This document shows positions 1 to 64,000 of a DNA stretch of 64,000 nt, one piece after another. The position numbers and the translations under genes were made by a program. The DNA is taken from assembly GCA_021773355.1 (NCBI GenBank), contig JAJFKE010000028.1, forward strand, positions 30,754 to 94,753, in the 5' to 3' direction. How positions within the stretch are numbered: position 1 is the first letter of the stretch; every line of letters begins with the position of its first letter. The notes under the pieces are model-generated. The model was not told the origin of the DNA. It made no database searches and worked only from the letters and a program-made list of their open reading frames with translations. The stretch comes from Gammaproteobacteria bacterium (GTDB lineage: Bacteria > Pseudomonadota > Gammaproteobacteria > Pseudomonadales > Pseudohongiellaceae).

Positions 1-44
1 TTGGCAAAGTCCGATAACATGAATTTTGCAATCGTTTTATTCAT
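1..44 (-). CDS. 5' end of an unidentified gene, cut by the window edge
   Basis: Only the first 14 codons are inside the window (MNKTIAKFMLSDFA). The ATG at 44-42 has a GGAG Shine-Dalgarno sequence just upstream and overlaps the stop codon of the 150-aa membrane protein gene (ATGAATAA), so the two are translationally coupled. It should therefore belong to the same ECF41-driven operon. Function cannot be judged from 14 residues. Confidence 0.55.
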   Translation of the reverse strand, partial: MNKTIAKFMLSDFA

Positions 45-489
45 TGCTGTTTCTCCTTTGTCCTGATTGACTGGATAGTGTCGAGTGTTGGTGTTTGTGA
101 TGGCCTGTGTGATTGCCTCTTTCCAGTTTCATCAAGCAGAAAATTGCTATCAGCACAGGCAATACGATCAACACAAAATCCCGCATTGCTGCATTTAGCA
201 GGGCACCCATTGCGATCATCTCAAATAGGTGAAGCAGTCCGTGGCCCGCCAGGAAAACCATGGATACGAAAGCGATATCGTTTGCTGTCAGCTTTTTCTG
301 GGAGACGCCAAGCGCTAACCCCGATCCTGCGGCGAGAAACGCGATGCCGATATCTCGCACGAAATGAATATTGAAGGGCCCGGTTGCTGATGCGCCTGGT
401 GTTTGTTGATACCAGAACTCGGGCGCGACTATCATCACCAGGCCGTTGAGAATATTAAACAAGGCAAAGAGTTTTAAGTAAGCGATCAC
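37..489 (-). CDS. Small four-helix integral membrane protein with His-rich tail, ECF41 target
   Basis: The 150-aa protein has about four hydrophobic segments (residues 3-22, 44-62, 71-92 and 102-120) and a hydrophilic C-terminus rich in histidine (HTGHHKHQH), which could bind metal. I do not recognise a named family. The start is GTG, eight bases after a strong AGGAGG. The gene is divergent from the ECF41 sigma gene, and its upstream region holds a perfect TGTCACA-N16-CGTC promoter, so it is the likely main target of that sigma factor. ECF41 targets elsewhere are usually a carboxymuconolactone decarboxylase, oxidoreductase or epimerase, so a membrane-protein target is unusual. Confidence 0.8.
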   Translation of the reverse strand: MIAYLKLFALFNILNGLVMIVAPEFWYQQTPGASATGPFNIHFVRDIGIAFLAAGSGLALGVSQKKLTANDIAFVSMVFLAGHGLLHLFEMIAMGALLNAAMRDFVLIVLPVLIAIFCLMKLERGNHTGHHKHQHSTLSSQSGQRRNSNE

Positions 490-511
490 AAGAATATCCT
501 CCTGCCCCTAA

Positions 512-538
512 GACGAGTTAGGCAGGCAAGATGTGACA
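512..538 (-). promoter_or_regulatory. ECF41-type promoter for the membrane-protein operon
   Basis: On the minus strand the sequence reads TGTCACA (538-532), 16 bases, then CGTC (515-512). It lies 23 bases upstream of the GTG start of the 150-aa gene, with the ribosome-binding site between. This is the consensus I recall for ECF41 sigma factors (-35 TGTCACA, -10 CGTC). The element is seen directly; its use by the neighbouring sigma factor is inferred. Confidence 0.8.
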
Positions 539-653
539 TCGATCTTTATCTATGTGATATTTTAGGTCAGCTATTCAACTGGGACAGGTTGATGTGGCGA
601 GCATCAGCACAGGTCTTAGACATACTTTTTGTTACATTAGTGGTTACATTCTT

Positions 654-680
654 AGTCACATTCATGATCGCTACGTCGTC
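654..680 (+). promoter_or_regulatory. ECF41-type promoter for the sigma factor gene (autoregulation)
   Basis: The plus strand reads AGTCACA (654-660), exactly 16 bases, then CGTC (677-680). This is one mismatch from the divergent promoter at 512-538 and has the same spacing. It sits 43 bases upstream of the sigma gene start, which points to positive autoregulation. Confidence 0.72.
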
Positions 681-723
681 TATTTGTTAACAAACTCATC
701 ATTCCTGATATCGGAGCAAGCAT

Positions 724-1653
724 GTGAAAAGTCTGGAGAGTGTGTTGGCCTCTAATCGTGGACGCTTTATTGGTCTTGCCTACCGCATGTTGGGAAGCAG
801 GGCCGATGCCGAAGATATATTGCAGGATGCCTATCTAAAAATCAGCCAATTGGATCAGCAGGAGATTCGAAACGCCGAAGCGTTTTTGGTGACCATGATT
901 ACTCGAATGTGCCTGGACCAGCAGAAGAGTGCCAGGGCACGTCGTGAGGTTTACGTTGGCCCCTGGCTACCGGAACCGATTCTGGATGCCGAGCAGATAT
1001 CACCGGACAGTGCCAACGAACTGGCCGATGATCTGTCTTTCGCCCTGTTGTTAACGCTGGAGAAGCTTTCCTCTAGTGAGCGCGCTGCCTTCTTATTGCA
1101 TGATGTATTTGATACACCGTTCTCACATATCTCGGATATTCTGGGAAAGAGCGAGGCGGCTTGTCGGCAACTTGCCACCCGCGCGAGAAAATCCATCCAC
1201 ACTACCCGGCCCTCTGTTGCCGTACCGGATGAGGTTCATCAGACGCTGCTTATGCAGTTTTCTGAAGCGGCAAAAACGGGGGACACTGCTGCACTGCAAA
1301 CCCTGTTGGCTGACGATGCTATAGCCTATACCGATGGGGGCGGACAGAGAATCGCCGCGCTTCGCCCTATTTTTGGTGCTGACAAGATTGCCAGGTTCTT
1401 CGTTGGCATCGTTCGCAAGAGTGAGGCGCGCAATCAAGCAAAAGACTTCTCTTTGCAGACCATAAACGGCATGCCTGGATTGGTCGTGAAAGTAGATGAC
1501 GTGATTGATCAAACCGTCACTCTTGATGTGGCGGATGGGAAAATTCAATCGATATTTGTAGTGCGTAATCCGCAGAAGCTGCATGCTGTTGGGAATGGGA
1601 CAGAAAACAATTGTCTCTCCTTAAATAGCACACTCAACACTGGAGATATTTAG
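724..1653 (+). CDS. ECF41-type RNA polymerase sigma factor with fused SnoaL-like C-terminal domain
   Basis: The 309-aa protein has sigma-70 region 2 at about residues 10-75 (RFIGLAYRMLGSRADAEDI) and region 4 at about 105-160, with its helix-turn-helix. A SnoaL/NTF2-like extension of about 130 residues follows. The three ECF41 signatures are present: WLPEP in the linker (81-85), DGGG (204-207) and an NPxKL motif, here NPQKL (282-286). In this group the C-terminal domain replaces a separate anti-sigma factor and tunes activity. The start is GTG. The gene faces the membrane-protein operon, and both directions carry matching ECF41 promoters. Its stop overlaps the convergent gene that follows by four bases. 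Confidence 0.92.
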   Translation: MKSLESVLASNRGRFIGLAYRMLGSRADAEDILQDAYLKISQLDQQEIRNAEAFLVTMITRMCLDQQKSARARREVYVGPWLPEPILDAEQISPDSANELADDLSFALLLTLEKLSSSERAAFLLHDVFDTPFSHISDILGKSEAACRQLATRARKSIHTTRPSVAVPDEVHQTLLMQFSEAAKTGDTAALQTLLADDAIAYTDGGGQRIAALRPIFGADKIARFFVGIVRKSEARNQAKDFSLQTINGMPGLVVKVDDVIDQTVTLDVADGKIQSIFVVRNPQKLHAVGNGTENNCLSLNSTLNTGDI

Positions 1654-2357
1654 TCACTATTATTTTGGTCTATGGTTTTGTTAGGTAGAAGCGATAGCAA
1701 TTCATCCTCATCGGCAATTAGCTTAAAAGATTTTCCCGACACTATCCAAGCCACACCAAAAGCAACCAAGGCTATGCCCTCTGCCCAAAATAATTTCTGC
1801 CACGGCACTGAAACACTAAACATTGTTTCAATTAAGTCAGTTATCGGCACGCTCAGAATCGCACCAATCATAATAAATCCACAAGTAATATAGACTTTAG
1901 ATCGCCGCCCCTTCTTTCCAACGGCTCCTCTCGTACCGTTTTTCCCCATCCAAAAGAAAAAGAAACAAAAACAAATTAATATTAGAAAAAGGATAAATGC
2001 TGCTGTGAAATGGATAATTGTAGTAGCCTCAATGTCGCAACCATCACACCTTTGATTTTCCGAAGTCGGATTGAAAGCTACCAGAAAAGCTGCTATTGAC
2101 GCCGCTTTGCTAAACGATGCCTGTCGCAATGTGTGACCGTTATAGGCGAATAGAAAGGCACCAACTACGCATAAGCTGCCCACAAAAACATTTCTAGCAT
2201 ATTTATCTGTGGCCCAATATGAATGGCTAATTGAGCTAAGCGGATCTTCATCTAACGTTATAAAAAACACAACAAACGGCAAACTTAACGCGATAATCCC
2301 CATGGTTAAGCGAAGCGCCCTATAGTCAAAAACCGTAGATTCAGTATCAAGTGACAT
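1650..2357 (-). CDS. Multi-pass membrane protein, function unknown
   Basis: The 235-aa protein has about six hydrophobic segments and a short cytoplasmic-type loop with a KKGRR basic cluster. Between segments two and three lies an exported-looking loop with paired cysteines (CDGC), which could bind metal or form a disulfide. I chose the ATG at 2357 because AGGAGG lies six bases upstream; the longer frame needs a TTG next to that site. The family is not recognised. The gene is convergent with the ECF41 sigma gene, and the two stops overlap by four bases. Confidence 0.75.
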   Translation of the reverse strand: MSLDTESTVFDYRALRLTMGIIALSLPFVVFFITLDEDPLSSISHSYWATDKYARNVFVGSLCVVGAFLFAYNGHTLRQASFSKAASIAAFLVAFNPTSENQRCDGCDIEATTIIHFTAAFILFLILICFCFFFFWMGKNGTRGAVGKKGRRSKVYITCGFIMIGAILSVPITDLIETMFSVSVPWQKLFWAEGIALVAFGVAWIVSGKSFKLIADEDELLSLLPNKTIDQNNSD

Positions 2358-2521
2358 CTCCAACCTCCTAGGCTCTGTGGATTTGAATCTAGCCTATGTA
2401 TGCTCTAATTATTTTTGCAGTGTACTTCTTTGATTGCGGCAAAAGAACGTCTTCTTAATATCATTAGTATCGTGGGGGGTCAATTATTCTGAAACGTGGG
2501 TATCACAGGGTCGGTATCACA

Positions 2522-3480
2522 GGGTCAGGTCTCCATTTGCATGTCGTGACTGCGGATAATGCGGCTTATTGTGGTGTGGCTCAGATGGAGGAAGTCACCG
2601 ATTTCTCGTTGCGAGTAGTGGCAACTGCGATAGGCCATGATGATGGATTGTTCGCGTGAGGCATATCGCTCAAAGTACCATTCGATGGACCGTTTTACCG
2701 GGCCATGTTGAGTCTTGGGTATACCACGGAGTTTTGCGCCCTGCGCCATCTTGCACTGCATATTTTCGACGAACTCCTCGCTACCCAGATAAACTTGATT
2801 GCGCAAATTTTGCCACGGTGAGGGTTGGCCTTTTCCTTCGTTAACAAACTGTTGGTAGGCAAATTGACTCTGCATCTTATTCGGGTTGAACAGGGACAAT
2901 AGCGTATCCGTCTGCATCCAATTCGGTGTCGCGACCAGGCCTGCGGTCGCCCGGTAACTACTCCAGGGCCACTCTTCTGCCTTATGCGTCATGCCTGCCC
3001 GGACGCAACGTATCTGCATAACTCCAACAGGTAACTTTCCGCCTGAACCAGAATCGCTTTGTATCGACCCTGCAATACATGCCCTACTCGCCGGTGGCGA
3101 CGATTAATGAACTGCGTGTAGTTGCCGTTGAGATGACGCATGCCGCGACTGAGGGTTGCATCGCCAGTCTCGATTACCAGGTGATAGTGATTGCCCATGA
3201 GACAATAGGCATGGCAGCGCCAGGTGTAACGGTCTACACACTGAGCGAGTAGCTCAAGGAATTTCAATCGATCGGCTCGATCACGGGCTATTTCCTGCCT
3301 GGCATTTCCCCTTGCCGTAATGTGATACAAGGCACCCGGAAACTCTATTCGAAGCGGTCTCGCCATTTGCTGTTCCATCCATGGAAATGAGCAGGGAAAA
3401 CAAACCTTAGATCAAGTGCAGAGAAACTCCAAGAAACTGCGCACAGTTGTCTGCAAAATGTGCAAATGGAGACCTGACCC
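2522..3480 (-). mobile_element. RAYT/IS200-like element, copy 1 (decayed)
   Basis: The element is bounded by perfect 20-bp inverted termini, GGGTCAGGTCTCCATTTGCA at 2522-2541 and its complement at 3461-3480. It is closely similar throughout to the intact copy at 6520-7488. It carries a frameshifted transposase gene. Its right end lies about 75 bases before the operator repeats of the mobile mystery gene pair. Confidence 0.9.
2525..3378 (-). pseudogene. REP-associated tyrosine transposase (RAYT), frameshifted
   Basis: The N-terminal half (2989-3378) has the HUH motif in MGNHYHLVI, and the C-terminal half (2525-3019) has the helix-turn-helix tail. Compared with the intact copy, ten bases (GGATTAAGTA) are missing near 3003. 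The lost bases encode the LNP part of the conserved RYVVLNPVRAGM helix region, and the deletion shifts the frame. The protein should be inactive unless the intact copy acts in trans. Confidence 0.9.
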
Positions 3481-3554
3481 CGTGCTTTTTCAACCGCGCA
3501 GTTGACTGCAGATTAACTAGAGTACTGTTTCGATTCGTCCTATTGACTTTAAAT

Positions 3555-3640
3555 AGGCTATAAATATATAGCCTTATTGTTCTATATAGGCTATATATAT
3601 ACATCCTTTTTAACTCGTATGAACTATATTTATATAGCCT
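3555..3640 (+). promoter_or_regulatory. Four operator half-sites upstream of the mobile mystery pair
   Basis: AGGCTATA occurs at 3555-3562 and 3588-3595. Its complement TATAGCCT occurs at 3567-3574 and 3633-3640. The first pair forms an inverted repeat with a four-base centre, and the last half-site ends six bases before the ATG. This is the arrangement expected for autoregulation by the XRE protein encoded immediately downstream. No Shine-Dalgarno sequence precedes the ATG, so the transcript may be leaderless or nearly so. Confidence 0.7.
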
Positions 3641-3646
3641 TTTCCC

Positions 3647-4099
3647 ATGAAAGAAACTATTCGTAAACAATACCAAAAAAAGATCAATCAACTGATTGAT
3701 CTAGACAAGATCAAGCGCCCAAGAGAGGGTTGGATCAGAACCTGGCGCAAAGCTCTGGGCATGAGCAGCACCCAGCTTGCAGCACTGCTTGGGCTTGGCA
3801 AGGCTCAGGTTACTCAGATGGAGCGCATGGAAACTCAAGACCGAATTACCTTGAAGCAGTTGCGGCGCGTGGCCGAGGCAATTGATGCCGAGCTGATCTA
3901 CGCTTTTGTGCCGCGGCATTCTCTGGAGCAGACTCTGCACAGCCGTGCTCAGTTCAAAGCACGGCGACTGGTGGAAAAGGCCAACGTGCAGATGAAGCTG
4001 GAAGCGCAACAACTCTCTGAAGAAGAGCTGGAGAATCAGATTGATATGGAAACCCAGCGCCTGTTGATGTCCATGCCCAGGGATCTATGGAATGACTGA
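3647..4099 (+). CDS. Mobile mystery protein A (XRE-type DNA-binding regulator)
   Basis: The 150-aa protein has an XRE helix-turn-helix at about residues 30-85 (RKALGMSSTQLAALLGLGK, QVTQMER) and a charged, helical C-terminal tail. The sequence and the downstream Fic partner match the mobile mystery protein A family, which travels on mobile or accessory islands. It probably represses its own operon through the AGGCTATA half-sites upstream and may act as an antitoxin for the Fic protein. It overlaps the next gene by eight bases. The pair lies between two RAYT-related repeats, which fits recent movement. Confidence 0.88.
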   Translation: MKETIRKQYQKKINQLIDLDKIKRPREGWIRTWRKALGMSSTQLAALLGLGKAQVTQMERMETQDRITLKQLRRVAEAIDAELIYAFVPRHSLEQTLHSRAQFKARRLVEKANVQMKLEAQQLSEEELENQIDMETQRLLMSMPRDLWND

Positions 4100-4703
4100 A
4101 CACCCAGACGACACGCTTTTCGCCGAGTCGGATGCCACCACAGCCCTGGGTCCCGACGAACGTGAAGGCTTGAAATTACCCCATGTGGAAACGCGGGGTG
4201 AACTGGACCAGGTGGAACAGCAAAATATGCAGGATTGCTATCGCTGGCTGGAAAAACAGCGAAAGTACAAGGGCACTGATTTCCTGACAGAAGATTTCCT
4301 CCTGGTTCTACACAGACACATGTTCGGTACGGTTTGGCGCTGGGCGGGCCACTATCGCAATTCCGAGAAAAGCATTGGTATTTATCCGGGAGAGATCGCT
4401 GCGGCTTTGCGAGTTTTACTGGAAGATGCGCAGTACTGGGCTGAGCATGATACCTATAGCCGTGAGGAGTATGCGGCAAGGTTCCATCACCGCTTAGTTT
4501 GTATTCATCCATTTCCCAACGGCAATGGCCGCCACGGGCGAATAATGACCGATGTTGTACTCGAAAATGTATTGAATGTTGATCCTGTTGATTGGACCGG
4601 AGAGGAGACAATGGACGCCGAGACTCACCGACAATGTTACATTCAAGCGCTGCGCGCAGCGGACGGAAGAAATTATAGTGCGCTAATCACTCTGATGTCG
4701 TAA
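4092..4703 (+). CDS. Mobile mystery protein B (Fic-domain protein)
   Basis: The 203-aa protein contains the Fic core HPFPNGNGRHGR, a match to the HxFx(D/N)GNGRxxR motif that binds the nucleotide phosphates and holds the catalytic histidine. Fic enzymes usually transfer AMP from ATP to a Ser, Thr or Tyr hydroxyl of a target protein. Members paired with mobile mystery protein A have no proven target that I know of. The start overlaps the A gene by eight bases, so the two are coupled. The pair resembles a toxin-antitoxin module; that role is inferred. Confidence 0.9.
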   Translation: MTEHPDDTLFAESDATTALGPDEREGLKLPHVETRGELDQVEQQNMQDCYRWLEKQRKYKGTDFLTEDFLLVLHRHMFGTVWRWAGHYRNSEKSIGIYPGEIAAALRVLLEDAQYWAEHDTYSREEYAARFHHRLVCIHPFPNGNGRHGRIMTDVVLENVLNVDPVDWTGEETMDAETHRQCYIQALRAADGRNYSALITLMS

Positions 4704-4735
4704 TCAATGAATGGCAGAATCCGGCGGGAATCACA

Positions 4736-4870
4736 GGGTCAGGTCTCCATTTGCACGTCGTGGTAGCGGATAATGCGGCTTATTGTGGTGTGGCTCAGAT
4801 GGAGGAAGTCACCGATTTCTCGTTGCGAGTAGTGGCAACTGCGATAGGCCATGATGATGGATTGTTCGCG
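4736..4870 (-). mobile_element. Truncated RAYT element end, copy 3
   Basis: About 135 bases match the transposase 3' end of copies 1 and 2, starting at the terminus GGGTCAGGTCTCCATTTGCA (4736-4755) and breaking off after ATTGTTCGCG. What remains encodes only the C-terminal helix-turn-helix tail. The match is closer to copy 1 than to copy 2. Confidence 0.85.
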
Positions 4871-4880
4871 GGAAAGCACG

Positions 4881-4938
4881 GGGTCAGGTCTCTAATTGCA
4901 CACAGATCAGGCATTGAGTTGCAAATGGAGACCTGACC
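4881..4938. repeat. Solo RAYT-terminus mini-element
   Basis: A 58-bp near-palindrome made of the two RAYT termini with almost nothing between them: GGGTCAGGTCTCTAATTGCA at 4881-4900 and TTGCAAATGGAGACCTGACC at 4919-4938. It looks like a non-autonomous REP/MITE-type unit mobilised by the RAYT enzyme. Confidence 0.7.
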
Positions 4939-5343
4939 TCGAAACTCACGTGACCTCGAAACTCACGAAACTCGAATTAAATTCGAGCTTGAAGCTCATT
5001 CGACTGTTCGAGTCAATACATCGGGTCGGTTCAGTACTCACGCTTGTTAACGGTCTTTGCTGACCTTCAAATCATCGAGCTACTGAACCGGTAACTAGCT
5101 GAAACTGATTACGGGCTTAGCTTTATCAAAGAGTCAAGAACAGGGAGATTTGACCATACAATCAAATCAATTAGGGACAGGGCTAGCGCCCCTCCCATTA
5201 GTAAGGGCGTTTTCTGCACCGAAGTGTGCTAATCGGAAGGAAAGACCAACTAAAGAAGTACAAATAGTCATGTTCAATTAACCTGAGAATTTGACGAAAA
5301 AAGTACTATTCATGAACTACCATTAATATTTCTTAGAGAGTAG

Positions 5344-5373
5344 GCTCCTATTTTCGTCAACCAAAATAGGAGC
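5344..5373 (+). promoter_or_regulatory. Perfect hairpin that contains the ribosome-binding site of the 90-aa gene
   Basis: GCTCCTATTTT (5344-5354) and AAAATAGGAGC (5363-5373) are fully complementary around an eight-base loop. The Shine-Dalgarno bases TAGGAG lie in the 3' arm, seven bases before the ATG at 5380. If transcribed as the leader of this gene, the folded form would hide the ribosome-binding site. Confidence 0.6.
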
Positions 5374-5379
5374 ACTGTC

Positions 5380-5652
5380 ATGAATACACAACAGTTCATC
5401 GAAATAGTTATCAGCATCGCTCGCAGCTTGGGGTACTCAGTTGCATCGAATCGTTTAGGGCAAGAACAAATAGATTTTGGTCATAAGAAAATTCATTCTG
5501 GTCATTTGGTTAAGTTATTTCCAGATATTATGAAAGAGAACGCTAACATATCTAGGCTTATCGAGTCTGTTGCTCCCGGTAGACCTTGCGCTCATCGACC
5601 TATGCGAAAAATCATACAAATGATCCAACAGCGAGCTTATGTCAGCAGCTAA
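5380..5652 (+). CDS. Small hypothetical protein, 90 aa
   Basis: No family is recognised. The predicted protein is soluble and mixed helical, with a basic C-terminus (RPMRKIIQMIQQRAYVSS). The ATG follows a TAGGAG ribosome-binding site that sits inside a perfect hairpin. The gene is visibly AT-richer than the flanking core genes and lies between direct repeats derived from RAYT termini, so it looks like acquired cargo. It could be a small toxin, a regulator or a decayed fragment; nothing in the sequence decides this. Confidence 0.5.
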   Translation: MNTQQFIEIVISIARSLGYSVASNRLGQEQIDFGHKKIHSGHLVKLFPDIMKENANISRLIESVAPGRPCAHRPMRKIIQMIQQRAYVSS

Positions 5653-5723
5653 CAAATAGATCAGGTATTGAGTTGCAAATAGAGACCTGACCCCGAAACT
5701 TTTGGCGGAGTTGAACCTCTCCT

Positions 5724-6212
5724 TTAACCGCGTTTCTTCCTACTCGCTGCTGCCTTTTTAGCGCGCGCAGCGCGGGCGGCGGCATCAGCTTTTATTTTTT
5801 TGTCCCAGTCTTTTTCAAACTGGGCCAGCACCTTGGCTCTGGCAGCCAGCTTGCGGTCGAAGGGTTTGGCGGAGTGCAGCTTGTCTTCGGCGGTAACCAT
5901 AATCTGTTTGGCTTCACTGAGAGATTTACCCAGTAACAGACTGGCAGCCCTGGCTTTCTTGAGTTGATCGCTAGCAGTTTTACTGCTGGATTTTTTAGCC
6001 TGCGCAGCTGCCTTGGCGGCACTCGCTCTGGCTTTGGCGAGTTTGTTCTGAACTACCTTGAGTTGTTTCTTTGCTGTCATTATCTCCTTCTGATGGCCGG
6101 CAACATAGCTGTCTCTGGCCTTGCCAATTTTATTCTGCAACGAATGAAAATCGGCTTCAAGGTCATGGATGATGTGACGGGATTTGCTCTGGGATTTATT
6201 TGTCGTGGCCAT
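5724..6212 (-). CDS. Lysine/alanine-rich histone-H1-like protein
   Basis: The 162-aa protein is strongly basic and rich in Ala and Lys, predicted to be helical or coiled-coil over residues 15-115, and ends in a low-complexity KKAAASRKKRG tail. Similar composition is found in bacterial histone-H1-like and AlgP-type DNA-binding proteins, which compact or bend DNA. The start at 6212 has a CGGAGC ribosome-binding site. Because the assignment rests on composition, a structural or adhesion-related role remains possible. Confidence 0.7.
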   Translation of the reverse strand: MATTNKSQSKSRHIIHDLEADFHSLQNKIGKARDSYVAGHQKEIMTAKKQLKVVQNKLAKARASAAKAAAQAKKSSSKTASDQLKKARAASLLLGKSLSEAKQIMVTAEDKLHSAKPFDRKLAARAKVLAQFEKDWDKKIKADAAARAARAKKAAASRKKRG

Positions 6213-6519
6213 AGTGTTGCTCCGAAATGATTATGTAATAGTTATTTCTGTAAACTGCTGCAGTGAATTTCCTGACAATCGATATTCGGGGAGCCTCGGA
6301 ACCGGCCAAAGGCTATAGGTGCCATAGACTCGCTCAAAGGATCCCTAGTCTTCCATCTCCATTTCACAGCTGTAATCACCAGACATCGCTAGATGATTCA
6401 GTCGGGCACGTTTTACCAGAGCCCGCTACGCCAGTATGGCATTCTCCTGTTTGCCTTGCCATGCCAACAGGGCTGGTTGTTGCAGGGCTCTGCCGAAAGA
6501 AATCGTAAGGAAAATCACA
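6213..6519. other. Noncoding stretch, no feature recognised
   Basis: Between the histone-like gene and RAYT copy 2 I see no reading frame with a plausible start and composition, and no tRNA or terminator-like hairpin. It presumably holds the promoter of the minus-strand histone-like gene. Confidence 0.5.
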
Positions 6520-7488
6520 GGGTCAGGTCTCCATTTGCACGTCGTGGGTGCGGATAATGCGGCTTATGGTGGTGTGGCTCAGGTTGAGGAAGTCACCGAT
6601 TTCTTGTTGCGTATAGTGGCAACTGCGATAGGCCATGATGATGGATTGTTCGCGTGAGGCATATCGCTCAAAGTACCATTCGATGGACCGTTTTACCGGG
6701 CCATGTTGAATCTTGGGTATACCACGGAGTTTTGCGCCCTGGGCCATCTTGCACTGCATATTTTCGACGAACTCCTCGCTACCCAGATAAACTTGATTGC
6801 GCAAATTTTGCCACGGTGGGGGCTGGTCTTTTCCGTCGCTAATAAACTGTTGGTAGGCGAATTGACTCTGCATCTTGTTCCGGTCGAACAGGGACAATAG
6901 CGTGTCCGTCTGCATCCAATTTGGTGTTGCGACCAGGCCTGCGGTCGCCCGGTAACTACTCCAGGGCCACTCTTCTGCCTTATGCGTCATGCCTGCCCGG
7001 ACGGGATTAAGTACAACGTATCTGCATAACTCCAACAAGTAACTTTCCGCCTGAACCAGAATCGCTTTGTATCGACCCTGAAATACATGCCCTACTCGCC
7101 GGTGGCGACGATTAATGAACTGCGTGTAGTTGCCGTTGAGATGGCGCATGCCGCGACTGAGGGTTGCATCGCCAGTCTCGATTACCAGGTGATAGTGATT
7201 GCCCATGAGACAATAGGCATGGCAGCGCCAGGCGTAACGGTCTACACACTGAGCAAGTAGCCCAAGGAATTTCAATCGATCGGCTCGATCGCGGGCTATT
7301 TCCTGCCTGGCATTTCCCCTTGCTGTAATGTGATACAAGGCACCCGGAAACTCTATTCGAAGCGGTCTCGCCATTTGCTGTTCCATCCATGGAAATGAGC
7401 AGGGAAAACAAACCTTAGATCAAGTGCAGAGAAACTCCAAGAAACTGCGCGTAGTTGTCTGCAAAATGTGCAAATGGAGACCTGACCC
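6520..7488 (-). mobile_element. RAYT/IS200-like element, copy 2 (intact)
   Basis: A 969-bp unit with perfect 20-bp inverted termini (6520-6539 and 7469-7488) and one intact transposase gene. The transposase stop codon lies inside one terminus, so its last residues (QMET) are encoded by the terminal repeat. The other end stops five bases short of the stop codon of the following lipoprotein gene. Confidence 0.93.
6523..7386 (-). CDS. REP-associated tyrosine transposase (RAYT, Y1 HUH family)
   Basis: The 287-aa protein has the HUH metal-binding pair in MGNHYHLVI (His64 and His66). The catalytic tyrosine is expected in the SYLLELCRYVVLNPVR helix at about residues 115-130. A C-terminal extension ends in a helix-turn-helix (TQQEIGDFLNLSHTTISRII). 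RAYT proteins nick and join single-stranded DNA at palindromic repeats; the solo termini at 4881, 5659 and 19470 are likely traces of its activity. It is longer than classic IS200 transposases because of the extra DNA-binding tail. An alternative start is the Met at residue 5. Confidence 0.92.
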   Translation of the reverse strand: MEQQMARPLRIEFPGALYHITARGNARQEIARDRADRLKFLGLLAQCVDRYAWRCHAYCLMGNHYHLVIETGDATLSRGMRHLNGNYTQFINRRHRRVGHVFQGRYKAILVQAESYLLELCRYVVLNPVRAGMTHKAEEWPWSSYRATAGLVATPNWMQTDTLLSLFDRNKMQSQFAYQQFISDGKDQPPPWQNLRNQVYLGSEEFVENMQCKMAQGAKLRGIPKIQHGPVKRSIEWYFERYASREQSIIMAYRSCHYTQQEIGDFLNLSHTTISRIIRTHDVQMET

Positions 7489-7493
7489 CGGAT

Positions 7494-9632
7494 TTATTTT
7501 CTTATTTGCATCTGCACCACCAATGGCTTCGTGCCCTGCCCACCTTCTTTCAACCAGGGCGTGCGGTCACCGCTGGGCACCCACAGTCCTCTGCCCTGCC
7601 AACCGGCATTCGGATCATCGATCCGTCCTTCTAATCCCTTGGTATAAAAACCCAATGGATAGGGCACTCTGAGGGTGTGAAATTCTCCATCGACAAATGC
7701 GTGTACTCCATCGAACAAGTTACCGGTAACAATGGGTACGTCTTCACCCAGACCGAGGCTGTTATGTTGGTCCACCCAGGTGTAATAACTGGACTCCACA
7801 CTGTCTTCGGGCAGGTCTTGAAACCCCGGTCCGGGTAATCGTTGGAAACTCCAACCTTCGGGGCAATGATCGCCGGTGGCTGTTGGACCATTTAGAGGTC
7901 CAGTGCATTTTCTTCTATCGAATTCGCCGAGATGACCACTTCCTAGTGAAACCCATACTACGCCGTTCTTGTCGATATCGGCACCACGTGAGCCGTAGCC
8001 CGGCAATGGTACGTTGAATTTTTCACCGAGGCCCGTTGCTGGATCGAACCTAACAAGCGCTCCTGGGTAACCAAAAGCATTAGAGCCCCATACCGATCCG
8101 TCCGCCGGGTTAGGCATGACCGCATAAAATCCGGCGGGCACGCGTGCGTCTTTACCTTCTTGCAGAGGCTGGCCCGGCTCGGTCCATTCATCTACTTCGC
8201 CGTTGCCATTGGTGTCCAGTATTAGAGGCGACCAACCTTGTGCAGCAGCCGCATCGCCAGTCTCTAAAAATTCCCTGGTATTGAGCCAGCCCACTACCTG
8301 ACCGCCACCGCTGGTCCACAAGGTGTTGTCATCGTCATAGGCAAACTGCAAATGATGCGTGCTGTAACAGGTATCGACGAAGCTGTATTCCTCGGTGGCA
8401 GGATCGTACACCGACAATTGTCGGCCGGCTCTCTGCGTGGGAAACAATTGCGCCGAGGGGTGATCACTGCCCTGCTTACAAAAGTCCGGATTGTCAGCGG
8501 CTCTAATTCTTGCCGTGTACCAGACTCGCCCATCCTGATCCAGCATGGGATTGTGGGCATTGGCCTTGCTGTCCCAGATTGCTTCGTCTCCCCAATAGGC
8601 GGACGATGCAGTAGGCGGAGTCGAATTGGTAGTGGGTGTGTCTTCGTCTCTTACAGGCACATGAATTACAGTCGCAGTATTAGTAAGGGGATCCAGCACC
8701 GGAAATTCGTCGGTGCTGAGTTCGGGTGCGCCATAAACGGGGCCGTAGGCATTCACCGTTGGCTTGCGTCTGTCGGTTCCAGACAGATCATGCATATAGG
8801 CTTTCGGAGTTGACCAGTCTCTGACGGTGAGTACTACATCACGTTCGATGCCATCGGGGCGCTGCGGTTGTGCGAAAGGCAGTTCGCCGTTCTCAATGCG
8901 TTGCGTCCAATCGGCTAAATACTTTACCGGAATGCCCTGCCCGCGATTCATGAGTTGACTGAGCATTCCAGCACCGGCCTGACCGGATTGCACTCTTCTT
9001 ATCCAGGCTTCTTCATGGGTTTCAAATCCCTGATAGGCTTCCGGTAGAGTTCGGGTAGCGAGTTGCCCCAGTTGATGACAACCGACACAGCCCATGTTCT
9101 TCATCCAGGTTAAGTAGGCATTCATGCCGCCGTCTATGTTAGCCAGCTCTTCCTCATTAGGCAGACCCATCATGGAATACCAGTAGGCGGCGGGATAGAC
9201 CTCGGCCGCTTCGGCTGGGTCGGCGGCGATCAGTGCAGTGAGATTTACCGAGGTACCGGGCCGGGAATTCGTCTTCGGCGAGTCAGCCAGACCGTATCCC
9301 CTGACCCAGACCTGATAGTTGGCCTCGGGTAAGTCGGGCAGTTCGTAGTTGCCATCGTCGTCGGTGACGACGATCTTGGCGAAGAAAGTTTCAAAGTCGC
9401 CTGTTTCGGCGATGACCCAGACCCCGGCCTCGGCACCGTTTACGGATGTGACGGTGCCTACAATGGCGTTATCGGGAATTTCAGCGCTTGCTGCGGTGGC
9501 CTGAGAATCTGATTGCGCCGAATTGCTGCTGAGAGCCGGCTGGTCCGAACAGGCCGCAAGTGCGGCGCTGCAGACCATGGCCAGAGCGAAAATAAGCGGT
9601 GTTTTACTGAAACTGTAAGAAGGCTCGCGCAT
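7494..9632 (-). CDS. Exported lipoprotein with carboxypeptidase-regulatory-like, heme-c and beta-propeller regions
   Basis: The 712-aa protein has a lipoprotein signal ending in LAACSD. A carboxypeptidase-regulatory-like beta-sandwich follows at about residues 55-125 (AIVGTVTSVNGAEAGVWV, DDDGNYELP). Next comes one CxxCH heme-binding site (GCVGCHQ, about 182-188), then a long region of SMP-30/NHL-type repeats that suggest a beta-propeller (GRVWYTAR, NTLWTSGG, GVVWVSLG). It is probably a periplasmic or outer-membrane-anchored electron-transfer or lyase-type protein; the substrate is unknown. The gene ends five bases from RAYT copy 2 and seems complete. Confidence 0.75.
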   Translation of the reverse strand: MREPSYSFSKTPLIFALAMVCSAALAACSDQPALSSNSAQSDSQATAASAEIPDNAIVGTVTSVNGAEAGVWVIAETGDFETFFAKIVVTDDDGNYELPDLPEANYQVWVRGYGLADSPKTNSRPGTSVNLTALIAADPAEAAEVYPAAYWYSMMGLPNEEELANIDGGMNAYLTWMKNMGCVGCHQLGQLATRTLPEAYQGFETHEEAWIRRVQSGQAGAGMLSQLMNRGQGIPVKYLADWTQRIENGELPFAQPQRPDGIERDVVLTVRDWSTPKAYMHDLSGTDRRKPTVNAYGPVYGAPELSTDEFPVLDPLTNTATVIHVPVRDEDTPTTNSTPPTASSAYWGDEAIWDSKANAHNPMLDQDGRVWYTARIRAADNPDFCKQGSDHPSAQLFPTQRAGRQLSVYDPATEEYSFVDTCYSTHHLQFAYDDDNTLWTSGGGQVVGWLNTREFLETGDAAAAQGWSPLILDTNGNGEVDEWTEPGQPLQEGKDARVPAGFYAVMPNPADGSVWGSNAFGYPGALVRFDPATGLGEKFNVPLPGYGSRGADIDKNGVVWVSLGSGHLGEFDRRKCTGPLNGPTATGDHCPEGWSFQRLPGPGFQDLPEDSVESSYYTWVDQHNSLGLGEDVPIVTGNLFDGVHAFVDGEFHTLRVPYPLGFYTKGLEGRIDDPNAGWQGRGLWVPSGDRTPWLKEGGQGTKPLVVQMQIRK

Positions 9633-9758
9633 AACTATTCCCCAGATAGGTGATCTGAAAGCAGTATGTTCTCCCCAAGAACAAAAGCATACAGAAAAAG
9701 CTTACGGCGAAAAAGGGGCGCTAAGCTATTAAACTATTGGTATCCCCTGTTGCTGTTG

Positions 9759-10322
9759 CTATTCAGACTCCTCAGCCTTTTTTTGCGCATCCTGATAAGC
9801 GGTATACACGAGGAACGCACCGAATCCCATAGGAAGTATTGGCCACCAGGAATTTAACCAGTCGAGTGATAATCCGAAGGCTGTATTGGAAAGTGCGATG
9901 ACACCAAACATCAGCAAGGCACCACCGCCTAGGTAACTGCCTGCGAGCTTATTGTTGGTTAGCTCGTCTGGCAAATCAATTTGCTCGATACCATCGAGTG
10001 TCAGGTTGTACATGGTCGCTCTCCGTACTGCATCGATCACGCCGTAGAGCACGAAGAAGACCAGAAAAAAGATTCCTCCTGCGATATACGGCTGATTTCC
10101 ATCCCCTGTACTCAGCACTGAAAATATTGTTGCCGCCACGAAAATATTAATAAACCCACGACGGTAATATCCCACATACACCTGGCCCAGCCCCGGTAAA
10201 AACGAGAGCAAGCCCGCGTAGAATGGATTCTTTCTGCGGGGGTCGTTGAGCTTATATAGTGATCCCGAGTTGATAGGACCGCCCTGTTGCATGGATTCCG
10301 ACTGCTGCTGTGTTGTACTCAT
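9759..10322 (-). CDS. Membrane protein, third gene of the ECF sigma operon
   Basis: The 187-aa protein has a short Gln/Ser-rich N-terminus followed by NPFYAGLLSFLPGLGQVYVG. This Pro-Gly-Leu-Gly-Gln motif and two helices are typical of TM2-like modules. More transmembrane segments follow, in a region that resembles LiaF-type N-terminal domains. It lies 24 bases after the anti-sigma gene on the same strand, so it is probably co-transcribed and part of an envelope stress or homeostasis response. The exact function is unknown. Confidence 0.72.
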   Translation of the reverse strand: MSTTQQQSESMQQGGPINSGSLYKLNDPRRKNPFYAGLLSFLPGLGQVYVGYYRRGFINIFVAATIFSVLSTGDGNQPYIAGGIFFLVFFVLYGVIDAVRRATMYNLTLDGIEQIDLPDELTNNKLAGSYLGGGALLMFGVIALSNTAFGLSLDWLNSWWPILPMGFGAFLVYTAYQDAQKKAEESE

Positions 10323-10346
10323 AATCTATTCCTCGCGTTAAAAACT

Positions 10347-11177
10347 CTACTCAATTAAATCCTGACCACTTAAAAACCCTGTATCCAGAGTGTCCAGAAA
10401 ACTGGAAAACTCCTGCCAGATCTCTTTACATGACTCTTGCGCAAAACTAGCGCTGCTCTGAAAAAAGCGCGACTGAACGTCTTCTAGTGAAGTCGCCCCA
10501 CTGCTAAGTTCCGGCCCCAATTTGCTAAACCCAATTTCTATATTTGTTAATGCTTGCGTCCATGCCTTTTGCAGTTGTGACTCTCCCGTCGCAAGTGACT
10601 GCTCTGCGAAAGAGGTAGGAATAACAGAAGTAGGCACGCCAAATAGTAATGTCCACAGCAATGTGGCAGCGAACGAGGCTTCTAAGGCAAACCGCGGTCG
10701 TAATAGAAATTGCGTGTATAGTTTCGCGACGGATTTTGGAAAGGAGAACTTTATCTGCTGCTTACCCAGGGTATGCTGCAACACAATATCCAACAATTCA
10801 TTGGGCGGTTCCTGCTCGGCGATGAGTGCCAATTCAACGCCAATAACTTGAAGACTCTGGTGTAAATTCTGACAATGCACGCAGCTTTTCAGATGTAAGG
10901 TCAATAGCGCTTTCTGTTCTTCATCCAGGCTGAGGTCGATAAAATCACCGAGCAACTCTTCACTCTCCGCACACAAATTCGGCGTTGTTGCCTGCAAAAC
11001 ACTCTGTGTAAATGCATCACTGTCAGGCAGTGCGAACTGTGCCTGGTTCGCCTGAGCAAAACTTTCGAGGCAGCTTGCGCAGCTTTGTATGTGGTTTTCA
11101 CAGGCATCGCGCAGGATCTCATTCACTTCGCCAGAAATGAGCAGCGGTAAATGCTTTGCAAACTTTTCACAATTCAC
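10347..11177 (-). CDS. Anti-sigma factor with two zinc-finger modules
   Basis: The 276-aa protein carries two HxxxCxxC zinc-binding anti-sigma (zf-HC2) motifs, in CENHIQSCASC (about residues 26-36) and LHLKSCVHC (about 94-102). One hydrophobic segment follows at about 167-185, then a periplasmic helical domain. This is the layout of membrane-bound anti-sigma factors that hold an ECF sigma at the inner membrane. The GTG start overlaps the sigma stop by one base (TAGTG), so the two are coupled. Two tandem zinc-finger motifs in one anti-sigma factor are less common than one. Confidence 0.88.
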   Translation of the reverse strand: MNCEKFAKHLPLLISGEVNEILRDACENHIQSCASCLESFAQANQAQFALPDSDAFTQSVLQATTPNLCAESEELLGDFIDLSLDEEQKALLTLHLKSCVHCQNLHQSLQVIGVELALIAEQEPPNELLDIVLQHTLGKQQIKFSFPKSVAKLYTQFLLRPRFALEASFAATLLWTLLFGVPTSVIPTSFAEQSLATGESQLQKAWTQALTNIEIGFSKLGPELSSGATSLEDVQSRFFQSSASFAQESCKEIWQEFSSFLDTLDTGFLSGQDLIE

Positions 11178-11770
11178 TAGATAACACCCGAAGAACCAGA
11201 TTCAACATTCATCAGCTCTGCCATTCGCTTTGCCAAATCAATGCGCGCTCTACTGGAGCGCGATTTCACCGTACCGACCGGCAGCGATAGAATTTCCGCA
11301 ACCTGTTCCAATTTCAATCCCTGAATATCTTTCAGCAACAGGATGTCCCGATTCGTTTCTGTAAACTCGCTCAGTGCCTGATACATGAGTCGCTGACGCT
11401 GCTCACGTACCGTGATTGCTTCCGGTGATTCGCTGGCACGTGGAGCGGATACTGCAGCCACCTCATATTCACCTTCATATTTTGTCCGCAACTTCGATCT
11501 ACGAATTCTATCCAGGCAGCAATTTCGAGTAATTGAGAGCAGCCACGGCAAGAATCCATCCGCCTCTCCCGCAAAGCGACCCAGAGCATTAAATACCTTG
11601 ATGAATACTTCCTGAGAAGCCTCCTGCGCCTCCGCTGTATTGCGTAAATAGTAGAACGAGACGCTATAGACTTTTGCTTGATAGCATTTCACCAGAGACT
11701 CCCAAGCCAGGGGATTGCCCTGCCGACACTGCGTGATGGTGCTTTCCAGATCCAGCGATTCGTTGCGCAA
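11177..11770 (-). CDS. ECF RNA polymerase sigma factor
   Basis: The 197-aa protein has sigma region 2 (EAQEASQEVFIKVFNALGRF, about residues 47-66, then WLLSITRNCCLDRIRR) and region 4 (about 130-185, LKLEQVAEILSLPVGTVKSRSSRAR). This is a standard two-domain ECF sigma with no C-terminal extension. The start appears to be TTG with a weak AAAGG upstream; no better ATG is available. It heads a three-gene operon with its anti-sigma and a membrane protein. Confidence 0.9.
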   Translation of the reverse strand: MRNESLDLESTITQCRQGNPLAWESLVKCYQAKVYSVSFYYLRNTAEAQEASQEVFIKVFNALGRFAGEADGFLPWLLSITRNCCLDRIRRSKLRTKYEGEYEVAAVSAPRASESPEAITVREQRQRLMYQALSEFTETNRDILLLKDIQGLKLEQVAEILSLPVGTVKSRSSRARIDLAKRMAELMNVESGSSGVI

Positions 11771-12031
11771 AGCAGCGGCCTTTAATAGTTATTACTTCTG
11801 CACTGTAGTGTAAACGTCTGCCGTGAGAATAGGTTGCAGCGTGGGTGAATAGTGAAAATCCGGTTTGAAAGTGCCCGATGGCTCAACTTGTCGTCTAAAT
11901 CCTAAGTCGTCCGTACTCTTTAAAGCCATTGATTGATGAAGATAAAACCCGTAGACCTGGGCACATAGATGGCTTGCAGTGGGTACTGGAAAGGCATACT
12001 CTGATCCATATTTACAGACTGGAGAGTTCTG

Positions 12032-12937
12032 TTGAATCACGATTATCGGTATCAAGCGAAGCAGGTGGACAAGATCATTGTTCGTCCATTCTCGTTTGAG
12101 TTTCCAGATGATCTAGATCCCAAGTGGGTGCCAGATAACATCGTGCGATCTCATTTCTTTAATGGGGTTTCATTGACCATGCCTTATTTGGAACCCTTTC
12201 TGGTAAAGACAATGCGTGAGGCATCCGAACAAATCAGCGAGCCGAAACTACTGGAAGACATTCGAGGTTTTAACGGCCAAGAAGCAAGTCATTACAAGTG
12301 CCATCGACGCTTAAATACTCTGTTAAAAGCCAACGGCTATCCGGAATTTGAAGAAGTTGAGGCACGACTGGATGCTACCTACAAGAGATTGTCCACACGA
12401 AGTTTGCGCACCAGGCTTGCCTATAGTGCTGGCTTCGAGTGCATGACCAATGGATTCACAACCTGGCTAATCAACAAACGGCAGCAATTATTTCGAGGCG
12501 CGAGCCCACATATAGCGTCGTTTTGGTTGATGCATATGATCGAAGAGACCGAACACAAAACAGTGGCGTTCGATGTCTATATGGCTTATTCAGGCCAGTA
12601 CCTGCCCAGGGCCATTGGGGTCTTTCACGGATCATTTCACGTGTTGGCGTACGGAATTATCGGCATGTTCACAGCGTTGAAGAAAGACGGCAAGCTCAGC
12701 GAATTAAATTGCATAACGGGTATCATTCAGCACTTTTTCTCTTTGTTATGGAATGTAGGGCCATTTTTGCTTCGCGCCTTACTGCCATGGCATAACCCCA
12801 GGGGTGAGGCAGACCCGGAATGGATGAGACAGTGGGTCATTGGACACGCTGCACTTTCAGCAGATGAGCAGTTACCCCTTGTCGATACCAACGATCCCGA
12901 TATGCCAGTGCCGTTTACACAAGGCGTCACAGCGTAG
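12032..12937 (+). CDS. Ferritin-like metal-dependent hydrolase family protein (PF10118 type)
   Basis: The 301-aa protein matches the family annotated as predicted metal-dependent hydrolases, which has a ferritin-like helical fold. Candidate metal ligands are visible in the pairs GFNGQEASHYKCH and MIEETEHKTVAFD. The TTG start follows GGAGAG by six bases. It lies 66 bases upstream of the styrene-oxide-isomerase-like gene on the same strand, so the two are likely co-transcribed. Biochemistry of the family is poorly known; oxidation or hydrolysis of a lipid-like substrate at the membrane is a guess from the neighbour. Confidence 0.75.
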   Translation: MNHDYRYQAKQVDKIIVRPFSFEFPDDLDPKWVPDNIVRSHFFNGVSLTMPYLEPFLVKTMREASEQISEPKLLEDIRGFNGQEASHYKCHRRLNTLLKANGYPEFEEVEARLDATYKRLSTRSLRTRLAYSAGFECMTNGFTTWLINKRQQLFRGASPHIASFWLMHMIEETEHKTVAFDVYMAYSGQYLPRAIGVFHGSFHVLAYGIIGMFTALKKDGKLSELNCITGIIQHFFSLLWNVGPFLLRALLPWHNPRGEADPEWMRQWVIGHAALSADEQLPLVDTNDPDMPVPFTQGVTA

Positions 12938-13003
12938 ACACTAGCTAATTGCCAATTACAGAGCTGTTTTCTAACTTTTCCGAATAGTCACTGGGAGTAA
13001 TTC

Positions 13004-13480
13004 ATGGAGCGTTTGCAGAGAATAATGATAGGTAATGGATTGTTGGTGGTTCTCGCTTCGATGCTCGCTGGCTTCATGCTTATGTTCGGTCTACTGGGTG
13101 GCTTAGAAGTCTGGCCCGGCAGCATTGTCTCGATACCAACCTATGGGACAACCGAGGGTTGGGTGAGAGCACATTCCGGGGGGGCGATGAATGGCCTGTT
13201 ATTAATGGTTGTTGCACTGGCACTTCCCAAGCTAAATCTTAGCGCAAACATGCAGCGCTTTGTTGCCTATGGTTTTATCTATGTAGCCTGGTCATTCACG
13301 GTTTTCTACTGGCTCGGGAATGCCGCTGGAAATCGAGCGCTTACATTCGGCGACAACCCGCTGGGCGAATCTGATATTTTCGGCATACTCGGTTTTTTAC
13401 CGGGCCTGCCCAGTGTCTTCCTGGTGGTGATCTTACTGGCGATCACAGCCAAGGGAATTTTTAGCGGAAAAAGTGAGTAG
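13004..13480 (+). CDS. Styrene-oxide-isomerase-like (StyC-type) membrane protein
   Basis: The 158-aa, four-helix membrane protein resembles styrene oxide isomerase along its whole length, as far as I can recall that sequence. Shared landmarks are EGWVRAHSGGAMNG, FYWLGN and RALTFGDNPLGESDIFG. His57, Asn63 and Tyr102 fall one residue before the His58, Asn64 and Tyr103 I associate with heme binding and catalysis in StyC. Such enzymes convert epoxides to aldehydes within the membrane. No styrene monooxygenase is nearby, so the substrate is open. The TAG stop overlaps the start of a 141-bp inverted-repeat unit. Confidence 0.75.
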   Translation: MERLQRIMIGNGLLVVLASMLAGFMLMFGLLGGLEVWPGSIVSIPTYGTTEGWVRAHSGGAMNGLLLMVVALALPKLNLSANMQRFVAYGFIYVAWSFTVFYWLGNAAGNRALTFGDNPLGESDIFGILGFLPGLPSVFLVVILLAITAKGIFSGKSE

Positions 13481-13620
13481 GGACACCCACAACTTAAGAA
13501 AAAGAAAGACCATCTAAAAGATCGCAAACCGCAAACCTATATTAGTTTCACTCGCTGGGAAGTTATTCGACACAATCCACAATCGGCCCGAAATTGGTTT
13601 GTTAAATTGTAGGTGTCCCC
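13480..13620. repeat. Inverted-repeat mini-element A, copy 1
   Basis: A 141-bp unit that starts GGGACACCCACAAC and ends TTGTAGGTGTCCCC, with exact GGGACACC/GGTGTCCC tips. It sits between two convergent genes and supplies the last residues and stop of the HAD gene (GTPTI, stop at 13602). A second copy is at 19566-19713. It probably also serves as a terminator for both genes. Confidence 0.7.
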
Positions 13621-14402
13621 GGCAGCCCGAGTAACTCTCCCAACTCAGACACAGAGCCAATAACTGCATCCGGAATAATCTCTGACCTCTTCACAATGTC
13701 TTTACGATACTTTCCTGTCTGCACCAGCACAGCGACCAGGCCACTGGCTAGCCCTCCACCAATATCATTCTCAATATCGTCGCCTACGATTAGTACTTCT
13801 GATGAATGTAGTCCTAGTGACTCGGTGGCCAAACTAAAGAAGTCCTGACTGGGTTTGCCGATTATTGTTGCCTGTTTACCCGAAACAAACTCCAGCCCTG
13901 CAACAAATGCCCCGATGTCCATCTGCAAGCCCTGCTCGGTCTGCCAGAACTTGTTCATATGCATGGCAATCAACTCTGCACCGTTCATCAATTCGTTAAA
14001 CACCTGGTTGAGCAAGGCATAGTTCCATGCTGCACCGATGTCTCCGACAACCACATAGTCAGGATTCGGGTTGTCCTGATCGAACATGGAGAATTCGGAA
14101 CGGGCCGCTTCCTGAATCAACAAATGGACACTAGGCGCTCCCTTTGTCAGGAGAAAGCTACACGTGGCACTTACGGCACTAAAGATTTCCTCAATCTCTA
14201 TGGAAAAGCCCATAGTCTTCAACTTGTCGGCAACGCTGGCGGCGGTCTTGGTGGAGGTATTAGTGATAAACCGATAGAGGATGCCCTGCTGTTTCAGCCG
14301 AAGCAACGTGTCTTGCGCACCCGCCACGACCTGATCACCTATATACAGCACACCGTCCAGATCAAACAGGATGCCTTTAATGTTCGAAAAGTCTTTAATC
14401 AT
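13602..14402 (-). CDS. HAD-superfamily phosphatase (HAD-IIA, HDHD2/NagD-like)
   Basis: The 266-aa protein has HAD motif I FDLDGVLY (residues 13-20), motif II in ITNTST, the motif III lysine in IIGKPS and motif IV GDDIENDIGG. The large cap inserted between motifs II and III is that of the HAD-IIA group, whose members cleave phosphate from small substrates such as p-nitrophenyl phosphate, phosphoglycolate or phospholysine. The substrate is not predictable here. The ATG follows AGGAG. The last five residues are encoded by mini-element A, so the original C-terminus may have been altered. Confidence 0.88.
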   Translation of the reverse strand: MIKDFSNIKGILFDLDGVLYIGDQVVAGAQDTLLRLKQQGILYRFITNTSTKTAASVADKLKTMGFSIEIEEIFSAVSATCSFLLTKGAPSVHLLIQEAARSEFSMFDQDNPNPDYVVVGDIGAAWNYALLNQVFNELMNGAELIAMHMNKFWQTEQGLQMDIGAFVAGLEFVSGKQATIIGKPSQDFFSLATESLGLHSSEVLIVGDDIENDIGGGLASGLVAVLVQTGKYRKDIVKRSEIIPDAVIGSVSELGELLGLPGTPTI

Positions 14403-14418
14403 GGGAGAACTCCTAGAT

Positions 14419-14457
14419 CAAAGGGGATCAGATACGAGGGTATCTTGATCCCCTTTG
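14419..14457. repeat. Long hairpin upstream of the HAD phosphatase gene
   Basis: CAAAGGGGATCAGATAC at 14419-14435 pairs with GTATCTTGATCCCCTTTG starting at 14440, with one bulged T. In the minus-strand direction it lies between the promoter region and the ribosome-binding site of the HAD gene, so it may be a leader hairpin. A REP-type remnant is equally possible. Confidence 0.55.
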
Positions 14458-14809
14458 TTTGATTACTAATCAATCACCCTACTCTCACCCCTGCGGATTT
14501 TCTTTACTCTAAATCTCTTAATAAACTGGGTCAAAGCCTGAGATATCTGCAGAAAATATCGAGTCAATTCAGTAGATTAACTTGTTTTGAGTTGCTGCTT
14601 TCTGCTTATAGCCGTTGAGTTTTGAACAATGAAACAGAGACTGGGCTATTATTTGCGAACAATCAGGACCAGGGGCCCGTGAGTATCTCCGTTACAGCGA
14701 GCTTACTTCAGCGTTGAACTTAATATAAAACTAAGCCAGCACGTTCAAGATTTCGTGAGGATATCTCAGGCTCTTATCCCATGAATTATACCAGCGGCGA
14801 ACATAAAAA
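14458..14809. other. Noncoding stretch, no gene recognised
   Basis: No credible reading frame or RNA gene is visible between the HAD leader hairpin and the receptor terminator. The segment should contain the promoter of the HAD gene. Confidence 0.5.
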
Positions 14810-14831
14810 CGCCCCGATCGTAATCGGGGCG
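14806..14831 (-). terminator. Rho-independent terminator of the TonB-dependent receptor gene
   Basis: On the minus strand CGCCCCGAT and ATCGGGGCG (14831-14810) form a nine-bp GC-rich stem with a four-base loop, followed by GTTTTTATG. It lies about 57 bases after the receptor stop codon. Confidence 0.88.
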
Positions 14832-14887
14832 CTGTTTATTGCTAGCAGAAACCGGTATTCCACTCGATTCCTGATCGACTAGTACTT

Positions 14888-17770
14888 CTAGTACTTGTAG
14901 CTAAATTCCATGCCGTAGGCTCTAGGCAATGTGGTGCCCGAGTTGTGACGGTAGAATTCAGCTTCACTTTGCCGCAATATTTGCAGGTTAGCCACATCAT
15001 CGAGGATGTTGTTAACAAACGCTGATACCTGCCAATTGTCATTTGGAGATGACCAGGTTGCGCGCAAGTCTGCCCGACCATAAGCCTCAGCTTTCTCAGC
15101 TTCAGTTTCGAATGGTGAGTAGTAGACTTCGTCGGTCCAGCTATATACCCCAAATAGCTCCAGCTCGGCACCACCATTCATTGGAATCGCGTAGCTGGCC
15201 CAGGCAGTAAACTTGCTTTCCGGTACCTGCAACACCTGATTACCTTTGATATCTTGAGTTAGAGCGTTGAACTCTGGATACAACGATTCAGGCACATCTC
15301 GCCTGCTAGCGTCAGAGATTAGCAAAGTTTCAGTATATTCACTTGGCGTAAAGCTGAAGTTTCCGCCTAGTGTCAGATAGTCAGTCGCTAGCCAAAGCAC
15401 TTCACCTTCGAGACCAAGAACTTCAGCGCCGGGGGCCTCCAATACCGAAGAGGTGGTTCCGCCCAGGCTTGTAACTTCTGTGCCCACAGTATGAATGGTG
15501 TCGTAGTCATACGCATATATCGAGGCATTCAATTGCAGGGTGTCGTTAAGAAAGCGCGATTTATAACCTATTTCGTAAGCTATCAACTCTTCCGGATCAT
15601 AGGTGGGCGTGTTGCTAAAAAATACCAGGTTAAAGCCACCTGAGCGATAGCCGGATGTGGCAGAGAAATACATCAATGTATTATCGGTTATATTCCAGTC
15701 CAGATTGACACGTCCGGTCGTCTTGCGGTCAGTTCGGTTAAAGGGTCTATACACACTGAGTGCAAAAGGAATACCGCCATTGGTAACGGCCTCGGTGGGT
15801 ACTATCTGTTCACCGTCTTCATTGTCAACCAAACCGCCATTAACGCGGTTTACCGCTGCCAGACCACCGTAAAGGGCCAAGAAACTATCCGCGCCAGTCT
15901 CTGAATAGCGCCACAAATTCTCCTCAGCAGTCACTTCATCCTCGGCATAACGTATTCCCAGGGTTAATGTAAACGTCTCGTTGATGTCCCACACACCCTG
16001 CGTATAAGCTGCGAAAGCTTCACGTTTGGTTTGCGTTGCGTACAGCAAGTCAGTCGCCGTAGTTACTGGACCATGCTCCACGTTCAAGTCTGGATTGCTG
16101 CCGTTGTCACCACCCCAGGCTGAGAGTTGAAGATTGTTGCCGCCGTTATTGCGAGCGCAGGCTGCAGCGGGGGTCGCAACATTACAGCTTAGTTTCGCAC
16201 TAAACAACGAAACCATGGGTGCACCACCAAATGCCAAGGTGCTGGCATTGATACCTTCAAGACCAGGAGCGCCAATTGCAGCCGCTGCTCCAGCACTCAA
16301 TGCGGTGTTATCCACATAGGGATTCACGAATCTGGATTCGCCAAGAGCTGAATAGAAATCTCCGCGCTGATCGATGGTTGCATCGTAGACGAAATAACCT
16401 GAGGTGATCGACACCGTATCGCTGATGTCGTAGAACGCCTGTAGTTCATGGGAGGTATAATCTGCTTCGTGGTTCACATAAAACTGGCGATCATGGAATA
16501 GACTGGCGGTGTTATCGTCGTCTGTATTTCGCTTGTAGGTGAGCTCATTGAAACCGTACAGATATTTCAGCTGTAGTCTGTCATTCACATCCCATGAGAT
16601 ATTGAACTGAGTACCTTGCTGCTCGAAAGTCTCATTGTTCAGACCGTTAGTCGCCGCGCAGAGGTCATCGCCATCGATATCCCCGGGAAATACACACTCA
16701 TTGTATCTGGCTGCTGACGCTGCCGATGTGTTGTTAAACCCATCCAGTGAGGCTGCCGCGTTCTGGGTACCATCGAAGTCACCGAAATCGATTCCTGGCC
16801 GAACACGCTGGGCCTGATCAATTACACCGGTGGTTGGGTTGGTGAAATTCAATATTGGTTGACTCTGATCGTAGAAATCGCTGCTGTCAAAATTCGCTCG
16901 ATCGGTATTGCTGGGATCGATAAACCGGAAACCAGGAACCAGCGCATCGGTGATCCGGTTTGGGCCACCATCTTCATTCAATACCACCAGACCTGCGCCG
17001 TTGGCACCGCCGAAAGAGCGGTCGATCACCATAAAATTCTGTCGCAGATTGACTTCAACATCATCTCTAGGTGTCCATTTGAATTGAATGGCACTGTTCT
17101 CAGTGCCGAGACCATCGATATCACTACCGCTGCCCAGTTCTTCGATGACACCATCTCGGTCGCGATAGGCAAAGTTTACCCGCGCCGACAAAACGTCTTC
17201 AATCAACGGAGTGTTCACCATTCCGTAAGCCTCGTTGGTACCAAAATTACCGAGGATGGATTTGAAAGAATAATCTAATTCCTGAGTAGGCTCTTTGTAA
17301 AGCACATTAATGGCGCCACCAACCGCGTTACGACCGTACAGTGTTCCCTGGGGCCCGCGCAGCACCTCTATACGTTCGACATCCCAAAACGTTGCGGCCG
17401 TGGCTGTCAATAAATCTTCGGAATAAATTCCGTTCATATAAGTTGCAACACCTGGATCTCCGCCCAGCGCACGAAAATTACGCCCAACGCCACGAATCGT
17501 AGAATCGTAGGGTTGAATGGTTGTTGCGGGAATAAAGTTTGCTAGATCTTCCTGGTTGCGAATTCCAAAAGCATCCAGTGATTCGCCAGTCAACGCGGTA
17601 ATGGAGATCGAAGTATCTTGAACTGATGCCTCTCTTCTCTCCGCAGTTACCATGACTTCTTCGATACGTCTGCCGTCATCGTCTTGGGCGGCGAGCATCC
17701 CTATCGGTGCATAACCCGCACAGAACAGTGCCGAAGCACCGATCAGATTCTTAGTGATTTTTAGTTTCAT
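14888..17770 (-). CDS. TonB-dependent outer-membrane receptor
   Basis: The 960-aa protein has a signal peptide (MKLKITKNLIGASALF, cleaved near LAAQ) and a TonB-box-like RIEEVMVTA just after it. A plug domain follows (about residues 50-160; LRGPQGTLYGRNAVGGAINV), then a long 22-strand barrel region ending in an aromatic residue. Such receptors import bulky substrates, and the plug resembles the iron-complex/carbohydrate receptor class common in marine Gammaproteobacteria. The substrate is unknown. I chose the ATG at 17770 because it begins the signal peptide and follows AAGGGA; the longer frame adds a non-hydrophobic leader. The lactonase-like gene lies upstream on the same strand. Confidence 0.93.
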   Translation of the reverse strand: MKLKITKNLIGASALFCAGYAPIGMLAAQDDDGRRIEEVMVTAERREASVQDTSISITALTGESLDAFGIRNQEDLANFIPATTIQPYDSTIRGVGRNFRALGGDPGVATYMNGIYSEDLLTATAATFWDVERIEVLRGPQGTLYGRNAVGGAINVLYKEPTQELDYSFKSILGNFGTNEAYGMVNTPLIEDVLSARVNFAYRDRDGVIEELGSGSDIDGLGTENSAIQFKWTPRDDVEVNLRQNFMVIDRSFGGANGAGLVVLNEDGGPNRITDALVPGFRFIDPSNTDRANFDSSDFYDQSQPILNFTNPTTGVIDQAQRVRPGIDFGDFDGTQNAAASLDGFNNTSAASAARYNECVFPGDIDGDDLCAATNGLNNETFEQQGTQFNISWDVNDRLQLKYLYGFNELTYKRNTDDDNTASLFHDRQFYVNHEADYTSHELQAFYDISDTVSITSGYFVYDATIDQRGDFYSALGESRFVNPYVDNTALSAGAAAAIGAPGLEGINASTLAFGGAPMVSLFSAKLSCNVATPAAACARNNGGNNLQLSAWGGDNGSNPDLNVEHGPVTTATDLLYATQTKREAFAAYTQGVWDINETFTLTLGIRYAEDEVTAEENLWRYSETGADSFLALYGGLAAVNRVNGGLVDNEDGEQIVPTEAVTNGGIPFALSVYRPFNRTDRKTTGRVNLDWNITDNTLMYFSATSGYRSGGFNLVFFSNTPTYDPEELIAYEIGYKSRFLNDTLQLNASIYAYDYDTIHTVGTEVTSLGGTTSSVLEAPGAEVLGLEGEVLWLATDYLTLGGNFSFTPSEYTETLLISDASRRDVPESLYPEFNALTQDIKGNQVLQVPESKFTAWASYAIPMNGGAELELFGVYSWTDEVYYSPFETEAEKAEAYGRADLRATWSSPNDNWQVSAFVNNILDDVANLQILRQSEAEFYRHNSGTTLPRAYGMEFSYKY

Positions 17771-18592
17771 ATAATATCCCTTGGCAATATTTTTTCTTTT
17801 ATGTGGCCATAGGCAAAACAATGCTCAGCTTTTCGCTTACGGTGAATTCTTCTTTCTTTAATTTCGTTTGAACGAGCAATGAAAAACTATTCATCGTCAA
17901 CGACGCCGCATAGAATAAGTCACCCCCTTCTCACTACTTAGAGTGTCTAAAGTGAATTGCCTGGGTTTCTCTGGCGGTCAAAAAGATGCAGACCGTAAAC
18001 GAACCTTTTGCAAAGAAGAGCAAGCAAGTTATAAAACGTTGGCCCAAATCCTTATGGGACATACGTGACCGAAAGCAGGATTTTTCGATAACTCGACGTT
18101 ATAGAACGACGAAGCGTTCGTCAAGGTAATTGCGAAATATGGAAAAGGCACTGTGGATCTAAATTTTGTTACCAAACTACTCGTTCTATAATCTGATCAC
18201 CGAACGGTAGTCACTGCAAATTCTCGCAACTTAGACGCCATTTAATGAAGCCGCAATTTCAGAATTTTTCTGCAAGCAACGATGCGACAGAAACGGCGAA
18301 GGCTCTAGCGGTCACTCTAAAAATTGACTGCAAAAGTAATTCGACAAAGTAGGGCAAGATAGCAAATTGGCAGCTCGCTTGGTGAATGGATGCTGCTACA
18401 AATTACTGGAAATTCGTTACCTATTTACTCAGAATATTTTTCCATTTTGACGAACTAAAATCGGAAGAATCTTGTCAATAGTAGATCGATTCAGGCCGTA
18501 GCCCCGCGATGAGCGACTTTAGTTAGGCTAAGCGATTCAACTCTGAGCAAAGGGATAGATCAAAGCGGAATACCTTGATTTGCCCATCTACG
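17771..18592. other. 822-base noncoding region upstream of the TonB receptor
   Basis: No reading frame of credible composition and no tRNA is visible. The length is unusual for this gene-dense window, so it may hold a long regulated promoter region for the receptor or the remains of a deleted gene. Confidence 0.45.
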
Positions 18593-19399
18593 TTATTCGA
18601 GGTAAGAAGGAGCTAGATCGAGCGTTTCAGCAAGCTCTTTGCTGTGTTCGATCCAAAAAGTAGCCCCTGTTAATTCAAGCAGAGATTCAACTTTGTCCAT
18701 GGACATCAAAGTTTCCTCAATGCTGGTATTAAAAACGGGGGTTCGGCGCAATTCCCGGCTCGCCTCGAAATGGTAAAGGTCTCCCGAAAGTATCAGTGGA
18801 CCAAAACGGCTGAGCTCCAAATACAAAGATTGGTGACCTGGGGTGTGTCCTGGCGTTGAAATAATTTTGACCGAGCCATCACCGAAGACATCGTAGTCTC
18901 CGCTTAAGCTTATACGATTAGAGTCTCTGAGCTGTGAATATAATTCTGGTCTAAACACCGGATTATCTTCAGGATGTTCAAACGCAGCCGTGGCCTCCGC
19001 CTCCTGAATCAACAAAGTGGACTGATTAAAAGCATTGGCGGCACCGACATGGTCATAGTGCATGTGCGAAAAGGCAATAAAATCTATATCGGCCGGACTA
19101 ATGTTCATGGCTGCAAGTTGCTGCAGAAAAGATGTCTGGTAGCGGCTATTACCTCCGCTCTGCCCGACATCTGCAAGTGGTAAGCCCGCATCCCATACCA
19201 TCAAATGATCATCATGTTTAATCAAGTAGCAAGGCACGAATAATTCACGCACCGAGGTTTCTTCATTACTTAAACCAAATGCGGTCACATCTGGAAAGGA
19301 AAGCTGGCCGCAGTCGAACACATAGAGTTTTAAATCCGCATGCGCCAAGCTTGAAGTCAGTAACAATAGCAGAAGTAGAATCCTAGGGGCCCTAGACAT
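18593..19399 (-). CDS. Exported metallo-beta-lactamase-fold hydrolase, N-acyl-homoserine-lactonase-like
   Basis: The 268-aa protein has an N-terminal signal peptide (MSRAPRILLLLLLLTSSLAHA) and the full MBL metal set: SHMHYDHVG (HxHxDH), TPGHTPGH, SGDLYHF and a late IEHSKE histidine. The order and spacing fit the AiiA/AttM-like lactonase group, which opens lactone rings such as acyl-homoserine lactones. Secretion to the periplasm is unusual for quorum-quenching lactonases, so another lactone or ester is possible. I chose the ATG at 19399 because AGGAG lies seven bases upstream; the ORF extends further but without signal-peptide character. Confidence 0.82.
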   Translation of the reverse strand: MSRAPRILLLLLLLTSSLAHADLKLYVFDCGQLSFPDVTAFGLSNEETSVRELFVPCYLIKHDDHLMVWDAGLPLADVGQSGGNSRYQTSFLQQLAAMNISPADIDFIAFSHMHYDHVGAANAFNQSTLLIQEAEATAAFEHPEDNPVFRPELYSQLRDSNRISLSGDYDVFGDGSVKIISTPGHTPGHQSLYLELSRFGPLILSGDLYHFEASRELRRTPVFNTSIEETLMSMDKVESLLELTGATFWIEHSKELAETLDLAPSYLE

Positions 19400-19469
19400 T
19401 GACATTCTCCTATTAGATTGATCAACGTAATCGGTAAATACGTAATAAATTAGCCTGGGATAAATCACA

Positions 19470-19500
19470 GGATCAGGTTTCCATTTGCACGTCGTGGGTA
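19470..19500. repeat. Solo RAYT terminus remnant
   Basis: GGATCAGGTTTCCATTTGCA followed by CGTCGTGGGTA matches the transposase-side end of the RAYT elements with two differences. Nothing else of the element remains. It lies at the left border of the AT-rich biosynthetic island. Confidence 0.75.
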
Positions 19501-19565
19501 CAGCTTACTCTCACTCTCATCACTATTCATCTGTGCTGAGGGATGGCAAGCAAAAAGAGATGAGC

Positions 19566-19713
19566 GGGGACATTCACAACTTAACAACTTAAGGAAAACA
19601 AAGACCATCAAAAACTCGCAAACTGTGTACTTAATTGAATTCTCATGCTGGGAAATCACTCACTACCATTCACAATCAGCCCGGCACTAAGTTGTTATGC
19701 TGTGAACGTCCCC
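19566..19713. repeat. Inverted-repeat mini-element A, copy 2
   Basis: A 148-bp unit beginning GGGGACATTCACAAC and ending GTTGTTATGCTGTGAACGTCCCC-type tips. It shares scattered internal blocks (AAAGACCATC, ACTCGCAAAC, CTGGGAA) with the copy at 13480-13620. With the RAYT remnant just before it, this marks the left border of the biosynthetic island. The bases from 19714 to 20008 hold no other gene; they should contain the cluster promoter. Confidence 0.68.
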
Positions 19714-20008
19714 TGTAGCTTCACCTTTTCCCCTCTACGTTAAACAAGATCCATTAGATTATGAGTAACTTGTAGAGCCAGTATGAGCTCTTGTATCTCA
19801 ACAAAAACGTGAGAATGAAACATTTTTAACAAACGAGATCATACTTGTAATTCACAATGATTGACGACTTGTAGAAAATGGCTTCTGTAGTTATATTAAC
19901 AGTGGCCCAGTTTTAAGTGCTTTCGTATGTATCCACGCTGACTCAAAATGCGATAATAGCAATTTTATGGATTGCGTCAACACCGCGCGTTTTTATGGAG
20001 AAACACTA

Positions 20009-21229
20009 ATGTATCCAGAGTTGAATACAACATTAAGGGAGATGAAGGAGTACGCCTCAAAAGCGCTGTCCGAAAAAGCTAAATTAATGCCTGGCGTTGA
20101 TAATCTAAGTATCGGAGAGCCGGATTTCGGACCTCCCGAGGAACTATTACCAGGAATATTAGATGCTGTCTTAAACCAAGCAACATTTTTGGATTCAGTT
20201 AACAGATACGAAAGCTCTAGGGGGTCATTAGAATTACGGGTCGCCATAGCAAATTGGTATAACAGCCACTATGGCTTAAATATTGACGCGGAATCGGAAA
20301 TTCTTGTTACACATGGAGGAGTCGAAGCAATAGCACAATCTATCCTGAGTTGCACTCCATCGACGGGCGCGATAGCTGTAACAAATCCATCATACATGTT
20401 ATATGAAAGAAGTATCTCCACGCTTGGCCGTAAGTCACTATCATTGACGCGACCAACCGGCGGCAATGAATATGAGAAGTTATTCTCCCTCGAAGAAAAT
20501 CGTAAGTTGCTGACCGAAGCTGATGCACTAATAATAAATTCACCAGAAAATCCAACTGGCTATGTTCTAAGCGATGAGGATTGGTCCACCCTAAAAACGA
20601 ATGCTGACAAATTCGGTTTGTGGATTATTCATGACGAAGTCTACGATGCTATGTCGTTCGGTCGAAAACATTATCCCGCGATATCCAGAGAAGATCTGCA
20701 TGATCGGACGATAATGGTAAATAGCATGTCTAAGAAATTTGGAATTCCCGGCCTGCGAATAGGCTGGATGATCTCGAATGCTGGCGTGATTGACTTAGCC
20801 TGTAAGTCGCACGACTATCTATATTTGGGAGTCAATATATTGTTTGAGAAGGTAGCAACTCACCTGTTATCAGCTCCTAAAATTGATGAATGGCTTTTTC
20901 GTATCAACAATATGTTAGAAGAACGCATCGAAAATGCCATGACTAGAATGACACCAGCGCTGGGTTACGAATGGCCTCGTAGGCCAATGGGAGGAATGTT
21001 TCTATTCCCAAATGTGAGCAAGCTATATAATGCATTGCCCGAGGCCTATAGAAAGGAAAGCATTGGTGAGAGCGTCGCCTCGTACTTACTTTCTGAGAAA
21101 GGCGTTTCAACAGTTCCAGGTATCATTTATGGAGATCAATGTTCGGATTACATCAGACTAGTGCTATGTACTTCCGATGAGGTGTTTGTCCGTAGCATTG
21201 AGAAGTTAACCGCAGGGAATGTGCCATGA
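20009..21229 (+). CDS. PLP-dependent aminotransferase, class I/II (biosynthetic cluster)
   Basis: The 406-aa protein is a fold-type I enzyme. NSPENPTGYVLS contains the substrate-loop Asn, HDEVYDAM holds the cofactor-pyridine Asp and Tyr, and NSMSKKFGIPGLRIGW carries the Schiff-base lysine (Lys242). A late SDYIRLVLC supplies the substrate-carboxylate arginine. It is full length. The ATG at 20009 follows GGAG by eight bases. It opens a five-gene plus-strand run with the oxygenase, the unknown 456-aa protein, the NRPS and the ATP-grasp enzyme. It may supply or transaminate an unusual amino acid; cyclase-type chemistry, as in capreomycidine synthase, cannot be excluded. Confidence 0.9.
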   Translation: MYPELNTTLREMKEYASKALSEKAKLMPGVDNLSIGEPDFGPPEELLPGILDAVLNQATFLDSVNRYESSRGSLELRVAIANWYNSHYGLNIDAESEILVTHGGVEAIAQSILSCTPSTGAIAVTNPSYMLYERSISTLGRKSLSLTRPTGGNEYEKLFSLEENRKLLTEADALIINSPENPTGYVLSDEDWSTLKTNADKFGLWIIHDEVYDAMSFGRKHYPAISREDLHDRTIMVNSMSKKFGIPGLRIGWMISNAGVIDLACKSHDYLYLGVNILFEKVATHLLSAPKIDEWLFRINNMLEERIENAMTRMTPALGYEWPRRPMGGMFLFPNVSKLYNALPEAYRKESIGESVASYLLSEKGVSTVPGIIYGDQCSDYIRLVLCTSDEVFVRSIEKLTAGNVP

Positions 21230-21350
21230 CTTTCTAGTAATGATTGCTCCTCTATAAATTTAGCGGAATAAGAGGAAATTATTCTTGCTGATATAACAAG
21301 CATTCGAAAGCATAATGAAGTAAAGAACACCGAAAAATGGCGCAAATTTT

Positions 21351-22199
21351 GTGATATTGAGAAATCATCGCGATCAATTGGAAAAATTTGGATTCGTGGA
21401 GCTTCCAGGCTCATTGTCGCCATCCGACATTTCACGTCTCGAATATTTTTATTCCAAATTCTATGAAAAAAGTAAGTCAATACTGTATGAAATAAGGGAT
21501 AAAGCCACTACTATCTCGCAGTACTATTTGAATTCCACTGACAACCTCATAGTCGTTCCGGAAGAGTTAGATTCAAGTCTTATAAGCAGGATTGAGTACT
21601 TAACGGGAGCAAATGCGGACTTTCGTGGATTCGTTATTGACAATATTCAGCCAACAATCGAAGCGATAGTAGGGAAGGAACTGAATATATTCAAAGATAA
21701 GTGCAATCTTAAGCTCCCTGGGAGCGATGGTTTCCCCCCTCATCAAGACTATATTGCTTATCAACACTTTCCTCCTGACTACAACATAACCGCCATGATA
21801 CCTATTGACGACATGGATATCGAAAATGGCTGCGTCCAGTTCGCGAAAAATTACAGAGAATCGGCCTTTGTCAATTCAGCCAATGTAGAAAATATAGCTA
21901 GTGGCCAGCGAATATTTGATACTGATGATCGCGGAGGTATAGTAGCTGAGGTTGTGACTAAAATTAAGTGGCAGGCATCTACTCCGAATGCCGGAGATAT
22001 TGTCCTGTTCGACCACTTTATTCCTCATTTCTCACAAGCTAATATGACGCAGAGCCCGCGCAGAGCATACTTCATTACGTTTTCACTGGCGGAACAGGGA
22101 GATTGGTATGAATTTTATTTTGCGAATAAGAGAGAAAATTACAACTCGCCAAAATTTCACGTAGCAAATCCTACGGGCAATAAACCCTCCAGATCGTAA
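21351..22199 (+). CDS. PhyH-type Fe(II)/2-oxoglutarate oxygenase (biosynthetic cluster)
   Basis: The 282-aa protein is a phytanoyl-CoA-dioxygenase-like enzyme. The HxD pair is His131 and Asp133 in PPHQDYIAYQHF. The distal iron ligand is His226 in IPHFSQAN, followed by Arg237/Arg238 in the position that binds the 2-oxoglutarate carboxylate. All ligands are present, so it should be active. It probably hydroxylates, desaturates or epoxidises an amino acid that is free or tethered to the carrier domain of the NRPS. The start is uncertain: GTG at 21351 or the nearby TTG, with no clear ribosome-binding site. Confidence 0.88.
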   Translation: MILRNHRDQLEKFGFVELPGSLSPSDISRLEYFYSKFYEKSKSILYEIRDKATTISQYYLNSTDNLIVVPEELDSSLISRIEYLTGANADFRGFVIDNIQPTIEAIVGKELNIFKDKCNLKLPGSDGFPPHQDYIAYQHFPPDYNITAMIPIDDMDIENGCVQFAKNYRESAFVNSANVENIASGQRIFDTDDRGGIVAEVVTKIKWQASTPNAGDIVLFDHFIPHFSQANMTQSPRRAYFITFSLAEQGDWYEFYFANKRENYNSPKFHVANPTGNKPSRS

Positions 22200-22214
22200 C
22201 CGTAGAATCTCTGA

Positions 22215-23585
22215 ATGTTTATTCGAACAAACATGTCAGCACGCATAGGAGAAACCGTCAGTGCGGTGGAAGGGCTAAATTCACCTTTAGCGCGAAGCTG
22301 TCATGTTGGAAATAATACTTCAAATGTTTGGGGTATGCTGTCGATGTTCCCGAATTCCTTTCTACTCCTCTACGACCATACAGTTTATTCGTTAGACGAA
22401 AACTGCTTTCCCTGGCTAGTTTTAGACTCCAAAGGGTCAATCGCAAATTGTTACGACCACAAAGGAAATCCCGCTTCTTCGTGGAATGGGTGCGCGGTTA
22501 ATCATCACCTAAAGACTATGGAAAGAAAACCAAACATATTGAATTATGGAATATATGCCGAGCACGAGGGCGTCGATCTGTTCACTTGGCACTACAATCA
22601 AATTAGTAGTCTATCAAATAGGCTAAACGGCAGTGAGGTTCTAACTGATTCCCAAGCTTTACTTCAAGATATTGAATTATTGTCATCCGTAATTACCTAC
22701 TCAGCCGAGAATAAAGCTTTAGACCTTCTATTTAACAGGTGGGTATCAATATCGAAACGAGGCAACACAACAATCCAATCTATCAGTGACATAGCTTACA
22801 AAAACGGCGAAGTCCAAATTACGGTTCACGATCATGGCAAGGTATTTTCTGGCAGGGCAGATAAACTTATTCACCTCTTCGTTGAAAATATTAGTATTGT
22901 AGCAAACAGAACATCGGCAGGGGAAAGGGCTGTGATAAGTGGGTATCCATGGTTTACGCTTGGTTTTGCCTATATTGTTACAACAATGAGGGAGGCGAAA
23001 TTGTCTCCCGCACAAAAGGATTTCTATCATGCCGGAGGCTCTTCAAGTCAGTACTATATAAATAACCAAGTATTTCAGAGTGAATTCACCCGGTTGTGGA
23101 CTCATTTGGGTAATGAGGGATTCCTTCCTAGTGATGGCCAGCTTAGTATGATCCCCACATTTTGCTGTCAACTATTCGCAACAAGCCAGCAAGGGAAATC
23201 GTATATTAATCAATTGCTCGATATTTGGGACGATTTTTGCTCCAGGAATGCCGAGCAAATTGAGCTGCTAGTCGATGAACTTTCGGTGGCGACCAGCCCG
23301 TCTGATGCCGCGGCTAGCGCAACAACGCTTCTAAATCCAAACCAGAAGAAAGAAATAAAAAGTATAGTATTACTATTCAATGGCGTTGACAAAAATAAAC
23401 TCCCGGTGGCACACATTTCACAAGTAAACAGAATTAACTACAATAAATTTGGCGCACCTATGAAGTGCTTTTTTCAAACAGATTTCTTTTGGCCGCGTGA
23501 TCTGCAAAACTATTCATGGGCGAACATTGAATTATTTCTAAAAGTTATAAGTGAACTATTCTGTGACGACCCCGAGGCCTGGTAG
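22215..23585 (+). CDS. Unrecognised 456-aa protein in the biosynthetic cluster
   Basis: I recognise no domain. The protein is soluble, has no signal peptide or membrane segment, and mixes beta-rich N-terminal sequence (FLLLYDHTVYSL, FPWLVLDSKG) with helical C-terminal sequence (SWANIELFLKVISELF). Possible functional residues include a His-rich NGCAVNHHLK stretch and DFYHAGGSSSQYYINNQ. It starts 15 bases after the oxygenase stop and ends five bases before the NRPS start, so it is certainly part of the operon. It could be a new enzyme class that acts on the carrier-bound intermediate or releases the product. Confidence 0.8.
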   Translation: MFIRTNMSARIGETVSAVEGLNSPLARSCHVGNNTSNVWGMLSMFPNSFLLLYDHTVYSLDENCFPWLVLDSKGSIANCYDHKGNPASSWNGCAVNHHLKTMERKPNILNYGIYAEHEGVDLFTWHYNQISSLSNRLNGSEVLTDSQALLQDIELLSSVITYSAENKALDLLFNRWVSISKRGNTTIQSISDIAYKNGEVQITVHDHGKVFSGRADKLIHLFVENISIVANRTSAGERAVISGYPWFTLGFAYIVTTMREAKLSPAQKDFYHAGGSSSQYYINNQVFQSEFTRLWTHLGNEGFLPSDGQLSMIPTFCCQLFATSQQGKSYINQLLDIWDDFCSRNAEQIELLVDELSVATSPSDAAASATTLLNPNQKKEIKSIVLLFNGVDKNKLPVAHISQVNRINYNKFGAPMKCFFQTDFFWPRDLQNYSWANIELFLKVISELFCDDPEAW

Positions 23586-23590
23586 TTTTA

Positions 23591-26500
23591 GTGAAGATTT
23601 CCAGATACTATCCGAAACTTCCCAGCGAGAATTATGAAATTTTTTTGGCATCGAGTACCAGGTATTCTTTGTGGAATAGCCTGCTCTATGCGGCGCAAAT
23701 AAATCCGGACCGCATTGCCATAGAATGTAAAGAAGAAATAACCTACAAGCAATTATATCAATGTGTAGAAGAACTAATTTCTAAAATCACAATTGAAAAA
23801 AATACTGTTGTTCTACTGATTTATCCAAGAGGAATTGAATTCGTTGTGGCAATGTTGGCGGCGATCGCCCGAAACTGTATTTTTGTACCAATTGATTCAT
23901 CCATTAGTGCTTCGAAATTACGGCACATTAACAAAGAATTGCAGCCGAGTTCTATACTGATCTCCAAGCAAGATATGCCAGATAATCAATTTGAGGAGTA
24001 CCTAAGCGATTTTCGAGAATGCCAGGGTAACGAGAAGCATATCCACCTAAAGCGATCTGTCGCCCCCCATAACATTAGTAAACTGTGTTCCGATGGATAC
24101 ATAATGTATACGTCAGGGTCAACTGGAAGACCTAAAGGAGTAATACAAAGCCAATCAGGGCTACTTTCCCAAATCAGAAACTATATACAATCAATAAAAA
24201 TCAGTTCTAACGACCGACTATCTTTGTTCGCACCAATTCCAACCGATGCGGCTTTTATGGACATATTCGGCTCGCTGTTGAGTGGGGCAACATTGTGTAT
24301 CTGCACTATATACGCATCAAATTTTCCAACAATCGCCAACTGGGTAGAACGAAATCGAATATCCATATTTCACTCAATCCCAACCTTGTACCGGTATTTC
24401 GCGAACTGCTACTCCAATTCGAATAGTGAACGCTCTCTCCGACTTATAGTTCTAGGAGGGGAACCTGTACGAAAACAGGACCTGGAACTATTTCAAAGAA
24501 AATTTCCTGCATCGGTTATTCTGTGCAACGGCTACGGGCCTACCGAGTGCACAGTCGCATTACAGTGCTTTTTCGAGATAGATGAGGATAAACACCTACC
24601 GAATGAAATCCCTATTGGCTGGCCAGTTGAAGGAGTAGGTTTATCTTTTGTCAGCTATAGCTCTACGGACACAGGAAACACGGGCGAACTGCGACTGAAA
24701 TCAAAAAGCATTGCCCTTGGTTATGTTTCGATGGAACAGGCTTCAAATTCGATTGAACTTTCTACTGAGGATTCATTCTACAATACCGGAGATTTAGTTC
24801 GTCAAGACAGAATTGGAATTTACTATTATGTCGGGCGAATAGATTCACGATTTAAGGTGAATGGCAATTGGATTAATAGTTTGGAAGTTGAACGTGATCT
24901 TATCGAAAAACTTCAGCTTGAGGACTGCGTGCTAATACTTGATGAGAGCGATAGTCTTCAGGCGTTTACCGTTTTCATAAAACCCCCTTCCACGAATGTC
25001 CTAGACGATGAGCACTGGATTTCATTAGTTCGAGAGTTCTCTGATTCAGACATCCCCATCAAGACGATTACAATTGAAACTGAATTCCCTAAGACAGATA
25101 GCGGGAAAATTGATCACATAAAACTTGCTCATTCGATCAGAAGTAAAAACCCTCGTCTCCCTACCAACACCGATATTGCAAGAATATTTTCTGAAGCACT
25201 TAATTGTTCCGTCAATACCGAAACAATCATAACGGCGCAGATCGCACTGAACTCAATTGACATACTCGAAATACTGGGAGAAATAGAAACAAAACTCGGT
25301 GTTAATGTAGCACTATTTGAATTCTTTGATTTCCCCTCAGCCGATCTTTTAGCCCAGCACCTGCTGTCCCGGGAAAAGCAAAACAAGATACGGCCTCCAA
25401 ATCAATACCCGCCCATCGAATACTCTAGCAGTTTTGACTTGTCCCCAGGACAGTTCAGATATTGGGAAAGGAGAGATGAATTGGATCACCGGGCTTGGAA
25501 CTTGATTTATATCACTGAATTCAAGGCCAATATCAGGAAGCAGGATATAGAGGTAGCTCTGGCGAAAACAATTCAGGCTTCCCCTCTCTTAACTGCAAGA
25601 ATACTAGGAGGCTCACAACCAAGTCACGACATTAGCCCGTGTGAATTCAACAGTTTTCGACTTGATACTTCAAGCAACGTTCAGCTGGCAACAGAATCGT
25701 ATAGGGAAATGAAACTTCCATTGGATGAAGGCTCTTTATTTCGTGCAACACTTGTCGAGGATGAAGAGGATAGGATTCACCTGGTTTGGAGTGCACACCA
25801 TATTGTATTTGACGCATGGTCACGAAATCTTTTCACAAATCAGTTGCATTTGAATTTGTGCAATAGAGAGAATGACGGTTTTGGAGGTTTTGAATATCGA
25901 GATTTTGTTGATGAACGCATCGAAGAAATTGAAAGCTTGGATATAGAGTCTAGACTGAAACTGCTGGAAGCATCTATCAACCATCACGATAACAGAATAC
26001 CCGTCAACAACTCCGCTTCTGAATGTGGTGTAACTTCGGAAAAATCCCATGCTAGATACAGATTATTGAGTAAAGCGTGTAGAAAGTTGAAAGTATCTCC
26101 ATTCACATATTCTTCTATGGTGTTTAGAGTTTTCATTCTGCTCATAACTGGCTCGGAATCATCCCTATTGACTACGGATCTGACTCAGAGATCTAGAAAA
26201 AAATGGAATAATGTTATTGGGCTATTCACAGAAGTTCTCATCCTCCCTAATACAATAGCTATAAATTCTTCGTTTGAAGTGAATGTTCTAAATGAAGCAA
26301 CTCGCTTGACCTTCGCTTTAAAAGAATCCCATTTACCACTAAAAAATGTTTTTGACAGCATTCTTCCGGGAGAGCTAAAGAATTACCATTGCCATCTCCC
26401 TTTCGCTATTTTTTATGAAAAAGAGAATTTGGATGGAGAACACGATAGTGTGTGGGCTATTACCAGGGAAGCTAGTGAATCAGCTACTACCAGGCCGTTG

Positions 26501-26671
26501 ATTCTGGTAGTTTCAGAAGAATCCGATACCATTACTCTTAGCCTCGAAAGTATGCAGGGATACTTTTACAAACAAGACCTCGAATTACATCTTAAGTCTC
26601 TATGTTCTCTATTTGATATTTTTTTGCAAGATTCTGCCACACCAATACAAAAACTACTTCGAGAATTCTGA
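23591..26671 (+). CDS. Nonribosomal peptide synthetase, A-T-C order
   Basis: The 1026-aa protein starts with an adenylation domain: YTSGSTGRPKG at 173-183, Asp219 in PTDAAFMD at the usual amino-group-binding position, NGYGPTE, YNTGDL, and Lys506 in PKTDSGKID. A carrier domain follows (Ser555 in ALNSIDILE), then a condensation domain (LSPGQFRYW, HHIVFDAWS with His737 as the catalytic candidate, IGLFTEVLILP). There is no thioesterase or reductase domain. The C-terminal condensation domain would pass the single loaded amino acid to a free amine acceptor. The carrier core reads LNSI instead of the usual GGDSI/L but keeps the serine. Start GTG, five bases after the previous gene. Confidence 0.93.
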   Translation: MKISRYYPKLPSENYEIFLASSTRYSLWNSLLYAAQINPDRIAIECKEEITYKQLYQCVEELISKITIEKNTVVLLIYPRGIEFVVAMLAAIARNCIFVPIDSSISASKLRHINKELQPSSILISKQDMPDNQFEEYLSDFRECQGNEKHIHLKRSVAPHNISKLCSDGYIMYTSGSTGRPKGVIQSQSGLLSQIRNYIQSIKISSNDRLSLFAPIPTDAAFMDIFGSLLSGATLCICTIYASNFPTIANWVERNRISIFHSIPTLYRYFANCYSNSNSERSLRLIVLGGEPVRKQDLELFQRKFPASVILCNGYGPTECTVALQCFFEIDEDKHLPNEIPIGWPVEGVGLSFVSYSSTDTGNTGELRLKSKSIALGYVSMEQASNSIELSTEDSFYNTGDLVRQDRIGIYYYVGRIDSRFKVNGNWINSLEVERDLIEKLQLEDCVLILDESDSLQAFTVFIKPPSTNVLDDEHWISLVREFSDSDIPIKTITIETEFPKTDSGKIDHIKLAHSIRSKNPRLPTNTDIARIFSEALNCSVNTETIITAQIALNSIDILEILGEIETKLGVNVALFEFFDFPSADLLAQHLLSREKQNKIRPPNQYPPIEYSSSFDLSPGQFRYWERRDELDHRAWNLIYITEFKANIRKQDIEVALAKTIQASPLLTARILGGSQPSHDISPCEFNSFRLDTSSNVQLATESYREMKLPLDEGSLFRATLVEDEEDRIHLVWSAHHIVFDAWSRNLFTNQLHLNLCNRENDGFGGFEYRDFVDERIEEIESLDIESRLKLLEASINHHDNRIPVNNSASECGVTSEKSHARYRLLSKACRKLKVSPFTYSSMVFRVFILLITGSESSLLTTDLTQRSRKKWNNVIGLFTEVLILPNTIAINSSFEVNVLNEATRLTFALKESHLPLKNVFDSILPGELKNYHCHLPFAIFYEKENLDGEHDSVWAITREASESATTRPLILVVSEESDTITLSLESMQGYFYKQDLELHLKSLCSLFDIFLQDSATPIQKLLREF

Positions 26672-26672
26672 A

Positions 26673-27578
26673 ATGGCCAACGTAGCCATTGTCTATGTAT
26701 CAAAAGAAGACACTCCCTTTAAAGAAGCCATATCTGAATCGTTTATTTGCGATCTTGCCAGTATGCTGTCAGCTAAGGGGCACATTCAGGGCATTTTCAA
26801 ATTTTCGCCATCAAGCGAATTTCTTAAACATATTTCTATGTTTAGGCCAGATGTGGTGCTTAATCTGGCTTATGGCTATGAGATGGACGGAATTCGTATA
26901 GACCAGGCCGCTATAGCAAATTCACTTGAAAAAATTAATTGCAGGTTAATTGGCTCTAATAGTTCTGCCCTATCCCTCGTTCAGGACAAAGTTAGGTGCT
27001 CTGAAATATTAAGATCACAGGGCGTTCGAGTAGCACGATCAATAATTATGGGAGACGATTTGCCACCGACTTGGAAATGTATTATTAAGCCTCGATTTGG
27101 GGGGTGCCATAGGGACATCAGAATTAGCGAGTACTCTCAACTATCCGAAGACGATTTCGACTTGTCGAAGTACATTGTTGAGGATTACATTTCCGGGAGG
27201 GAGTTCACAATTGGCTTGTATGAGAGCGATGCTGGTTTGACTGCATTTAAACCATTGGAAATTGAATTTGCGGCTAGTGAAAAAATACGGATTTTGGGAG
27301 ATCATCACCCTGCTGTTAGCTATGCTCACCTTGATAGAGACGAATTCCACCTCCGGGATACTGCAAAATCCGCCTTTTCAATATTGTCTCTGTCGGATTA
27401 CTCCAGAATGGATTTCCGTGTAAACGACGATAATGAAGCATTCCTCATCGATGTTAATGGCTTACCAAATTTGGATCCCGAGCGCAGCTTTCTCCCAATG
27501 ATTGCACTGGAAAATGGTGTTGCTATCCAAGATCTAATGATTTCGATTATTGATCACAAATTGAGTTCAGTATTGTAG
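26673..27578 (+). CDS. ATP-grasp ligase, D-Ala-D-Ala-ligase-like (biosynthetic cluster)
   Basis: The 301-aa protein follows the Ddl plan: an N-terminal domain (RPDVVLNLAYGYEMDGIRID), the central GSNSSALSLVQDKVR, the IIKPRFGG lysine loop, the VEDYISGREFTIGLY adenine-binding strand, and a metal-binding end SRMDFRVNDDNEAFLIDVNG. The usual EVN is DVN, a conservative change. These enzymes join an acyl phosphate to an amine, forming a peptide or amide bond. The start lies one base after the NRPS stop (TGAAATG), so the genes are tightly coupled. It probably makes the acceptor dipeptide or adds the last residue; a peptidoglycan role is unlikely in this context. Confidence 0.9.
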   Translation: MANVAIVYVSKEDTPFKEAISESFICDLASMLSAKGHIQGIFKFSPSSEFLKHISMFRPDVVLNLAYGYEMDGIRIDQAAIANSLEKINCRLIGSNSSALSLVQDKVRCSEILRSQGVRVARSIIMGDDLPPTWKCIIKPRFGGCHRDIRISEYSQLSEDDFDLSKYIVEDYISGREFTIGLYESDAGLTAFKPLEIEFAASEKIRILGDHHPAVSYAHLDRDEFHLRDTAKSAFSILSLSDYSRMDFRVNDDNEAFLIDVNGLPNLDPERSFLPMIALENGVAIQDLMISIIDHKLSSVL

Positions 27579-29014
27579 CGCTCTGCAATTTCCTCCCGTG
27601 GTATAGCGAAGTCATTTATAAGTGAGCCAACTTCTGGGTAAGCTAGGCTTATATGAATATGCAAATTAGTAATCGATATATGAATGCATTCCGAACTATT
27701 GATTGATGTGGTCAATTCTCGCAAAGTAGCTAATTCTAGCTTTCGCATTTTTGAGTCTGAGATGGTACCCGTCTCCATTAGATGCATCGCCTTCTTAAAC
27801 TGAACACATAGCCTAAAATGATCCCTTAATATACACAGGACTGCTAGTTCATGATGCATGCGGAGAAGATCATCTGTTTCACTCAAAAAACCAATATCTT
27901 TACCGAAAAACCCCTCCATATCAGTAAAAAATTTCCCCACTAGATTAACTACCACTTCATCCTTAATAAGAAACCAGCCATATCTCTTGCTCCGATAATC
28001 CATTGCCGCCGCATATTCTCCTTCTGCTGATCTAACAAATTTCTCGTTGATATCGCCTATCTTTATCCAATAGAAGCCCTCGGAAGGAATTTCTATAGTC
28101 GAACACGAAATTAATTCTAAGTGTCTTTTAGCGTCTAATAAGAGCTGATCATGGGTTTCCACAAGCTCCGACATGTTAGTTGATATCGCTCTCACAATTT
28201 CGCAGAGCTGCTGATCACTTGCAGCAGTTTCGAAATATAGTGCTCTAATATTACTAGGCGTCCATCTCAACTCATTGCACGGAACCCCCTGATAGTGCGG
28301 CGTATCAGAAGCCTGACTAATGAAACTCAAATTTTCAAAAGTTTCATCGGGCCATGCTACAGAGGCCCAGGTCGGAGTAAATTTGATTTTTGATTTGCCA
28401 AGCTGGCTTTCTGAAGCCCGCACAGCATGGTTTGCATAACGCTCCGATTGGCCACCAATATTCCTTTTGAGATAAGTCGACAGCGTAGAATAGATTGGTT
28501 CGCCCAAGCTCGGTACAATCGAGTCAAAAAATGAGCGCTCGAGATCCGGTCGACTTTTTAGTAGCTCCAACAAGCGAGCTTTTTGTATCTTCGTTCGCTC
28601 AAATAGTGTTCCTGCCCCCTTCACTTCCAGTTGCAATTCCAACTTCCCATTCCCCCAGCCTAGTGACGATAGATCCAAAAACGCAACATCCTTGACCATG
28701 CCGAGCTGGTTGACCGAAGCAGGGTTGATCAGGAATGTTCGCCCTCCTGTCATCTGAGCTTGTACTTCAACTCTCTCATTCTGTGTCGAAAGTGCTGGGG
28801 GCGTAAACGAATATATTGGTGTGGTGGAACCAGAAAGACCCGTATCTACATAACGCAAATAATTCTTGCCCAACTCCTTCACCCTTTCATCTGCTGGACA
28901 TACATGCAAGTTTACTTTCAAGAAGCGATCATCATAATGTTTCCAATACATCACTTCCGTGTTGTCGGGGAGAAAACTACCTTTGTAATAGCCCATATCG
29001 ATTTGCCACCGCAT
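27554..29014 (-). CDS. Unrecognised 486-aa protein, convergent with the biosynthetic operon
   Basis: No family is recognised. The protein is soluble, with a beta-rich first half and a long helical C-terminal half (about residues 280-470). It has the same AT-rich composition as the operon it faces, and its 3' end overlaps the ATP-grasp gene by 25 bases, so it probably arrived with the cluster. The start is uncertain: the ATG at 29014 or the next ATG six codons on, neither with a clear ribosome-binding site. A regulator, immunity protein or additional enzyme are all open. Confidence 0.7.
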   Translation of the reverse strand: MRWQIDMGYYKGSFLPDNTEVMYWKHYDDRFLKVNLHVCPADERVKELGKNYLRYVDTGLSGSTTPIYSFTPPALSTQNERVEVQAQMTGGRTFLINPASVNQLGMVKDVAFLDLSSLGWGNGKLELQLEVKGAGTLFERTKIQKARLLELLKSRPDLERSFFDSIVPSLGEPIYSTLSTYLKRNIGGQSERYANHAVRASESQLGKSKIKFTPTWASVAWPDETFENLSFISQASDTPHYQGVPCNELRWTPSNIRALYFETAASDQQLCEIVRAISTNMSELVETHDQLLLDAKRHLELISCSTIEIPSEGFYWIKIGDINEKFVRSAEGEYAAAMDYRSKRYGWFLIKDEVVVNLVGKFFTDMEGFFGKDIGFLSETDDLLRMHHELAVLCILRDHFRLCVQFKKAMHLMETGTISDSKMRKLELATLRELTTSINSSECIHISITNLHIHISLAYPEVGSLINDFAIPREEIAERYNTELNL

Positions 29015-29122
29015 TCATGCTCATCAATTTTGATCTATGGAATTAAGAGTAAACTCAATTTACGATAGTCCATTGTATTTCAGACTCAAACCCATTAGTT
29101 GCCGTTAGATAATACCTAACAT

Positions 29123-29746
29123 TTATCCTGGGCGGCCCATGCTGAATAGTGACTCGCCATCCACCCGAGTATAGTCGTTATAACCCAACCTGCCGATGAC
29201 CAGCATTTTCATCACATCAACCAAGCCTTCCTCAGTGATAAACTCGTCATCTATGTGAATCCCCACCACCTCGCCAAATATAACTCTGTAGGCATCTGCC
29301 TCAGTCCAGCCGGGAATCTCCACGCTCTTCAGGTAACGGCACTCAAGATGTACCGGCGCTTCTTTAATGCGCGGGGCATTAACTAGTTTGGAGGGGATAG
29401 CGGTCAAGCCCGACAGGCTTATCTCATCACAATCCGGGGGCAGTGCCTCTGATGATTTATTCATTTTCTCACGCGTGTCCCAGGTGGCCAGATTGCAAAC
29501 AAACTCGCCCATGGATTCAATATTCCTTACCGAGTCTTTCAGGCCATCTGCGGCCGAACCCACGCCACCGGAAAACATGACAGTGGGCGGGCTGTAACTC
29601 ACTGCATTGAAAAAGCTGTAGGGTGCGAGATTGCGTACGCCCGTTTTATCCGTGGAGCTGATCCAGCCGATGGGTCGCGGGATGATCAAACTGTTGAAAG
29701 GATTTTGGGGCAGTCCGTGGTTTTTCTTCTTGGGTTCGTAAAACAT
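29123..29746 (-). CDS. Flavin reductase family protein (FMN-binding split barrel)
   Basis: The 207-aa protein matches the DIM6/NTAB flavin reductase-like family: IPRPIGWISSTDKTGVRNLAPYS near the start is the flavin-phosphate loop region, followed by SYSPPTVMFSGG and the conserved EFVCNLAT. Members bind FMN and reduce it, or use it to act on small substrates, in the cytoplasm. The length is normal. Composition returns to that of the core genome here, so the biosynthetic island ends before this gene. Confidence 0.88.
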   Translation of the reverse strand: MFYEPKKKNHGLPQNPFNSLIIPRPIGWISSTDKTGVRNLAPYSFFNAVSYSPPTVMFSGGVGSAADGLKDSVRNIESMGEFVCNLATWDTREKMNKSSEALPPDCDEISLSGLTAIPSKLVNAPRIKEAPVHLECRYLKSVEIPGWTEADAYRVIFGEVVGIHIDDEFITEEGLVDVMKMLVIGRLGYNDYTRVDGESLFSMGRPG

Positions 29747-29861
29747 AGAGATACAATTCTAAAATTGATTGACGAAAGCAAAGCAAAGAGCGGAACGAAT
29801 CAATGTTCTGTGGCTTCTACCGCAAGTGGGAAGTAACTAGTTTTTATAATTTGGTAACAAA

Positions 29862-30389
29862 TCATCGTTCATCGCGCTGCAATTCTTTCTTGAATTGCTT
29901 GAATTTCTTAACATAGATGTCAGCGCTCTTAAGCAAGTCTGCTTGCTGTTCAGCTGATAAAGTCTTAACCACTTTAGCAGGCGAGCCCATCACCAAGGAG
30001 CCATCGGGAATCTCCTTGTTTTCGGTAACCAGGCTGTTCGCCCCTATCAAGCAATTGTTACCTATCTTGGCGCCGTTAAGAACTACCGCATTAATTCCAA
30101 TAAGAGAGTTATCACCGATAGTACAACCATGCAGCATCGCCTTATGGCCTATGGTAACGTTCTTACCGATTGTCAGTGGGGAGCCGTAATCGGTGTGCAG
30201 CACCGCGCCGTCCTGTACATTAGAATTTTCACCGACGGTGATTAATTCATTGTCACCGCGTATGACGGCGTTAAACCAAACGCTGGCGTTGTTCTTCAAC
30301 CTTACTAAGCCAATCACATCGGCACTGTCGGCGACGAAATAGTCATCACCTTGAATATCCACTTCAAACTCACCCAAACGGTACAACAT
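29862..30389 (-). CDS. Gamma-class carbonic anhydrase family protein (left-handed beta-helix)
   Basis: The 175-aa protein is built of hexapeptide repeats (for example [21 protein letters not shown]) that form a left-handed beta-helix. It has the histidines expected for the zinc site of gamma carbonic anhydrases (one in LHTDYG and two in [10 protein letters not shown]). This is the YrdA/PaaY-like group found next to many genes; activity ranges from CO2 hydration to thioesterase. The ATG has GGAG upstream. It is adjacent to the interrupted tRNA-Gly gene. Confidence 0.9.
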
Positions 30390-30460
30390 TATTTACTCCG
30401 TAATTCTATTTCCAATTCCAGGCTTATTGGCGCAGAATCATTGTTCGCAAAAAAGACAAA

Positions 30461-30610
30461 GCGAGTGTAACTCAGTTGGTAGAGTACTAGCTTCCCAAGC
30501 TAGTTGTCGCTAGTTCGACAAGCGCGAAGCGCGCAGCACGACCGAAGGTCGCCCGCAGGGTGAGGAATTTGGCTTAGCCAAATTCCGAATGACCCTCGTC
30601 GCCCGCTCCA
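30461..30610 (+). tRNA. tRNA-Gly(CCC), T-arm interrupted by about 74 nt of palindromes
   Basis: The 5' part (30461-30518) has an acceptor strand GCGAGTG, a D-arm ACTC...GAGT, a perfect anticodon stem CTAGC/GCTAG around TTCCCAA (anticodon CCC, glycine) and the TTCGA of the T-loop. The 3' part (about 30593-30610) gives the T-stem strand, the acceptor strand CGCCCGC and an encoded TCCA. Removing about 74 bases leaves 76, the normal length. The acceptor stem has one A-C mismatch and the T-stem one mismatch, so the gene may be decaying. The insert holds three hairpins (see the repeat entry). Confidence 0.72.
30519..30592 (+). repeat. Palindrome-rich insert inside the tRNA-Gly T-arm
   Basis: Three stems in a row: GCGC/GCGC around 30522-30532, CGACC/GGTCG at 30539-30551, and an 11-bp perfect stem GGAATTTGGCT/AGCCAAATTCC at 30564-30586. 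The last is nested inside an AGGGT/ACCCT pair (about 30557-30596), whose outer arm reaches into the tRNA 3' part. There is no room for a protein or a group I intron. Confidence 0.75.
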
Positions 30611-30644
30611 ATTTAGTAGTAAAAAGGATAGATCTATTTTTTGT

Positions 30645-31076
30645 TCACGAACGTGGGTCCAACCTTAGAAAATAGCGCGGCGGAAACCCAGTTCGAAACC
30701 TAAACTCAAATCCAAAACTATAAACCTCGCGTATGTGTTCTTCTTCAGCTCCTTCCAAGGAGACGGCTAAGTATGGCTGAAATGAATCCTCACCCGGCAT
30801 CTTTACTTCCACATTGGGATTAGCCAATGCCTGTCTATACCAGGCGCGGGGCCAATGATTGGCAGCAATATAATTATTGCCGTCAATCTGTTCCAAACGC
30901 AGCACCCGTTCGTGACGATCGTTGTCTTCGTTGAAGGTTGCTATGACTAATGAGGTACTGCCCTGCGGTTGGTTGTATCCGAGCCTAGCTTCGAACCAGA
31001 CGATGGAACCTATGTAGGCCAGGAACAACACACCTGCTGCGACCAGTGACCACTTTAGGGTCTTGTTGTTTTTCAT
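30645..31076 (-). CDS. Membrane-anchored split-barrel (deazaflavin/nitroreductase-like) protein
   Basis: The 143-aa protein has one N-terminal membrane segment (WSLVAAGVLFLAYIGSIVW), then a domain with the PRAWYRQALANPNVEV stretch typical of the DUF385-like, F420/PPOX split-barrel group. It probably faces the periplasm. Two distant relatives with the same plan occur at 49457-49975 and 58113-58604. Cofactor and substrate are unknown. Confidence 0.65.
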   Translation of the reverse strand: MKNNKTLKWSLVAAGVLFLAYIGSIVWFEARLGYNQPQGSTSLVIATFNEDNDRHERVLRLEQIDGNNYIAANHWPRAWYRQALANPNVEVKMPGEDSFQPYLAVSLEGAEEEHIREVYSFGFEFRFRTGFPPRYFLRLDPRS

Positions 31077-31139
31077 TATTGGTTCTCGTTATTTTATAGG
31101 TGGTGCTCGATCACACATTTTTTACATCAATCGAATTGC

Positions 31140-32912
31140 TTATGGCAAACGAAACACGTACAAGGTATTCCCACCTGCGCGCTGGCGAATCTCTGGCGTG
31201 TGTCGTCGGTAGTTAACGCCCTCGCCTGCCGCAATGGCAATATACTGCACTCCATCCACGCTATAGCTCACGGGAAAACCACCGGCCGTGGAGTTAAGAA
31301 TTTGCTCCCAAAGAATGTCGCCGCTGTCGGCATCGAAGGCACGAAATCGTCTGGCGTCGTCGCTGACAAAAACCAGTCCACCGCCGGTGGTTAACACGGA
31401 ACCACCGATGCCGGCTCGTTGCCGGTAGGTCCAGCGGGTTTCACCGGTGGCCACATCGATCGAGGTAAATTGTCCTACCTGTCCGGTATCCTCAGGCCCA
31501 AGCTCGGGACTGTTTCTGGCGGATGCGTGGTGTAGGCCTACAGTGGGTGTCACCGGCCTTAGGGCGTAATTCATGCAGGTGTTATTGCTTGGCGTATACA
31601 GAGAGTTAGTCTGTGGACTGTAACCGACAGAGTTCCAGTTAATACCGCCCTGAGCAGTTGGGCACACCAGTTTCTGCTGCCCAATTTCGGTGATATCTAT
31701 CTCAGGATTGGTGATGCCCTTGCGCCCTTCTATGTCCACGCCAACGATTACGTTCTGATAGTTAGTCTCGGTTGCCCACAGGAACTCGCCAGTGGCCGCA
31801 TCCAGTGTCCACACGATGCCGGGCTTGCCGGGAATACCTGTGATGACTTTGCGTCGTTCGCTGGAGGCGATGTTTGGATTCATCCAGGACACAGCATCGG
31901 CATCGGGTGTGACTTCGGTTTCTACTATTAAACGCTCGAAGGGATGGTCCTGATCCCAGTTGCCAGCGGGAATATGTTGGAAGTACCAGGCAATTTCGCC
32001 AGTCTCTGCATCCAGAGCCAAGGTGGAGTTAGTGTACAACACATCGCCGCCCCGGGTACCGCGCTGAATTTCACCCCAGGGAATGGGCACTGCCACACCG
32101 ATAAAAATAAGATTGAGCTCGGAGTCGAAACTGGCTGGCATCCAGGCCGAGCCGCCGCGGCGCCGTTCGTTGGGAACGTCTCCCCAGCTTTCACCGTTGG
32201 GTTCACCAATCTTTGGTACGGTGTTGGTACGCCACAACTCTTCGCCGGTGTCGGCATCGTGGGCAGTAATCCAGCAGCTGGTATTGATGTAGTAACAGCC
32301 GGACATGCCGGTGATAACTTTGCCGTTGAACACCTGTGGACCGCCGGAATAATGTTGGCCCACTGTCCAATCACCGATCTGTCGCTCCCAGGTGACTTCA
32401 CCACTGGTGGCGTTTAACGACACTATGTAAGCATCGCGGGTGGCGATAAGTAATTGATCTTTATACAGGGTGCCATTGCGGTTTGCGCAGGACAGCGGCG
32501 CAGCATGATCGACGGTTGGCCTTCGATATTCCCACAGCGGCGTACCATCGGTGGCGTCCACGGCCTCGATAAAGTCACAGGCCTGGGGCAGAAACATAAT
32601 GCCGTCGTGTACCAGGGGCGTGGTCTCCTGCTTGCCGGGCTCCATGGTCCAGGACCAGGCCAGACGCAGGCTGTCTACGTTATCCTTGTTGATCTGATCC
32701 AGCGGACTAAAGGCCCAATGGTTGGGCGTGCCGCGCCACATCAGCCAATCACCTGCCGGCGGGTTTGCTAACTCTTCCAGAGTAACCGGGGTGTAGTTAT
32801 CCAATAGATCCTGTTGCGCGCTGGCAATGGACATGATTGAGGCGAACGCAATGGCAAAGGTTGCCAAGACAAGTCTGGATAGAGAATGCTGGCGAGCAGA
32901 ACGGATGGGCAT
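31140..32912 (-). CDS. PQQ-dependent dehydrogenase (quinoprotein, eight-bladed propeller)
   Basis: The 590-aa protein has a signal peptide ending in SIASA and the repeated tryptophan-docking motifs of quinoproteins (for example AVDATDGTPLWEYRRP, ALDAETGEIAWYF, AFDADSGDILWEQ). GNWDQD carries the catalytic aspartate region. It oxidises an alcohol or sugar in the periplasm and passes electrons to a cytochrome or quinone. There is no fused cytochrome c domain, and the adjacent-cysteine disulfide of methanol dehydrogenases is absent; instead two cysteines lie near CYYINTSC. No PQQ synthesis genes are in the window. Confidence 0.92.
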   Translation of the reverse strand: MPIRSARQHSLSRLVLATFAIAFASIMSIASAQQDLLDNYTPVTLEELANPPAGDWLMWRGTPNHWAFSPLDQINKDNVDSLRLAWSWTMEPGKQETTPLVHDGIMFLPQACDFIEAVDATDGTPLWEYRRPTVDHAAPLSCANRNGTLYKDQLLIATRDAYIVSLNATSGEVTWERQIGDWTVGQHYSGGPQVFNGKVITGMSGCYYINTSCWITAHDADTGEELWRTNTVPKIGEPNGESWGDVPNERRRGGSAWMPASFDSELNLIFIGVAVPIPWGEIQRGTRGGDVLYTNSTLALDAETGEIAWYFQHIPAGNWDQDHPFERLIVETEVTPDADAVSWMNPNIASSERRKVITGIPGKPGIVWTLDAATGEFLWATETNYQNVIVGVDIEGRKGITNPEIDITEIGQQKLVCPTAQGGINWNSVGYSPQTNSLYTPSNNTCMNYALRPVTPTVGLHHASARNSPELGPEDTGQVGQFTSIDVATGETRWTYRQRAGIGGSVLTTGGGLVFVSDDARRFRAFDADSGDILWEQILNSTAGGFPVSYSVDGVQYIAIAAGEGVNYRRHTPEIRQRAGGNTLYVFRLP

Positions 32913-33137
32913 TTGTTATTCCTCTTATAGTGTGACGCTTGAAGATTGATAACACAGAATCTGCGCCGCAGACTACTTTTTTGCCATAAATAAGCGCATG
33001 AGTTAGAGTTTTTTGGTCGATGATTAGCTAAAGAGTTGTTCTGTCATCTCCTGTTTTCTCATTACTGTGGGATCGACACAACAATGACCATAGCCGAGGA
33101 CGCGCAATTTTCATCACCCTTGCCAGTGCCTGGATAG

Positions 33138-34059
33138 TCAGTTACCGAAAACCTCTTTCAGATTTACAATCAGCTTCTCGCGTATTTCTTCGCCGGCTTT
33201 GTCCAGATTCAATTCTTTCCATCGTACCGCTGGCAAATATTGAGCATCGCTATTATTTAACAAACTCCAAGTAGGGGTTCTTGAATAGAACGAAGCGAGA
33301 AATTTCTTGTGTGCATCGGACATATTCTCCACAACATTGTCTATCAAAGACTGTCGCTCCGCTAATAGCAAATCAAGTAGCGCCTCCTCTTGGGTCATGC
33401 CAAGGAAGTTGTTTTCATACTCCTGAGAAATGTCTTTTAATCTGGGAGCAAGCATTGTATGAGGCGGACTGTCGTGACTTATTAGGTACACGATAATAGC
33501 TTCGCGCAAGTCTTCATTTATGCCTTCATTGCTTAGCAGCAAATGTACGTCAAACAGATCTCTAGGGTGTTGTCGGTCAAGTGCCGCCATGATTTTTCCT
33601 GCATACAAATCGGCAAAAGAAAGAACCTTTATTTCGGCAAAACCGTATTCGTCTTCTACAGGTTCAGATACCCTCATCGTTATCGGGTCGAATACGCATT
33701 CACGCATTACCGGCGAAAGCTCAATTTTAATCTGTGTTCGATCTCGTGTACGGATAACAAGTTTATTGATAGTTTCCTGTGTCTGGGGCGCGGACTCGAT
33801 TATATGAATAGTCGCATCCATTTTCCTTATGCGTCCGCCTATGCGTTTCAGAGCTGCATCGATCTCGGTTAAGGCCTGCGCTCTGTCTGCGGTTGGCAGG
33901 TAAGTGAGGTCGATATCCACCGAGAGTCTTGGCAGATCACGAACAAATAAATTAATGGCGGTTCCACCTTTATAAGGCGAAACATTCTTCCTCTGCTACC
34001 AGCGGCAATGTTCGCATCAACAGCGCGACCTGGCGTTCAAACTTTTCTTCGAACGCCAT
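33138..34059 (-). pseudogene. abiEii: AbiEii-type nucleotidyltransferase toxin, frameshifted near its N-terminus
   Basis: An ATG at 34059, overlapping the AbiEi stop (TAATG), opens a frame (MAFEEKFERQVALLMRTLPL and on to ECFAL) that stops at 33970. One extra T at about 33972 breaks it. Without that base, translation continues as KGGTAINLFVRDLPRLSVDI and joins the 33138-33920 frame. The rejoined protein would have the nucleotidyltransferase GG-x10-DxD core and a full-length AbiEii C-terminal domain. AbiEii stalls growth by modifying tRNA acceptor ends or a similar target. The frameshift may be real decay, phase variation or a sequencing error in the TATAAAGG stretch. Confidence 0.85.
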
Positions 34060-34934
34060 TAGAATTTCTCCGGCACTGTGATCTGATATTTGGAATCCAA
34101 TTTTCCACCTTTAACCAATACCCGCTTACCCTTGCCCAAGCCTATTTTATTTTTCTCGATGTGATGCAACCAACCATGTTGATGACGATCAGCGAAGAAA
34201 AAGAACAGACGCTTTACCTTGATGCTAGTACAGTCTTCCAGCAGAGCTTGCATGCTAGCGGGACGCACATTAACCAAGCTTTCCATGATGACATCCACAC
34301 CATGAAAGCTCTCTGCCTTAGGCAATTCATCTAACAGTTCCAGAATAGCCCGTTCCGGTGTGGACACGGTGAGGGGCCACTTAAATTGGCCCCAGGGCAG
34401 CTGCTGTAAGTGACCCTGCAGTTTCTTTCCCTGTTTGAACTGTAGAAGTTCATCTATTGAATTTACGTTTGTGGATTCTATTGATGTTTCTATTGGACTC
34501 GGCACCAATGCAGGTTTGATAGCCGGTGCTATCTCTGGCAGAAAACGACCACGATTGTGGATGGCGAATTTGGTTTCTAACGTCAAATTGCCAAGCCAAC
34601 CTGGCACTTTCTGCTGCGTATATAGATGTACCTTATTTTGCGACTGAGGCAGGTAGTGTGCATAGCCTTGCTCTTCAAGCGCGGTGCGTCCGCCTACTGA
34701 AACGGGGAAATTGAGCAGACATTGCAAAGAGATCACCACTTGCTCCCAGACCATGTTGCCGCGCGGGCGTCGGAATACGCCATGTGCCGGGCGCTGCAAC
34801 CACCCCGCGTCTACGTATTGCTTACGCAGGGAGCGGGAATAGCCCTGTTGCTCCATCCAGCTCGCATCTATCAATAAACCTTCGGGTAGGCTCTGCTCCA
34901 AATAGTTCAACTTTGATGTGTTTTGTATAGCCAT
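34059..34934 (-). CDS. abiEi: AbiEi-type antitoxin / transcriptional repressor
   Basis: The 291-aa protein has an N-terminal winged-helix domain (DASWMEQQGYSRSLRKQYVDAG, then a GVFRRPRG wing) and the larger C-terminal domain of AbiEi antitoxins (VSVGGRTALEEQGYAHYLP, TVSTPERAILELLDELP). AbiEi represses its operon by binding inverted repeats and neutralises AbiEii. The ATG at 34934 lies inside the proximal inverted repeat; the TTG three codons upstream is less likely. The gene overlaps the toxin start by one base. It is intact while the toxin is broken, the order of loss expected for a toxin-antitoxin pair. Confidence 0.9.
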   Translation of the reverse strand: MAIQNTSKLNYLEQSLPEGLLIDASWMEQQGYSRSLRKQYVDAGWLQRPAHGVFRRPRGNMVWEQVVISLQCLLNFPVSVGGRTALEEQGYAHYLPQSQNKVHLYTQQKVPGWLGNLTLETKFAIHNRGRFLPEIAPAIKPALVPSPIETSIESTNVNSIDELLQFKQGKKLQGHLQQLPWGQFKWPLTVSTPERAILELLDELPKAESFHGVDVIMESLVNVRPASMQALLEDCTSIKVKRLFFFFADRHQHGWLHHIEKNKIGLGKGKRVLVKGGKLDSKYQITVPEKF

Positions 34935-35010
34935 ACTGTACAAAATAGAGATTGTTCAAACTAAATGCAAGTTTATATTTCACATGATTTGTATAGGAGG
35001 GCTATACAAA
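34921..35010 (-). promoter_or_regulatory. Two AbiEi operator inverted repeats
   Basis: TTTTGTATAG...TGTACAAAAT at 34921-34946 overlaps the abiEi start codon. TTTGTATAG...CTATACAAA at 34988-35010 is a closely matching second inverted repeat about 45 bases upstream. Paired inverted repeats are the known binding arrangement of AbiEi antitoxins. Confidence 0.72.
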
Positions 35011-35184
35011 ATAGAAAAATGTCAAACCAAAACACAGAATTAAAATGGAGAAAGAAGCACAGCAAAGCGCAAAACCGACGCCTGGGCTATGGTTCATGCC
35101 GATTCTTCCCAGTTTTTTTAGGGCATGCTACAGTGCCACAACTTCCGAAAAGACCCAAACACCCATACCAAGGAGTCCCAAGCA

Positions 35185-35793
35185 ATGCGAGCACTACCCA
35201 GACTATCGAAATACTTTGGCCTGTTGCTTATGGCGCTAGTCACTTCCCTTGCCACCTCAATCGCCCAAGCAGCAGACAACGACTGGGTAACCCTGATCGA
35301 TGGCGTGGAAGGTATGGAAAACTTCAATGTGATTGGAGATGCTAACTGGTCGGCAGAGTTCGCCGCCATTCAGGCAACCGCCGGAAGCGGCGCCTCTTTC
35401 CTGGTGAGCAAGAACAGTTACAGCGACTTCTCGCTACGGGTTGAGTTCTGGGCCAGTGAGGATTCCAATAGCGGCATCTTTATGCGTTGTCAAGACCCTT
35501 CCACTATCACCGATAGAAACTGCTACGAGGCAAATATCTTCGATCAACGCCCGGATCCCTCCTTCGGCACCGGTGGCATCGTACATATCGCTGCGATAGA
35601 CGAGCCCAGGCCCACGGCCGGCGGCAAGTGGAATGTGTACGTGCTTACCCTGCAGGGTGATCATCTGGTGGTGGAGTTGAATAATAAGAAGACGGTAGAC
35701 GTGCGCGATTCACAATTCGCCAGCGGACCCTTTGCTCTGCAATGGGGCCGTGGCGCTCTGCGTTTTCGCAAAGTAGCGATTAAGGAATTGTAA
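35185..35793 (+). CDS. Exported DUF1080 (3-keto-disaccharide hydrolase type) protein
   Basis: The 202-aa protein has a signal peptide (LLLMALVTSLATSIAQA) and one concanavalin-like DUF1080 domain: WVTLIDGVEGMENF, the SDFSLRVEFWASEDSNSGIF strand pair, then NVYVLTLQGDHLVVELNN. Family members act on glucosides or 3-keto-sugars outside the cytoplasm. The ATG at 35185 follows AAGGAG. The domain is complete. The substrate is not predictable from sequence. Confidence 0.87.
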   Translation: MRALPRLSKYFGLLLMALVTSLATSIAQAADNDWVTLIDGVEGMENFNVIGDANWSAEFAAIQATAGSGASFLVSKNSYSDFSLRVEFWASEDSNSGIFMRCQDPSTITDRNCYEANIFDQRPDPSFGTGGIVHIAAIDEPRPTAGGKWNVYVLTLQGDHLVVELNNKKTVDVRDSQFASGPFALQWGRGALRFRKVAIKEL

Positions 35794-35811
35794 TAGCGAA
35801 CCAGCAACGCC

Positions 35812-35854
35812 AAAAGGGGCACGGGGATTTCTGCTCATTCCCTAGATCCCTTTT
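35812..35854. repeat. REP-like imperfect hairpin after the DUF1080 gene
   Basis: AAAAGGGG at 35812 and CCCTTTT near 35848-35854 pair around an inner GGGGAT/ATCCC. It ends in TTTTG, so it could terminate the DUF1080 gene. The inner sequence resembles termini of RAYT-type repeats but not those of the two copies here. Confidence 0.45.
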
Positions 35855-36180
35855 GTTTAACTCTTTGTTTGTCCTTTTCTTTATCCGTCTGCCTGCGTAT
35901 CCATCCTCTTGCCGTCTTGGCACTGTTGCCAGCTTTCTTCGCCCCTTTAATACTCCTGGTACTCCACTTTGCTCTCGCCGGGATTGTATTCTCAATGTTC
36001 TCGGGAGTAGACTGGACACAAGATAGGTTTTTTTCTTAATGTACTCTCTCAATGCATTCTACAGCTATGGGGTTTTTGAGATCGAATCTTCCATTTAGTA
36101 TTTGCTTTCGAGTATCAATGCCTAAAGCGGTTTGATAGAAAGCATAAGTGGACGACCATACTGCAGACCTTGAGTAATTG
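35855..36180. other. Noncoding stretch with a possible decayed minus-strand reading frame
   Basis: On the minus strand a frame rich in Lys and Arg (TRSIKGAKKAGNSAKTARGW) ends at a TGA near 35834, with no usable start upstream. It looks like the tail of a decayed gene, possibly a transposase, but I cannot identify it. Nothing else is visible. Confidence 0.3.
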
Positions 36181-36194
36181 GAGGCGGTATCGAT

Positions 36195-37007
36195 ATGGTT
36201 GAACTGACTCAGCAAAATGAAGAAACAGCTTTCGAAGACATCTGTCTTCATTCAAGCCAGATACGAATTCGCAAGATTACGCTGCAAGATCTCTGGCAGT
36301 CCCTGCGCGAAGGTTATGATGACTACGGCGCCAAACCCAGTTCTATCCCCTTACTGATTCTGTTCTATTCTCTTTTCGCACTTATACTCACGCTGTTCGC
36401 GTTCGGCCAGGATTTGCGCTACCTGGCCTTTCCTGTGGTGGCCGGATTCACTTTGTTTGGGCCCATTGCAGCCATTGCATTTTTTGAGATGAGCCGGCGC
36501 CGCGAACGCGGGCAGGAACTGCGCTGGCGATTAACATTCCGCTTTATTCACAGCTACTCATTTGCTCCCATTCTGGCCTTGTCGATCATGATGACCCTGC
36601 TGTATGTGGCCTGGCTGTATATGGCAGAGCTTATCTATTTCAGTCTGTTCGAAGCCACTCCTCCGGTGTCGATGTCTGATTTCATCGATCAGCTATTTAG
36701 CACGCGTCATGGTGGCGCACTGATCGCCTATGGCAATTTCGTAGGCTTCCTGTTTGCGTTCGCTGCCCTGGCATTGTCGGTAGTTGCCTTTCCCCTGACT
36801 CTGGACAAACCTGTCACCTCCCTCACTGCCGTTACGGTGTCGGTTCGGGCATTCATGACTAATACTTTTGTGCTTGCGGTGTGGGGACTTGTTGTAGTGG
36901 TGCTTATGACTTTGGGTGCGGCGGTGTTCTTGATTGGACTTGCGGTAGTACTACCAATATTGGGTCATGCGACCTGGCACTTGTACAGGAAAATTATTGA
37001 GCCCTGA
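36195..37007 (+). CDS. DUF2189-family inner-membrane protein
   Basis: The 270-aa protein has a cytoplasmic N-terminus (RIRKITLQDLWQSLREGYDDY) followed by six or so transmembrane helices, with the SIPLLILFYSLFALIL and GFTLFGPIAAIAFFEMSRRRERG landmarks of the DUF2189 family. Such genes often lie near cytochrome-oxidase or respiratory loci; the role is unknown. GGAGG precedes the ATG. It ends in a shared bidirectional terminator. Confidence 0.85.
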   Translation: MVELTQQNEETAFEDICLHSSQIRIRKITLQDLWQSLREGYDDYGAKPSSIPLLILFYSLFALILTLFAFGQDLRYLAFPVVAGFTLFGPIAAIAFFEMSRRRERGQELRWRLTFRFIHSYSFAPILALSIMMTLLYVAWLYMAELIYFSLFEATPPVSMSDFIDQLFSTRHGGALIAYGNFVGFLFAFAALALSVVAFPLTLDKPVTSLTAVTVSVRAFMTNTFVLAVWGLVVVVLMTLGAAVFLIGLAVVLPILGHATWHLYRKIIEP

Positions 37008-37018
37008 GATAACAAAAT

Positions 37019-37063
37019 AAAGGGTGACAAAGAGATTACTATTCAATCCCTGTGTCACCCTTT
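37019..37063. terminator. Bidirectional terminator between convergent genes
   Basis: AAAGGGTGACA (37019-37029) pairs perfectly with TGTCACCCTTT (37053-37063), with A and T tracts on the outer sides. It separates the DUF2189 gene from the convergent SRPBCC gene. Confidence 0.82.
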
Positions 37064-37074
37064 AGAAACTCTAA

Positions 37075-37569
37075 TTACTTCTCGGTCATTTCCTTCATGC
37101 TTGCCAACGCGCCTTCAAACATAGTTCGTCGTCTGGCGATGTTTTCATCTTTAGCAGCCTGGTTTTCCAAATTGGAAACATCCAACATCAGTGTATACAG
37201 CAACTTGGAGCTGTTGGCACCTGTTGGTCTTGCTTCCAAAAAGCCGTGGTAGTGATCATAAAACCCTTCTTCCGGCGCCGGCTGTGTATAGCCATAGGAT
37301 AGCTCGGTCTCTGCAACCAGAATTTCCAGAATCCTGCCGCCTAGTAGTGAGCGCACTGTGCCAAGGCTGCCGTCGCCATAGGTGATCTCACAGTCCAGGC
37401 CCATCCATTCGCTGATGCCGCAGTAGTCTCCTACTTTTGCCCACACTTCGGCGGCAGGCTTGGCGACGTCTATTTCCATTTCGATGGCAACGTACTCCGG
37501 TTGGGCAAAAGTGGCCGTAGAGAGCAGTAGGCTAGGTATTGCTAAAAGCGTGAGAATTAGGCGCTTCAT
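37075..37569 (-). CDS. Exported SRPBCC/polyketide-cyclase-fold protein
   Basis: The 164-aa protein has a signal peptide (MKRLILTLLAIPSLLLSTATFA) and a START-like SRPBCC domain, recognised from IEMEIDVAKPAAEVWAKVGDYCGISEWM and the closing long helix. This fold binds a small hydrophobic ligand in a deep cavity. I chose the ATG at 37569 because it begins the signal peptide and follows AAGGAA; the longer frame adds 31 residues without support. Confidence 0.85.
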   Translation of the reverse strand: MKRLILTLLAIPSLLLSTATFAQPEYVAIEMEIDVAKPAAEVWAKVGDYCGISEWMGLDCEITYGDGSLGTVRSLLGGRILEILVAETELSYGYTQPAPEEGFYDHYHGFLEARPTGANSSKLLYTLMLDVSNLENQAAKDENIARRRTMFEGALASMKEMTEK

Positions 37570-37683
37570 TTGATATTCCTTGTTTGATTGAATTTTGTAG
37601 AGGGCACAGAATAAATAGAGTGGAGGCAAAAAACCAGTAGTTAATTCGATCCCTAACTGCATTGTCGTCTGCGCGCAACTGTT

Positions 37684-39639
37684 CTAACTAGCAGAACGAG
37701 GCTTGGACAAACTCTGCGCACACTGTTCCAGTGCATTCTCTACATTGCGTATGGCCTGCTCATCATCGTTGCAGAATCGCTGCCTATTGTATTGCTGCAA
37801 GAACTGCTGAACTGCCTGTGCCCATGATTCTGGCCAGCTATCCGGTAGGTTCTCAGCATAGCTGCTTGCCGTCCAGGACGCGTTCGCCGGTAATTTTGTG
37901 ACGTTTAAAAACCGTTGCCAGAGTTTTTGCCAGCGGCGAGCACTGCTGTCCAGCTCACGACGTTGCACGCGGATGCGTCTGTATTCCCGCACAAACAAGA
38001 AGGCGAGTATCAGCAGACCGGCGTAACGCACCAGATCGGCGGCCAACTCGTCGGCAAGAATTCGATCGAGCAGTATTTGCCATTGACCGGCGAGGTAGTG
38101 GTACCAGGTACTGAGCTCAAAGGATTGGTAATTATTGAAGAAGGCGCCAATGCTGGGGGGCGTGGGATCTATAGTATGCCAATAGCCGCTCTGGTCCTGC
38201 CACTCTACCCAGCTGTGAGCATCGCGTTCACGCACCAGCCACAGCCGCGAGGAAATATTTTCGTTAATGAGATAACCGCTAACCAGACGGCTTGGTATGC
38301 CGTTTGCTCGTAGGGCCAGGGTAGTTGCCGTGGCATACCAGAAACAATAGCCTGCTTTCTCGTTCAGAAAAAAATCATGCAGCGGTTGGTCGGGGTCGAA
38401 GTTGGTCTGCAGCGAATACTCTCTGCGCAGGAAATGTCGTAACACATTATCTACGGTCTGTTGTTGCCCGTCTGCGACAAAGCTCTGGCTTTTTTCTTGC
38501 AGCGCCTGATCCCAGAACACAGGTAGCTGCAGGTTTTCTTCGTTGATAGTTTGCGGTGTGGGCGCTCCGCCCACTTCGATCTGCCAACGTCTGGCAGCAC
38601 CTTGATCATAAGCGGGATTCCACACATCGGCGACGTTCTTGGTTAGTGCGGTAAACTTACCGCTGACGTAACTGGTACCGGGGTTCAGGAAAATATAATT
38701 ATCCCGGTTGAGACTATGAACAGTCAGGCTCTGACTTTCTCCTGCGCCTTCTCTTGCATGGTGATTACTAATCTCATAGCGCCAATCGCCCGTGGCCAAA
38801 CTCTCGGCATCCACGGTACTCAGAAACTCACGCTCTAACTCGGAGGGCTGCCAGGCTAGTTCTTCGTCTAATCGCACCAAACGATTACCCGCCAAATACC
38901 GGCTTGGTAAAGTGGGTGCATCCAGGCGCAGAACCGAGCGTGTCGAAGGGCGCAGAAACACCGAAGCGTCTAGCCGCTGATTCGGTGAGAAGCCGGTGCT
39001 AGTGTAGTTGCTACGACCATCGGGTATCAGACTTGCCATGGCAGCAAGTACCGGCCCCTGAGTATTGCGTAAAAGCATAACCATCAGAGGTACGATGAGA
39101 AACACTGGTAGCCACAGTAACGCACGCAGCAACCACCTGCCAGCGCAGCGATCTGCTAACAGCGTTAGGCTGGCCAGAAACAAACCCAGAATCGTGAGTG
39201 AGGCGACCGGTGTACCCAGCACCATAACAACCGTCTCTTGGGAAGGCGACATGAGTAATAATAACAGCAGGCCCATGACTAATATGGTCTGTGAATCAGG
39301 GTCGATTGCTGCCTGTGAATTACTCTCTGCTCGGGAAGCGAAGCGCCACAGCAGATACAGCAACATAGATAGCACAAGTCCTGCCAATAAACTCGATGAC
39401 GCCACCCAGGAGTCTTCCACGGCAAAGTCTTCTAACAACTGACTACCCACCAAGCCACCGGCGGCGAATAGCACCGTAACCAGGCCCCAGGTGGGACGCT
39501 CAACGGTTGCCAGCTTCAGCCCAGCCAATGCGCTGAGCCCGGCCCCAATAAAGGTAACCCAGGGAAACTCCATAGAGAGACCCAGATGCAATGCGAGCAC
39601 GGCGAGAAACAGGGACAGGAACAGGCTACTCATAGTCAT
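37684..39639 (-). CDS. TgpA-like transglutaminase membrane protein (DUF3488-transglutaminase)
   Basis: The 651-aa protein has about five to six N-terminal membrane helices, a periplasmic transglutaminase core and a late membrane helix before a cytoplasmic tail. The triad is visible as the Cys in AGYCFWYATATTLALRANGIPSR, the His in RDAHSWVEW and the Asp in WHTIDPTPP. The ATG at 39639 overlaps the DUF58 stop (ATGA), which fixes the start; the longer frame inside the DUF58 gene is artefactual. It is the last gene of the MoxR-DUF58-TgpA operon, a conserved set whose substrate is unknown. Confidence 0.9.
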   Translation of the reverse strand: MTMSSLFLSLFLAVLALHLGLSMEFPWVTFIGAGLSALAGLKLATVERPTWGLVTVLFAAGGLVGSQLLEDFAVEDSWVASSSLLAGLVLSMLLYLLWRFASRAESNSQAAIDPDSQTILVMGLLLLLLMSPSQETVVMVLGTPVASLTILGLFLASLTLLADRCAGRWLLRALLWLPVFLIVPLMVMLLRNTQGPVLAAMASLIPDGRSNYTSTGFSPNQRLDASVFLRPSTRSVLRLDAPTLPSRYLAGNRLVRLDEELAWQPSELEREFLSTVDAESLATGDWRYEISNHHAREGAGESQSLTVHSLNRDNYIFLNPGTSYVSGKFTALTKNVADVWNPAYDQGAARRWQIEVGGAPTPQTINEENLQLPVFWDQALQEKSQSFVADGQQQTVDNVLRHFLRREYSLQTNFDPDQPLHDFFLNEKAGYCFWYATATTLALRANGIPSRLVSGYLINENISSRLWLVRERDAHSWVEWQDQSGYWHTIDPTPPSIGAFFNNYQSFELSTWYHYLAGQWQILLDRILADELAADLVRYAGLLILAFLFVREYRRIRVQRRELDSSARRWQKLWQRFLNVTKLPANASWTASSYAENLPDSWPESWAQAVQQFLQQYNRQRFCNDDEQAIRNVENALEQCAQSLSKPRSAS

Positions 39640-40958
39640 GGCCGTGGCACCTCCACATAGTAACTGCCCGTGGGGAGTGTGCCTACATCGGCAGCGGATT
39701 CTGCGATTAGGAACACCAATACCAACACACCTGCCTGTTGCAACTTCTCGACCAGGGTTTGTGCCGCATTGTCCCATCGGCCTATGACCAGGATATACAG
39801 GCCATCCTCCGCCAACACAGTATCGGGTAGAGAAACGCCACCCAATCTCTGCGGCAGACAACTGGCAATGTGCTGATAGAACTGGAACAGGTTTTCCAAC
39901 TTATGCCACTGTGTGCCGGTAGCAAGAGCCGACAGGGTGAAGCCTTCGTTCTGAGCCGACAGGCCAATCTCCACCGCTAGCGCCAGACGCTCATCAAGCG
40001 GCTGTTCGCTATCAGGCCGTCGCTGCCAGAGCTTGAAGTCGACCACCGTGAGATCCACTATCAGATGGACCTTATCGCGACGAATCTCGTCGGCACCTTC
40101 GAATATCTTGCTCATGGGTTCGCCACGGCGACTACTGGCACGGTGGTCCAGACGCCTGAGAGAGTCGCCAGTTTGATAGGGCCGCGAATAGGCGTACTCC
40201 ATTGCTGGGCCTTCGCGAGCATTATCATTACCCAGACTCATGCGCTTACTGGCTTGCTCGGCCACATGCCGTAGCGAAGGCACGGTGGCCTTGAGCGTTG
40301 GCGGCAAGATATACACCTTCGCCGTCGCTTCAAGCTTGCTGGTATAGCGGGTAAGGAAAAACGGGAAGTAGCTGTGAACCGCAACGCCAGACAAATTCAT
40401 AACACCCCTGCTACGCGGCTCCAGGGAAACTGTGAGCACAGTCTCCTGTCCCGGCGCCAATGTAGTGCGATATTCTCGCTGCCACTCATGCGGCCACTTG
40501 CCCTGTGGCACAAGCAGCTCTCTTACGGCGAAATTATTAAGCGCAAGAGAGCCTTCGTTCCTAACTCGAATTTGTGAGTGCAGTTGTTCACCGGCAACGG
40601 CGGTTTCCGCAGACTGTCGTTGCACACTGACACGGGGTTTATAGAAATAGCCCAATAGCGCGCTCCATGCCAACATGGAAAAACCCAGGGCCGAAGTAAT
40701 TAGCAGGAAGCTGCTACCGACTCGGTAACTCTGCAGAAAGATAATCAGCGAACAGAAAAAAATAATTTTGCCGCTACGGGTTAAGCCTTCGTAGAAGACG
40801 CGTCTGATAAATTTTCTTAGCGGATTGCTGGCCAGCTCATAGCGACTGGACCAACGGGAATACAGGCGCAGATTGGAGAACCATCGCAGCATGCGCCACC
40901 AATGAATTGCTATGAATTCATCTGCGACACGTACTGGGCGATCGGCTAGTTCGTTCAT
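39636..40958 (-). CDS. DUF58 domain protein
   Basis: The 440-aa protein has two N-terminal membrane helices (IIFFCSLIIFLQSY, FLLITSALGFSMLAWSALLGYF) and the DUF58 signature EYAYSRPYQTGDSLRRLDHRASSR, followed by a vWA-like domain (VHLIVDLTVVD). DUF58 proteins accompany MoxR ATPases and are thought to work with them as metal-dependent adaptors in folding or assembly. It overlaps the transglutaminase gene by four bases and lies 91 bases after the MoxR gene. Confidence 0.9.
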   Translation of the reverse strand: MNELADRPVRVADEFIAIHWWRMLRWFSNLRLYSRWSSRYELASNPLRKFIRRVFYEGLTRSGKIIFFCSLIIFLQSYRVGSSFLLITSALGFSMLAWSALLGYFYKPRVSVQRQSAETAVAGEQLHSQIRVRNEGSLALNNFAVRELLVPQGKWPHEWQREYRTTLAPGQETVLTVSLEPRSRGVMNLSGVAVHSYFPFFLTRYTSKLEATAKVYILPPTLKATVPSLRHVAEQASKRMSLGNDNAREGPAMEYAYSRPYQTGDSLRRLDHRASSRRGEPMSKIFEGADEIRRDKVHLIVDLTVVDFKLWQRRPDSEQPLDERLALAVEIGLSAQNEGFTLSALATGTQWHKLENLFQFYQHIASCLPQRLGGVSLPDTVLAEDGLYILVIGRWDNAAQTLVEKLQQAGVLVLVFLIAESAADVGTLPTGSYYVEVPRP

Positions 40959-41049
40959 GGAGTATTTGAAGCATTACCTGATAGGTGAATGGTGTGGTTC
41001 CTCGACATTAAATCAATCAGCAATCTCCCTGGAGAAGCAGCACAATGTC

Positions 41050-42027
41050 TTATCTCGGGACAGGGGTCCTGGCGACGATGTCTTGCAGTATTTCATGGGC
41101 CTGAGCGCTGTCATTGTCGCGACCGTGACGCGGTAATACGCGGTGATTCCACACCGCTGGAATCAACTTCTGCACATCCTCGGCAATAACCTGTTGCCTG
41201 CCCTTCACCAAGGCATAGCCCTTACAGGCGCTAGCCAAATGCATAGAGCCACGCGGAGAGATACCTAGCTTGACTCGCGGGTCCTCGCGGCTGGCTCTGG
41301 AGATATCGATAATGTAACGCGCCAGGTCTTCGTGCAGATACACTTCTTCACAGGCCTCACGTAATCGCGTCATGAATTCTTTGTTCAATACGCTGGAGGG
41401 TTCCTCGCGCACCGACCTGCTGTAATCATTCAACAAATGCATTTCCGCATCCAGTGCCGGATAGCCCAGTTGAATGGAAGTGAGGAAGCGATCAAGCTGT
41501 GCTTCCGGCAGCGGGTTTGTACTATCGAAATCGATAGGATTCTGAGTGGCGATAACCGTGAACAGCGGAGAAAGCGGGTAGCTAACACCATCGGCAGCGA
41601 CAAAGCCTTCTTCCATTGCTTGAAGAAAAGCGGACTGACTACGAGTGGGCCCGCGATTAATTTCGTCCGCTAATAGAAAGTCGGTAAATATGGGGCCAGC
41701 GGAAAATGAAAACTTGCCCTCTGCGGAATTGTAAATGCTGCCGCCTAAAATATCCGCGGGCAGAATGTCATTGGTGAATTGAATGCGATTGAAATCCAGG
41801 CCTAGAACTTTTGCCATGCTTTTCGCTAAGGTAGTTTTCCCCACACCGGGAACATCTACCATTAATATATGGCCCTTCGCGATCACGCTGGCCAGTAACA
41901 GCTCGATTACGAAATCGTCGCCCAACCAATGTCTAGCCATGCTTTGGTGAGCTTGCTGCAATAAGGCGAGTAACTGACCTAATTCATCCTGATTTGACTG
42001 CTGTATGGATTCCACTATTTTTTCCAA
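41050..42027 (-). CDS. MoxR-family AAA+ ATPase
   Basis: The 325-aa protein has Walker A GVGKTTLAKS (about residues 61-70), Walker B in DFLLADEINRG, a sensor-1 TVIATQNPID and the MoxR-type C-terminal lid (SPRGSMHLASACKGYALVKGR). MoxR ATPases act as chaperones for maturation of partner complexes. The TTG at 42027 has no clear ribosome-binding site, so the start is uncertain; the GTG four codons later is an alternative. It is the first gene of the MoxR-DUF58-TgpA operon. Confidence 0.93.
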   Translation of the reverse strand: MEKIVESIQQSNQDELGQLLALLQQAHQSMARHWLGDDFVIELLLASVIAKGHILMVDVPGVGKTTLAKSMAKVLGLDFNRIQFTNDILPADILGGSIYNSAEGKFSFSAGPIFTDFLLADEINRGPTRSQSAFLQAMEEGFVAADGVSYPLSPLFTVIATQNPIDFDSTNPLPEAQLDRFLTSIQLGYPALDAEMHLLNDYSRSVREEPSSVLNKEFMTRLREACEEVYLHEDLARYIIDISRASREDPRVKLGISPRGSMHLASACKGYALVKGRQQVIAEDVQKLIPAVWNHRVLPRHGRDNDSAQAHEILQDIVARTPVPR

Positions 42028-42159
42028 AACGTAAAGTTATTAAAAGAATGCAGTTTACTTTTTGGTCCCTGCATTCCTGATTGTTCAAAACCTACCCTCG
42101 CACAAAAACGATTCCTGCTAAAACTAAAAGGGAGTCAGACAATGCCGTGGCAACCGCTT

Positions 42160-42822
42160 CTATCTAGCGTTCGATGTCATAAGATACATTCGCTGGTTCG
42201 CAATATCCAAAGTTATTATCAAACGCTCTAACTCTCTAGCTCCTAGTGTACCCACGGTCAGGAATTGACTGGCGGCATCGGTCGCAGCAGGCACAGGCTC
42301 CCGGCCTTGATAGTGATCGTAACTAACACCAAAGCGCGGGATACTGGCTTCCACATCACGCAATTCGAGTGAGCCAATCTGCAGGGAGCCCAGGAATTCC
42401 TTGAAGAAATCTTCTGCTTCCAGAATCGAATTGTCTCCCAAAAATTCTGCCTCGGTGAGACCAAGGCCTTCGCCTGTTTTCCTGTCCAGTAACAGACTTT
42501 CAGAATACTTCTTATCGATTCTTATCCAGGTAGTAAACCCTTGTTCAAAGGTCGCTTCTACAGCAAATTCATTCAAAACTAAATCTACGTGAAAGGGCGC
42601 ACTACTATCTTCCGACGAATCAATGGAGCCGCTATCCAATTTACAGACCTCTTCCTTGTCAAAGTCGATTTGCAAAATGCTATCACTGTCATTAGCAGTG
42701 ACTAGGGCGACGAAAAAATCGCCGTCAGCTTCTGGCAGTGGCCGACAAGCTGACTCCGCGGAGTGTGTTATTTGAACCAGGGAGAATGTTAGGAAAAATA
42801 AAAAATAGATTGAGGTGCGCAT
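42160..42822 (-). CDS. Exported hypothetical protein with a possible aspartyl-protease-like fold
   Basis: The 220-aa protein has a signal peptide (MRTSIYFLFFLTFSLVQITHS). The end, TLGARELERLIITLDIANQRMYL, resembles the last strands of retropepsin-like domains, where a tether is followed by a hydrophobic beta pair. However, no DTG active-site triplet is present, so it would be inactive as a protease. The similarity is weak, and I would otherwise call it hypothetical. Confidence 0.6.
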   Translation of the reverse strand: MRTSIYFLFFLTFSLVQITHSAESACRPLPEADGDFFVALVTANDSDSILQIDFDKEEVCKLDSGSIDSSEDSSAPFHVDLVLNEFAVEATFEQGFTTWIRIDKKYSESLLLDRKTGEGLGLTEAEFLGDNSILEAEDFFKEFLGSLQIGSLELRDVEASIPRFGVSYDHYQGREPVPAATDAASQFLTVGTLGARELERLIITLDIANQRMYLMTSNAR

Positions 42823-42915
42823 AGTGAGTTACTAATTGTCCTTGAGCCTTAATTCTACTACTAATTTGTGAACGAGTCAGAGTTGGCGAATTCCCGAACC
42901 AGTGAGAGGCAAGCA

Positions 42916-44931
42916 CTACTTCACATAAGTCTCATACCAATCCAAATAGCGTTGGAATCTGTCCAACTGAAAAGAAGGATTATTAATGCCGTGGTGCTCC
43001 CCAGGGTAAACGACTAGTTGCGTTGTTTGCCCTAACCTCTTAAGCGCCTGATAAAGTTGCTCGGAATTTAATATCGGCACATTCCAATCTTTCTCACCGC
43101 CCATGATCAATGTTGGCGTGGTGATGTTGGCAACATCATTAAACGGAGAGATTCGTTCCCAGTTTTCCGGTTCTTCCCATGGTAGACCAAACTCTGCCTC
43201 CCACTGCCGTTGGTAATGATCGTGGCCGTAATTTGCACGATACAGGACTTCGCTAGCTCCGGTAATGGCTCCCTTAAACCGTTCACTCTTTGTGATTACG
43301 TAGTTGGTAAGGATACCACCGTAAGACCACCCGCCCACCCCCAGCCTATCCGGGTCGGCATAGCCTTGCGCGATGGCGTAATCGACACCGGCCATTACAT
43401 CTTCGAAATCCTTTTTGCCCCAGTCTTGGTAAATGCCCATGGAAAAATCCTGACCGTAACCGGAGGAACCGCGGGGATTGACCATAACCACCACATAGCC
43501 GTTAGCCGCAAATAATTGCGCCTCGAAATTAAAGTTAAAGTCGTACTGCGAAACCGGGCCACCATGAATGCGCAGCAAAGTTGGGTAGCTAATACTTTCA
43601 TCGAAGTTTGGCGGCTTGAAAATAAAGCCTTCTATTTCGGTACCGTCTTGAGAGTTGAACTGCACATTTTCGACACTGGCAAGTTGCAGCTGATCTAAAA
43701 GTGACTTGTTGGTGTAGGTAAGTTGTTGCAGGCTGCTGCCATTATTTACGAACACTTCAGCTGGCTGATTGGATTCGCCGATCAAACTGGCTGTTAATCC
43801 CCGCTGGTTCATGGAGAAACCACGAACGCTACGTTGACCGTCTACAATTCTGATCAGGTTTTCTCCAGATAAATCAATGTTTGCCAGATGCCGCTCGGCA
43901 CTGTCTTCCAATATAAAACTTATGCTGCGGCCATCGGAGGAAAATTTCGGTGAACTCACGTTCCTGTCTAAACCTCGGGTTAACACCCGCGCATTGCCGC
44001 CATTTGCGGGTGAAATAGCAAGATGGTTGGTGGCATACCAAATCAGGTCTGGCTCGGTAACTGTTACATAACTAATGCTCTGACCGTCTGGGCTCCAATG
44101 GGGAGAGGAATCTGCACCGGGATTGTTGGTGACCTTTACCAGGCTTTGACCTTGGTCGGTGTTGTCTGCCGCTACTACCCAGATATCGGAATTGCTGTTG
44201 GCATCGGGGTTATCGCTGTGATTGCTGACGAAGGCGATGCGCCTGCTATCCGGGCTCCAGATAGGCTGGCTGTCATCATAGTCACCGGAGGTAATCTGGG
44301 TGAGGGAACTCTCTTCAATGTTGTGTACATAGAGATGAGTTCGCAGGCTGTTCAAATAACCAATATTGTCGCGCTTGAATTGCAGTCTATCTATTACCCA
44401 GGGTCTGGCCTTGTCTTTATCCTCTCCCTCTGCCTGTTCTGGATCCTGATCGGTAATCAGTAAAACAAGCTGAGTACTGTCTGGCGACCATTGATAGTCA
44501 TTCACTCCTTGTTCCACATGAGTCAGTTGAACTGCCTCGCCACCTTTTCGGCTGAGGGCCCATACCTGAGTTTCGCCGTCATTTCTTGAAGAAAGAAAAG
44601 TGAGCAATTTACCGTCGGGGCTCCACTGCGGCGAACTGGCAGACATGCCTGCACCTGTCATAGGCAGTGTCTCCTCGCCATCACTGGACACCATCCAGAT
44701 TCGTGTTTCTGGTTTTTCTTCTTCCAGGTTTGTCTCACGAACGGTGTAGGCGACCCAATCCCCTTCTGGACTGACCATCGGGTTGCCAACTTGCTTGATA
44801 TTGAAAAAATCTTCCGCGATCAGCAGGCGTGGGATTGAATTTTCGCTAGCGGTCGCTGCTGCTGAAACAAGCAGCAATGCAAAGGGCAGGAATCGAATAG
44901 CAACTGTTCGTAATAATCTGGGGATAGGCAT
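42916..44931 (-). CDS. Exported S9-family peptidase (prolyl oligopeptidase/acylaminoacyl type)
   Basis: The 671-aa protein has a signal peptide, then a seven-bladed propeller of TolB/WD40-like repeats (SPQWSPDGKLLTFLSSR, QPIWSPDSRRIAFVSN, SPHWSPDGQSISYV). The alpha/beta-hydrolase domain has the nucleophile Ser536 in GGWSYGGI, the Asp in GGEKDWNVP and the His in PGEHHGI. It cleaves short peptides in the periplasm or outside the cell. I chose the ATG at 44931 because GGAG lies six bases upstream. It is divergent from the cupin gene. Confidence 0.92.
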   Translation of the reverse strand: MPIPRLLRTVAIRFLPFALLLVSAAATASENSIPRLLIAEDFFNIKQVGNPMVSPEGDWVAYTVRETNLEEEKPETRIWMVSSDGEETLPMTGAGMSASSPQWSPDGKLLTFLSSRNDGETQVWALSRKGGEAVQLTHVEQGVNDYQWSPDSTQLVLLITDQDPEQAEGEDKDKARPWVIDRLQFKRDNIGYLNSLRTHLYVHNIEESSLTQITSGDYDDSQPIWSPDSRRIAFVSNHSDNPDANSNSDIWVVAADNTDQGQSLVKVTNNPGADSSPHWSPDGQSISYVTVTEPDLIWYATNHLAISPANGGNARVLTRGLDRNVSSPKFSSDGRSISFILEDSAERHLANIDLSGENLIRIVDGQRSVRGFSMNQRGLTASLIGESNQPAEVFVNNGSSLQQLTYTNKSLLDQLQLASVENVQFNSQDGTEIEGFIFKPPNFDESISYPTLLRIHGGPVSQYDFNFNFEAQLFAANGYVVVMVNPRGSSGYGQDFSMGIYQDWGKKDFEDVMAGVDYAIAQGYADPDRLGVGGWSYGGILTNYVITKSERFKGAITGASEVLYRANYGHDHYQRQWEAEFGLPWEEPENWERISPFNDVANITTPTLIMGGEKDWNVPILNSEQLYQALKRLGQTTQLVVYPGEHHGINNPSFQLDRFQRYLDWYETYVK

Positions 44932-45096
44932 ATTCATCTCCGCTGTGACCAATCATCATCAGGCCTAAACTGCTAAGAATACAACAATTAGGCAGGCAGA
45001 CCACTTTTCCTGTGCGGCAATGCTGGACAAGCTTTGTGCACAGGGCTACATTTTCGGTCAGCGAATAACAAACACTGTAAGAATAAGGAGAAGCTC

Positions 45097-45732
45097 ATGA
45101 ATAATCGCACTAATCTTTTGTCGCTCGCGGTTTTACTTGGCCTGTCGACTGCAGCGGCAGCCCAGGACGATGAAACCTATGCCACCTACATCACCGAGGA
45201 ACAGTGGTCCAAGGTGAACGAACTTGGGGGCGTAGACCGCCAGATCGTCAGCCGCGATATCGGTAAATTGAACCTCTCGGTGGGCATCATCCACCGCGGA
45301 GCGGTAGAAAGAGGCAGTGGCAGGGCCAATGAAAACCCGCAACGACCCTGCGGCGTAAGCAGCAGCAATAGAAACAGCGGCGCCCGCGGCATCATGCATC
45401 TGCATCAGACCGAGACTTACTACATCGCCTCGGGCTCCGGTACTCTAGTCACCGGCGGCACAATCCTGAACGGTGAGAGTTCGGCAGCAGGCAGCAATGT
45501 GACCACCGTGTTAAACGGTCCATCCTGCAGCGGAATGATAGTGGGCGACTGGATTTCCAAACATGTGAAGGAAGGGGACATCATAATCATCCCAGCGGGC
45601 ACGCCTCATGGATGGTTAGAGGTGCCAGTGCATGTTGACTACCTGAGCGTACGCCCAGACCCAGATCGGGTATTAGCAGATGACTATGTGAACCCGGCAC
45701 TGGGAGCAGATTTTAAAATTCGCACAGAGTAG
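45097..45732 (+). CDS. Exported cupin-domain protein
   Basis: The 211-aa protein has a signal peptide (LLSLAVLLGLSTAAAAQ) and a single cupin core. The metal-binding motif reads HLHQTETYYIASGSGTL, and the second half IIIPAGTPHGWLEV contributes the last histidine. Cupins with this set bind a divalent metal and act as dioxygenases, isomerases or storage proteins. Two or three cysteines (RPCGVSS, PSCSG) suggest a disulfide in the periplasm. The ATG follows AAGGAGA. The substrate is unknown. Confidence 0.85.
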   Translation: MNNRTNLLSLAVLLGLSTAAAAQDDETYATYITEEQWSKVNELGGVDRQIVSRDIGKLNLSVGIIHRGAVERGSGRANENPQRPCGVSSSNRNSGARGIMHLHQTETYYIASGSGTLVTGGTILNGESSAAGSNVTTVLNGPSCSGMIVGDWISKHVKEGDIIIIPAGTPHGWLEVPVHVDYLSVRPDPDRVLADDYVNPALGADFKIRTE

Positions 45733-45759
45733 TTGAGATTAGATTATTGCTGAAATCTT

Positions 45760-46632
45760 CTAGTCCAGTAGGGCCAGGATTTCGCTAACCACCATTTCTC
45801 TATGACTGTGCACTACCATGTGGCCTTCGTCGGCGAGGCGAATCACTCGGGCGGGAATATGCTTGAGCTGCTCTTCGACGAAGTCGGCATTGTCTGGGTG
45901 CACCAATATATCGTTTCCACCCTGGATAACGGTTGCGGGTAGTTGCAAATTCCCCCACATCGGCCGCATCAATTCGAGCTCTTCCTGAACATGCATCATC
46001 TCTGCATTGGAACGGCGCAAGCCCACGTTGAGAGATCCCGCTAACCAACTGAATGGGGCGATATTGGTAAGGTGGTTATACCATCTAGGCTCGGCTAGAT
46101 CAGGATTGCTTGCCCCGGCCAGCAGTAACATAGCCGACACACAATCAGGATGATCCATGGCGAGTCTGGGGGTAAGCGTTGCACCATAGGAGTGGCCCAC
46201 AATAACTAATTTTTTCTTGGGTGAGCTGGCGGCTAATTCGCATAGCCAATCTCCCAGGAACGCCGATTGTTCCCTAAGTGTGGCCTCGCTGATCCCCTGT
46301 ATTTTCGATTCGCCCCAACCTGGCCTATCGATGGCAATAAGGCGGGCATTTTCCTGCAGCTGCGGATGATTGATGTAACTCTGGAAAAACTGCCACTGTC
46401 CTGGGGTTCCATGAATGAACAAAATGGGGGGCTTTGTTAGCGAACCGTATTCCACTGAGCGCAGATGAACTCTGCCCAGCTGCTCACGCCTATCGATGGC
46501 CTGACCGCCCAAATCTTCTGGCAAGTCGGAGCTACCTGCCTGATTCGAAGTAACTGACAGGCAGTTGCTTAGCAAAAGAGTGATTGCACCCAAACACAGC
46601 AGCCCCATTGTCATCAGCCCGGCTTTCATCAT
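45760..46632 (-). CDS. Exported alpha/beta-hydrolase (probable lipoprotein)
   Basis: The 290-aa protein has an N-terminal hydrophobic segment ending in LLLSNC, a lipobox-like site. An alpha/beta-hydrolase follows: oxyanion loop ILFIHGTPGQWQF, nucleophile elbow VIVGHSYGA, Asp in GGNDILVHPD and His in ADEGHMVVHSH. All catalytic residues are present, so it should be an active esterase or related hydrolase facing the periplasm. The preferred substrate cannot be inferred. Confidence 0.87.
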   Translation of the reverse strand: MMKAGLMTMGLLCLGAITLLLSNCLSVTSNQAGSSDLPEDLGGQAIDRREQLGRVHLRSVEYGSLTKPPILFIHGTPGQWQFFQSYINHPQLQENARLIAIDRPGWGESKIQGISEATLREQSAFLGDWLCELAASSPKKKLVIVGHSYGATLTPRLAMDHPDCVSAMLLLAGASNPDLAEPRWYNHLTNIAPFSWLAGSLNVGLRRSNAEMMHVQEELELMRPMWGNLQLPATVIQGGNDILVHPDNADFVEEQLKHIPARVIRLADEGHMVVHSHREMVVSEILALLD

Positions 46633-46709
46633 GTTTTTACACTCTTCAAGATTACACTTGGCTTGTCCGGGATCGTCCTTGGATCAGGGTTTGTTTATGT
46701 TTTCTCCAA

Positions 46710-46823
46710 TTAGGCCACTGTAAACCCACTACGGGAAAGTGGCAACTCACGAATACGCCTACCGGTGGCGGCAAATATCGCATTTGTCAGTGCTGGCGCC
46801 AATGTCGATCTGGAAACGGCATT
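46710..46823 (-). pseudogene. C-terminal remnant of a molybdopterin oxidoreductase large subunit
   Basis: On the minus strand a short frame reads LAPALTNAIFAATGRRIREL and then PLSRSGF before a TAA at 46712-46710. This is the standard C-terminus of xanthine-dehydrogenase/isoquinoline-oxidoreductase type large subunits (APALxNAIFxATGxRIRxLPL). No upstream part of the gene is left. It probably marks a deletion between the alpha/beta-hydrolase gene and the DM13 gene; the rest of this intergenic stretch (to 47091) shows nothing else. Confidence 0.7.
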
Positions 46824-47091
46824 AACACTCAACGCGAAAGACGATAACGCCACTAATAACTACAGCTTGATTAGCACTAATCTTCTTGCTGGAAACTAAT
46901 CCCAGGGAGGAATTTGAAACACAGTTTTAAGGATTTACTCTCCATTGGCTGAACCACTAAACTCTATCCCAGTTGTAGTGAATTCAGCCTTTTTTAATTG
47001 CGTCAGGCGTACTTCTTTCTGCCTATTAAACCATGCAGGGCAGGCCAACCAGAAAACTAAGCCTCCTCTTTTCATATTCGCAATCCGGGTT

Positions 47092-47478
47092 TTACATACC
47101 CAGTCGAGCGACCCCTAGTGGGATACTGAATTTCTCACACCAGATATACACTTCATTGAAATCGGCAATATCTATGCTCTTGGGGATTACATATACCTGG
47201 GCGCCTGTTTTGCTATTCAATTCAGCAATAAGTGAATCACTCTGGAAGCCGTTCTTACCAAATCCAATTTTTGGATCAGGAGCGCCATCCAGGAAGAATT
47301 CCTCTTCTAACACCAGAAGTGTCTGGCCGTTTGTACGCAGTATGGATACTCCGCCGCTAGTCACATGGTCACTCCTTCCTTCAAATTCCCCGCTTTTGAT
47401 CACCTGCCCCGCCTGCGCCGAGGACAAGTAGAAGGTAAACGCCAGGACCGTCAATAATGATTTCGTCATAACTCGCAT
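47092..47478 (-). CDS. Exported DM13-domain protein
   Basis: The 128-aa protein has a signal peptide (LLTVLAFTFYLSSAQA) and one DM13 domain: SGEFEGRSDHVTSGGVSILR, then LVLEEEFFLDGAPDPKIGFG and the late VYIWCEKFSIPLG with its conserved Cys. DM13 domains are proposed to take part in redox or electron transfer at cell surfaces. The start follows AAAGGAG. The promoter region holds a perfect palindrome, the probable operator of the divergent TetR regulator. Confidence 0.85.
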   Translation of the reverse strand: MRVMTKSLLTVLAFTFYLSSAQAGQVIKSGEFEGRSDHVTSGGVSILRTNGQTLLVLEEEFFLDGAPDPKIGFGKNGFQSDSLIAELNSKTGAQVYVIPKSIDIADFNEVYIWCEKFSIPLGVARLGM

Positions 47479-47505
47479 TTCAATAACTCCTTTAGGTAGA
47501 TAAAA

Positions 47506-47562
47506 GTAGACAGTTCTGTCTACATGAAGCGCAAAGTATACCGATCTGTTTCCTTTGTCAAC
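47506..47562 (-). promoter_or_regulatory. TetR operator palindrome and promoter of the DM13 gene
   Basis: GTAGACAG-TT-CTGTCTAC at 47506-47523 is a perfect palindrome 28 bases before the DM13 start. On the minus strand a TTGACA (about 47563-47558) and a TATACT (about 47542-47537) lie upstream, 15 bases apart. The palindrome therefore covers the likely transcription start and would block it when bound. Confidence 0.75.
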
Positions 47563-47662
47563 CCATTATTTGGTAAAGACACGGGGAATCGTAGAAAGCT
47601 TGCATTAATAGGAAAATAAAGTAATGATACAGACTTGTATACCTATATTAGAGGTTCATGCC

Positions 47663-48238
47663 ATGGCGACGCTCTCGAAAAGAGACCAACTGGTCAAGAC
47701 AGCGACTGAACTTTTCGCGGAATTCGGTTATCACGCCACCGGCATCGATAAAATTCTGCAACAGGCAGGCGTCTCCAAGAAAACCCTGTATCACCACTTC
47801 CGATCCAAAGACGAGCTGATTCTTGCCGTACTGCGCGACTATGACAGCCTGTTTCGAAATGACTTTATGAAACAGGTAGATAACGAGGCCGACAGCCCTA
47901 AGGGAAAGTTACTTGGCGTTTACGATGTCGCCGAACGCTGGTTCAATAGTGATGATTTTTTTGGCTGCATGTATATAAAGGCAATAGGTGAACACTCTGA
48001 TCCAAAATCGCCCTTTCGTGATGTCTGCAAACAGTTTAAGAAGCTGACTAGAAATTATCTTGAAGAACTCTGTGTGGAGGCTGGCTACAGGGCAGCGGCA
48101 GAACTGGCCGATCAACTCGCTCTGCTTCTGGAAGGAGCGATTGTAACGGCGCAGGTTTCACCGGAAATCGACGCTGCCAGAATAGCCCGAGATGCTGCTG
48201 AGATCATCATTTCCGCCCAGGAAAAGAAGAGCCACTGA
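47663..48238 (+). CDS. TetR/AcrR-family transcriptional regulator
   Basis: The 191-aa protein has a TetR DNA-binding domain at about residues 5-55 (TATELFAEFGYHATGIDKIL, VSKKTLYHHFRSKDEL) and a ligand-binding helical domain behind it. The ATG at 47663 follows GAGG by eight bases; the longer frame is less likely. It is divergent from the DM13 gene and should repress it, and perhaps itself, through the GTAGACAG palindrome between them. The ligand is unknown. Confidence 0.9.
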   Translation: MATLSKRDQLVKTATELFAEFGYHATGIDKILQQAGVSKKTLYHHFRSKDELILAVLRDYDSLFRNDFMKQVDNEADSPKGKLLGVYDVAERWFNSDDFFGCMYIKAIGEHSDPKSPFRDVCKQFKKLTRNYLEELCVEAGYRAAAELADQLALLLEGAIVTAQVSPEIDAARIARDAAEIIISAQEKKSH

Positions 48239-48254
48239 TATTAATGGACCGTAC

Positions 48255-49244
48255 TCAATCCCGTTCCTGAACCCGTGCTCCACTTAGACGACTCTCCATA
48301 GCATAGTTTCCTTCGTGACAGGCGTATTCGTATTGCGTGTACTCATCATCTCGCTGGTAGGGAAAAGCCACGGTCCATGGGGCGGTATAGGTTTCCGGAT
48401 CCTCCACCGTTAGAGAATAACGCAGCGTGTTCTGGTCGACGAAGGTGAATGTTTCCAGCATCTTTCTGCCTGGGTGCTGCGGTGCATTGCCTGGGCCCGG
48501 CGTACCCGGCGCGCGCATATTGGCTACATAATCAAAATTGGTTGATTCCACATACAAGGTATTGCCGCGCCAGTGGCCACGTGGATCGCCTTCGATCTGG
48601 GAAATATTTTTATGTAGATGAGGGCCGGCATCTATAGGAATGATTCTGGCGTTGTGAATCATTTCGCTGTGAATCACCACATAGCCTGGAGACTGTACGA
48701 TCAGTTTCCCGTTGTTGTAGGCAGTTGGCATCATCATGCCGAAAACACCACGGGACAGGCAACGATCGCCTGATTCTACGTTAGCCGCAGAGTCGTGTTC
48801 CTGTCGCGCATTGGCGGCGCGGATAGCCTTGGCTTTTTCTGTTAAGGCAGGTCTGCGACCATTTCGCGGCTCGACGATAAGGGCAGGAGCATCGGCTACG
48901 GCATCGGACCAGAACCAATCGAACCAATAATTTTCGTAGGCGCCAACGCCACTACTATTCTCGAAACCGGTCCAGGTGTCTGATTTTCTTGCTTCGTCGC
49001 GTGATTGGATAAGTGCTGCAATTTCTTCTTGTGAAGGTTCTCGTCCTTGAAACTGATCAGGCAACTCCAGCGGGGTTGCTGTTGCCCCCACATTGTTCCA
49101 CATGCCGCCTATATCTGGCTGGCCATCGGAGAGAATATTTGGAGCCCACTCAGTCTGAGCAAGAGCCGTGCTGGAAATACTCATTAGTAGAAGAACCAAA
49201 GCAGCAATTTTGACTGCAGCCTTTTTTGCTTTGAATGAATCCAT
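48255..49244 (-). CDS. Exported protein of an uncharacterised family, paralog A
   Basis: The 329-aa protein has a signal peptide (IAALVLLLMSISSTALAQ) and no domain I can name. Fixed points shared with the paralog at 50084-51109 are QPDIGGMWN/QPDLQGVWN near the N-terminus, DRCLSRG/ERCIVG, SEMIHNARIIPI/TEMIHDARVIPL, WRGNTLYVESTNFD and YEYACHEGNYAM. Paired, well-conserved His, Glu and Cys residues suggest an enzyme. I chose the ATG at 49244, six bases after GGAG. Such proteins are common in marine Gammaproteobacteria, without known function. Confidence 0.75.
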   Translation of the reverse strand: MDSFKAKKAAVKIAALVLLLMSISSTALAQTEWAPNILSDGQPDIGGMWNNVGATATPLELPDQFQGREPSQEEIAALIQSRDEARKSDTWTGFENSSGVGAYENYWFDWFWSDAVADAPALIVEPRNGRRPALTEKAKAIRAANARQEHDSAANVESGDRCLSRGVFGMMMPTAYNNGKLIVQSPGYVVIHSEMIHNARIIPIDAGPHLHKNISQIEGDPRGHWRGNTLYVESTNFDYVANMRAPGTPGPGNAPQHPGRKMLETFTFVDQNTLRYSLTVEDPETYTAPWTVAFPYQRDDEYTQYEYACHEGNYAMESRLSGARVQERD

Positions 49245-49288
49245 GGTCATCTCCGCGCCCCTCTGTGCTGTCTGTTTATTAAACTTAT

Positions 49289-49417
49289 TTAACTTGCGGC
49301 TCGCCCCAGGTAACGCTGAAAAGTCACTTCTACAAAATCATCAACACCGGGTACGAAGAGCACGGCAAGCACCGTAACAACGATGGCGACCACGGTGAAT
49401 ATATAAAAATACTTCAT
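49289..49417 (-). CDS. Short single-helix membrane protein, 42 aa
   Basis: A small frame with a good AAAGGA ribosome-binding site encodes MKYFYIFTVVAIVVTVLAVL and then FVPGVDDFVEVTFQRYLGRA. It has one membrane helix with a short acidic and then basic tail. It lies on the same strand between two exported-protein genes and is probably co-transcribed with them. The ribosome-binding site and membrane-helix composition support a real gene; no family is recognised. Confidence 0.6.
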   Translation of the reverse strand: MKYFYIFTVVAIVVTVLAVLFVPGVDDFVEVTFQRYLGRAAS

Positions 49418-49456
49418 GCTGCGTGTCCTTTAAGGCGTAATGAGGGCTTAGGAAGG

Positions 49457-49975
49457 CTAACCTCGTGGTGCTGCCTCGAAAACCCAGACCCCACCGGCTT
49501 CGACTACAGCTCTAGTGGTTTGCGAAGGGTACTTGGCGGTTATAGCGGCGGTGATTGCCTCCAGCTCGCTACCTGACTGGATACGCTTAAGTTGACGCTC
49601 ATACCGCACACCGTTGATGCGGAGAATTGCACGCCCATCCCGTTCTGCCTGCAGCGGCCATTGTTTCCAAATGCGGCCAATGGTATTTCCCATATAGCCT
49701 GACCAGACGTAAATTTTGCCGTTGGCCTCAGCAATCCAGATTCTGCGTGACTGCGGCGGATCCAAGAGCTGCATCTCGATAGTAGGAACCTCACTCACGA
49801 AACTCCAATCCGGATCGGGCCCGGTATGTAAGTCACCGGATATTAGCGGCCCGCCAGAGAACACACGGTTAGGCCCATCGGCGAAACGCTGTTTGGCACC
49901 AGCGGTGGCGACTGCGGTGACAGGAATCAGCAACAGGCACAGCGCTACAATAATTATTCTTTTCACCAGTCTCAT
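49457..49975 (-). CDS. Exported split-barrel-like protein, paralog 2
   Basis: The 172-aa protein has a signal peptide or anchor (IIIVALCLLLIPVTAVATA), then a domain with SRRIWIAEANGKIYVWSGYM and INGVRYERQLKRI. These stretches align by eye with the protein at 58113-58604 (WSF..., FYLFSAYYQG, IGDRLYDQTVRHI). The fold is probably a PPOX/nitroreductase-like split barrel outside the cytoplasm. I chose the ATG at 49975 as the start of the signal segment; the ribosome-binding site is weak. Confidence 0.65.
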   Translation of the reverse strand: MRLVKRIIIVALCLLLIPVTAVATAGAKQRFADGPNRVFSGGPLISGDLHTGPDPDWSFVSEVPTIEMQLLDPPQSRRIWIAEANGKIYVWSGYMGNTIGRIWKQWPLQAERDGRAILRINGVRYERQLKRIQSGSELEAITAAITAKYPSQTTRAVVEAGGVWVFEAAPRG

Positions 49976-50083
49976 AACATTCTCTATTTGATCATGGATT
50001 AAATATAGTGGGATCAGAGTAAATTCCATATTTCACTCGATACCCCATTAGTGGTACCGCTTTGCACTCAAAAGTCTTTGTGT

Positions 50084-51109
50084 TTACTGAGACTCCAATG
50101 CCGCCATGGCATCTTGAACTCTAGCGCCGCGCAATATATTCACCATGCCGTAATTTCCTTCGTGGCATGCATACTCATACAGTAGACCGGCAACCTTGGT
50201 CATGGGTACAACCGCTGTAAATTTGTCTGTGTAGGTCGACGGATCATCGATGGTGAATTCATAATCGACTGTGTAGGGTCCCACTCGGGTGAAACGCTCG
50301 GTAAGAATCTTATCTTTAGAGGTGCCGGTCGATCCGAAGCTCGAAGACAGGCCATTGAAATTTCGCGTCTCAACAACCAGGGTGTCACCCTCGAAGTAAC
50401 CGCGTGAATCCCCCATCCAAAGACGCACATTGTCGTCAAGAGATCCAATCTCATTAGGTGAATCCACCAAAGGAATAACACGGGCATCATGAATCATTTC
50501 TGTTAGCAGCACCGCCGTGTCCTTGCTTTGAAAAATCTGCACATTGTTATTGTACAGGCTTGGTATAAACGGTGGCCCCGAGTTGAAGCCCACAATGCAG
50601 CGTTCGGAAAGACCGCGATCCTCGGGACCATCGGTACCGATACCACCTGCGGCTATGCGCACAGGACGTGACTCGCCGGTGGTATCACCACCATACTGAC
50701 CCTGAGTCGCAATAGCGCCCTCTACCAGGGCCGGTAATTGACCATCGGTGGGGTAGATAATATGTGAGGTACGAACCGTACCGCCTATACCCGCGTTCTC
50801 GATCCAGAAATCATTATAGGAGCCGTCCACCCCTTCGATAGCCAGCGCTGCGTCGGAACTAGCATCTCTGGCCGCTCGCTCTTCGGCAATGGCTCGCACT
50901 TCCTCTGGCGTTAAGAACTGTCGGTCTCCATAACGCATGGGGCGCTGCATGGGCACATTGGAGGAAAAATTCCACACACCTTGAAGGTCCGGTTGCCCCC
51001 ACTCGGTGCGGGGGGCCTGATAGTCATCGGCGGCAAATGTTATTGCCGAAAATGCACAGCCTAGCGCCAGTGCAGACAGGCGTTGAATTGCGATTGTTGG
51101 TTTGTTCAT
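50084..51109 (-). CDS. Exported protein of an uncharacterised family, paralog B
   Basis: The 341-aa protein has a signal peptide (LSALALGCAFSAITFA) and the same conserved blocks as the 48255-49244 protein (QPDLQGVWNF, TEMIHDARVIPL, YFEGDTLVVETRNFNG, YEYACHEGNYGM and a closing RGARVQD). It is longer in the middle. The ATG at 51109 has GGAG five bases upstream. Two members of one unknown exported family within 3 kb, with two small anchored proteins between them, suggest a joint catabolic function. Confidence 0.75.
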   Translation of the reverse strand: MNKPTIAIQRLSALALGCAFSAITFAADDYQAPRTEWGQPDLQGVWNFSSNVPMQRPMRYGDRQFLTPEEVRAIAEERAARDASSDAALAIEGVDGSYNDFWIENAGIGGTVRTSHIIYPTDGQLPALVEGAIATQGQYGGDTTGESRPVRIAAGGIGTDGPEDRGLSERCIVGFNSGPPFIPSLYNNNVQIFQSKDTAVLLTEMIHDARVIPLVDSPNEIGSLDDNVRLWMGDSRGYFEGDTLVVETRNFNGLSSSFGSTGTSKDKILTERFTRVGPYTVDYEFTIDDPSTYTDKFTAVVPMTKVAGLLYEYACHEGNYGMVNILRGARVQDAMAALESQ

Positions 51110-51271
51110 GGCTGCTCCGTGAATGCCTTGTTCGGTATTGCTAAAAGGTAGCTTATTCGGGTTTGCAGCACAATTTTTAAATAAGGATCTCTGCCGCCAC
51201 AACTGCTCAATACGCGTGATTGAACAGCATGGGATGCCTGTAAACCTTGACGCCTATGTGTTAATAGAGAA

Positions 51272-52129
51272 TCAGGAACAGCCCAGCTTAGCCAATAATT
51301 GCTTCGACTCAGCCAGCTGGCGGTCTGGGAATAGCTGCAAACTACTCATCAATTCAATCTGATCGAGCTTCGCCACTTGGCCACAAAAACGAGCATTCTG
51401 CGGCAGGTCCTGTGGAAACACGAACGCGGCTATACCGCTGTCATCCACAACCACTTTGAAATAGGCTGCTGGATTAAAACCTGTGCCCGTATTCGCTGTA
51501 CTCAGGGGCTGGTTTATTAAGTACAGGGGGCCACTGATGACAGCAAGTTCGGCCTCATCACCAACTATTCGGTTAAGGGTTTGTTCCAACTGCAACCAGG
51601 CACCAAATCTGAGCGGGGCCGGCATGGGCACCATATTACTCAGATTATTTAACTCGGGCCAGTAAGGTGTCTTGGCGAAACTGGTCATGGGGGCTAATCT
51701 GGCGCGTTCTTCGACATCCCCTAGCGGTTCATTGAGGCCGCCGTAAGGGCTATTGCTGCTACTAATTTCCGCCAAAGAGAAACCCAGAGATTCCTGTTCA
51801 GCAATTTCATCGATACCGGATAATCGAAGCAGTCTGTCCGCCTGCCAGAAACGTGGTAATAGAGAAGCGACACCAACCGCTTCCCTGGTCAGTCGATAGG
51901 CCACCCAATCGGCAGCACCGGTATCACCATTGAGCCCTGCGGCATACAGGTTGTGTACCACCACATTGGCTCGCGTAGCTGCCAAGCTGGACTGGTAAGT
52001 TGGGCAGGCGCCTTGGCAATGGGTGATGGCGATATTCTGAGCAAGCGAGCTTGCCGGCAAAATTAGCGCGACTGGGGCCGACAGTACCAACAGGCCCTGT
52101 CGAAGCCATTTTGTGATATTTGATTTCAT
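51272..52129 (-). CDS. Exported NUC1-fold (DNA/RNA non-specific endonuclease) protein with substituted active site
   Basis: The 285-aa protein has a signal peptide and the outline of the NUC1 family: WVAYRLTREAVG, then the active-site region ERARLAPMTSF and SNMVPMPAPLRFGAWLQLE, then VISGPLY. In active members the first reads DRGHLAP and the second NMxPQxxxLNxGxW. Here the catalytic His is Arg144 and the metal-binding Asn is Arg174, with the same 30-residue spacing as His89 and Asn119 of the Serratia nuclease. It is therefore probably not a nuclease and may instead bind nucleic acid or another polyanion. Two cysteine pairs may form disulfides. Confidence 0.82.
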   Translation of the reverse strand: MKSNITKWLRQGLLVLSAPVALILPASSLAQNIAITHCQGACPTYQSSLAATRANVVVHNLYAAGLNGDTGAADWVAYRLTREAVGVASLLPRFWQADRLLRLSGIDEIAEQESLGFSLAEISSSNSPYGGLNEPLGDVEERARLAPMTSFAKTPYWPELNNLSNMVPMPAPLRFGAWLQLEQTLNRIVGDEAELAVISGPLYLINQPLSTANTGTGFNPAAYFKVVVDDSGIAAFVFPQDLPQNARFCGQVAKLDQIELMSSLQLFPDRQLAESKQLLAKLGCS

Positions 52130-52403
52130 TTGAGCTGCAACTTCAACAATTGTGCGGCCTAGAATAACAGTTCAGTCAGTGTAACGGCAGACAGTAGAGA
52201 GATTAATTGATGGGGATATTCAGAGTGAACCGGCTCTTACAGAGCCCCGAAAAGCTCTGTTTTTCCTTGGCACAATGCTCTAAGCTGACTATCCGCCCGC
52301 GCGGCATGAATTGAATTAGGGCTACGCTTCGAACAATACCGCTGGATAAGGCTTTCGAGCAGTGCAGCCCAAATAATAGAGAAGAACAGGAGTGGAGAAC
52401 AAC

Positions 52404-53759
52404 ATGAGTAAGCGCCAACAGGAAAACACCTATGTACGCAGAAATTGGCAGGCGATAGGCCTGCTAAGCCTTTGTTTTACCGTATTAGCGGCCTGCAGCC
52501 CAATAACAGACAGCACTTCTGCCCCGGTAATTATGGACAGTGCCCCTACGGCGGCACTAGCCATGACTGCTCCGGAAGCCGTGGGCATGGACTCGACCCG
52601 GCTGGATAGAATTACTCAGGCAATGCAGGGCTATGTTGATGAAGGTCTGCTAGCCGGCGTCGTCACCATGGCCGCCAGAGATAACAAGATTGTGCATTTC
52701 GAATCCGTGGGCTATCGCGATCTGGAGGCGCAGGCACCCATGAGCAATGATGCCTTGTTTCGCATCTACTCCATGAGCAAGCCGGTAACCGGTGTCGCCT
52801 TGATGATTCTCTACGAAGAAGGCAAGTTTCGTCTGGCCGACCCGGTAGAGAAATACCTGCCGGAATTAAAAGACCTGCAGGTTTTTGCGGGCACCGATGA
52901 CAATGGCGACATCATCACCGAAGCACAAAATCACAAGATGACCATTCGTGAACTGATGAGCCACACCGGTGGCTTGTCCTACGGCATCTTTGCGCAGTCA
53001 CCGGTAGATACAAAATACGTCGAGGCTGGTCTGTTGGACAATGGCGACACCTTGCAGGAATTCGCCACCAAGCTGGGGCAGATTCCCTTGAAGCATCAGC
53101 CCGGCTCCAAGTGGGAGTACAGTGTTTCGGTGGACGTGCAAGGCTATCTTGTTGAAAAGCTGGCCGGACAGTCTTTCGGTTCATTTTTGGAGGAGCGAAT
53201 CTTCGACCCTCTGGGGATGACCGATACAGATTTTCATGTACCCGAAGAAAAAGTGTCCCGCTTCGCGCAGGTCTATAGCTACGATGACGATGGCAAACTG
53301 TTAGCCGGGGAAGGATTTGAAGGTGCAAATTTTCTGCAAGACCCAACCTTCGAATCTGGCGGCGGTGGACTAGTTTCTACAGCGATGGATTATATGCGCT
53401 TTAGCCAGATGGTATTAAACGGTGGCGAGTTAGATGGGGTAAGAATTCTCGCCCCGCTTACCGTAGATCTGATGCACCGTGATCAAACACCCAAATCCAT
53501 GGCACCGAATGTGCTTGGCGCACAAGGTACATCCTTCGGACTGGATTTTGCTGTGATTGAAGACCCAGTGGAAGCTGAATCCTATTCCACTGGCGAGTTT
53601 TATTGGGGCGGTGCGGCCGGCACCTGGTTCTGGATCGACCCTGTGGAGAATCTGGTTTTCGTTGGCATGATTCAACAATTTGGACCTAAGCTGCCGAATG
53701 TTCGCGCCACATCGAAGCGATTGTTGTATCAATCTATTCTGCAGCCCTACGGTATCTAA
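52404..53759 (+). CDS. Serine hydrolase of the beta-lactamase/DD-peptidase fold (lipoprotein)
   Basis: The 451-aa protein has a lipobox (VLAACS), so it should be anchored to a membrane, and a class C beta-lactamase-like domain. The SxxK motif is Ser123-Met-Ser-Lys126, the second motif Tyr-Ser in WEYSVSVDVQGY, and a late EFYWGGAAGTWF stands for the KTG-like loop. Family members hydrolyse esters or amides, and few are true beta-lactamases. The ATG at 52404 follows GGAG by six bases. A related hydrolase is at 56747-58021. Confidence 0.9.
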   Translation: MSKRQQENTYVRRNWQAIGLLSLCFTVLAACSPITDSTSAPVIMDSAPTAALAMTAPEAVGMDSTRLDRITQAMQGYVDEGLLAGVVTMAARDNKIVHFESVGYRDLEAQAPMSNDALFRIYSMSKPVTGVALMILYEEGKFRLADPVEKYLPELKDLQVFAGTDDNGDIITEAQNHKMTIRELMSHTGGLSYGIFAQSPVDTKYVEAGLLDNGDTLQEFATKLGQIPLKHQPGSKWEYSVSVDVQGYLVEKLAGQSFGSFLEERIFDPLGMTDTDFHVPEEKVSRFAQVYSYDDDGKLLAGEGFEGANFLQDPTFESGGGGLVSTAMDYMRFSQMVLNGGELDGVRILAPLTVDLMHRDQTPKSMAPNVLGAQGTSFGLDFAVIEDPVEAESYSTGEFYWGGAAGTWFWIDPVENLVFVGMIQQFGPKLPNVRATSKRLLYQSILQPYGI

Positions 53760-53782
53760 AAGCTGCATTAAGCCTTGAGATC

Positions 53783-53826
53783 ATCAAAGTAGTTTGAGAG
53801 AAGTTATTCAAACTACTTTGATTTTT
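53783..53826 (+). terminator. Terminator of the first serine hydrolase gene
   Basis: ATCAAAGTAGTTTGA and TCAAACTACTTTGAT pair over 15 bases around a ten-base loop, followed by TTTT. It lies 24 bases after the hydrolase stop codon. Confidence 0.85.
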
Positions 53827-53939
53827 CGTGGCTCTACTCCTATCTTGTTTGAATTCTAATAACAGTTGATCGACTTACCTCACTAAGTCTAAACAGGTCT
53901 AATTCACACTAAATACTCTTTACTCAGCAGGAATCCTTG

Positions 53940-56624
53940 ATGCGTTTATTCTCTTCGCTAGTTTTACTATGTTCATTCTCTTTATTGACCACTTGCGGAG
54001 AACAATCCTCTAGCGGCGACAGTGCAGTCGATCGCGATGCCGGCAAAGCGCTGCGTCCGGCCCTGGATCAACTCAGCCAGGCTGAGGCCATTGCCCGCAA
54101 GGCCCGGGTTTCAGAAATTTCCTATGTGCTGGATATCGACCTGGTCAGTCTGGCGGACGCCTATCAAGGCAGCGTGACCCTACAGTTCAACCTGGCTGAC
54201 AAGGATACGGGCCTGGATGTAGATTTTAGCGGCGGCAGCGTGCTGGGAGTTGTGGCCAATGGAGAAAGCATCACTGCCGATTACAACGGCTTTTTTATCA
54301 CCCTGCCGGAGTCGGCACTACTGAGTGGCCGCAATCAAGTCGTGATCAATTATTCTCACCCCTATGATCAAGACGGCACCGGACTGCATCGCTTTGTTGA
54401 CCCAGAGGATGACCGCGCTTATCTGTATACCTATTTGTGGCCCTATTATTCCAATCGCCTGTTCCCTAACTTTGATCAACCGAATTTAAAAGCCACCTAT
54501 GAGATGACGGTACGTGCCGCCAGCGATTGGCAGGTGGTCTCATCGACCACTGAGGATTCAATCAGGACCGATGGCGATTCTCGAATCTGGCATTTCCCAC
54601 AGTCGGAAAAATTTTCCAGCTATATTTTTTCCCTGCATGCCGGCCCCTACCAAATTTGGGAAGACATGGCAGGCGATGTACCCATTCGACTAATGGCCAG
54701 ACAATCACTGGCGGAATATGTGGCAGTGGATGAGTGGATGGCTTACACCAAAGCCGGCCTCGCGCACTACCGCGACTATTTTGAAATCCCCTACCCCTTC
54801 GTTAAATACGATCAGGTGATCGTGCCTGACTTCCTGATCGGTGCCATGGAGAATGTTGCCGCGGTGACTTTCTCGGAAAGCTATGTGGATAGAGGCGCCT
54901 CCAACCGCTTTAACAGCCAGCGCCGTGCCGGAACAATTTTGCATGAGATGGCCCATATGTGGTTCGGCGATCTAGTAACCATGAACTGGTGGAATGGACT
55001 GTGGTTAAACGAAAGCTTTGCCACACTGATGTCGTCCATTGCTGTATCCGAGGCCACCGAGTTTGATGATTTGTGGCATGACTTCTATTTATCTGAAAAC
55101 CTGACAGCCATCTCTGCCGACAATGCCGTATCGACTCACCCAATCGAAGTGCCAGTAGTCAGCACCAATGATTTCTTTAATGTGTTCGATGCAATTACCT
55201 ATGACAAGGGGGCATCAGTTCTTAACCAGTTGTCCCACTATATCGGCCGTGAAGATTTTCGCCTGGGGGTATCCAGCTATCTAACGGAACACTCCTGGGA
55301 GAATACCGAACTTGCGGATTTCATGGGGGCACTGTCGCAGCAGTCTGGAATAGATTTAGATCCCTGGGCGCAAGACTGGATGTATCAGGCTGGGGTGAAT
55401 AACATCGAAGCGCGTTTTAGTTGTGATGCGAACGGCATAAGTAGCTTCGCGATATTACAAACCGCGGCAGACGATCTTCCTACCTTGCGAGATCAGCGCG
55501 TGCAACTGGGTCTGTTCGCTGCTGGCGAGAGTGGAGAAATTGAAGCCTTTGCTGCTATTCCTGTAGAAATCCTGGGTGCCGAGACCCAAGTGACTGATGC
55601 TATCGGACTACCCTGCCCTGAGCTGGCACTACCTAACTATGAAGGCTGGGGTTATACAGAAGTCAGTCTGGACGGCATCAGCATGGAGACTATTATCAAT
55701 GACGGCGCGCTGAATCGAATCAGTGACCCGCTGCTGCGCTCCATGATTTGGACCGCGTTATTCGATGCGCCGGGCAATGATCAGATGGACAATGCCACGC
55801 TGCTAGAAACGCTGATAACACGCTTGTCGCGTGAGAACAACGACAGGATTATTCGGCAAATGTTGAGGGAGTTGGTGGATAACCTGAATAAACTGGAACG
55901 CCTTGGAGGCGACTTTGCGGCTGAGCTTGCTGACTATGGCCCGCAGGCTGAGCGACAACTGTGGGATCTCATTATGCAGGGCGTGGATGACGGCGATGGC
56001 GGACAGACGGTAAGCACGCTTAATCTGCGCCTATCGAGCTACCTCGGACTCGCCCGTAGCGATCAAGCCCTGGGCAATCTGGAAGGTCTATTGAATGGCA
56101 CTGTTCAGATCGAGGGTTTAGACCTTGGCCAGAACCAGCGCTGGAATATCCTGCGCCGCTTTAGCGCTCGCGATTATGTCGCCGCCCATGAATTGCTTGC
56201 CGCCGAACGACTCCGTGATTCCTCAGATGCCGGCAGAAGAGCTGCTATCTCAGCCGAGGCTGCACTACCGGAATTGGCAATCAAACAAGACTGGGTGAAT
56301 CGCATCCTGGATAGTGAGAATCCATTGCCGCTTTCTAATTTGCGCGCCGCCATGGCTTCGATATTCCCCGCTGGTCAGGAAGCGCTTCAATTGGCATTGC
56401 TGCCGCAACTAACAGAAAACCTGAGAGAGCTGGCGACAGGTCGGGACAATTATTTCCAGCAGAGTTACGGCCGTGACTTATTCTCAGGAATCTGCAGTGA
56501 ACAGGGCCTGCAAATTCTCTCTGCCGCTCTGGAAGATAGAGAGGCAGTGGGGGCTACACTGTATCGCTTTATGAGCGAGAACCAGCAGAGCGCCGCCGAA
56601 TGTGTAGCAGCGCGGAATCAGTGA
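53940..56624 (+). CDS. M1-family aminopeptidase (lipoprotein)
   Basis: The 894-aa protein has a lipobox-like LLTTCGE, then the M1 fold. The substrate-amine motif GAMEN (in LIGAMENVAAV) is followed by the zinc site HEMAH (His335-Glu-Met-Ala-His339) in LHEMAHMWFGDL, with the third ligand in LWLNESFAT. A long C-terminal ERAP1/PepN-like helical part follows. It removes N-terminal residues from peptides in the periplasm or at the outer membrane. The length is typical for the family. It lies between two serine hydrolase genes, in a peptide-degradation neighbourhood. Confidence 0.94.
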   Translation: MRLFSSLVLLCSFSLLTTCGEQSSSGDSAVDRDAGKALRPALDQLSQAEAIARKARVSEISYVLDIDLVSLADAYQGSVTLQFNLADKDTGLDVDFSGGSVLGVVANGESITADYNGFFITLPESALLSGRNQVVINYSHPYDQDGTGLHRFVDPEDDRAYLYTYLWPYYSNRLFPNFDQPNLKATYEMTVRAASDWQVVSSTTEDSIRTDGDSRIWHFPQSEKFSSYIFSLHAGPYQIWEDMAGDVPIRLMARQSLAEYVAVDEWMAYTKAGLAHYRDYFEIPYPFVKYDQVIVPDFLIGAMENVAAVTFSESYVDRGASNRFNSQRRAGTILHEMAHMWFGDLVTMNWWNGLWLNESFATLMSSIAVSEATEFDDLWHDFYLSENLTAISADNAVSTHPIEVPVVSTNDFFNVFDAITYDKGASVLNQLSHYIGREDFRLGVSSYLTEHSWENTELADFMGALSQQSGIDLDPWAQDWMYQAGVNNIEARFSCDANGISSFAILQTAADDLPTLRDQRVQLGLFAAGESGEIEAFAAIPVEILGAETQVTDAIGLPCPELALPNYEGWGYTEVSLDGISMETIINDGALNRISDPLLRSMIWTALFDAPGNDQMDNATLLETLITRLSRENNDRIIRQMLRELVDNLNKLERLGGDFAAELADYGPQAERQLWDLIMQGVDDGDGGQTVSTLNLRLSSYLGLARSDQALGNLEGLLNGTVQIEGLDLGQNQRWNILRRFSARDYVAAHELLAAERLRDSSDAGRRAAISAEAALPELAIKQDWVNRILDSENPLPLSNLRAAMASIFPAGQEALQLALLPQLTENLRELATGRDNYFQQSYGRDLFSGICSEQGLQILSAALEDREAVGATLYRFMSENQQSAAECVAARNQ

Positions 56625-56746
56625 TGCGCTGCTATCAGCTGTCAGCTGACAAAAAGTGACTGAATCTCGTTCAGTAGTTGTTCCCCAACGCAGAATTTGA
56701 AAGTATTCTTAAGCCCATTCAACAACGACACAGTAACGAGGTCATC

Positions 56747-58021
56747 ATGACGCCCGCATCAATACGCAAAATAGCGATCACCGCCAGCATTCTGCTCAGC
56801 GGTATTTTCAACAGCATCTCCTTCGCCCAAGAAATTCCATGGGCTAGCGCGGAAGAGGTCGGTATGTCTAGCGAACGACTTCTACGAATAAATACAGCCA
56901 TGCAGCGCCACATAGATGCCGGCGACATTCAGGGCGCTATTACTGCGGTGGCACGTAGAGGCAAACTGGTGCACTTCGAAACCCATGGGCTTATGGATGT
57001 AGATACTGGCCGGCCCATGGAAGACGATGCACTGTTCATCATGATGAGCTCAACCAAACCGCTTCTCGGTGTTGCCGCCATGATGATGATAGAAGAAGGT
57101 TTGATTCGACCAGAGGACCCGGTTTCGAAATACATACCCGAGTTTGCCGATATGCAGGTCGCGGTTCTAAAAGAACCCATCGATGAGAATATTAGTCCTT
57201 ACTCGGTACAAAGAGATAGTGTTCCGGCGCATCGACTGGTACCGGCGCAGCGAGAAATTACCATTCATGATTTACTCACCCATACTTCCGGCCTTGCCAG
57301 TGGTGGTCTGGGCACAGCCATTGCCGGGCCCATGCAGCGTGGTCCAGATGCAACACTGGCTAGCATAATTCCTAACTATGGTTCATACGCATTGGATTTC
57401 CAGCCCGGCGCTAGATGGACCTATAGCCCCGGCGTTGGTTTAAACGTGGTAGCTCGAATCGTTGAAATTGTTTCGGGCAAGCCTTTCGATGAATTTATAG
57501 ACGAGAGAATTTTGCAACCACTTGGCATGAACAACACCTACTTTAATGTGCCTCCCGAATATCAAAACAAGCGTGTCAATATTGTGGATCGTGACATGTC
57601 TCGTTTTCTGGACCGTCCTCCAACAAAGTATTTTTCTGCCTCCGGTGGACTAACCAGCTCCGCAGAAGACTATCTACGCTTTGAACAAATGCTGGTGAAT
57701 GGCGGCGAATTATTTGGCAATCGTTTACTTAGCCCGCGCTCGGTGAGAATGATGTCGAGCAATCAGATCGGTGACTTGTACAAGAGCTTCTCGCGCAAGC
57801 AAGAGGGCATGGGTTTTGGCTATACTGTCGCCGTGACTGTGGACCCGATTACGTCGAACGCTAGACGCAGTGCTGGCGCCTTTGGTTGGGGTGGTGCGTT
57901 TGGTACCAGGTCCTGGAGCGACCCTGAAGAAGAATTGACTGCGGTAATTATGTTGCAGCAGCCATTCGGACCGGCGCAATACGATTTTGAAAACGCCGTT
58001 CAGCAAGCAATTATGGAATAG
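56747..58021 (+). CDS. Serine hydrolase of the beta-lactamase/DD-peptidase fold (exported)
   Basis: The 424-aa protein has a signal peptide (ITASILLSGIFNSISFAQ). The SxxK motif is Ser101-Ser-Thr-Lys104, the second motif Tyr-Ser in WTYSPGVGLNVV, and the third loop FGWGGAFGTRSW. It differs from the 52404-53759 protein in having an insertion around residues 145-165, but the two are clearly related. The ATG at 56747 follows GAGG. Substrate unknown. Confidence 0.9.
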   Translation: MTPASIRKIAITASILLSGIFNSISFAQEIPWASAEEVGMSSERLLRINTAMQRHIDAGDIQGAITAVARRGKLVHFETHGLMDVDTGRPMEDDALFIMMSSTKPLLGVAAMMMIEEGLIRPEDPVSKYIPEFADMQVAVLKEPIDENISPYSVQRDSVPAHRLVPAQREITIHDLLTHTSGLASGGLGTAIAGPMQRGPDATLASIIPNYGSYALDFQPGARWTYSPGVGLNVVARIVEIVSGKPFDEFIDERILQPLGMNNTYFNVPPEYQNKRVNIVDRDMSRFLDRPPTKYFSASGGLTSSAEDYLRFEQMLVNGGELFGNRLLSPRSVRMMSSNQIGDLYKSFSRKQEGMGFGYTVAVTVDPITSNARRSAGAFGWGGAFGTRSWSDPEEELTAVIMLQQPFGPAQYDFENAVQQAIME

Positions 58022-58037
58022 TAAAAAACACAAACTG

Positions 58038-58067
58038 AAAAGGTGTGGCTATTTAGCCACCCCTTTT
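58038..58067. terminator. Bidirectional terminator between the serine hydrolase and split-barrel genes
   Basis: AAAAGGTGTGGCT and AGCCACCCCTTTT form a strong stem with a four-base loop and A/T tracts on both sides. It separates two convergent genes. Confidence 0.85.
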
Positions 58068-58112
58068 CATATCTCTCCGAAGTTTTTACTTTTTTAGCAC
58101 TAACTCCGTTTT

Positions 58113-58604
58113 CTATTCTACTAATAAAATGTGCACATTCTCGTTGCCCGGATTGTTCCATTCGGGATACTTGCTCATGAAACTTTGGATTACTGGAGCC
58201 CGCAGCGCATCATCAGTTATGTGCCGCACCGTTTGATCATACAAGCGATCGCCAATTTTTAATCGCACCCGTGGATCACGCATTACATTTCTATTCCAGC
58301 CGCGAAGATCGGGAAATGTGCCACCCTGATAATAGGCCGAGAACAAATAGAAGTTACCATTATAAAAAGTACAGTAAGTAGTGACAGAATGGGGAATGCC
58401 ATAGCGGGTTTTCGTCTGTACAAATATTTCACCAAAGGCATCACTAAAAGACCAATCCTGCACCGGTTCGGCCACCAGTTCCCCCGCCAACCAGAAACCG
58501 GGGCGCTGATCCTGTGGTTCATAGCCGAAGGTACGCAGAGAAACCAGAGTCACTACCAGAATAAGTAGCAGACCGAGCCCACTATATTTTAAAACTTTCT
58601 TCAT
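58113..58604 (-). CDS. Membrane-anchored split-barrel-like protein, paralog 3
   Basis: The 163-aa protein has one N-terminal membrane helix (KVLKYSGLGLLLILVVTLVSL) and a periplasmic domain with VQDWSFSDAF, FYLFSAYYQGG and RNVMRDPRVRLKIGDRLYD. The latter resembles the PPOX split-barrel pattern of the 30645 and 49457 proteins. The ATG at 58604 follows GGAG. Function unknown; flavin or heme binding is possible. Confidence 0.65.
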   Translation of the reverse strand: MKKVLKYSGLGLLLILVVTLVSLRTFGYEPQDQRPGFWLAGELVAEPVQDWSFSDAFGEIFVQTKTRYGIPHSVTTYCTFYNGNFYLFSAYYQGGTFPDLRGWNRNVMRDPRVRLKIGDRLYDQTVRHITDDALRAPVIQSFMSKYPEWNNPGNENVHILLVE

Positions 58605-58682
58605 GAGCTTACTCCGATATATTTTGGCTCTATGGAAAATCGATTCACTCATCGATGATTTTCTAAAAATACTAACTGAGAG

Positions 58683-59150
58683 TTAGCGCGGCGGTTGGTG
58701 AATAAACTCCAATCTATTGCCGCTAGGCTCTCTAATCATCATGTGTTTTGTAGGCCCGCCCGATAACGGTTCTGGCGAGAACTCAATTACCACGCCGGGC
58801 ACTTTGACTAATACTCCGTGCAAGGCATCCAATGCTTCGAAACTGTCTATATTGAAGGCGACATGATGCAGACCCACATTGTTTTTTCTATCAAATGCTA
58901 CTGCAGTATTTGGATCGGTTACTCGCCACAGAGTAACAAGTATTTCTTCGTTAGCGACAAAGGCAGAGGGATATTCACTGTCTTCTCCCAGCAATTCAAA
59001 ACCAAGGGTATCGACAAAGAATTTCTTTGATGCCTCAATATCGGTGACGGCCAATCCAAAGTGATTAATTCCACCCACCGTAAACTCAGCCGCATACGCG
59101 GGAGCCAGACTAAAACAAGAAAGAAGTATCGCTGCAATCAACTGACGCAT
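58683..59150 (-). CDS. Exported glyoxalase/VOC-superfamily protein
   Basis: The 155-aa protein has a signal peptide (LIAAILLSCFSLAPAYA) and one vicinal-oxygen-chelate domain (INHFGLAVTDIEASKKFFVD, VGLHHVAFNI, EPSGNRLEFI). The metal-binding positions His29-type (INHFG), His in LHHVAF and Glu in LEFI are kept. VOC enzymes are isomerases, lyases or dioxygenases. Secretion of a single-domain VOC protein is uncommon, so a periplasmic small-molecule role is likely. Confidence 0.83.
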   Translation of the reverse strand: MRQLIAAILLSCFSLAPAYAAEFTVGGINHFGLAVTDIEASKKFFVDTLGFELLGEDSEYPSAFVANEEILVTLWRVTDPNTAVAFDRKNNVGLHHVAFNIDSFEALDALHGVLVKVPGVVIEFSPEPLSGGPTKHMMIREPSGNRLEFIHQPPR

Positions 59151-59219
59151 GAGTTTATTCCCTGTAGCAATGATTGTGGGTAGGAGACCGAGGAAATCCC
59201 ATCTTCTATTCTAGGGACC

Positions 59220-60110
59220 CTAGTTAAGCGCAACACACATTAGATCTTCGGCAATGCTAAGCCGGCCCGTGTAGATGGCTTGCAAGGCGGCGAGATTGGC
59301 TTCGAAGTTCTGATTCATGGACAGATGACTCAACATTAACTGTTCCACTTCTGCATCGACGGCAATCTGCGCCCAGACACTTGGCTTAGCATGGAGATCG
59401 CCCCTACCCGAACCATCTTCGTTGCCCGCGAAGTGAACTATAAGAAGATCGACGCCTCTGACAAATTCCACAAACCGTGGATCGGAACCGTTCTGATCGC
59501 TGCTGAAGGCAATGCTGACCTCGCCCACATTTACACGATAGGCAAGTGTAGGCACTTCTCCATGAGGTACGCCCAGCGCCAGCAACGTAAAATTATCTGT
59601 GCGCAAAATTTCACCGCCGGGACCATTCACATCCACGCCGATCGGCTCCACCTCAAAACGTCTGTTCACTGTGCGGAAAACTCCAGCGTCGCCAAACAGT
59701 CCATCGAGATATTCCTGTACTGAAGGAAACTCTGCGGAACCGGTAGGACCCGCAATTTGCAGCGAGCCCGTCTGCGGCCACAGCAGTGCAGGCAGTTCTG
59801 CAGAATGATCAGGATGGAAATGGCTGATTGCCAGCGCAGACAGATCGTTGATTGCAGCACCGGCTTTGCCAAAATTAGCAAAGGTTCCACCGCCTGCGTC
59901 CACCATTAGCCGGCTGGCACCGTCGATCCAGAGCAGATAACCCGCAGAAGCCCGACCGGCTCCGAAGGGACCACCTGAGCCGAGAACCTGAACTGCGAGT
60001 GTCTGATCCACACATTGACTAGCCGGCTGAGCCTGAGCAGGCAGGGAAACAAACAGCACGGCAACTAAAAGCAATTGAGCAAAAAAATTGGTCGGAGTCT
60101 TGTTTGGCAT
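59220..60110 (-). CDS. Exported metallo-beta-lactamase-fold hydrolase, RNase-Z/arylsulfatase-like
   Basis: The 296-aa protein has a signal peptide (LLLVAVLFVSLPAQA) and the SHFHPDHSAELPAL metal motif, a GVPHGEVPTLAYRVN second ligand region, SSDQNGSD for the bridging Asp, and a late LSHLSMN. The order fits the AtsA/RNase-Z-like MBL branch. Being exported, it is more likely to act on a small ester or phosphodiester than on tRNA. It is distinct from the lactonase-like protein at 18593. Confidence 0.85.
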   Translation of the reverse strand: MPNKTPTNFFAQLLLVAVLFVSLPAQAQPASQCVDQTLAVQVLGSGGPFGAGRASAGYLLWIDGASRLMVDAGGGTFANFGKAGAAINDLSALAISHFHPDHSAELPALLWPQTGSLQIAGPTGSAEFPSVQEYLDGLFGDAGVFRTVNRRFEVEPIGVDVNGPGGEILRTDNFTLLALGVPHGEVPTLAYRVNVGEVSIAFSSDQNGSDPRFVEFVRGVDLLIVHFAGNEDGSGRGDLHAKPSVWAQIAVDAEVEQLMLSHLSMNQNFEANLAALQAIYTGRLSIAEDLMCVALN

Positions 60111-60289
60111 GGGTCACAGAATAGTTGGGCTGAGATAAAAAATACAGCCATTTGCGCTGTTGCGCTGTAATGGGGCCAGCGGTCTTGAGTTTATAGGCAA
60201 TTCATTCTGAATTATCAGGAAAAGCGGATTGGACTTAAAAGAATTTAGCTCTTATTCTCTGCAAGTGGTTTTTAGGGCCTGAGATAACA

Positions 60290-61714
60290 ATGAAAACAAC
60301 AAGTACGCTAACAATTATTTTTCTCTTTCTGAGCAGCTCGGTACTGGCTCAAAATCTGATAAGTGAATCTCTGACTAAGGCGCGCGCAAGCGATGGCAAA
60401 TACATAAGCTGGCGAGAACATATAATCGATGACCCAGAGCGAGCAGGCTTTGCCCTTAGCGGCAGTGATGGCCTGGTCATGGGTGATATAGATCTGGATG
60501 GTATAGAAGACATCGTGTCCGTACATGAGTCCGATGCCGAATACGATTCTGCTACCCACACGCCCGGGTTCATACCTCCACCGGAAGGTACAGTGCGTAT
60601 AGCCTTCGGATCAAACGATCCGGATAGTTGGTTCAATATTACCATCGCTGAGGGCACCGACGCCCCCGCTCCTGAAGATGCTGTGATCACTGACTTAAAC
60701 GCTGACGGTTATCTGGATGTGGTGGTTGCCGCCGAGCAATCCCATTTGATTTATTTACAGAATCCTGGCGCGAATGCACGCACAGCGACTTGGCCTAGAC
60801 TGATTTTACCCATGACCCAGGGACGCGGTTCTTATATTCGCGTGTTTGCTGGCGATTTCGATGACGATGGGGTGGACGAACTGACAGCACCCAACAAGGG
60901 CGCACAATCACCCGGGCCTGAAGATTTTGCCCGCTCTACTCCGGTAGAACTGTACAAACTCAACGGTGATCCCTTGCTGGGCGCAAGCTGGCAGCGAAAC
61001 GTGCTGGGTAACTACAGCATTCCGCAAAATGCAGAACCGGTGGATCTGGATGGTGATGGCGATCTCGACATCGTAGTCGGCGCCCGCGGCGATGCACGCC
61101 TAGTCTTTTTTGAAAATACTGCTGCCAACAGTTTGGATTTCACCGAGCATGCCATTGGTATAAACGGTGCCAACATGGGTGGTTTTAATCTGGAGTATGC
61201 CGACCTCAGCAACGACGGCCGTCTGGATATCGTTGGCATGGCCAATAACGGACGCCTGGTCTGGATCGAGCAACCGGCAGACACTGACGACACCTGGAAT
61301 GCCTACACCATAGGGACTATCTTGCCGGACGGTCTGGTGGGCATGGAAATAGCCGACATAGATAATGATGGCGACACCGATATTATGGTTGGCAGCTATA
61401 GCCGCGGACCCCGCACCGGCGATGGCGATGTGGACGTGCACGATGCGCTGGGGCGGTTAGCCTGGTTCGAAAATCCAGGTGAAGCCAAAAACGAATGGAC
61501 GCTGCAAGATATTTCCAGGCGCAAGCGCGGCATGTTCGACAAATTTATAGCACGTGACGTCGATGGAGATGGCGACATGGATTTTCTCGGCACCAGAGGC
61601 AACAGCGCACCCTTCGACGGTGTGTTCTGGCTTGAGCAAGTACGCACGGCTACTGCGGTGGCAAATTTTCAGCGAGCCCGTGCACAGGAAAGTGATGAGA
61701 TACCACTGCCTTAG
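60290..61714 (+). CDS. Exported FG-GAP/VCBS-repeat protein
   Basis: The 474-aa protein has a signal peptide (LTIIFLFLSSSVLAQ) and five to seven calcium-binding repeats of the D-x-D-x-DG-x-D type (GDIDLDGIEDIV, TDLNADGYLDVV, GDFDDDGVDEL, VDLDGDGDLDIV, ADIDNDGDTDIM, RDVDGDGDMDF). These form a beta-propeller like integrin alpha N-termini. It probably binds polysaccharide or another surface ligand. No enzymatic domain is visible. Confidence 0.87.
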   Translation: MKTTSTLTIIFLFLSSSVLAQNLISESLTKARASDGKYISWREHIIDDPERAGFALSGSDGLVMGDIDLDGIEDIVSVHESDAEYDSATHTPGFIPPPEGTVRIAFGSNDPDSWFNITIAEGTDAPAPEDAVITDLNADGYLDVVVAAEQSHLIYLQNPGANARTATWPRLILPMTQGRGSYIRVFAGDFDDDGVDELTAPNKGAQSPGPEDFARSTPVELYKLNGDPLLGASWQRNVLGNYSIPQNAEPVDLDGDGDLDIVVGARGDARLVFFENTAANSLDFTEHAIGINGANMGGFNLEYADLSNDGRLDIVGMANNGRLVWIEQPADTDDTWNAYTIGTILPDGLVGMEIADIDNDGDTDIMVGSYSRGPRTGDGDVDVHDALGRLAWFENPGEAKNEWTLQDISRRKRGMFDKFIARDVDGDGDMDFLGTRGNSAPFDGVFWLEQVRTATAVANFQRARAQESDEIPLP

Positions 61715-61758
61715 ATTTTAAGAATTCAAATAATAAAATTAATAAATAGGAAATAATT

Positions 61759-62196
61759 ATGAGCCTCGTAAATTTTGATTCCATATCCAAACTATTAAAC
61801 GACAACAAGGCAAAGGCAAAGCACAAACAGGAACTGTTTCAGGAAGTAATGTTAATGGTACTGGCTCGAGTGACCCGTGCTGACTCGAACATAGAGAAAG
61901 TTGAAATCACTAGAGTGCAGGAGGTTCTAAAAGAGCAATTGGGCCAGGATTTTTCCGAAGCCGACATTCTAACTGCTGCCTCTTCGGAGATATTCGAGAA
62001 CCAATCTATTGAACGTTATCTTTCCAGTGCTACGCGCAAATTGAACGAGAGAGAGCGGGTTATAATTTTGGCATCGCTTGCTTCTGTTATTCGTAGCGAT
62101 GACGAAGTCCGAGGTTTTGAGTTGGATTTTTTCGACAAAGTTGCACTGTCACTTAAAGCAACGCCATCGGAGATTGCGGGGTTGATCAGTGACTAG
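61759..62196 (+). CDS. TerB-family protein
   Basis: The 145-aa protein is all-helical, with two acidic helix-loop elements typical of TerB (VLARVTRADSNIEKVE and ASLASVIRSDDEVRGFE), where Asp and Glu may bind metal. TerB proteins occur in tellurite-resistance and stress loci; a single TerB with no ter operon is more general. The ATG has AGGAA upstream. It is the last intact gene before the insertion sequence. Confidence 0.83.
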   Translation: MSLVNFDSISKLLNDNKAKAKHKQELFQEVMLMVLARVTRADSNIEKVEITRVQEVLKEQLGQDFSEADILTAASSEIFENQSIERYLSSATRKLNERERVIILASLASVIRSDDEVRGFELDFFDKVALSLKATPSEIAGLISD

Positions 62197-62249
62197 GAAT
62201 TAGGACCAAATCACTGCTTCAATTAATAGGGGTTAGATGTAGTAGTGTC

Positions 62250-63992
62250 ATTACCAAGGGAAACTGGCGGACTAATTACCAAGCGACTTTGTCGTGGCGG
62301 CGTACCAAAGGGGTTGTTCAAGAACAATCACTGTTTCACGGTCAACTGGCCACGGCCATAGAACTTACTCTCTGAATTCTAAGCGCTGTCGTTTGCATCT
62401 GTGCTCGAAGCCATATGCCTCGAACACCATTCGGGCTGATGTCAATTTTATACACCTTTTTCATCTGTCGAGAGACTTGAGCTTGACCCAGATGGGGGTT
62501 ATCAAGAGAAAATTCTATGACGGTTTTTTCCAAATGTTTATCAGCTCGATTTTTGTGGTGATGGTCCTTGGTAATTTGCCGCTTGAGCCCCTCGGGGCCA
62601 TGAGTTTTGAGTATATGCCGGTGTCTGTAAATGGTATCGCGAGACACACCACTCAGTCTGGCGGCCTCGGTGACGTTATTCAGCTCGTCAGCGAGCTTCA
62701 GTACATCCAGTTTTTTTTGGATGTCTAAATCAAACATCGAAGGTTTGGTTGGTTCAATGACCTCAGATACTGTTAAGCGTCTTCCTGCGAAGTACGCGGT
62801 GAACCCTTCGTGATCGAGTGTCCTTATTTCAATGCGCTGTTTGGCAATGCTGTGCTTGAGTGGTGATTCAATTAAGTAGAATTTATTACCGTAGCTGAAC
62901 GTATGGTCGTTGCGTATTTTCCGATAGTCCTTCATCACGCAGATATCGTCTAGATTGATGTGACCAGGAACCGGTGTAAATTCAGAGGTTTCGTTTCTAG
63001 CCATAACCTCAATGTTTTTTTGCCAAAACTGAGGGATGAACACATCCTGCAAGTACCGGTTAGCGTTGCCTCTGTCTTTGATATTATTGAGCCTTAACTC
63101 AGGTATGAGTCTGTCCTGGAAGGTGTCAAACGAGCGCTCAACGCGGCCTTTACCTTGAGGTGAGTTAGCAAAGATGATCTCTATACCCAGCTCGCTACAG
63201 GCACGTTGTACTTGCGAGAAATTACAGCGTTTCGGTCCACCAAAGATGCCAGCCTTGTCCACATAAAGTACTTTGAATGTTCCTTTTTTGGCAATGAAAT
63301 CACGTAGCACTTTCAGGCAACCTAACGTGGTTTCAGAGTCGAAGAACTCGGCATGTATTTCGCTGGTCGCATCATCGATAATAGCGATCAGACAGGATTT
63401 CTTGTCCCCAAACCAACGGTGTGGACTGCCATCCATTTGCAGCATTAAGCCAGGCGACTCCATTCGTTCCCGCTTTTTTCTTACCTGTGATCTTCGCCGT
63501 TTGGCGCGTTTTACATGGTGTATCTCATGCGCCCAACATCTCAAGGTTTCACGTTTGACTTGGATATTTTCGTTATTGGCCAGAAGCTCTCTAAGGTGGC
63601 AAAGATTGACATCAAAGTATTTATCTCTAATCAGCGCTTGCACCGCGCGCTTCACTCCCTCAGAGCTCTTGTTGGCAGGTGATCTACCACTGTTTTGATG
63701 AACGATGAATCGAATGCCTACTTTCTGGTACTTTTTCAGATAGCGTTCTATGGTTCGGCGGGATTTATTAAGTAGTTTGGCCGCATTAACAATATTTGTT
63801 TTACCTTCAGCAACCTTAGCAATAATGTCAGCAGTTAATTGTGCCTTGGAATCCATTTTAATCATCCTCTGCGACTCCCGAGCCTCTAGAAAAAGCTCAG
63901 AAAATCACTGATCAAATAGATCCGTCAATTTCCCTCGGTAATTAATTGCGACAGAATCGCTTGGTAGTTATAGTACGACAGAATCGCTCGGT
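62250..63992 (-). mobile_element. Insertion sequence with ISNCY-type transposase; far end near the window edge
   Basis: A transposase gene is flanked by complementary repeats: ACCAAGCGACTTTGTCG on the left (62278-62294), and on the right two CGACAGAATCGCT(T/C)GGT copies (63949-63965 and 63976-63992). A second pair, ATTACCAAGGGAAACTGGCGG at 62250-62270 and its near-complement at 63922-63942, also matches. The exact tips and target duplication cannot be set, because the right end may continue beyond the window. Confidence 0.78.
62342..63856 (-). CDS. DDE transposase, ISNCY-like
   Basis: The 504-aa protein starts with a helix-turn-helix (TNIVNAAKLLNKSRRTIERYL). A DDE integrase core follows, with acidic residues in LMLQMDGSPHRWFG, FKVLYVDKAGIF and SPQGKGRVERSFD. 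A second helix-turn-helix lies near the C-terminus (VTEAARLSGVSRDTIYRHRHILK), with an IS481-like tail beyond it. The MDGSPHRW and KGRVER blocks are typical of the ISNCY family. I chose the ATG at 63856, nine bases after AGAGG; the Met three codons upstream is the alternative. The frame is intact. Confidence 0.88.
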   Translation of the reverse strand: MDSKAQLTADIIAKVAEGKTNIVNAAKLLNKSRRTIERYLKKYQKVGIRFIVHQNSGRSPANKSSEGVKRAVQALIRDKYFDVNLCHLRELLANNENIQVKRETLRCWAHEIHHVKRAKRRRSQVRKKRERMESPGLMLQMDGSPHRWFGDKKSCLIAIIDDATSEIHAEFFDSETTLGCLKVLRDFIAKKGTFKVLYVDKAGIFGGPKRCNFSQVQRACSELGIEIIFANSPQGKGRVERSFDTFQDRLIPELRLNNIKDRGNANRYLQDVFIPQFWQKNIEVMARNETSEFTPVPGHINLDDICVMKDYRKIRNDHTFSYGNKFYLIESPLKHSIAKQRIEIRTLDHEGFTAYFAGRRLTVSEVIEPTKPSMFDLDIQKKLDVLKLADELNNVTEAARLSGVSRDTIYRHRHILKTHGPEGLKRQITKDHHHKNRADKHLEKTVIEFSLDNPHLGQAQVSRQMKKVYKIDISPNGVRGIWLRAQMQTTALRIQRVSSMAVAS

Positions 63993-64000
63993 GTTAACAA

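Follow-up and report, generated by a model that had tools for sequence, protein, structure and literature searches.

A biosynthetic gene island in which an A-T-C nonribosomal peptide synthetase is accompanied by predicted synthetase-fold and SelO-fold proteins

The stretch of gammaproteobacterial DNA analyzed here (64,000 nucleotides, hereafter the window) carries a GC-poor island that raises two questions: how a nonribosomal peptide synthetase (NRPS) ending in a condensation domain could pass on its residue, and what is done by two neighboring proteins, U1 and U2, which according to the initial annotation match nothing known. It is true that neither has a Pfam or NCBIfam model; structure models, however, give a BshC/class I synthetase-like fold for U1 and a SelO/YdiU-like fold for U2. 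With these fold assignments, the likely logic of the island shifts towards tRNA-independent, synthetase-type ligation.

Gene content, borders and recurrence of the island

Five plus-strand genes occupy positions 20009-27578, in the order GntC-like PLP enzyme, PhyH oxygenase, U1, A-T-C NRPS and Ddl-like ATP-grasp enzyme, and U2 lies tail-to-tail with the last of them:

19566-19591 / 19688-19713, no strand: imperfect inverted repeat, arm length 26 nt (88%), bordering the AT-rich stretch on its left
20009..21229, plus strand: PLP-dependent enzyme nearest GntC (406 aa, start codon ATG at 20009; Pfam Aminotran_1_2, 142.8 bits)
21351..22199, plus strand: PhyH-type Fe(II)/2-oxoglutarate oxygenase (282 aa; Pfam PhyH, 53.9 bits)
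22215..23585, plus strand: U1, predicted tRNA-independent aminoacyl-AMP ligase (456 aa)
23591..26671, plus strand: NRPS, A-T-C, without a release domain (1026 aa)
23690..25135, plus strand: adenylation domain (Pfam AMP-binding, 186.7 bits)
25175..25363, plus strand: carrier (T) domain (PP-binding, 22.9 bits; cut-off 20.8)
25439..26653, plus strand: terminal condensation domain (Pfam Condensation, 64.4 bits)
26673..27578, plus strand: ATP-grasp ligase of the D-Ala-D-Ala-ligase type (301 aa; Pfam Dala_Dala_lig_C, 49.3 bits)
27554..29014, minus strand: U2, predicted SelO/YdiU-type kinase fold (486 aa; no family in the libraries searched)

Genes and strands are as first annotated, and the plus-strand gaps of 1-121 bases were confirmed (121, 15, 5 and 1 bases in order); U2 overlaps the 3' end of the ATP-grasp gene by 25 bases. 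The longest open reading frame of the ATP-grasp gene begins at a TTG (26613), but the ATG at 26673 fits better. A shift in composition against the flanks, originally drawn from two 60-base samples chosen by eye, holds over the full extents: GC content is 41.6% in 20009-29014 versus 49.3% in the remaining window, and the five GC-poorest 9-kb windows start at 19001-19801. Promoter and terminator scans gave matches at chance level only.

The left border had been said to carry mobile-repeat remnants. What we find there is a single imperfect inverted repeat, whose core GGGGACRTTCAC occurs twice in the window with at most one mismatch allowed, both times within this repeat (expectation in the window, 0.42; five of the shuffles reach two), and is present in exact form in none of the 76 loci examined; a mobile origin of the repeat is therefore not demonstrated. 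On the right, the flavin reductase gene next to the island is found in 38 of 61 same-genus genomes, and three more right-flank genes adjoin it in five of the 11 relatives' loci examined. In five flank stretches, none of the window's left-flank open reading frames (at least 120 aa) lies on the island side of the flavin reductase within about 15 kb, and thus no clean insertion site can be demonstrated.

The A, T and C domains all exceed their Pfam cut-offs and make up an NRPS module. The description of the locus as a biosynthetic island with an A-T-C synthetase lacking a release domain is supported. The further claim that all key catalytic residues are present is nearly right: the PLP lysine (in SMSKKFG) and the oxygenase's HxD (residue 131) and distal His are in place, but the carrier core is degenerate, with LNSID replacing GGDSL (the serine is retained), and the condensation motif HHIVFDA reads HHxxxDA, not HHxxxDG. 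Among NCBIfam models, the aminotransferase-like protein scores highest against GntC, the PLP-dependent gamma-hydroxyarginine cyclodehydratase of the guanitoxin pathway, at 212.9 bits (runner-up 155.4, 57 bits lower). Because this score is below the equivalog cut-off of 415 bits, the identification of the protein as GntC itself was rejected.

A core consisting of U1, an A-T-C NRPS, a Ddl-like ATP-grasp enzyme and U2 recurs in another phylum, at a locus designated L011. Co-occurrence, which the initial annotation proposed as a check, is found for the core and not for the six-gene unit, the aminotransferase-like and PhyH genes having no counterpart at L011 or at a further locus, L010. These two enzymes are an add-on to the core; their probable role in the window's genome is to provide an amino acid in hydroxylated or cyclised form. 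No additional carriers of U1 or U2 emerged from the genomes sampled. U1 was found in one of 274 genomes of the window's class and, with the best few candidates per genome scored, in one of 390 of its order, in both cases the window's own genome; among 396 genomes of the phylum of an Acidobacteria MAG, scored in the same way, that MAG was the only carrier. For U2, the window's genome was the only carrier among 58 relatives, and the same MAG the only one among 148 genomes of its class (best few candidates per genome scored). One scan of genome contigs used two peptide patterns and may miss members. Neither protein was found on viral contigs or plasmids.

The predicted SelO-type fold of U2

Compared with the families listed by VIA-align, the U2 model has a SelO/YdiU-type kinase fold. 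Three sites are invariant in the family:

28621-28610, minus strand: K132-G-x-G
27961-27959, minus strand: D352
27922-27920, minus strand: D365

By sequence alone, the invariant K132, G133, G135 and D365 resemble in pattern the KGAG lysine and the DYG-position aspartate of SelO. The residue following D352 varies, unlike the equivalent position of SelO, which holds a metal-binding Asn. No Pfam family was assigned: hmmscan of 23 U2 members gave scattered matches, each in one member, and none of the 23 matched the SelO/YdiU profile (PF02696). The window's genome yielded no canonical SelO gene. From its model, U2 is predicted to be a SelO-kinase-like enzyme.

Such an enzyme may not be part of the assembly line at all. 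SelO is reported to be a protein AMPylase (PMC12663964), and U2 is encoded opposite in strand to its ATP-grasp neighbor both in the window and at L011, and is absent from the L010 contig. U2 might accordingly be a regulator or self-protection factor, with a host protein as its AMPylation target or the product as the substrate it modifies, and its linkage to the core would then reflect immunity and not a bond-forming step; this reading is compatible with the ligase role suggested for U1 below. We hold it possible, but on the unlikely side: the SelO-like MchC/MceJ proteins act in microcin maturation (PMC3281104), and after SelO the U2 model matches best the amide-forming NIS siderophore synthetases (AcsD, SbnC, AlcC, DfoC and IucA), though these score only slightly above kinases.

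The predicted synthetase-type fold of U1

The modelled fold of U1 resembles BshC and the class I tRNA synthetases among the families listed by VIA-align, and the protein carries three conserved candidate motifs:

22302..22316, plus strand: HVGNN, HIGH-like, residues 30-34 (27 of 27 family members; block pLDDT 74)
23028..23048, plus strand: HAGGSSS, residues 272-278, candidate nucleotide-site element (block pLDDT 73)
23439..23453, plus strand: YNKFG, residues 409-413, candidate KMSKS-like mobile loop (27 of 27 members)

In the model, HVGNN lies between a strand (25-30) and a helix (37-44). All 27 members have an HxGNN variant there, all have the pattern H[AG][AG]G of HAGGSSS, and none has KMSKS itself, [FY]NK[FY]G being invariant across them in its place; YNKFG starts in the model's lowest-confidence block (residues 401-410, mean pLDDT 56). 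We predict for U1 a HUP/class I synthetase fold with HVGNN as a HIGH-like loop and NKxG as a possible KMSKS-like loop. The 456-residue chain continues for only 43 residues beyond residue 413, which would leave little room for an anticodon-binding domain if NKxG is a KMSKS-like loop; a Pfam search found no such domain. U1 is, on the modelled evidence, most likely a tRNA-independent aminoacyl-AMP ligase whose partner would be a terminal C domain passing its product to a soluble amine.

The structural alignment with BshC, the cysteine-adding enzyme of bacillithiol (PF10079), has an identity of 7%, and BshC is not known to be an NRPS partner. It is unlikely, in our judgment, that the class I likeness is just the common Rossmann-type arrangement, with chemistry of another kind. 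More doubtful still is a cyclodipeptide-synthase-like enzyme that would consume aminoacyl-tRNA and move the aminoacyl group from the charged tRNA to the NRPS-bound residue: all 27 members retain HxGNN at the HIGH-like position, whereas HIGH is lost in cyclodipeptide synthases (PMC2922099); U1 relatives, at 440-483 aa, are longer than the two cyclodipeptide synthase chains listed (224 and 231 aa); and U1 matches BshC and LysRS with a structural Z about twice that to cyclodipeptide synthases. Class I LysRS is expected to carry an HIGN motif, and an argument from it was dropped, the pattern being absent at the expected place in 14 LysRS loci of the window's phylum.

No sequence-level link of either family to known families was found. 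Among 21 U1 members scanned against Pfam, there were scattered matches only, each in one member, with no synthetase model, no assigned family and no match to PF10079, and U1 had no BFVD match at E <= 0.001. PDB sequence searches with the U1 and U2 profiles returned nothing below E 0.3, and forced global alignment was useless for linking them to known families. Profile-profile comparisons of U1 with BshC and class I LysRS, and of U2 with SelO, gave no match, the unrelated pair U2/BshC scoring slightly higher; since the control pair BshC/LysRS also failed, such comparisons with these shallow alignments are uninformative.

A proposed pathway

The reading we prefer, to which we give somewhat less than an even chance, is a cluster with a two-phylum core whose product is a small amide-linked metabolite; in this reading U1 is a tRNA-independent ligase resembling class I tRNA synthetases, and the NRPS C domain releases onto a soluble amine. 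It builds on the observed gene content, order and domains, the recurrence of the core and the conservation of the candidate motifs. U1 would adenylate an amino acid and hand it to an amine, the same two steps that MshC, the synthetase-like ligase of mycothiol, carries out. The A domain would load the same amino acid in both phyla, and the C domain would couple the loaded residue to whatever U1 makes or to a related amine; direct condensation of an NRPS-bound residue onto a soluble amine, as first suggested, is plausible. The ATP-grasp enzyme would append a further residue, and U2 might transfer AMP or activate a carboxylate. A bolder version, which we consider unlikely, is a peptide-assembly system of a new kind, with three unrelated ATP-dependent folds acting on one small molecule: U1 as a stand-alone HIGH-motif ligase supplying aminoacyl groups straight to the C domain, U2 as the first SelO-fold enzyme to adenylate a small-molecule carboxylate for amide formation, and the ATP-grasp enzyme.

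MetRS-like tRNA-independent ligases are known from natural-product clusters (PyrN, Spb40 and AzsN), and PyrN joins an amino acid to an N-hydroxyl group as an ester (PMC2922099; PMC8664883; PMC10445470). The island resembles these clusters in having a predicted class I synthetase-like ligase, and the azaserine cluster also in combining an NRPS (AzsO, Cy-A-CP) with an ATP-grasp gene (PMC2922099; PMC8664883; PMC10445470). Unlike PyrN-type clusters, it has no cupin or lysine N-hydroxylase, and U1 has no synthetase Pfam match. Azaserine was rejected as a model for a free amino acid serving as release acceptor: its acceptor serine sits on a carrier, and the product is freed by a thioesterase (same sources). 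Among the open-access matches listed, as far as their available text goes, there was no NRPS cluster with a BshC-like protein, a SelO-like protein or a GntC/PhyH/ATP-grasp combination (nearest, PMC2922099), and no description of the U1 or U2 family.

The specific likeness to dapdiamide biosynthesis suggested earlier was not supported, and a cluster on that plan, with PhyH oxidizing a carrier-tethered residue, the ATP-grasp enzyme ligating and U1 and U2 as accessories, is improbable. In its favor, the island unites a carrier domain with an ATP-grasp ligase and an oxygenase of the Fe/2OG type. Dapdiamide-type clusters oxidize a carrier-bound substrate and contain 2,3-diaminopropionate enzymes; families of the latter kind have no Pfam match among the six island proteins, the island synthetase carries a C domain, and the core at L011 has U1 and U2 yet no oxygenase.

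Synthetase-derived ligases outside translation are few, and the known ones have opened new chemistry (mycothiol, the hydrazine-forming PyrN). In the present case a single NRPS architecture is linked, in two phyla, with two families that have no Pfam or NCBIfam matches but confident structure models. If the proposal is true, U1 would be a sequence handle for a further family of tRNA-independent ligases, and U2 would bring SelO-type enzymes into small-molecule assembly.

Between the window and L011, 150 of 470 aligned A-domain residues are identical. The pocket residues, read by hand at what we take to be the GrsA positions, are presumably D A M H V G G V (+K) in the window and D A M H V G A T (+K) at L011. 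The ATP-grasp enzyme shares 30.1% and 28.2% identity with two ATP-grasp proteins at L011.

Gene content and composition of the island

The island occupies about 20009-29014 of the window.

Genes of the island (window coordinates)
20009-21229, plus strand: PLP enzyme (Pfam Aminotran_1_2)
21351-22199, plus strand: PhyH oxygenase (Pfam PhyH)
22215-23585, plus strand: U1, 456 aa (Pfam: none)
23591-26671, plus strand: NRPS, 1026 aa (Pfam AMP-binding/PP-binding/Condensation)
26673-27578, plus strand: ATP-grasp protein (Pfam Dala_Dala_lig_C)
27554-29014, minus strand: U2, 486 aa (Pfam: none)

The plus-strand gaps are 121, 15, 5 and 1 bases, in agreement with the range of 1 to 121 bases in the initial annotation, whose description of the island was right. 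The U2 and ATP-grasp genes overlap by 25 bases at their 3' ends. The GC content of the island is 41.6%, versus 49.3% in the remainder of the window. The window's genome (5.08 Mb, 55 contigs) contains 18 condensation-domain matches over 8 contigs, the window's own included; the canonical SelO family had no match there.

The main interest of the cluster lies in U1 and U2, which match no family in any library searched, Pfam included. From structure models, they are predicted to represent families of synthetase-like and SelO-like fold, respectively, tied to peptide synthetases with a terminal condensation (C) domain. Sequence profiles connected neither protein to known families; because a known related pair also failed, this comparison decides nothing.

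Related loci in an acidobacterial genome

One scan of a genome collection (84,980 species) yielded seven pattern hits and two confirmed loci, L010 and L011, both belonging to a single Acidobacteria MAG, HKST-UBA06. Its phylum differs from that of the window, with zero overlap between the listed genomes of the two phyla (99 and 60, respectively). The core, namely U1, the A-T-C NRPS, the ATP-grasp enzyme and U2, thus recurs in another phylum.

Core genes at L011
515-1426, plus strand: ATP-grasp gene, tail-to-tail with U2
2 bp from the ATP-grasp gene, minus strand: U2
6564-9932, minus strand: A-T-C NRPS
9986-11362, plus strand: U1

Identities to the window proteins are 37% for U1, 44% for U2, 26% for the NRPS (across 1070 columns), and 30% and 28% for ATP-grasp. 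Further L011 genes comprise two additional ATP-grasp genes and one with a weak, sub-cut-off AMP-binding match. The adenylation (A) domains are 32% identical (150/470), but their variable specificity positions, read by hand using the GrsA positions, agree at six of eight (DAMHVGGV in the window, DAMHVGAT in L011), which suggests a common substrate.

L010 (2246-15523) harbors a hybrid assembly line, in the order luciferase-like monooxygenase, A domain bearing an FkbM methyltransferase, T, then KS-AT-KR-DH-T-C. The latter protein lies 29 bp from U1 and again ends in a condensation domain; an ABC transporter lies on the other side of U1, and U2 is absent. Scanning two synthetase ORFs, one truncated at the locus end, revealed no thioesterase domain.

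A terminal-C NRPS adjoins U1 in all three readable U1 loci, and U2 and ATP-grasp are present in two of them, two of the three loci being from one MAG. As a proxy for linkage, five of 23 U2 database entries (window included) match a U1 entry in source-contig size, two of these contigs being below 8.2 kb. However, several long contigs carry just one of the two families, which counts against linkage.

A possible biosynthetic route

By analogy, U1 would likely form an aminoacyl-AMP for transfer to an amine. A residue would be loaded on the A-T-C protein, whose terminal C domain would release it onto a soluble amine, for which the U1 product is one candidate, and one more amide would come from the ATP-grasp enzyme. 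Such release onto free amines is known in other systems. This overall reading is tentative, falling a little short of probable; the predicted U1 fold alone is likelier, and the exact succession of steps is less likely.

Synthetase-like ligases in natural-product clusters are already known as a general idea. Relatives of class I synthetases that act as tRNA-independent ligases include MshC (PMC2922099) and PyrN (PMC8664883). MshC joins cysteine to an amine in mycothiol, and class I synthetase-like proteins were argued in 2010 to serve as peptide ligases (PMC2922099); the MetRS-like domain of PyrN couples glutamate to hydroxylysine through the latter's N-hydroxyl group, and PyrN is active without tRNA, also with RNase added (PMC8664883). 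In the azaserine cluster a MetRS-like protein occurs together with an NRPS and an ATP-grasp gene, but serine is carrier-bound on the NRPS there and the product is freed by a thioesterase (PMC10445470), so that this cluster offers no precedent for the proposed release step.

Judging from its modeled fold, the next structural relatives of U2 are NIS synthetases, so it may act as an adenylating ligase. Alternatively, it may be an AMP-transferring regulator or accessory protein; microcin maturation requires the SelO-like MchC (PMC3281104).

The top NCBIfam model for the PLP enzyme is GntC (212.9 bits, well below the cut-off of 415 bits), the next model scoring 57 bits lower. Because GntC, by its model title, acts on hydroxylated arginine, the PhyH hydroxylase and, after it, the GntC-like enzyme could plausibly work together to supply an amino acid that is hydroxylated or cyclised. 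Neither has a counterpart at L010 or L011, so they look like local tailoring.

Distribution and flanks

In genome sampling, U1 was found in 1/274, 1/390 and 1/396 genomes and U2 in 1/58 and 1/148, each carrier being the window's genome or HKST-UBA06. This rarity, the low GC content and the occurrence in two phyla suggest horizontal spread; a search for an empty insertion site found none.

An imperfect inverted repeat with GGGGACRTTCAC ends (19566-19713) lies where the AT-rich stretch begins on the left; no exact copy of the motif occurs in the 76 loci fetched. About 4 kb to the right of the island is an AbiEii/AbiEi pair (33138-34943, minus strand; type IV toxin-antitoxin/abortive infection). 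The right flank (29123-32912) encodes a flavin reductase, a hexapeptide-repeat protein, a 143-aa protein and a PQQ-type beta-propeller enzyme; it is syntenic in five of the 11 same-genus loci examined, and the island-side content beside it differs in the five stretches read.
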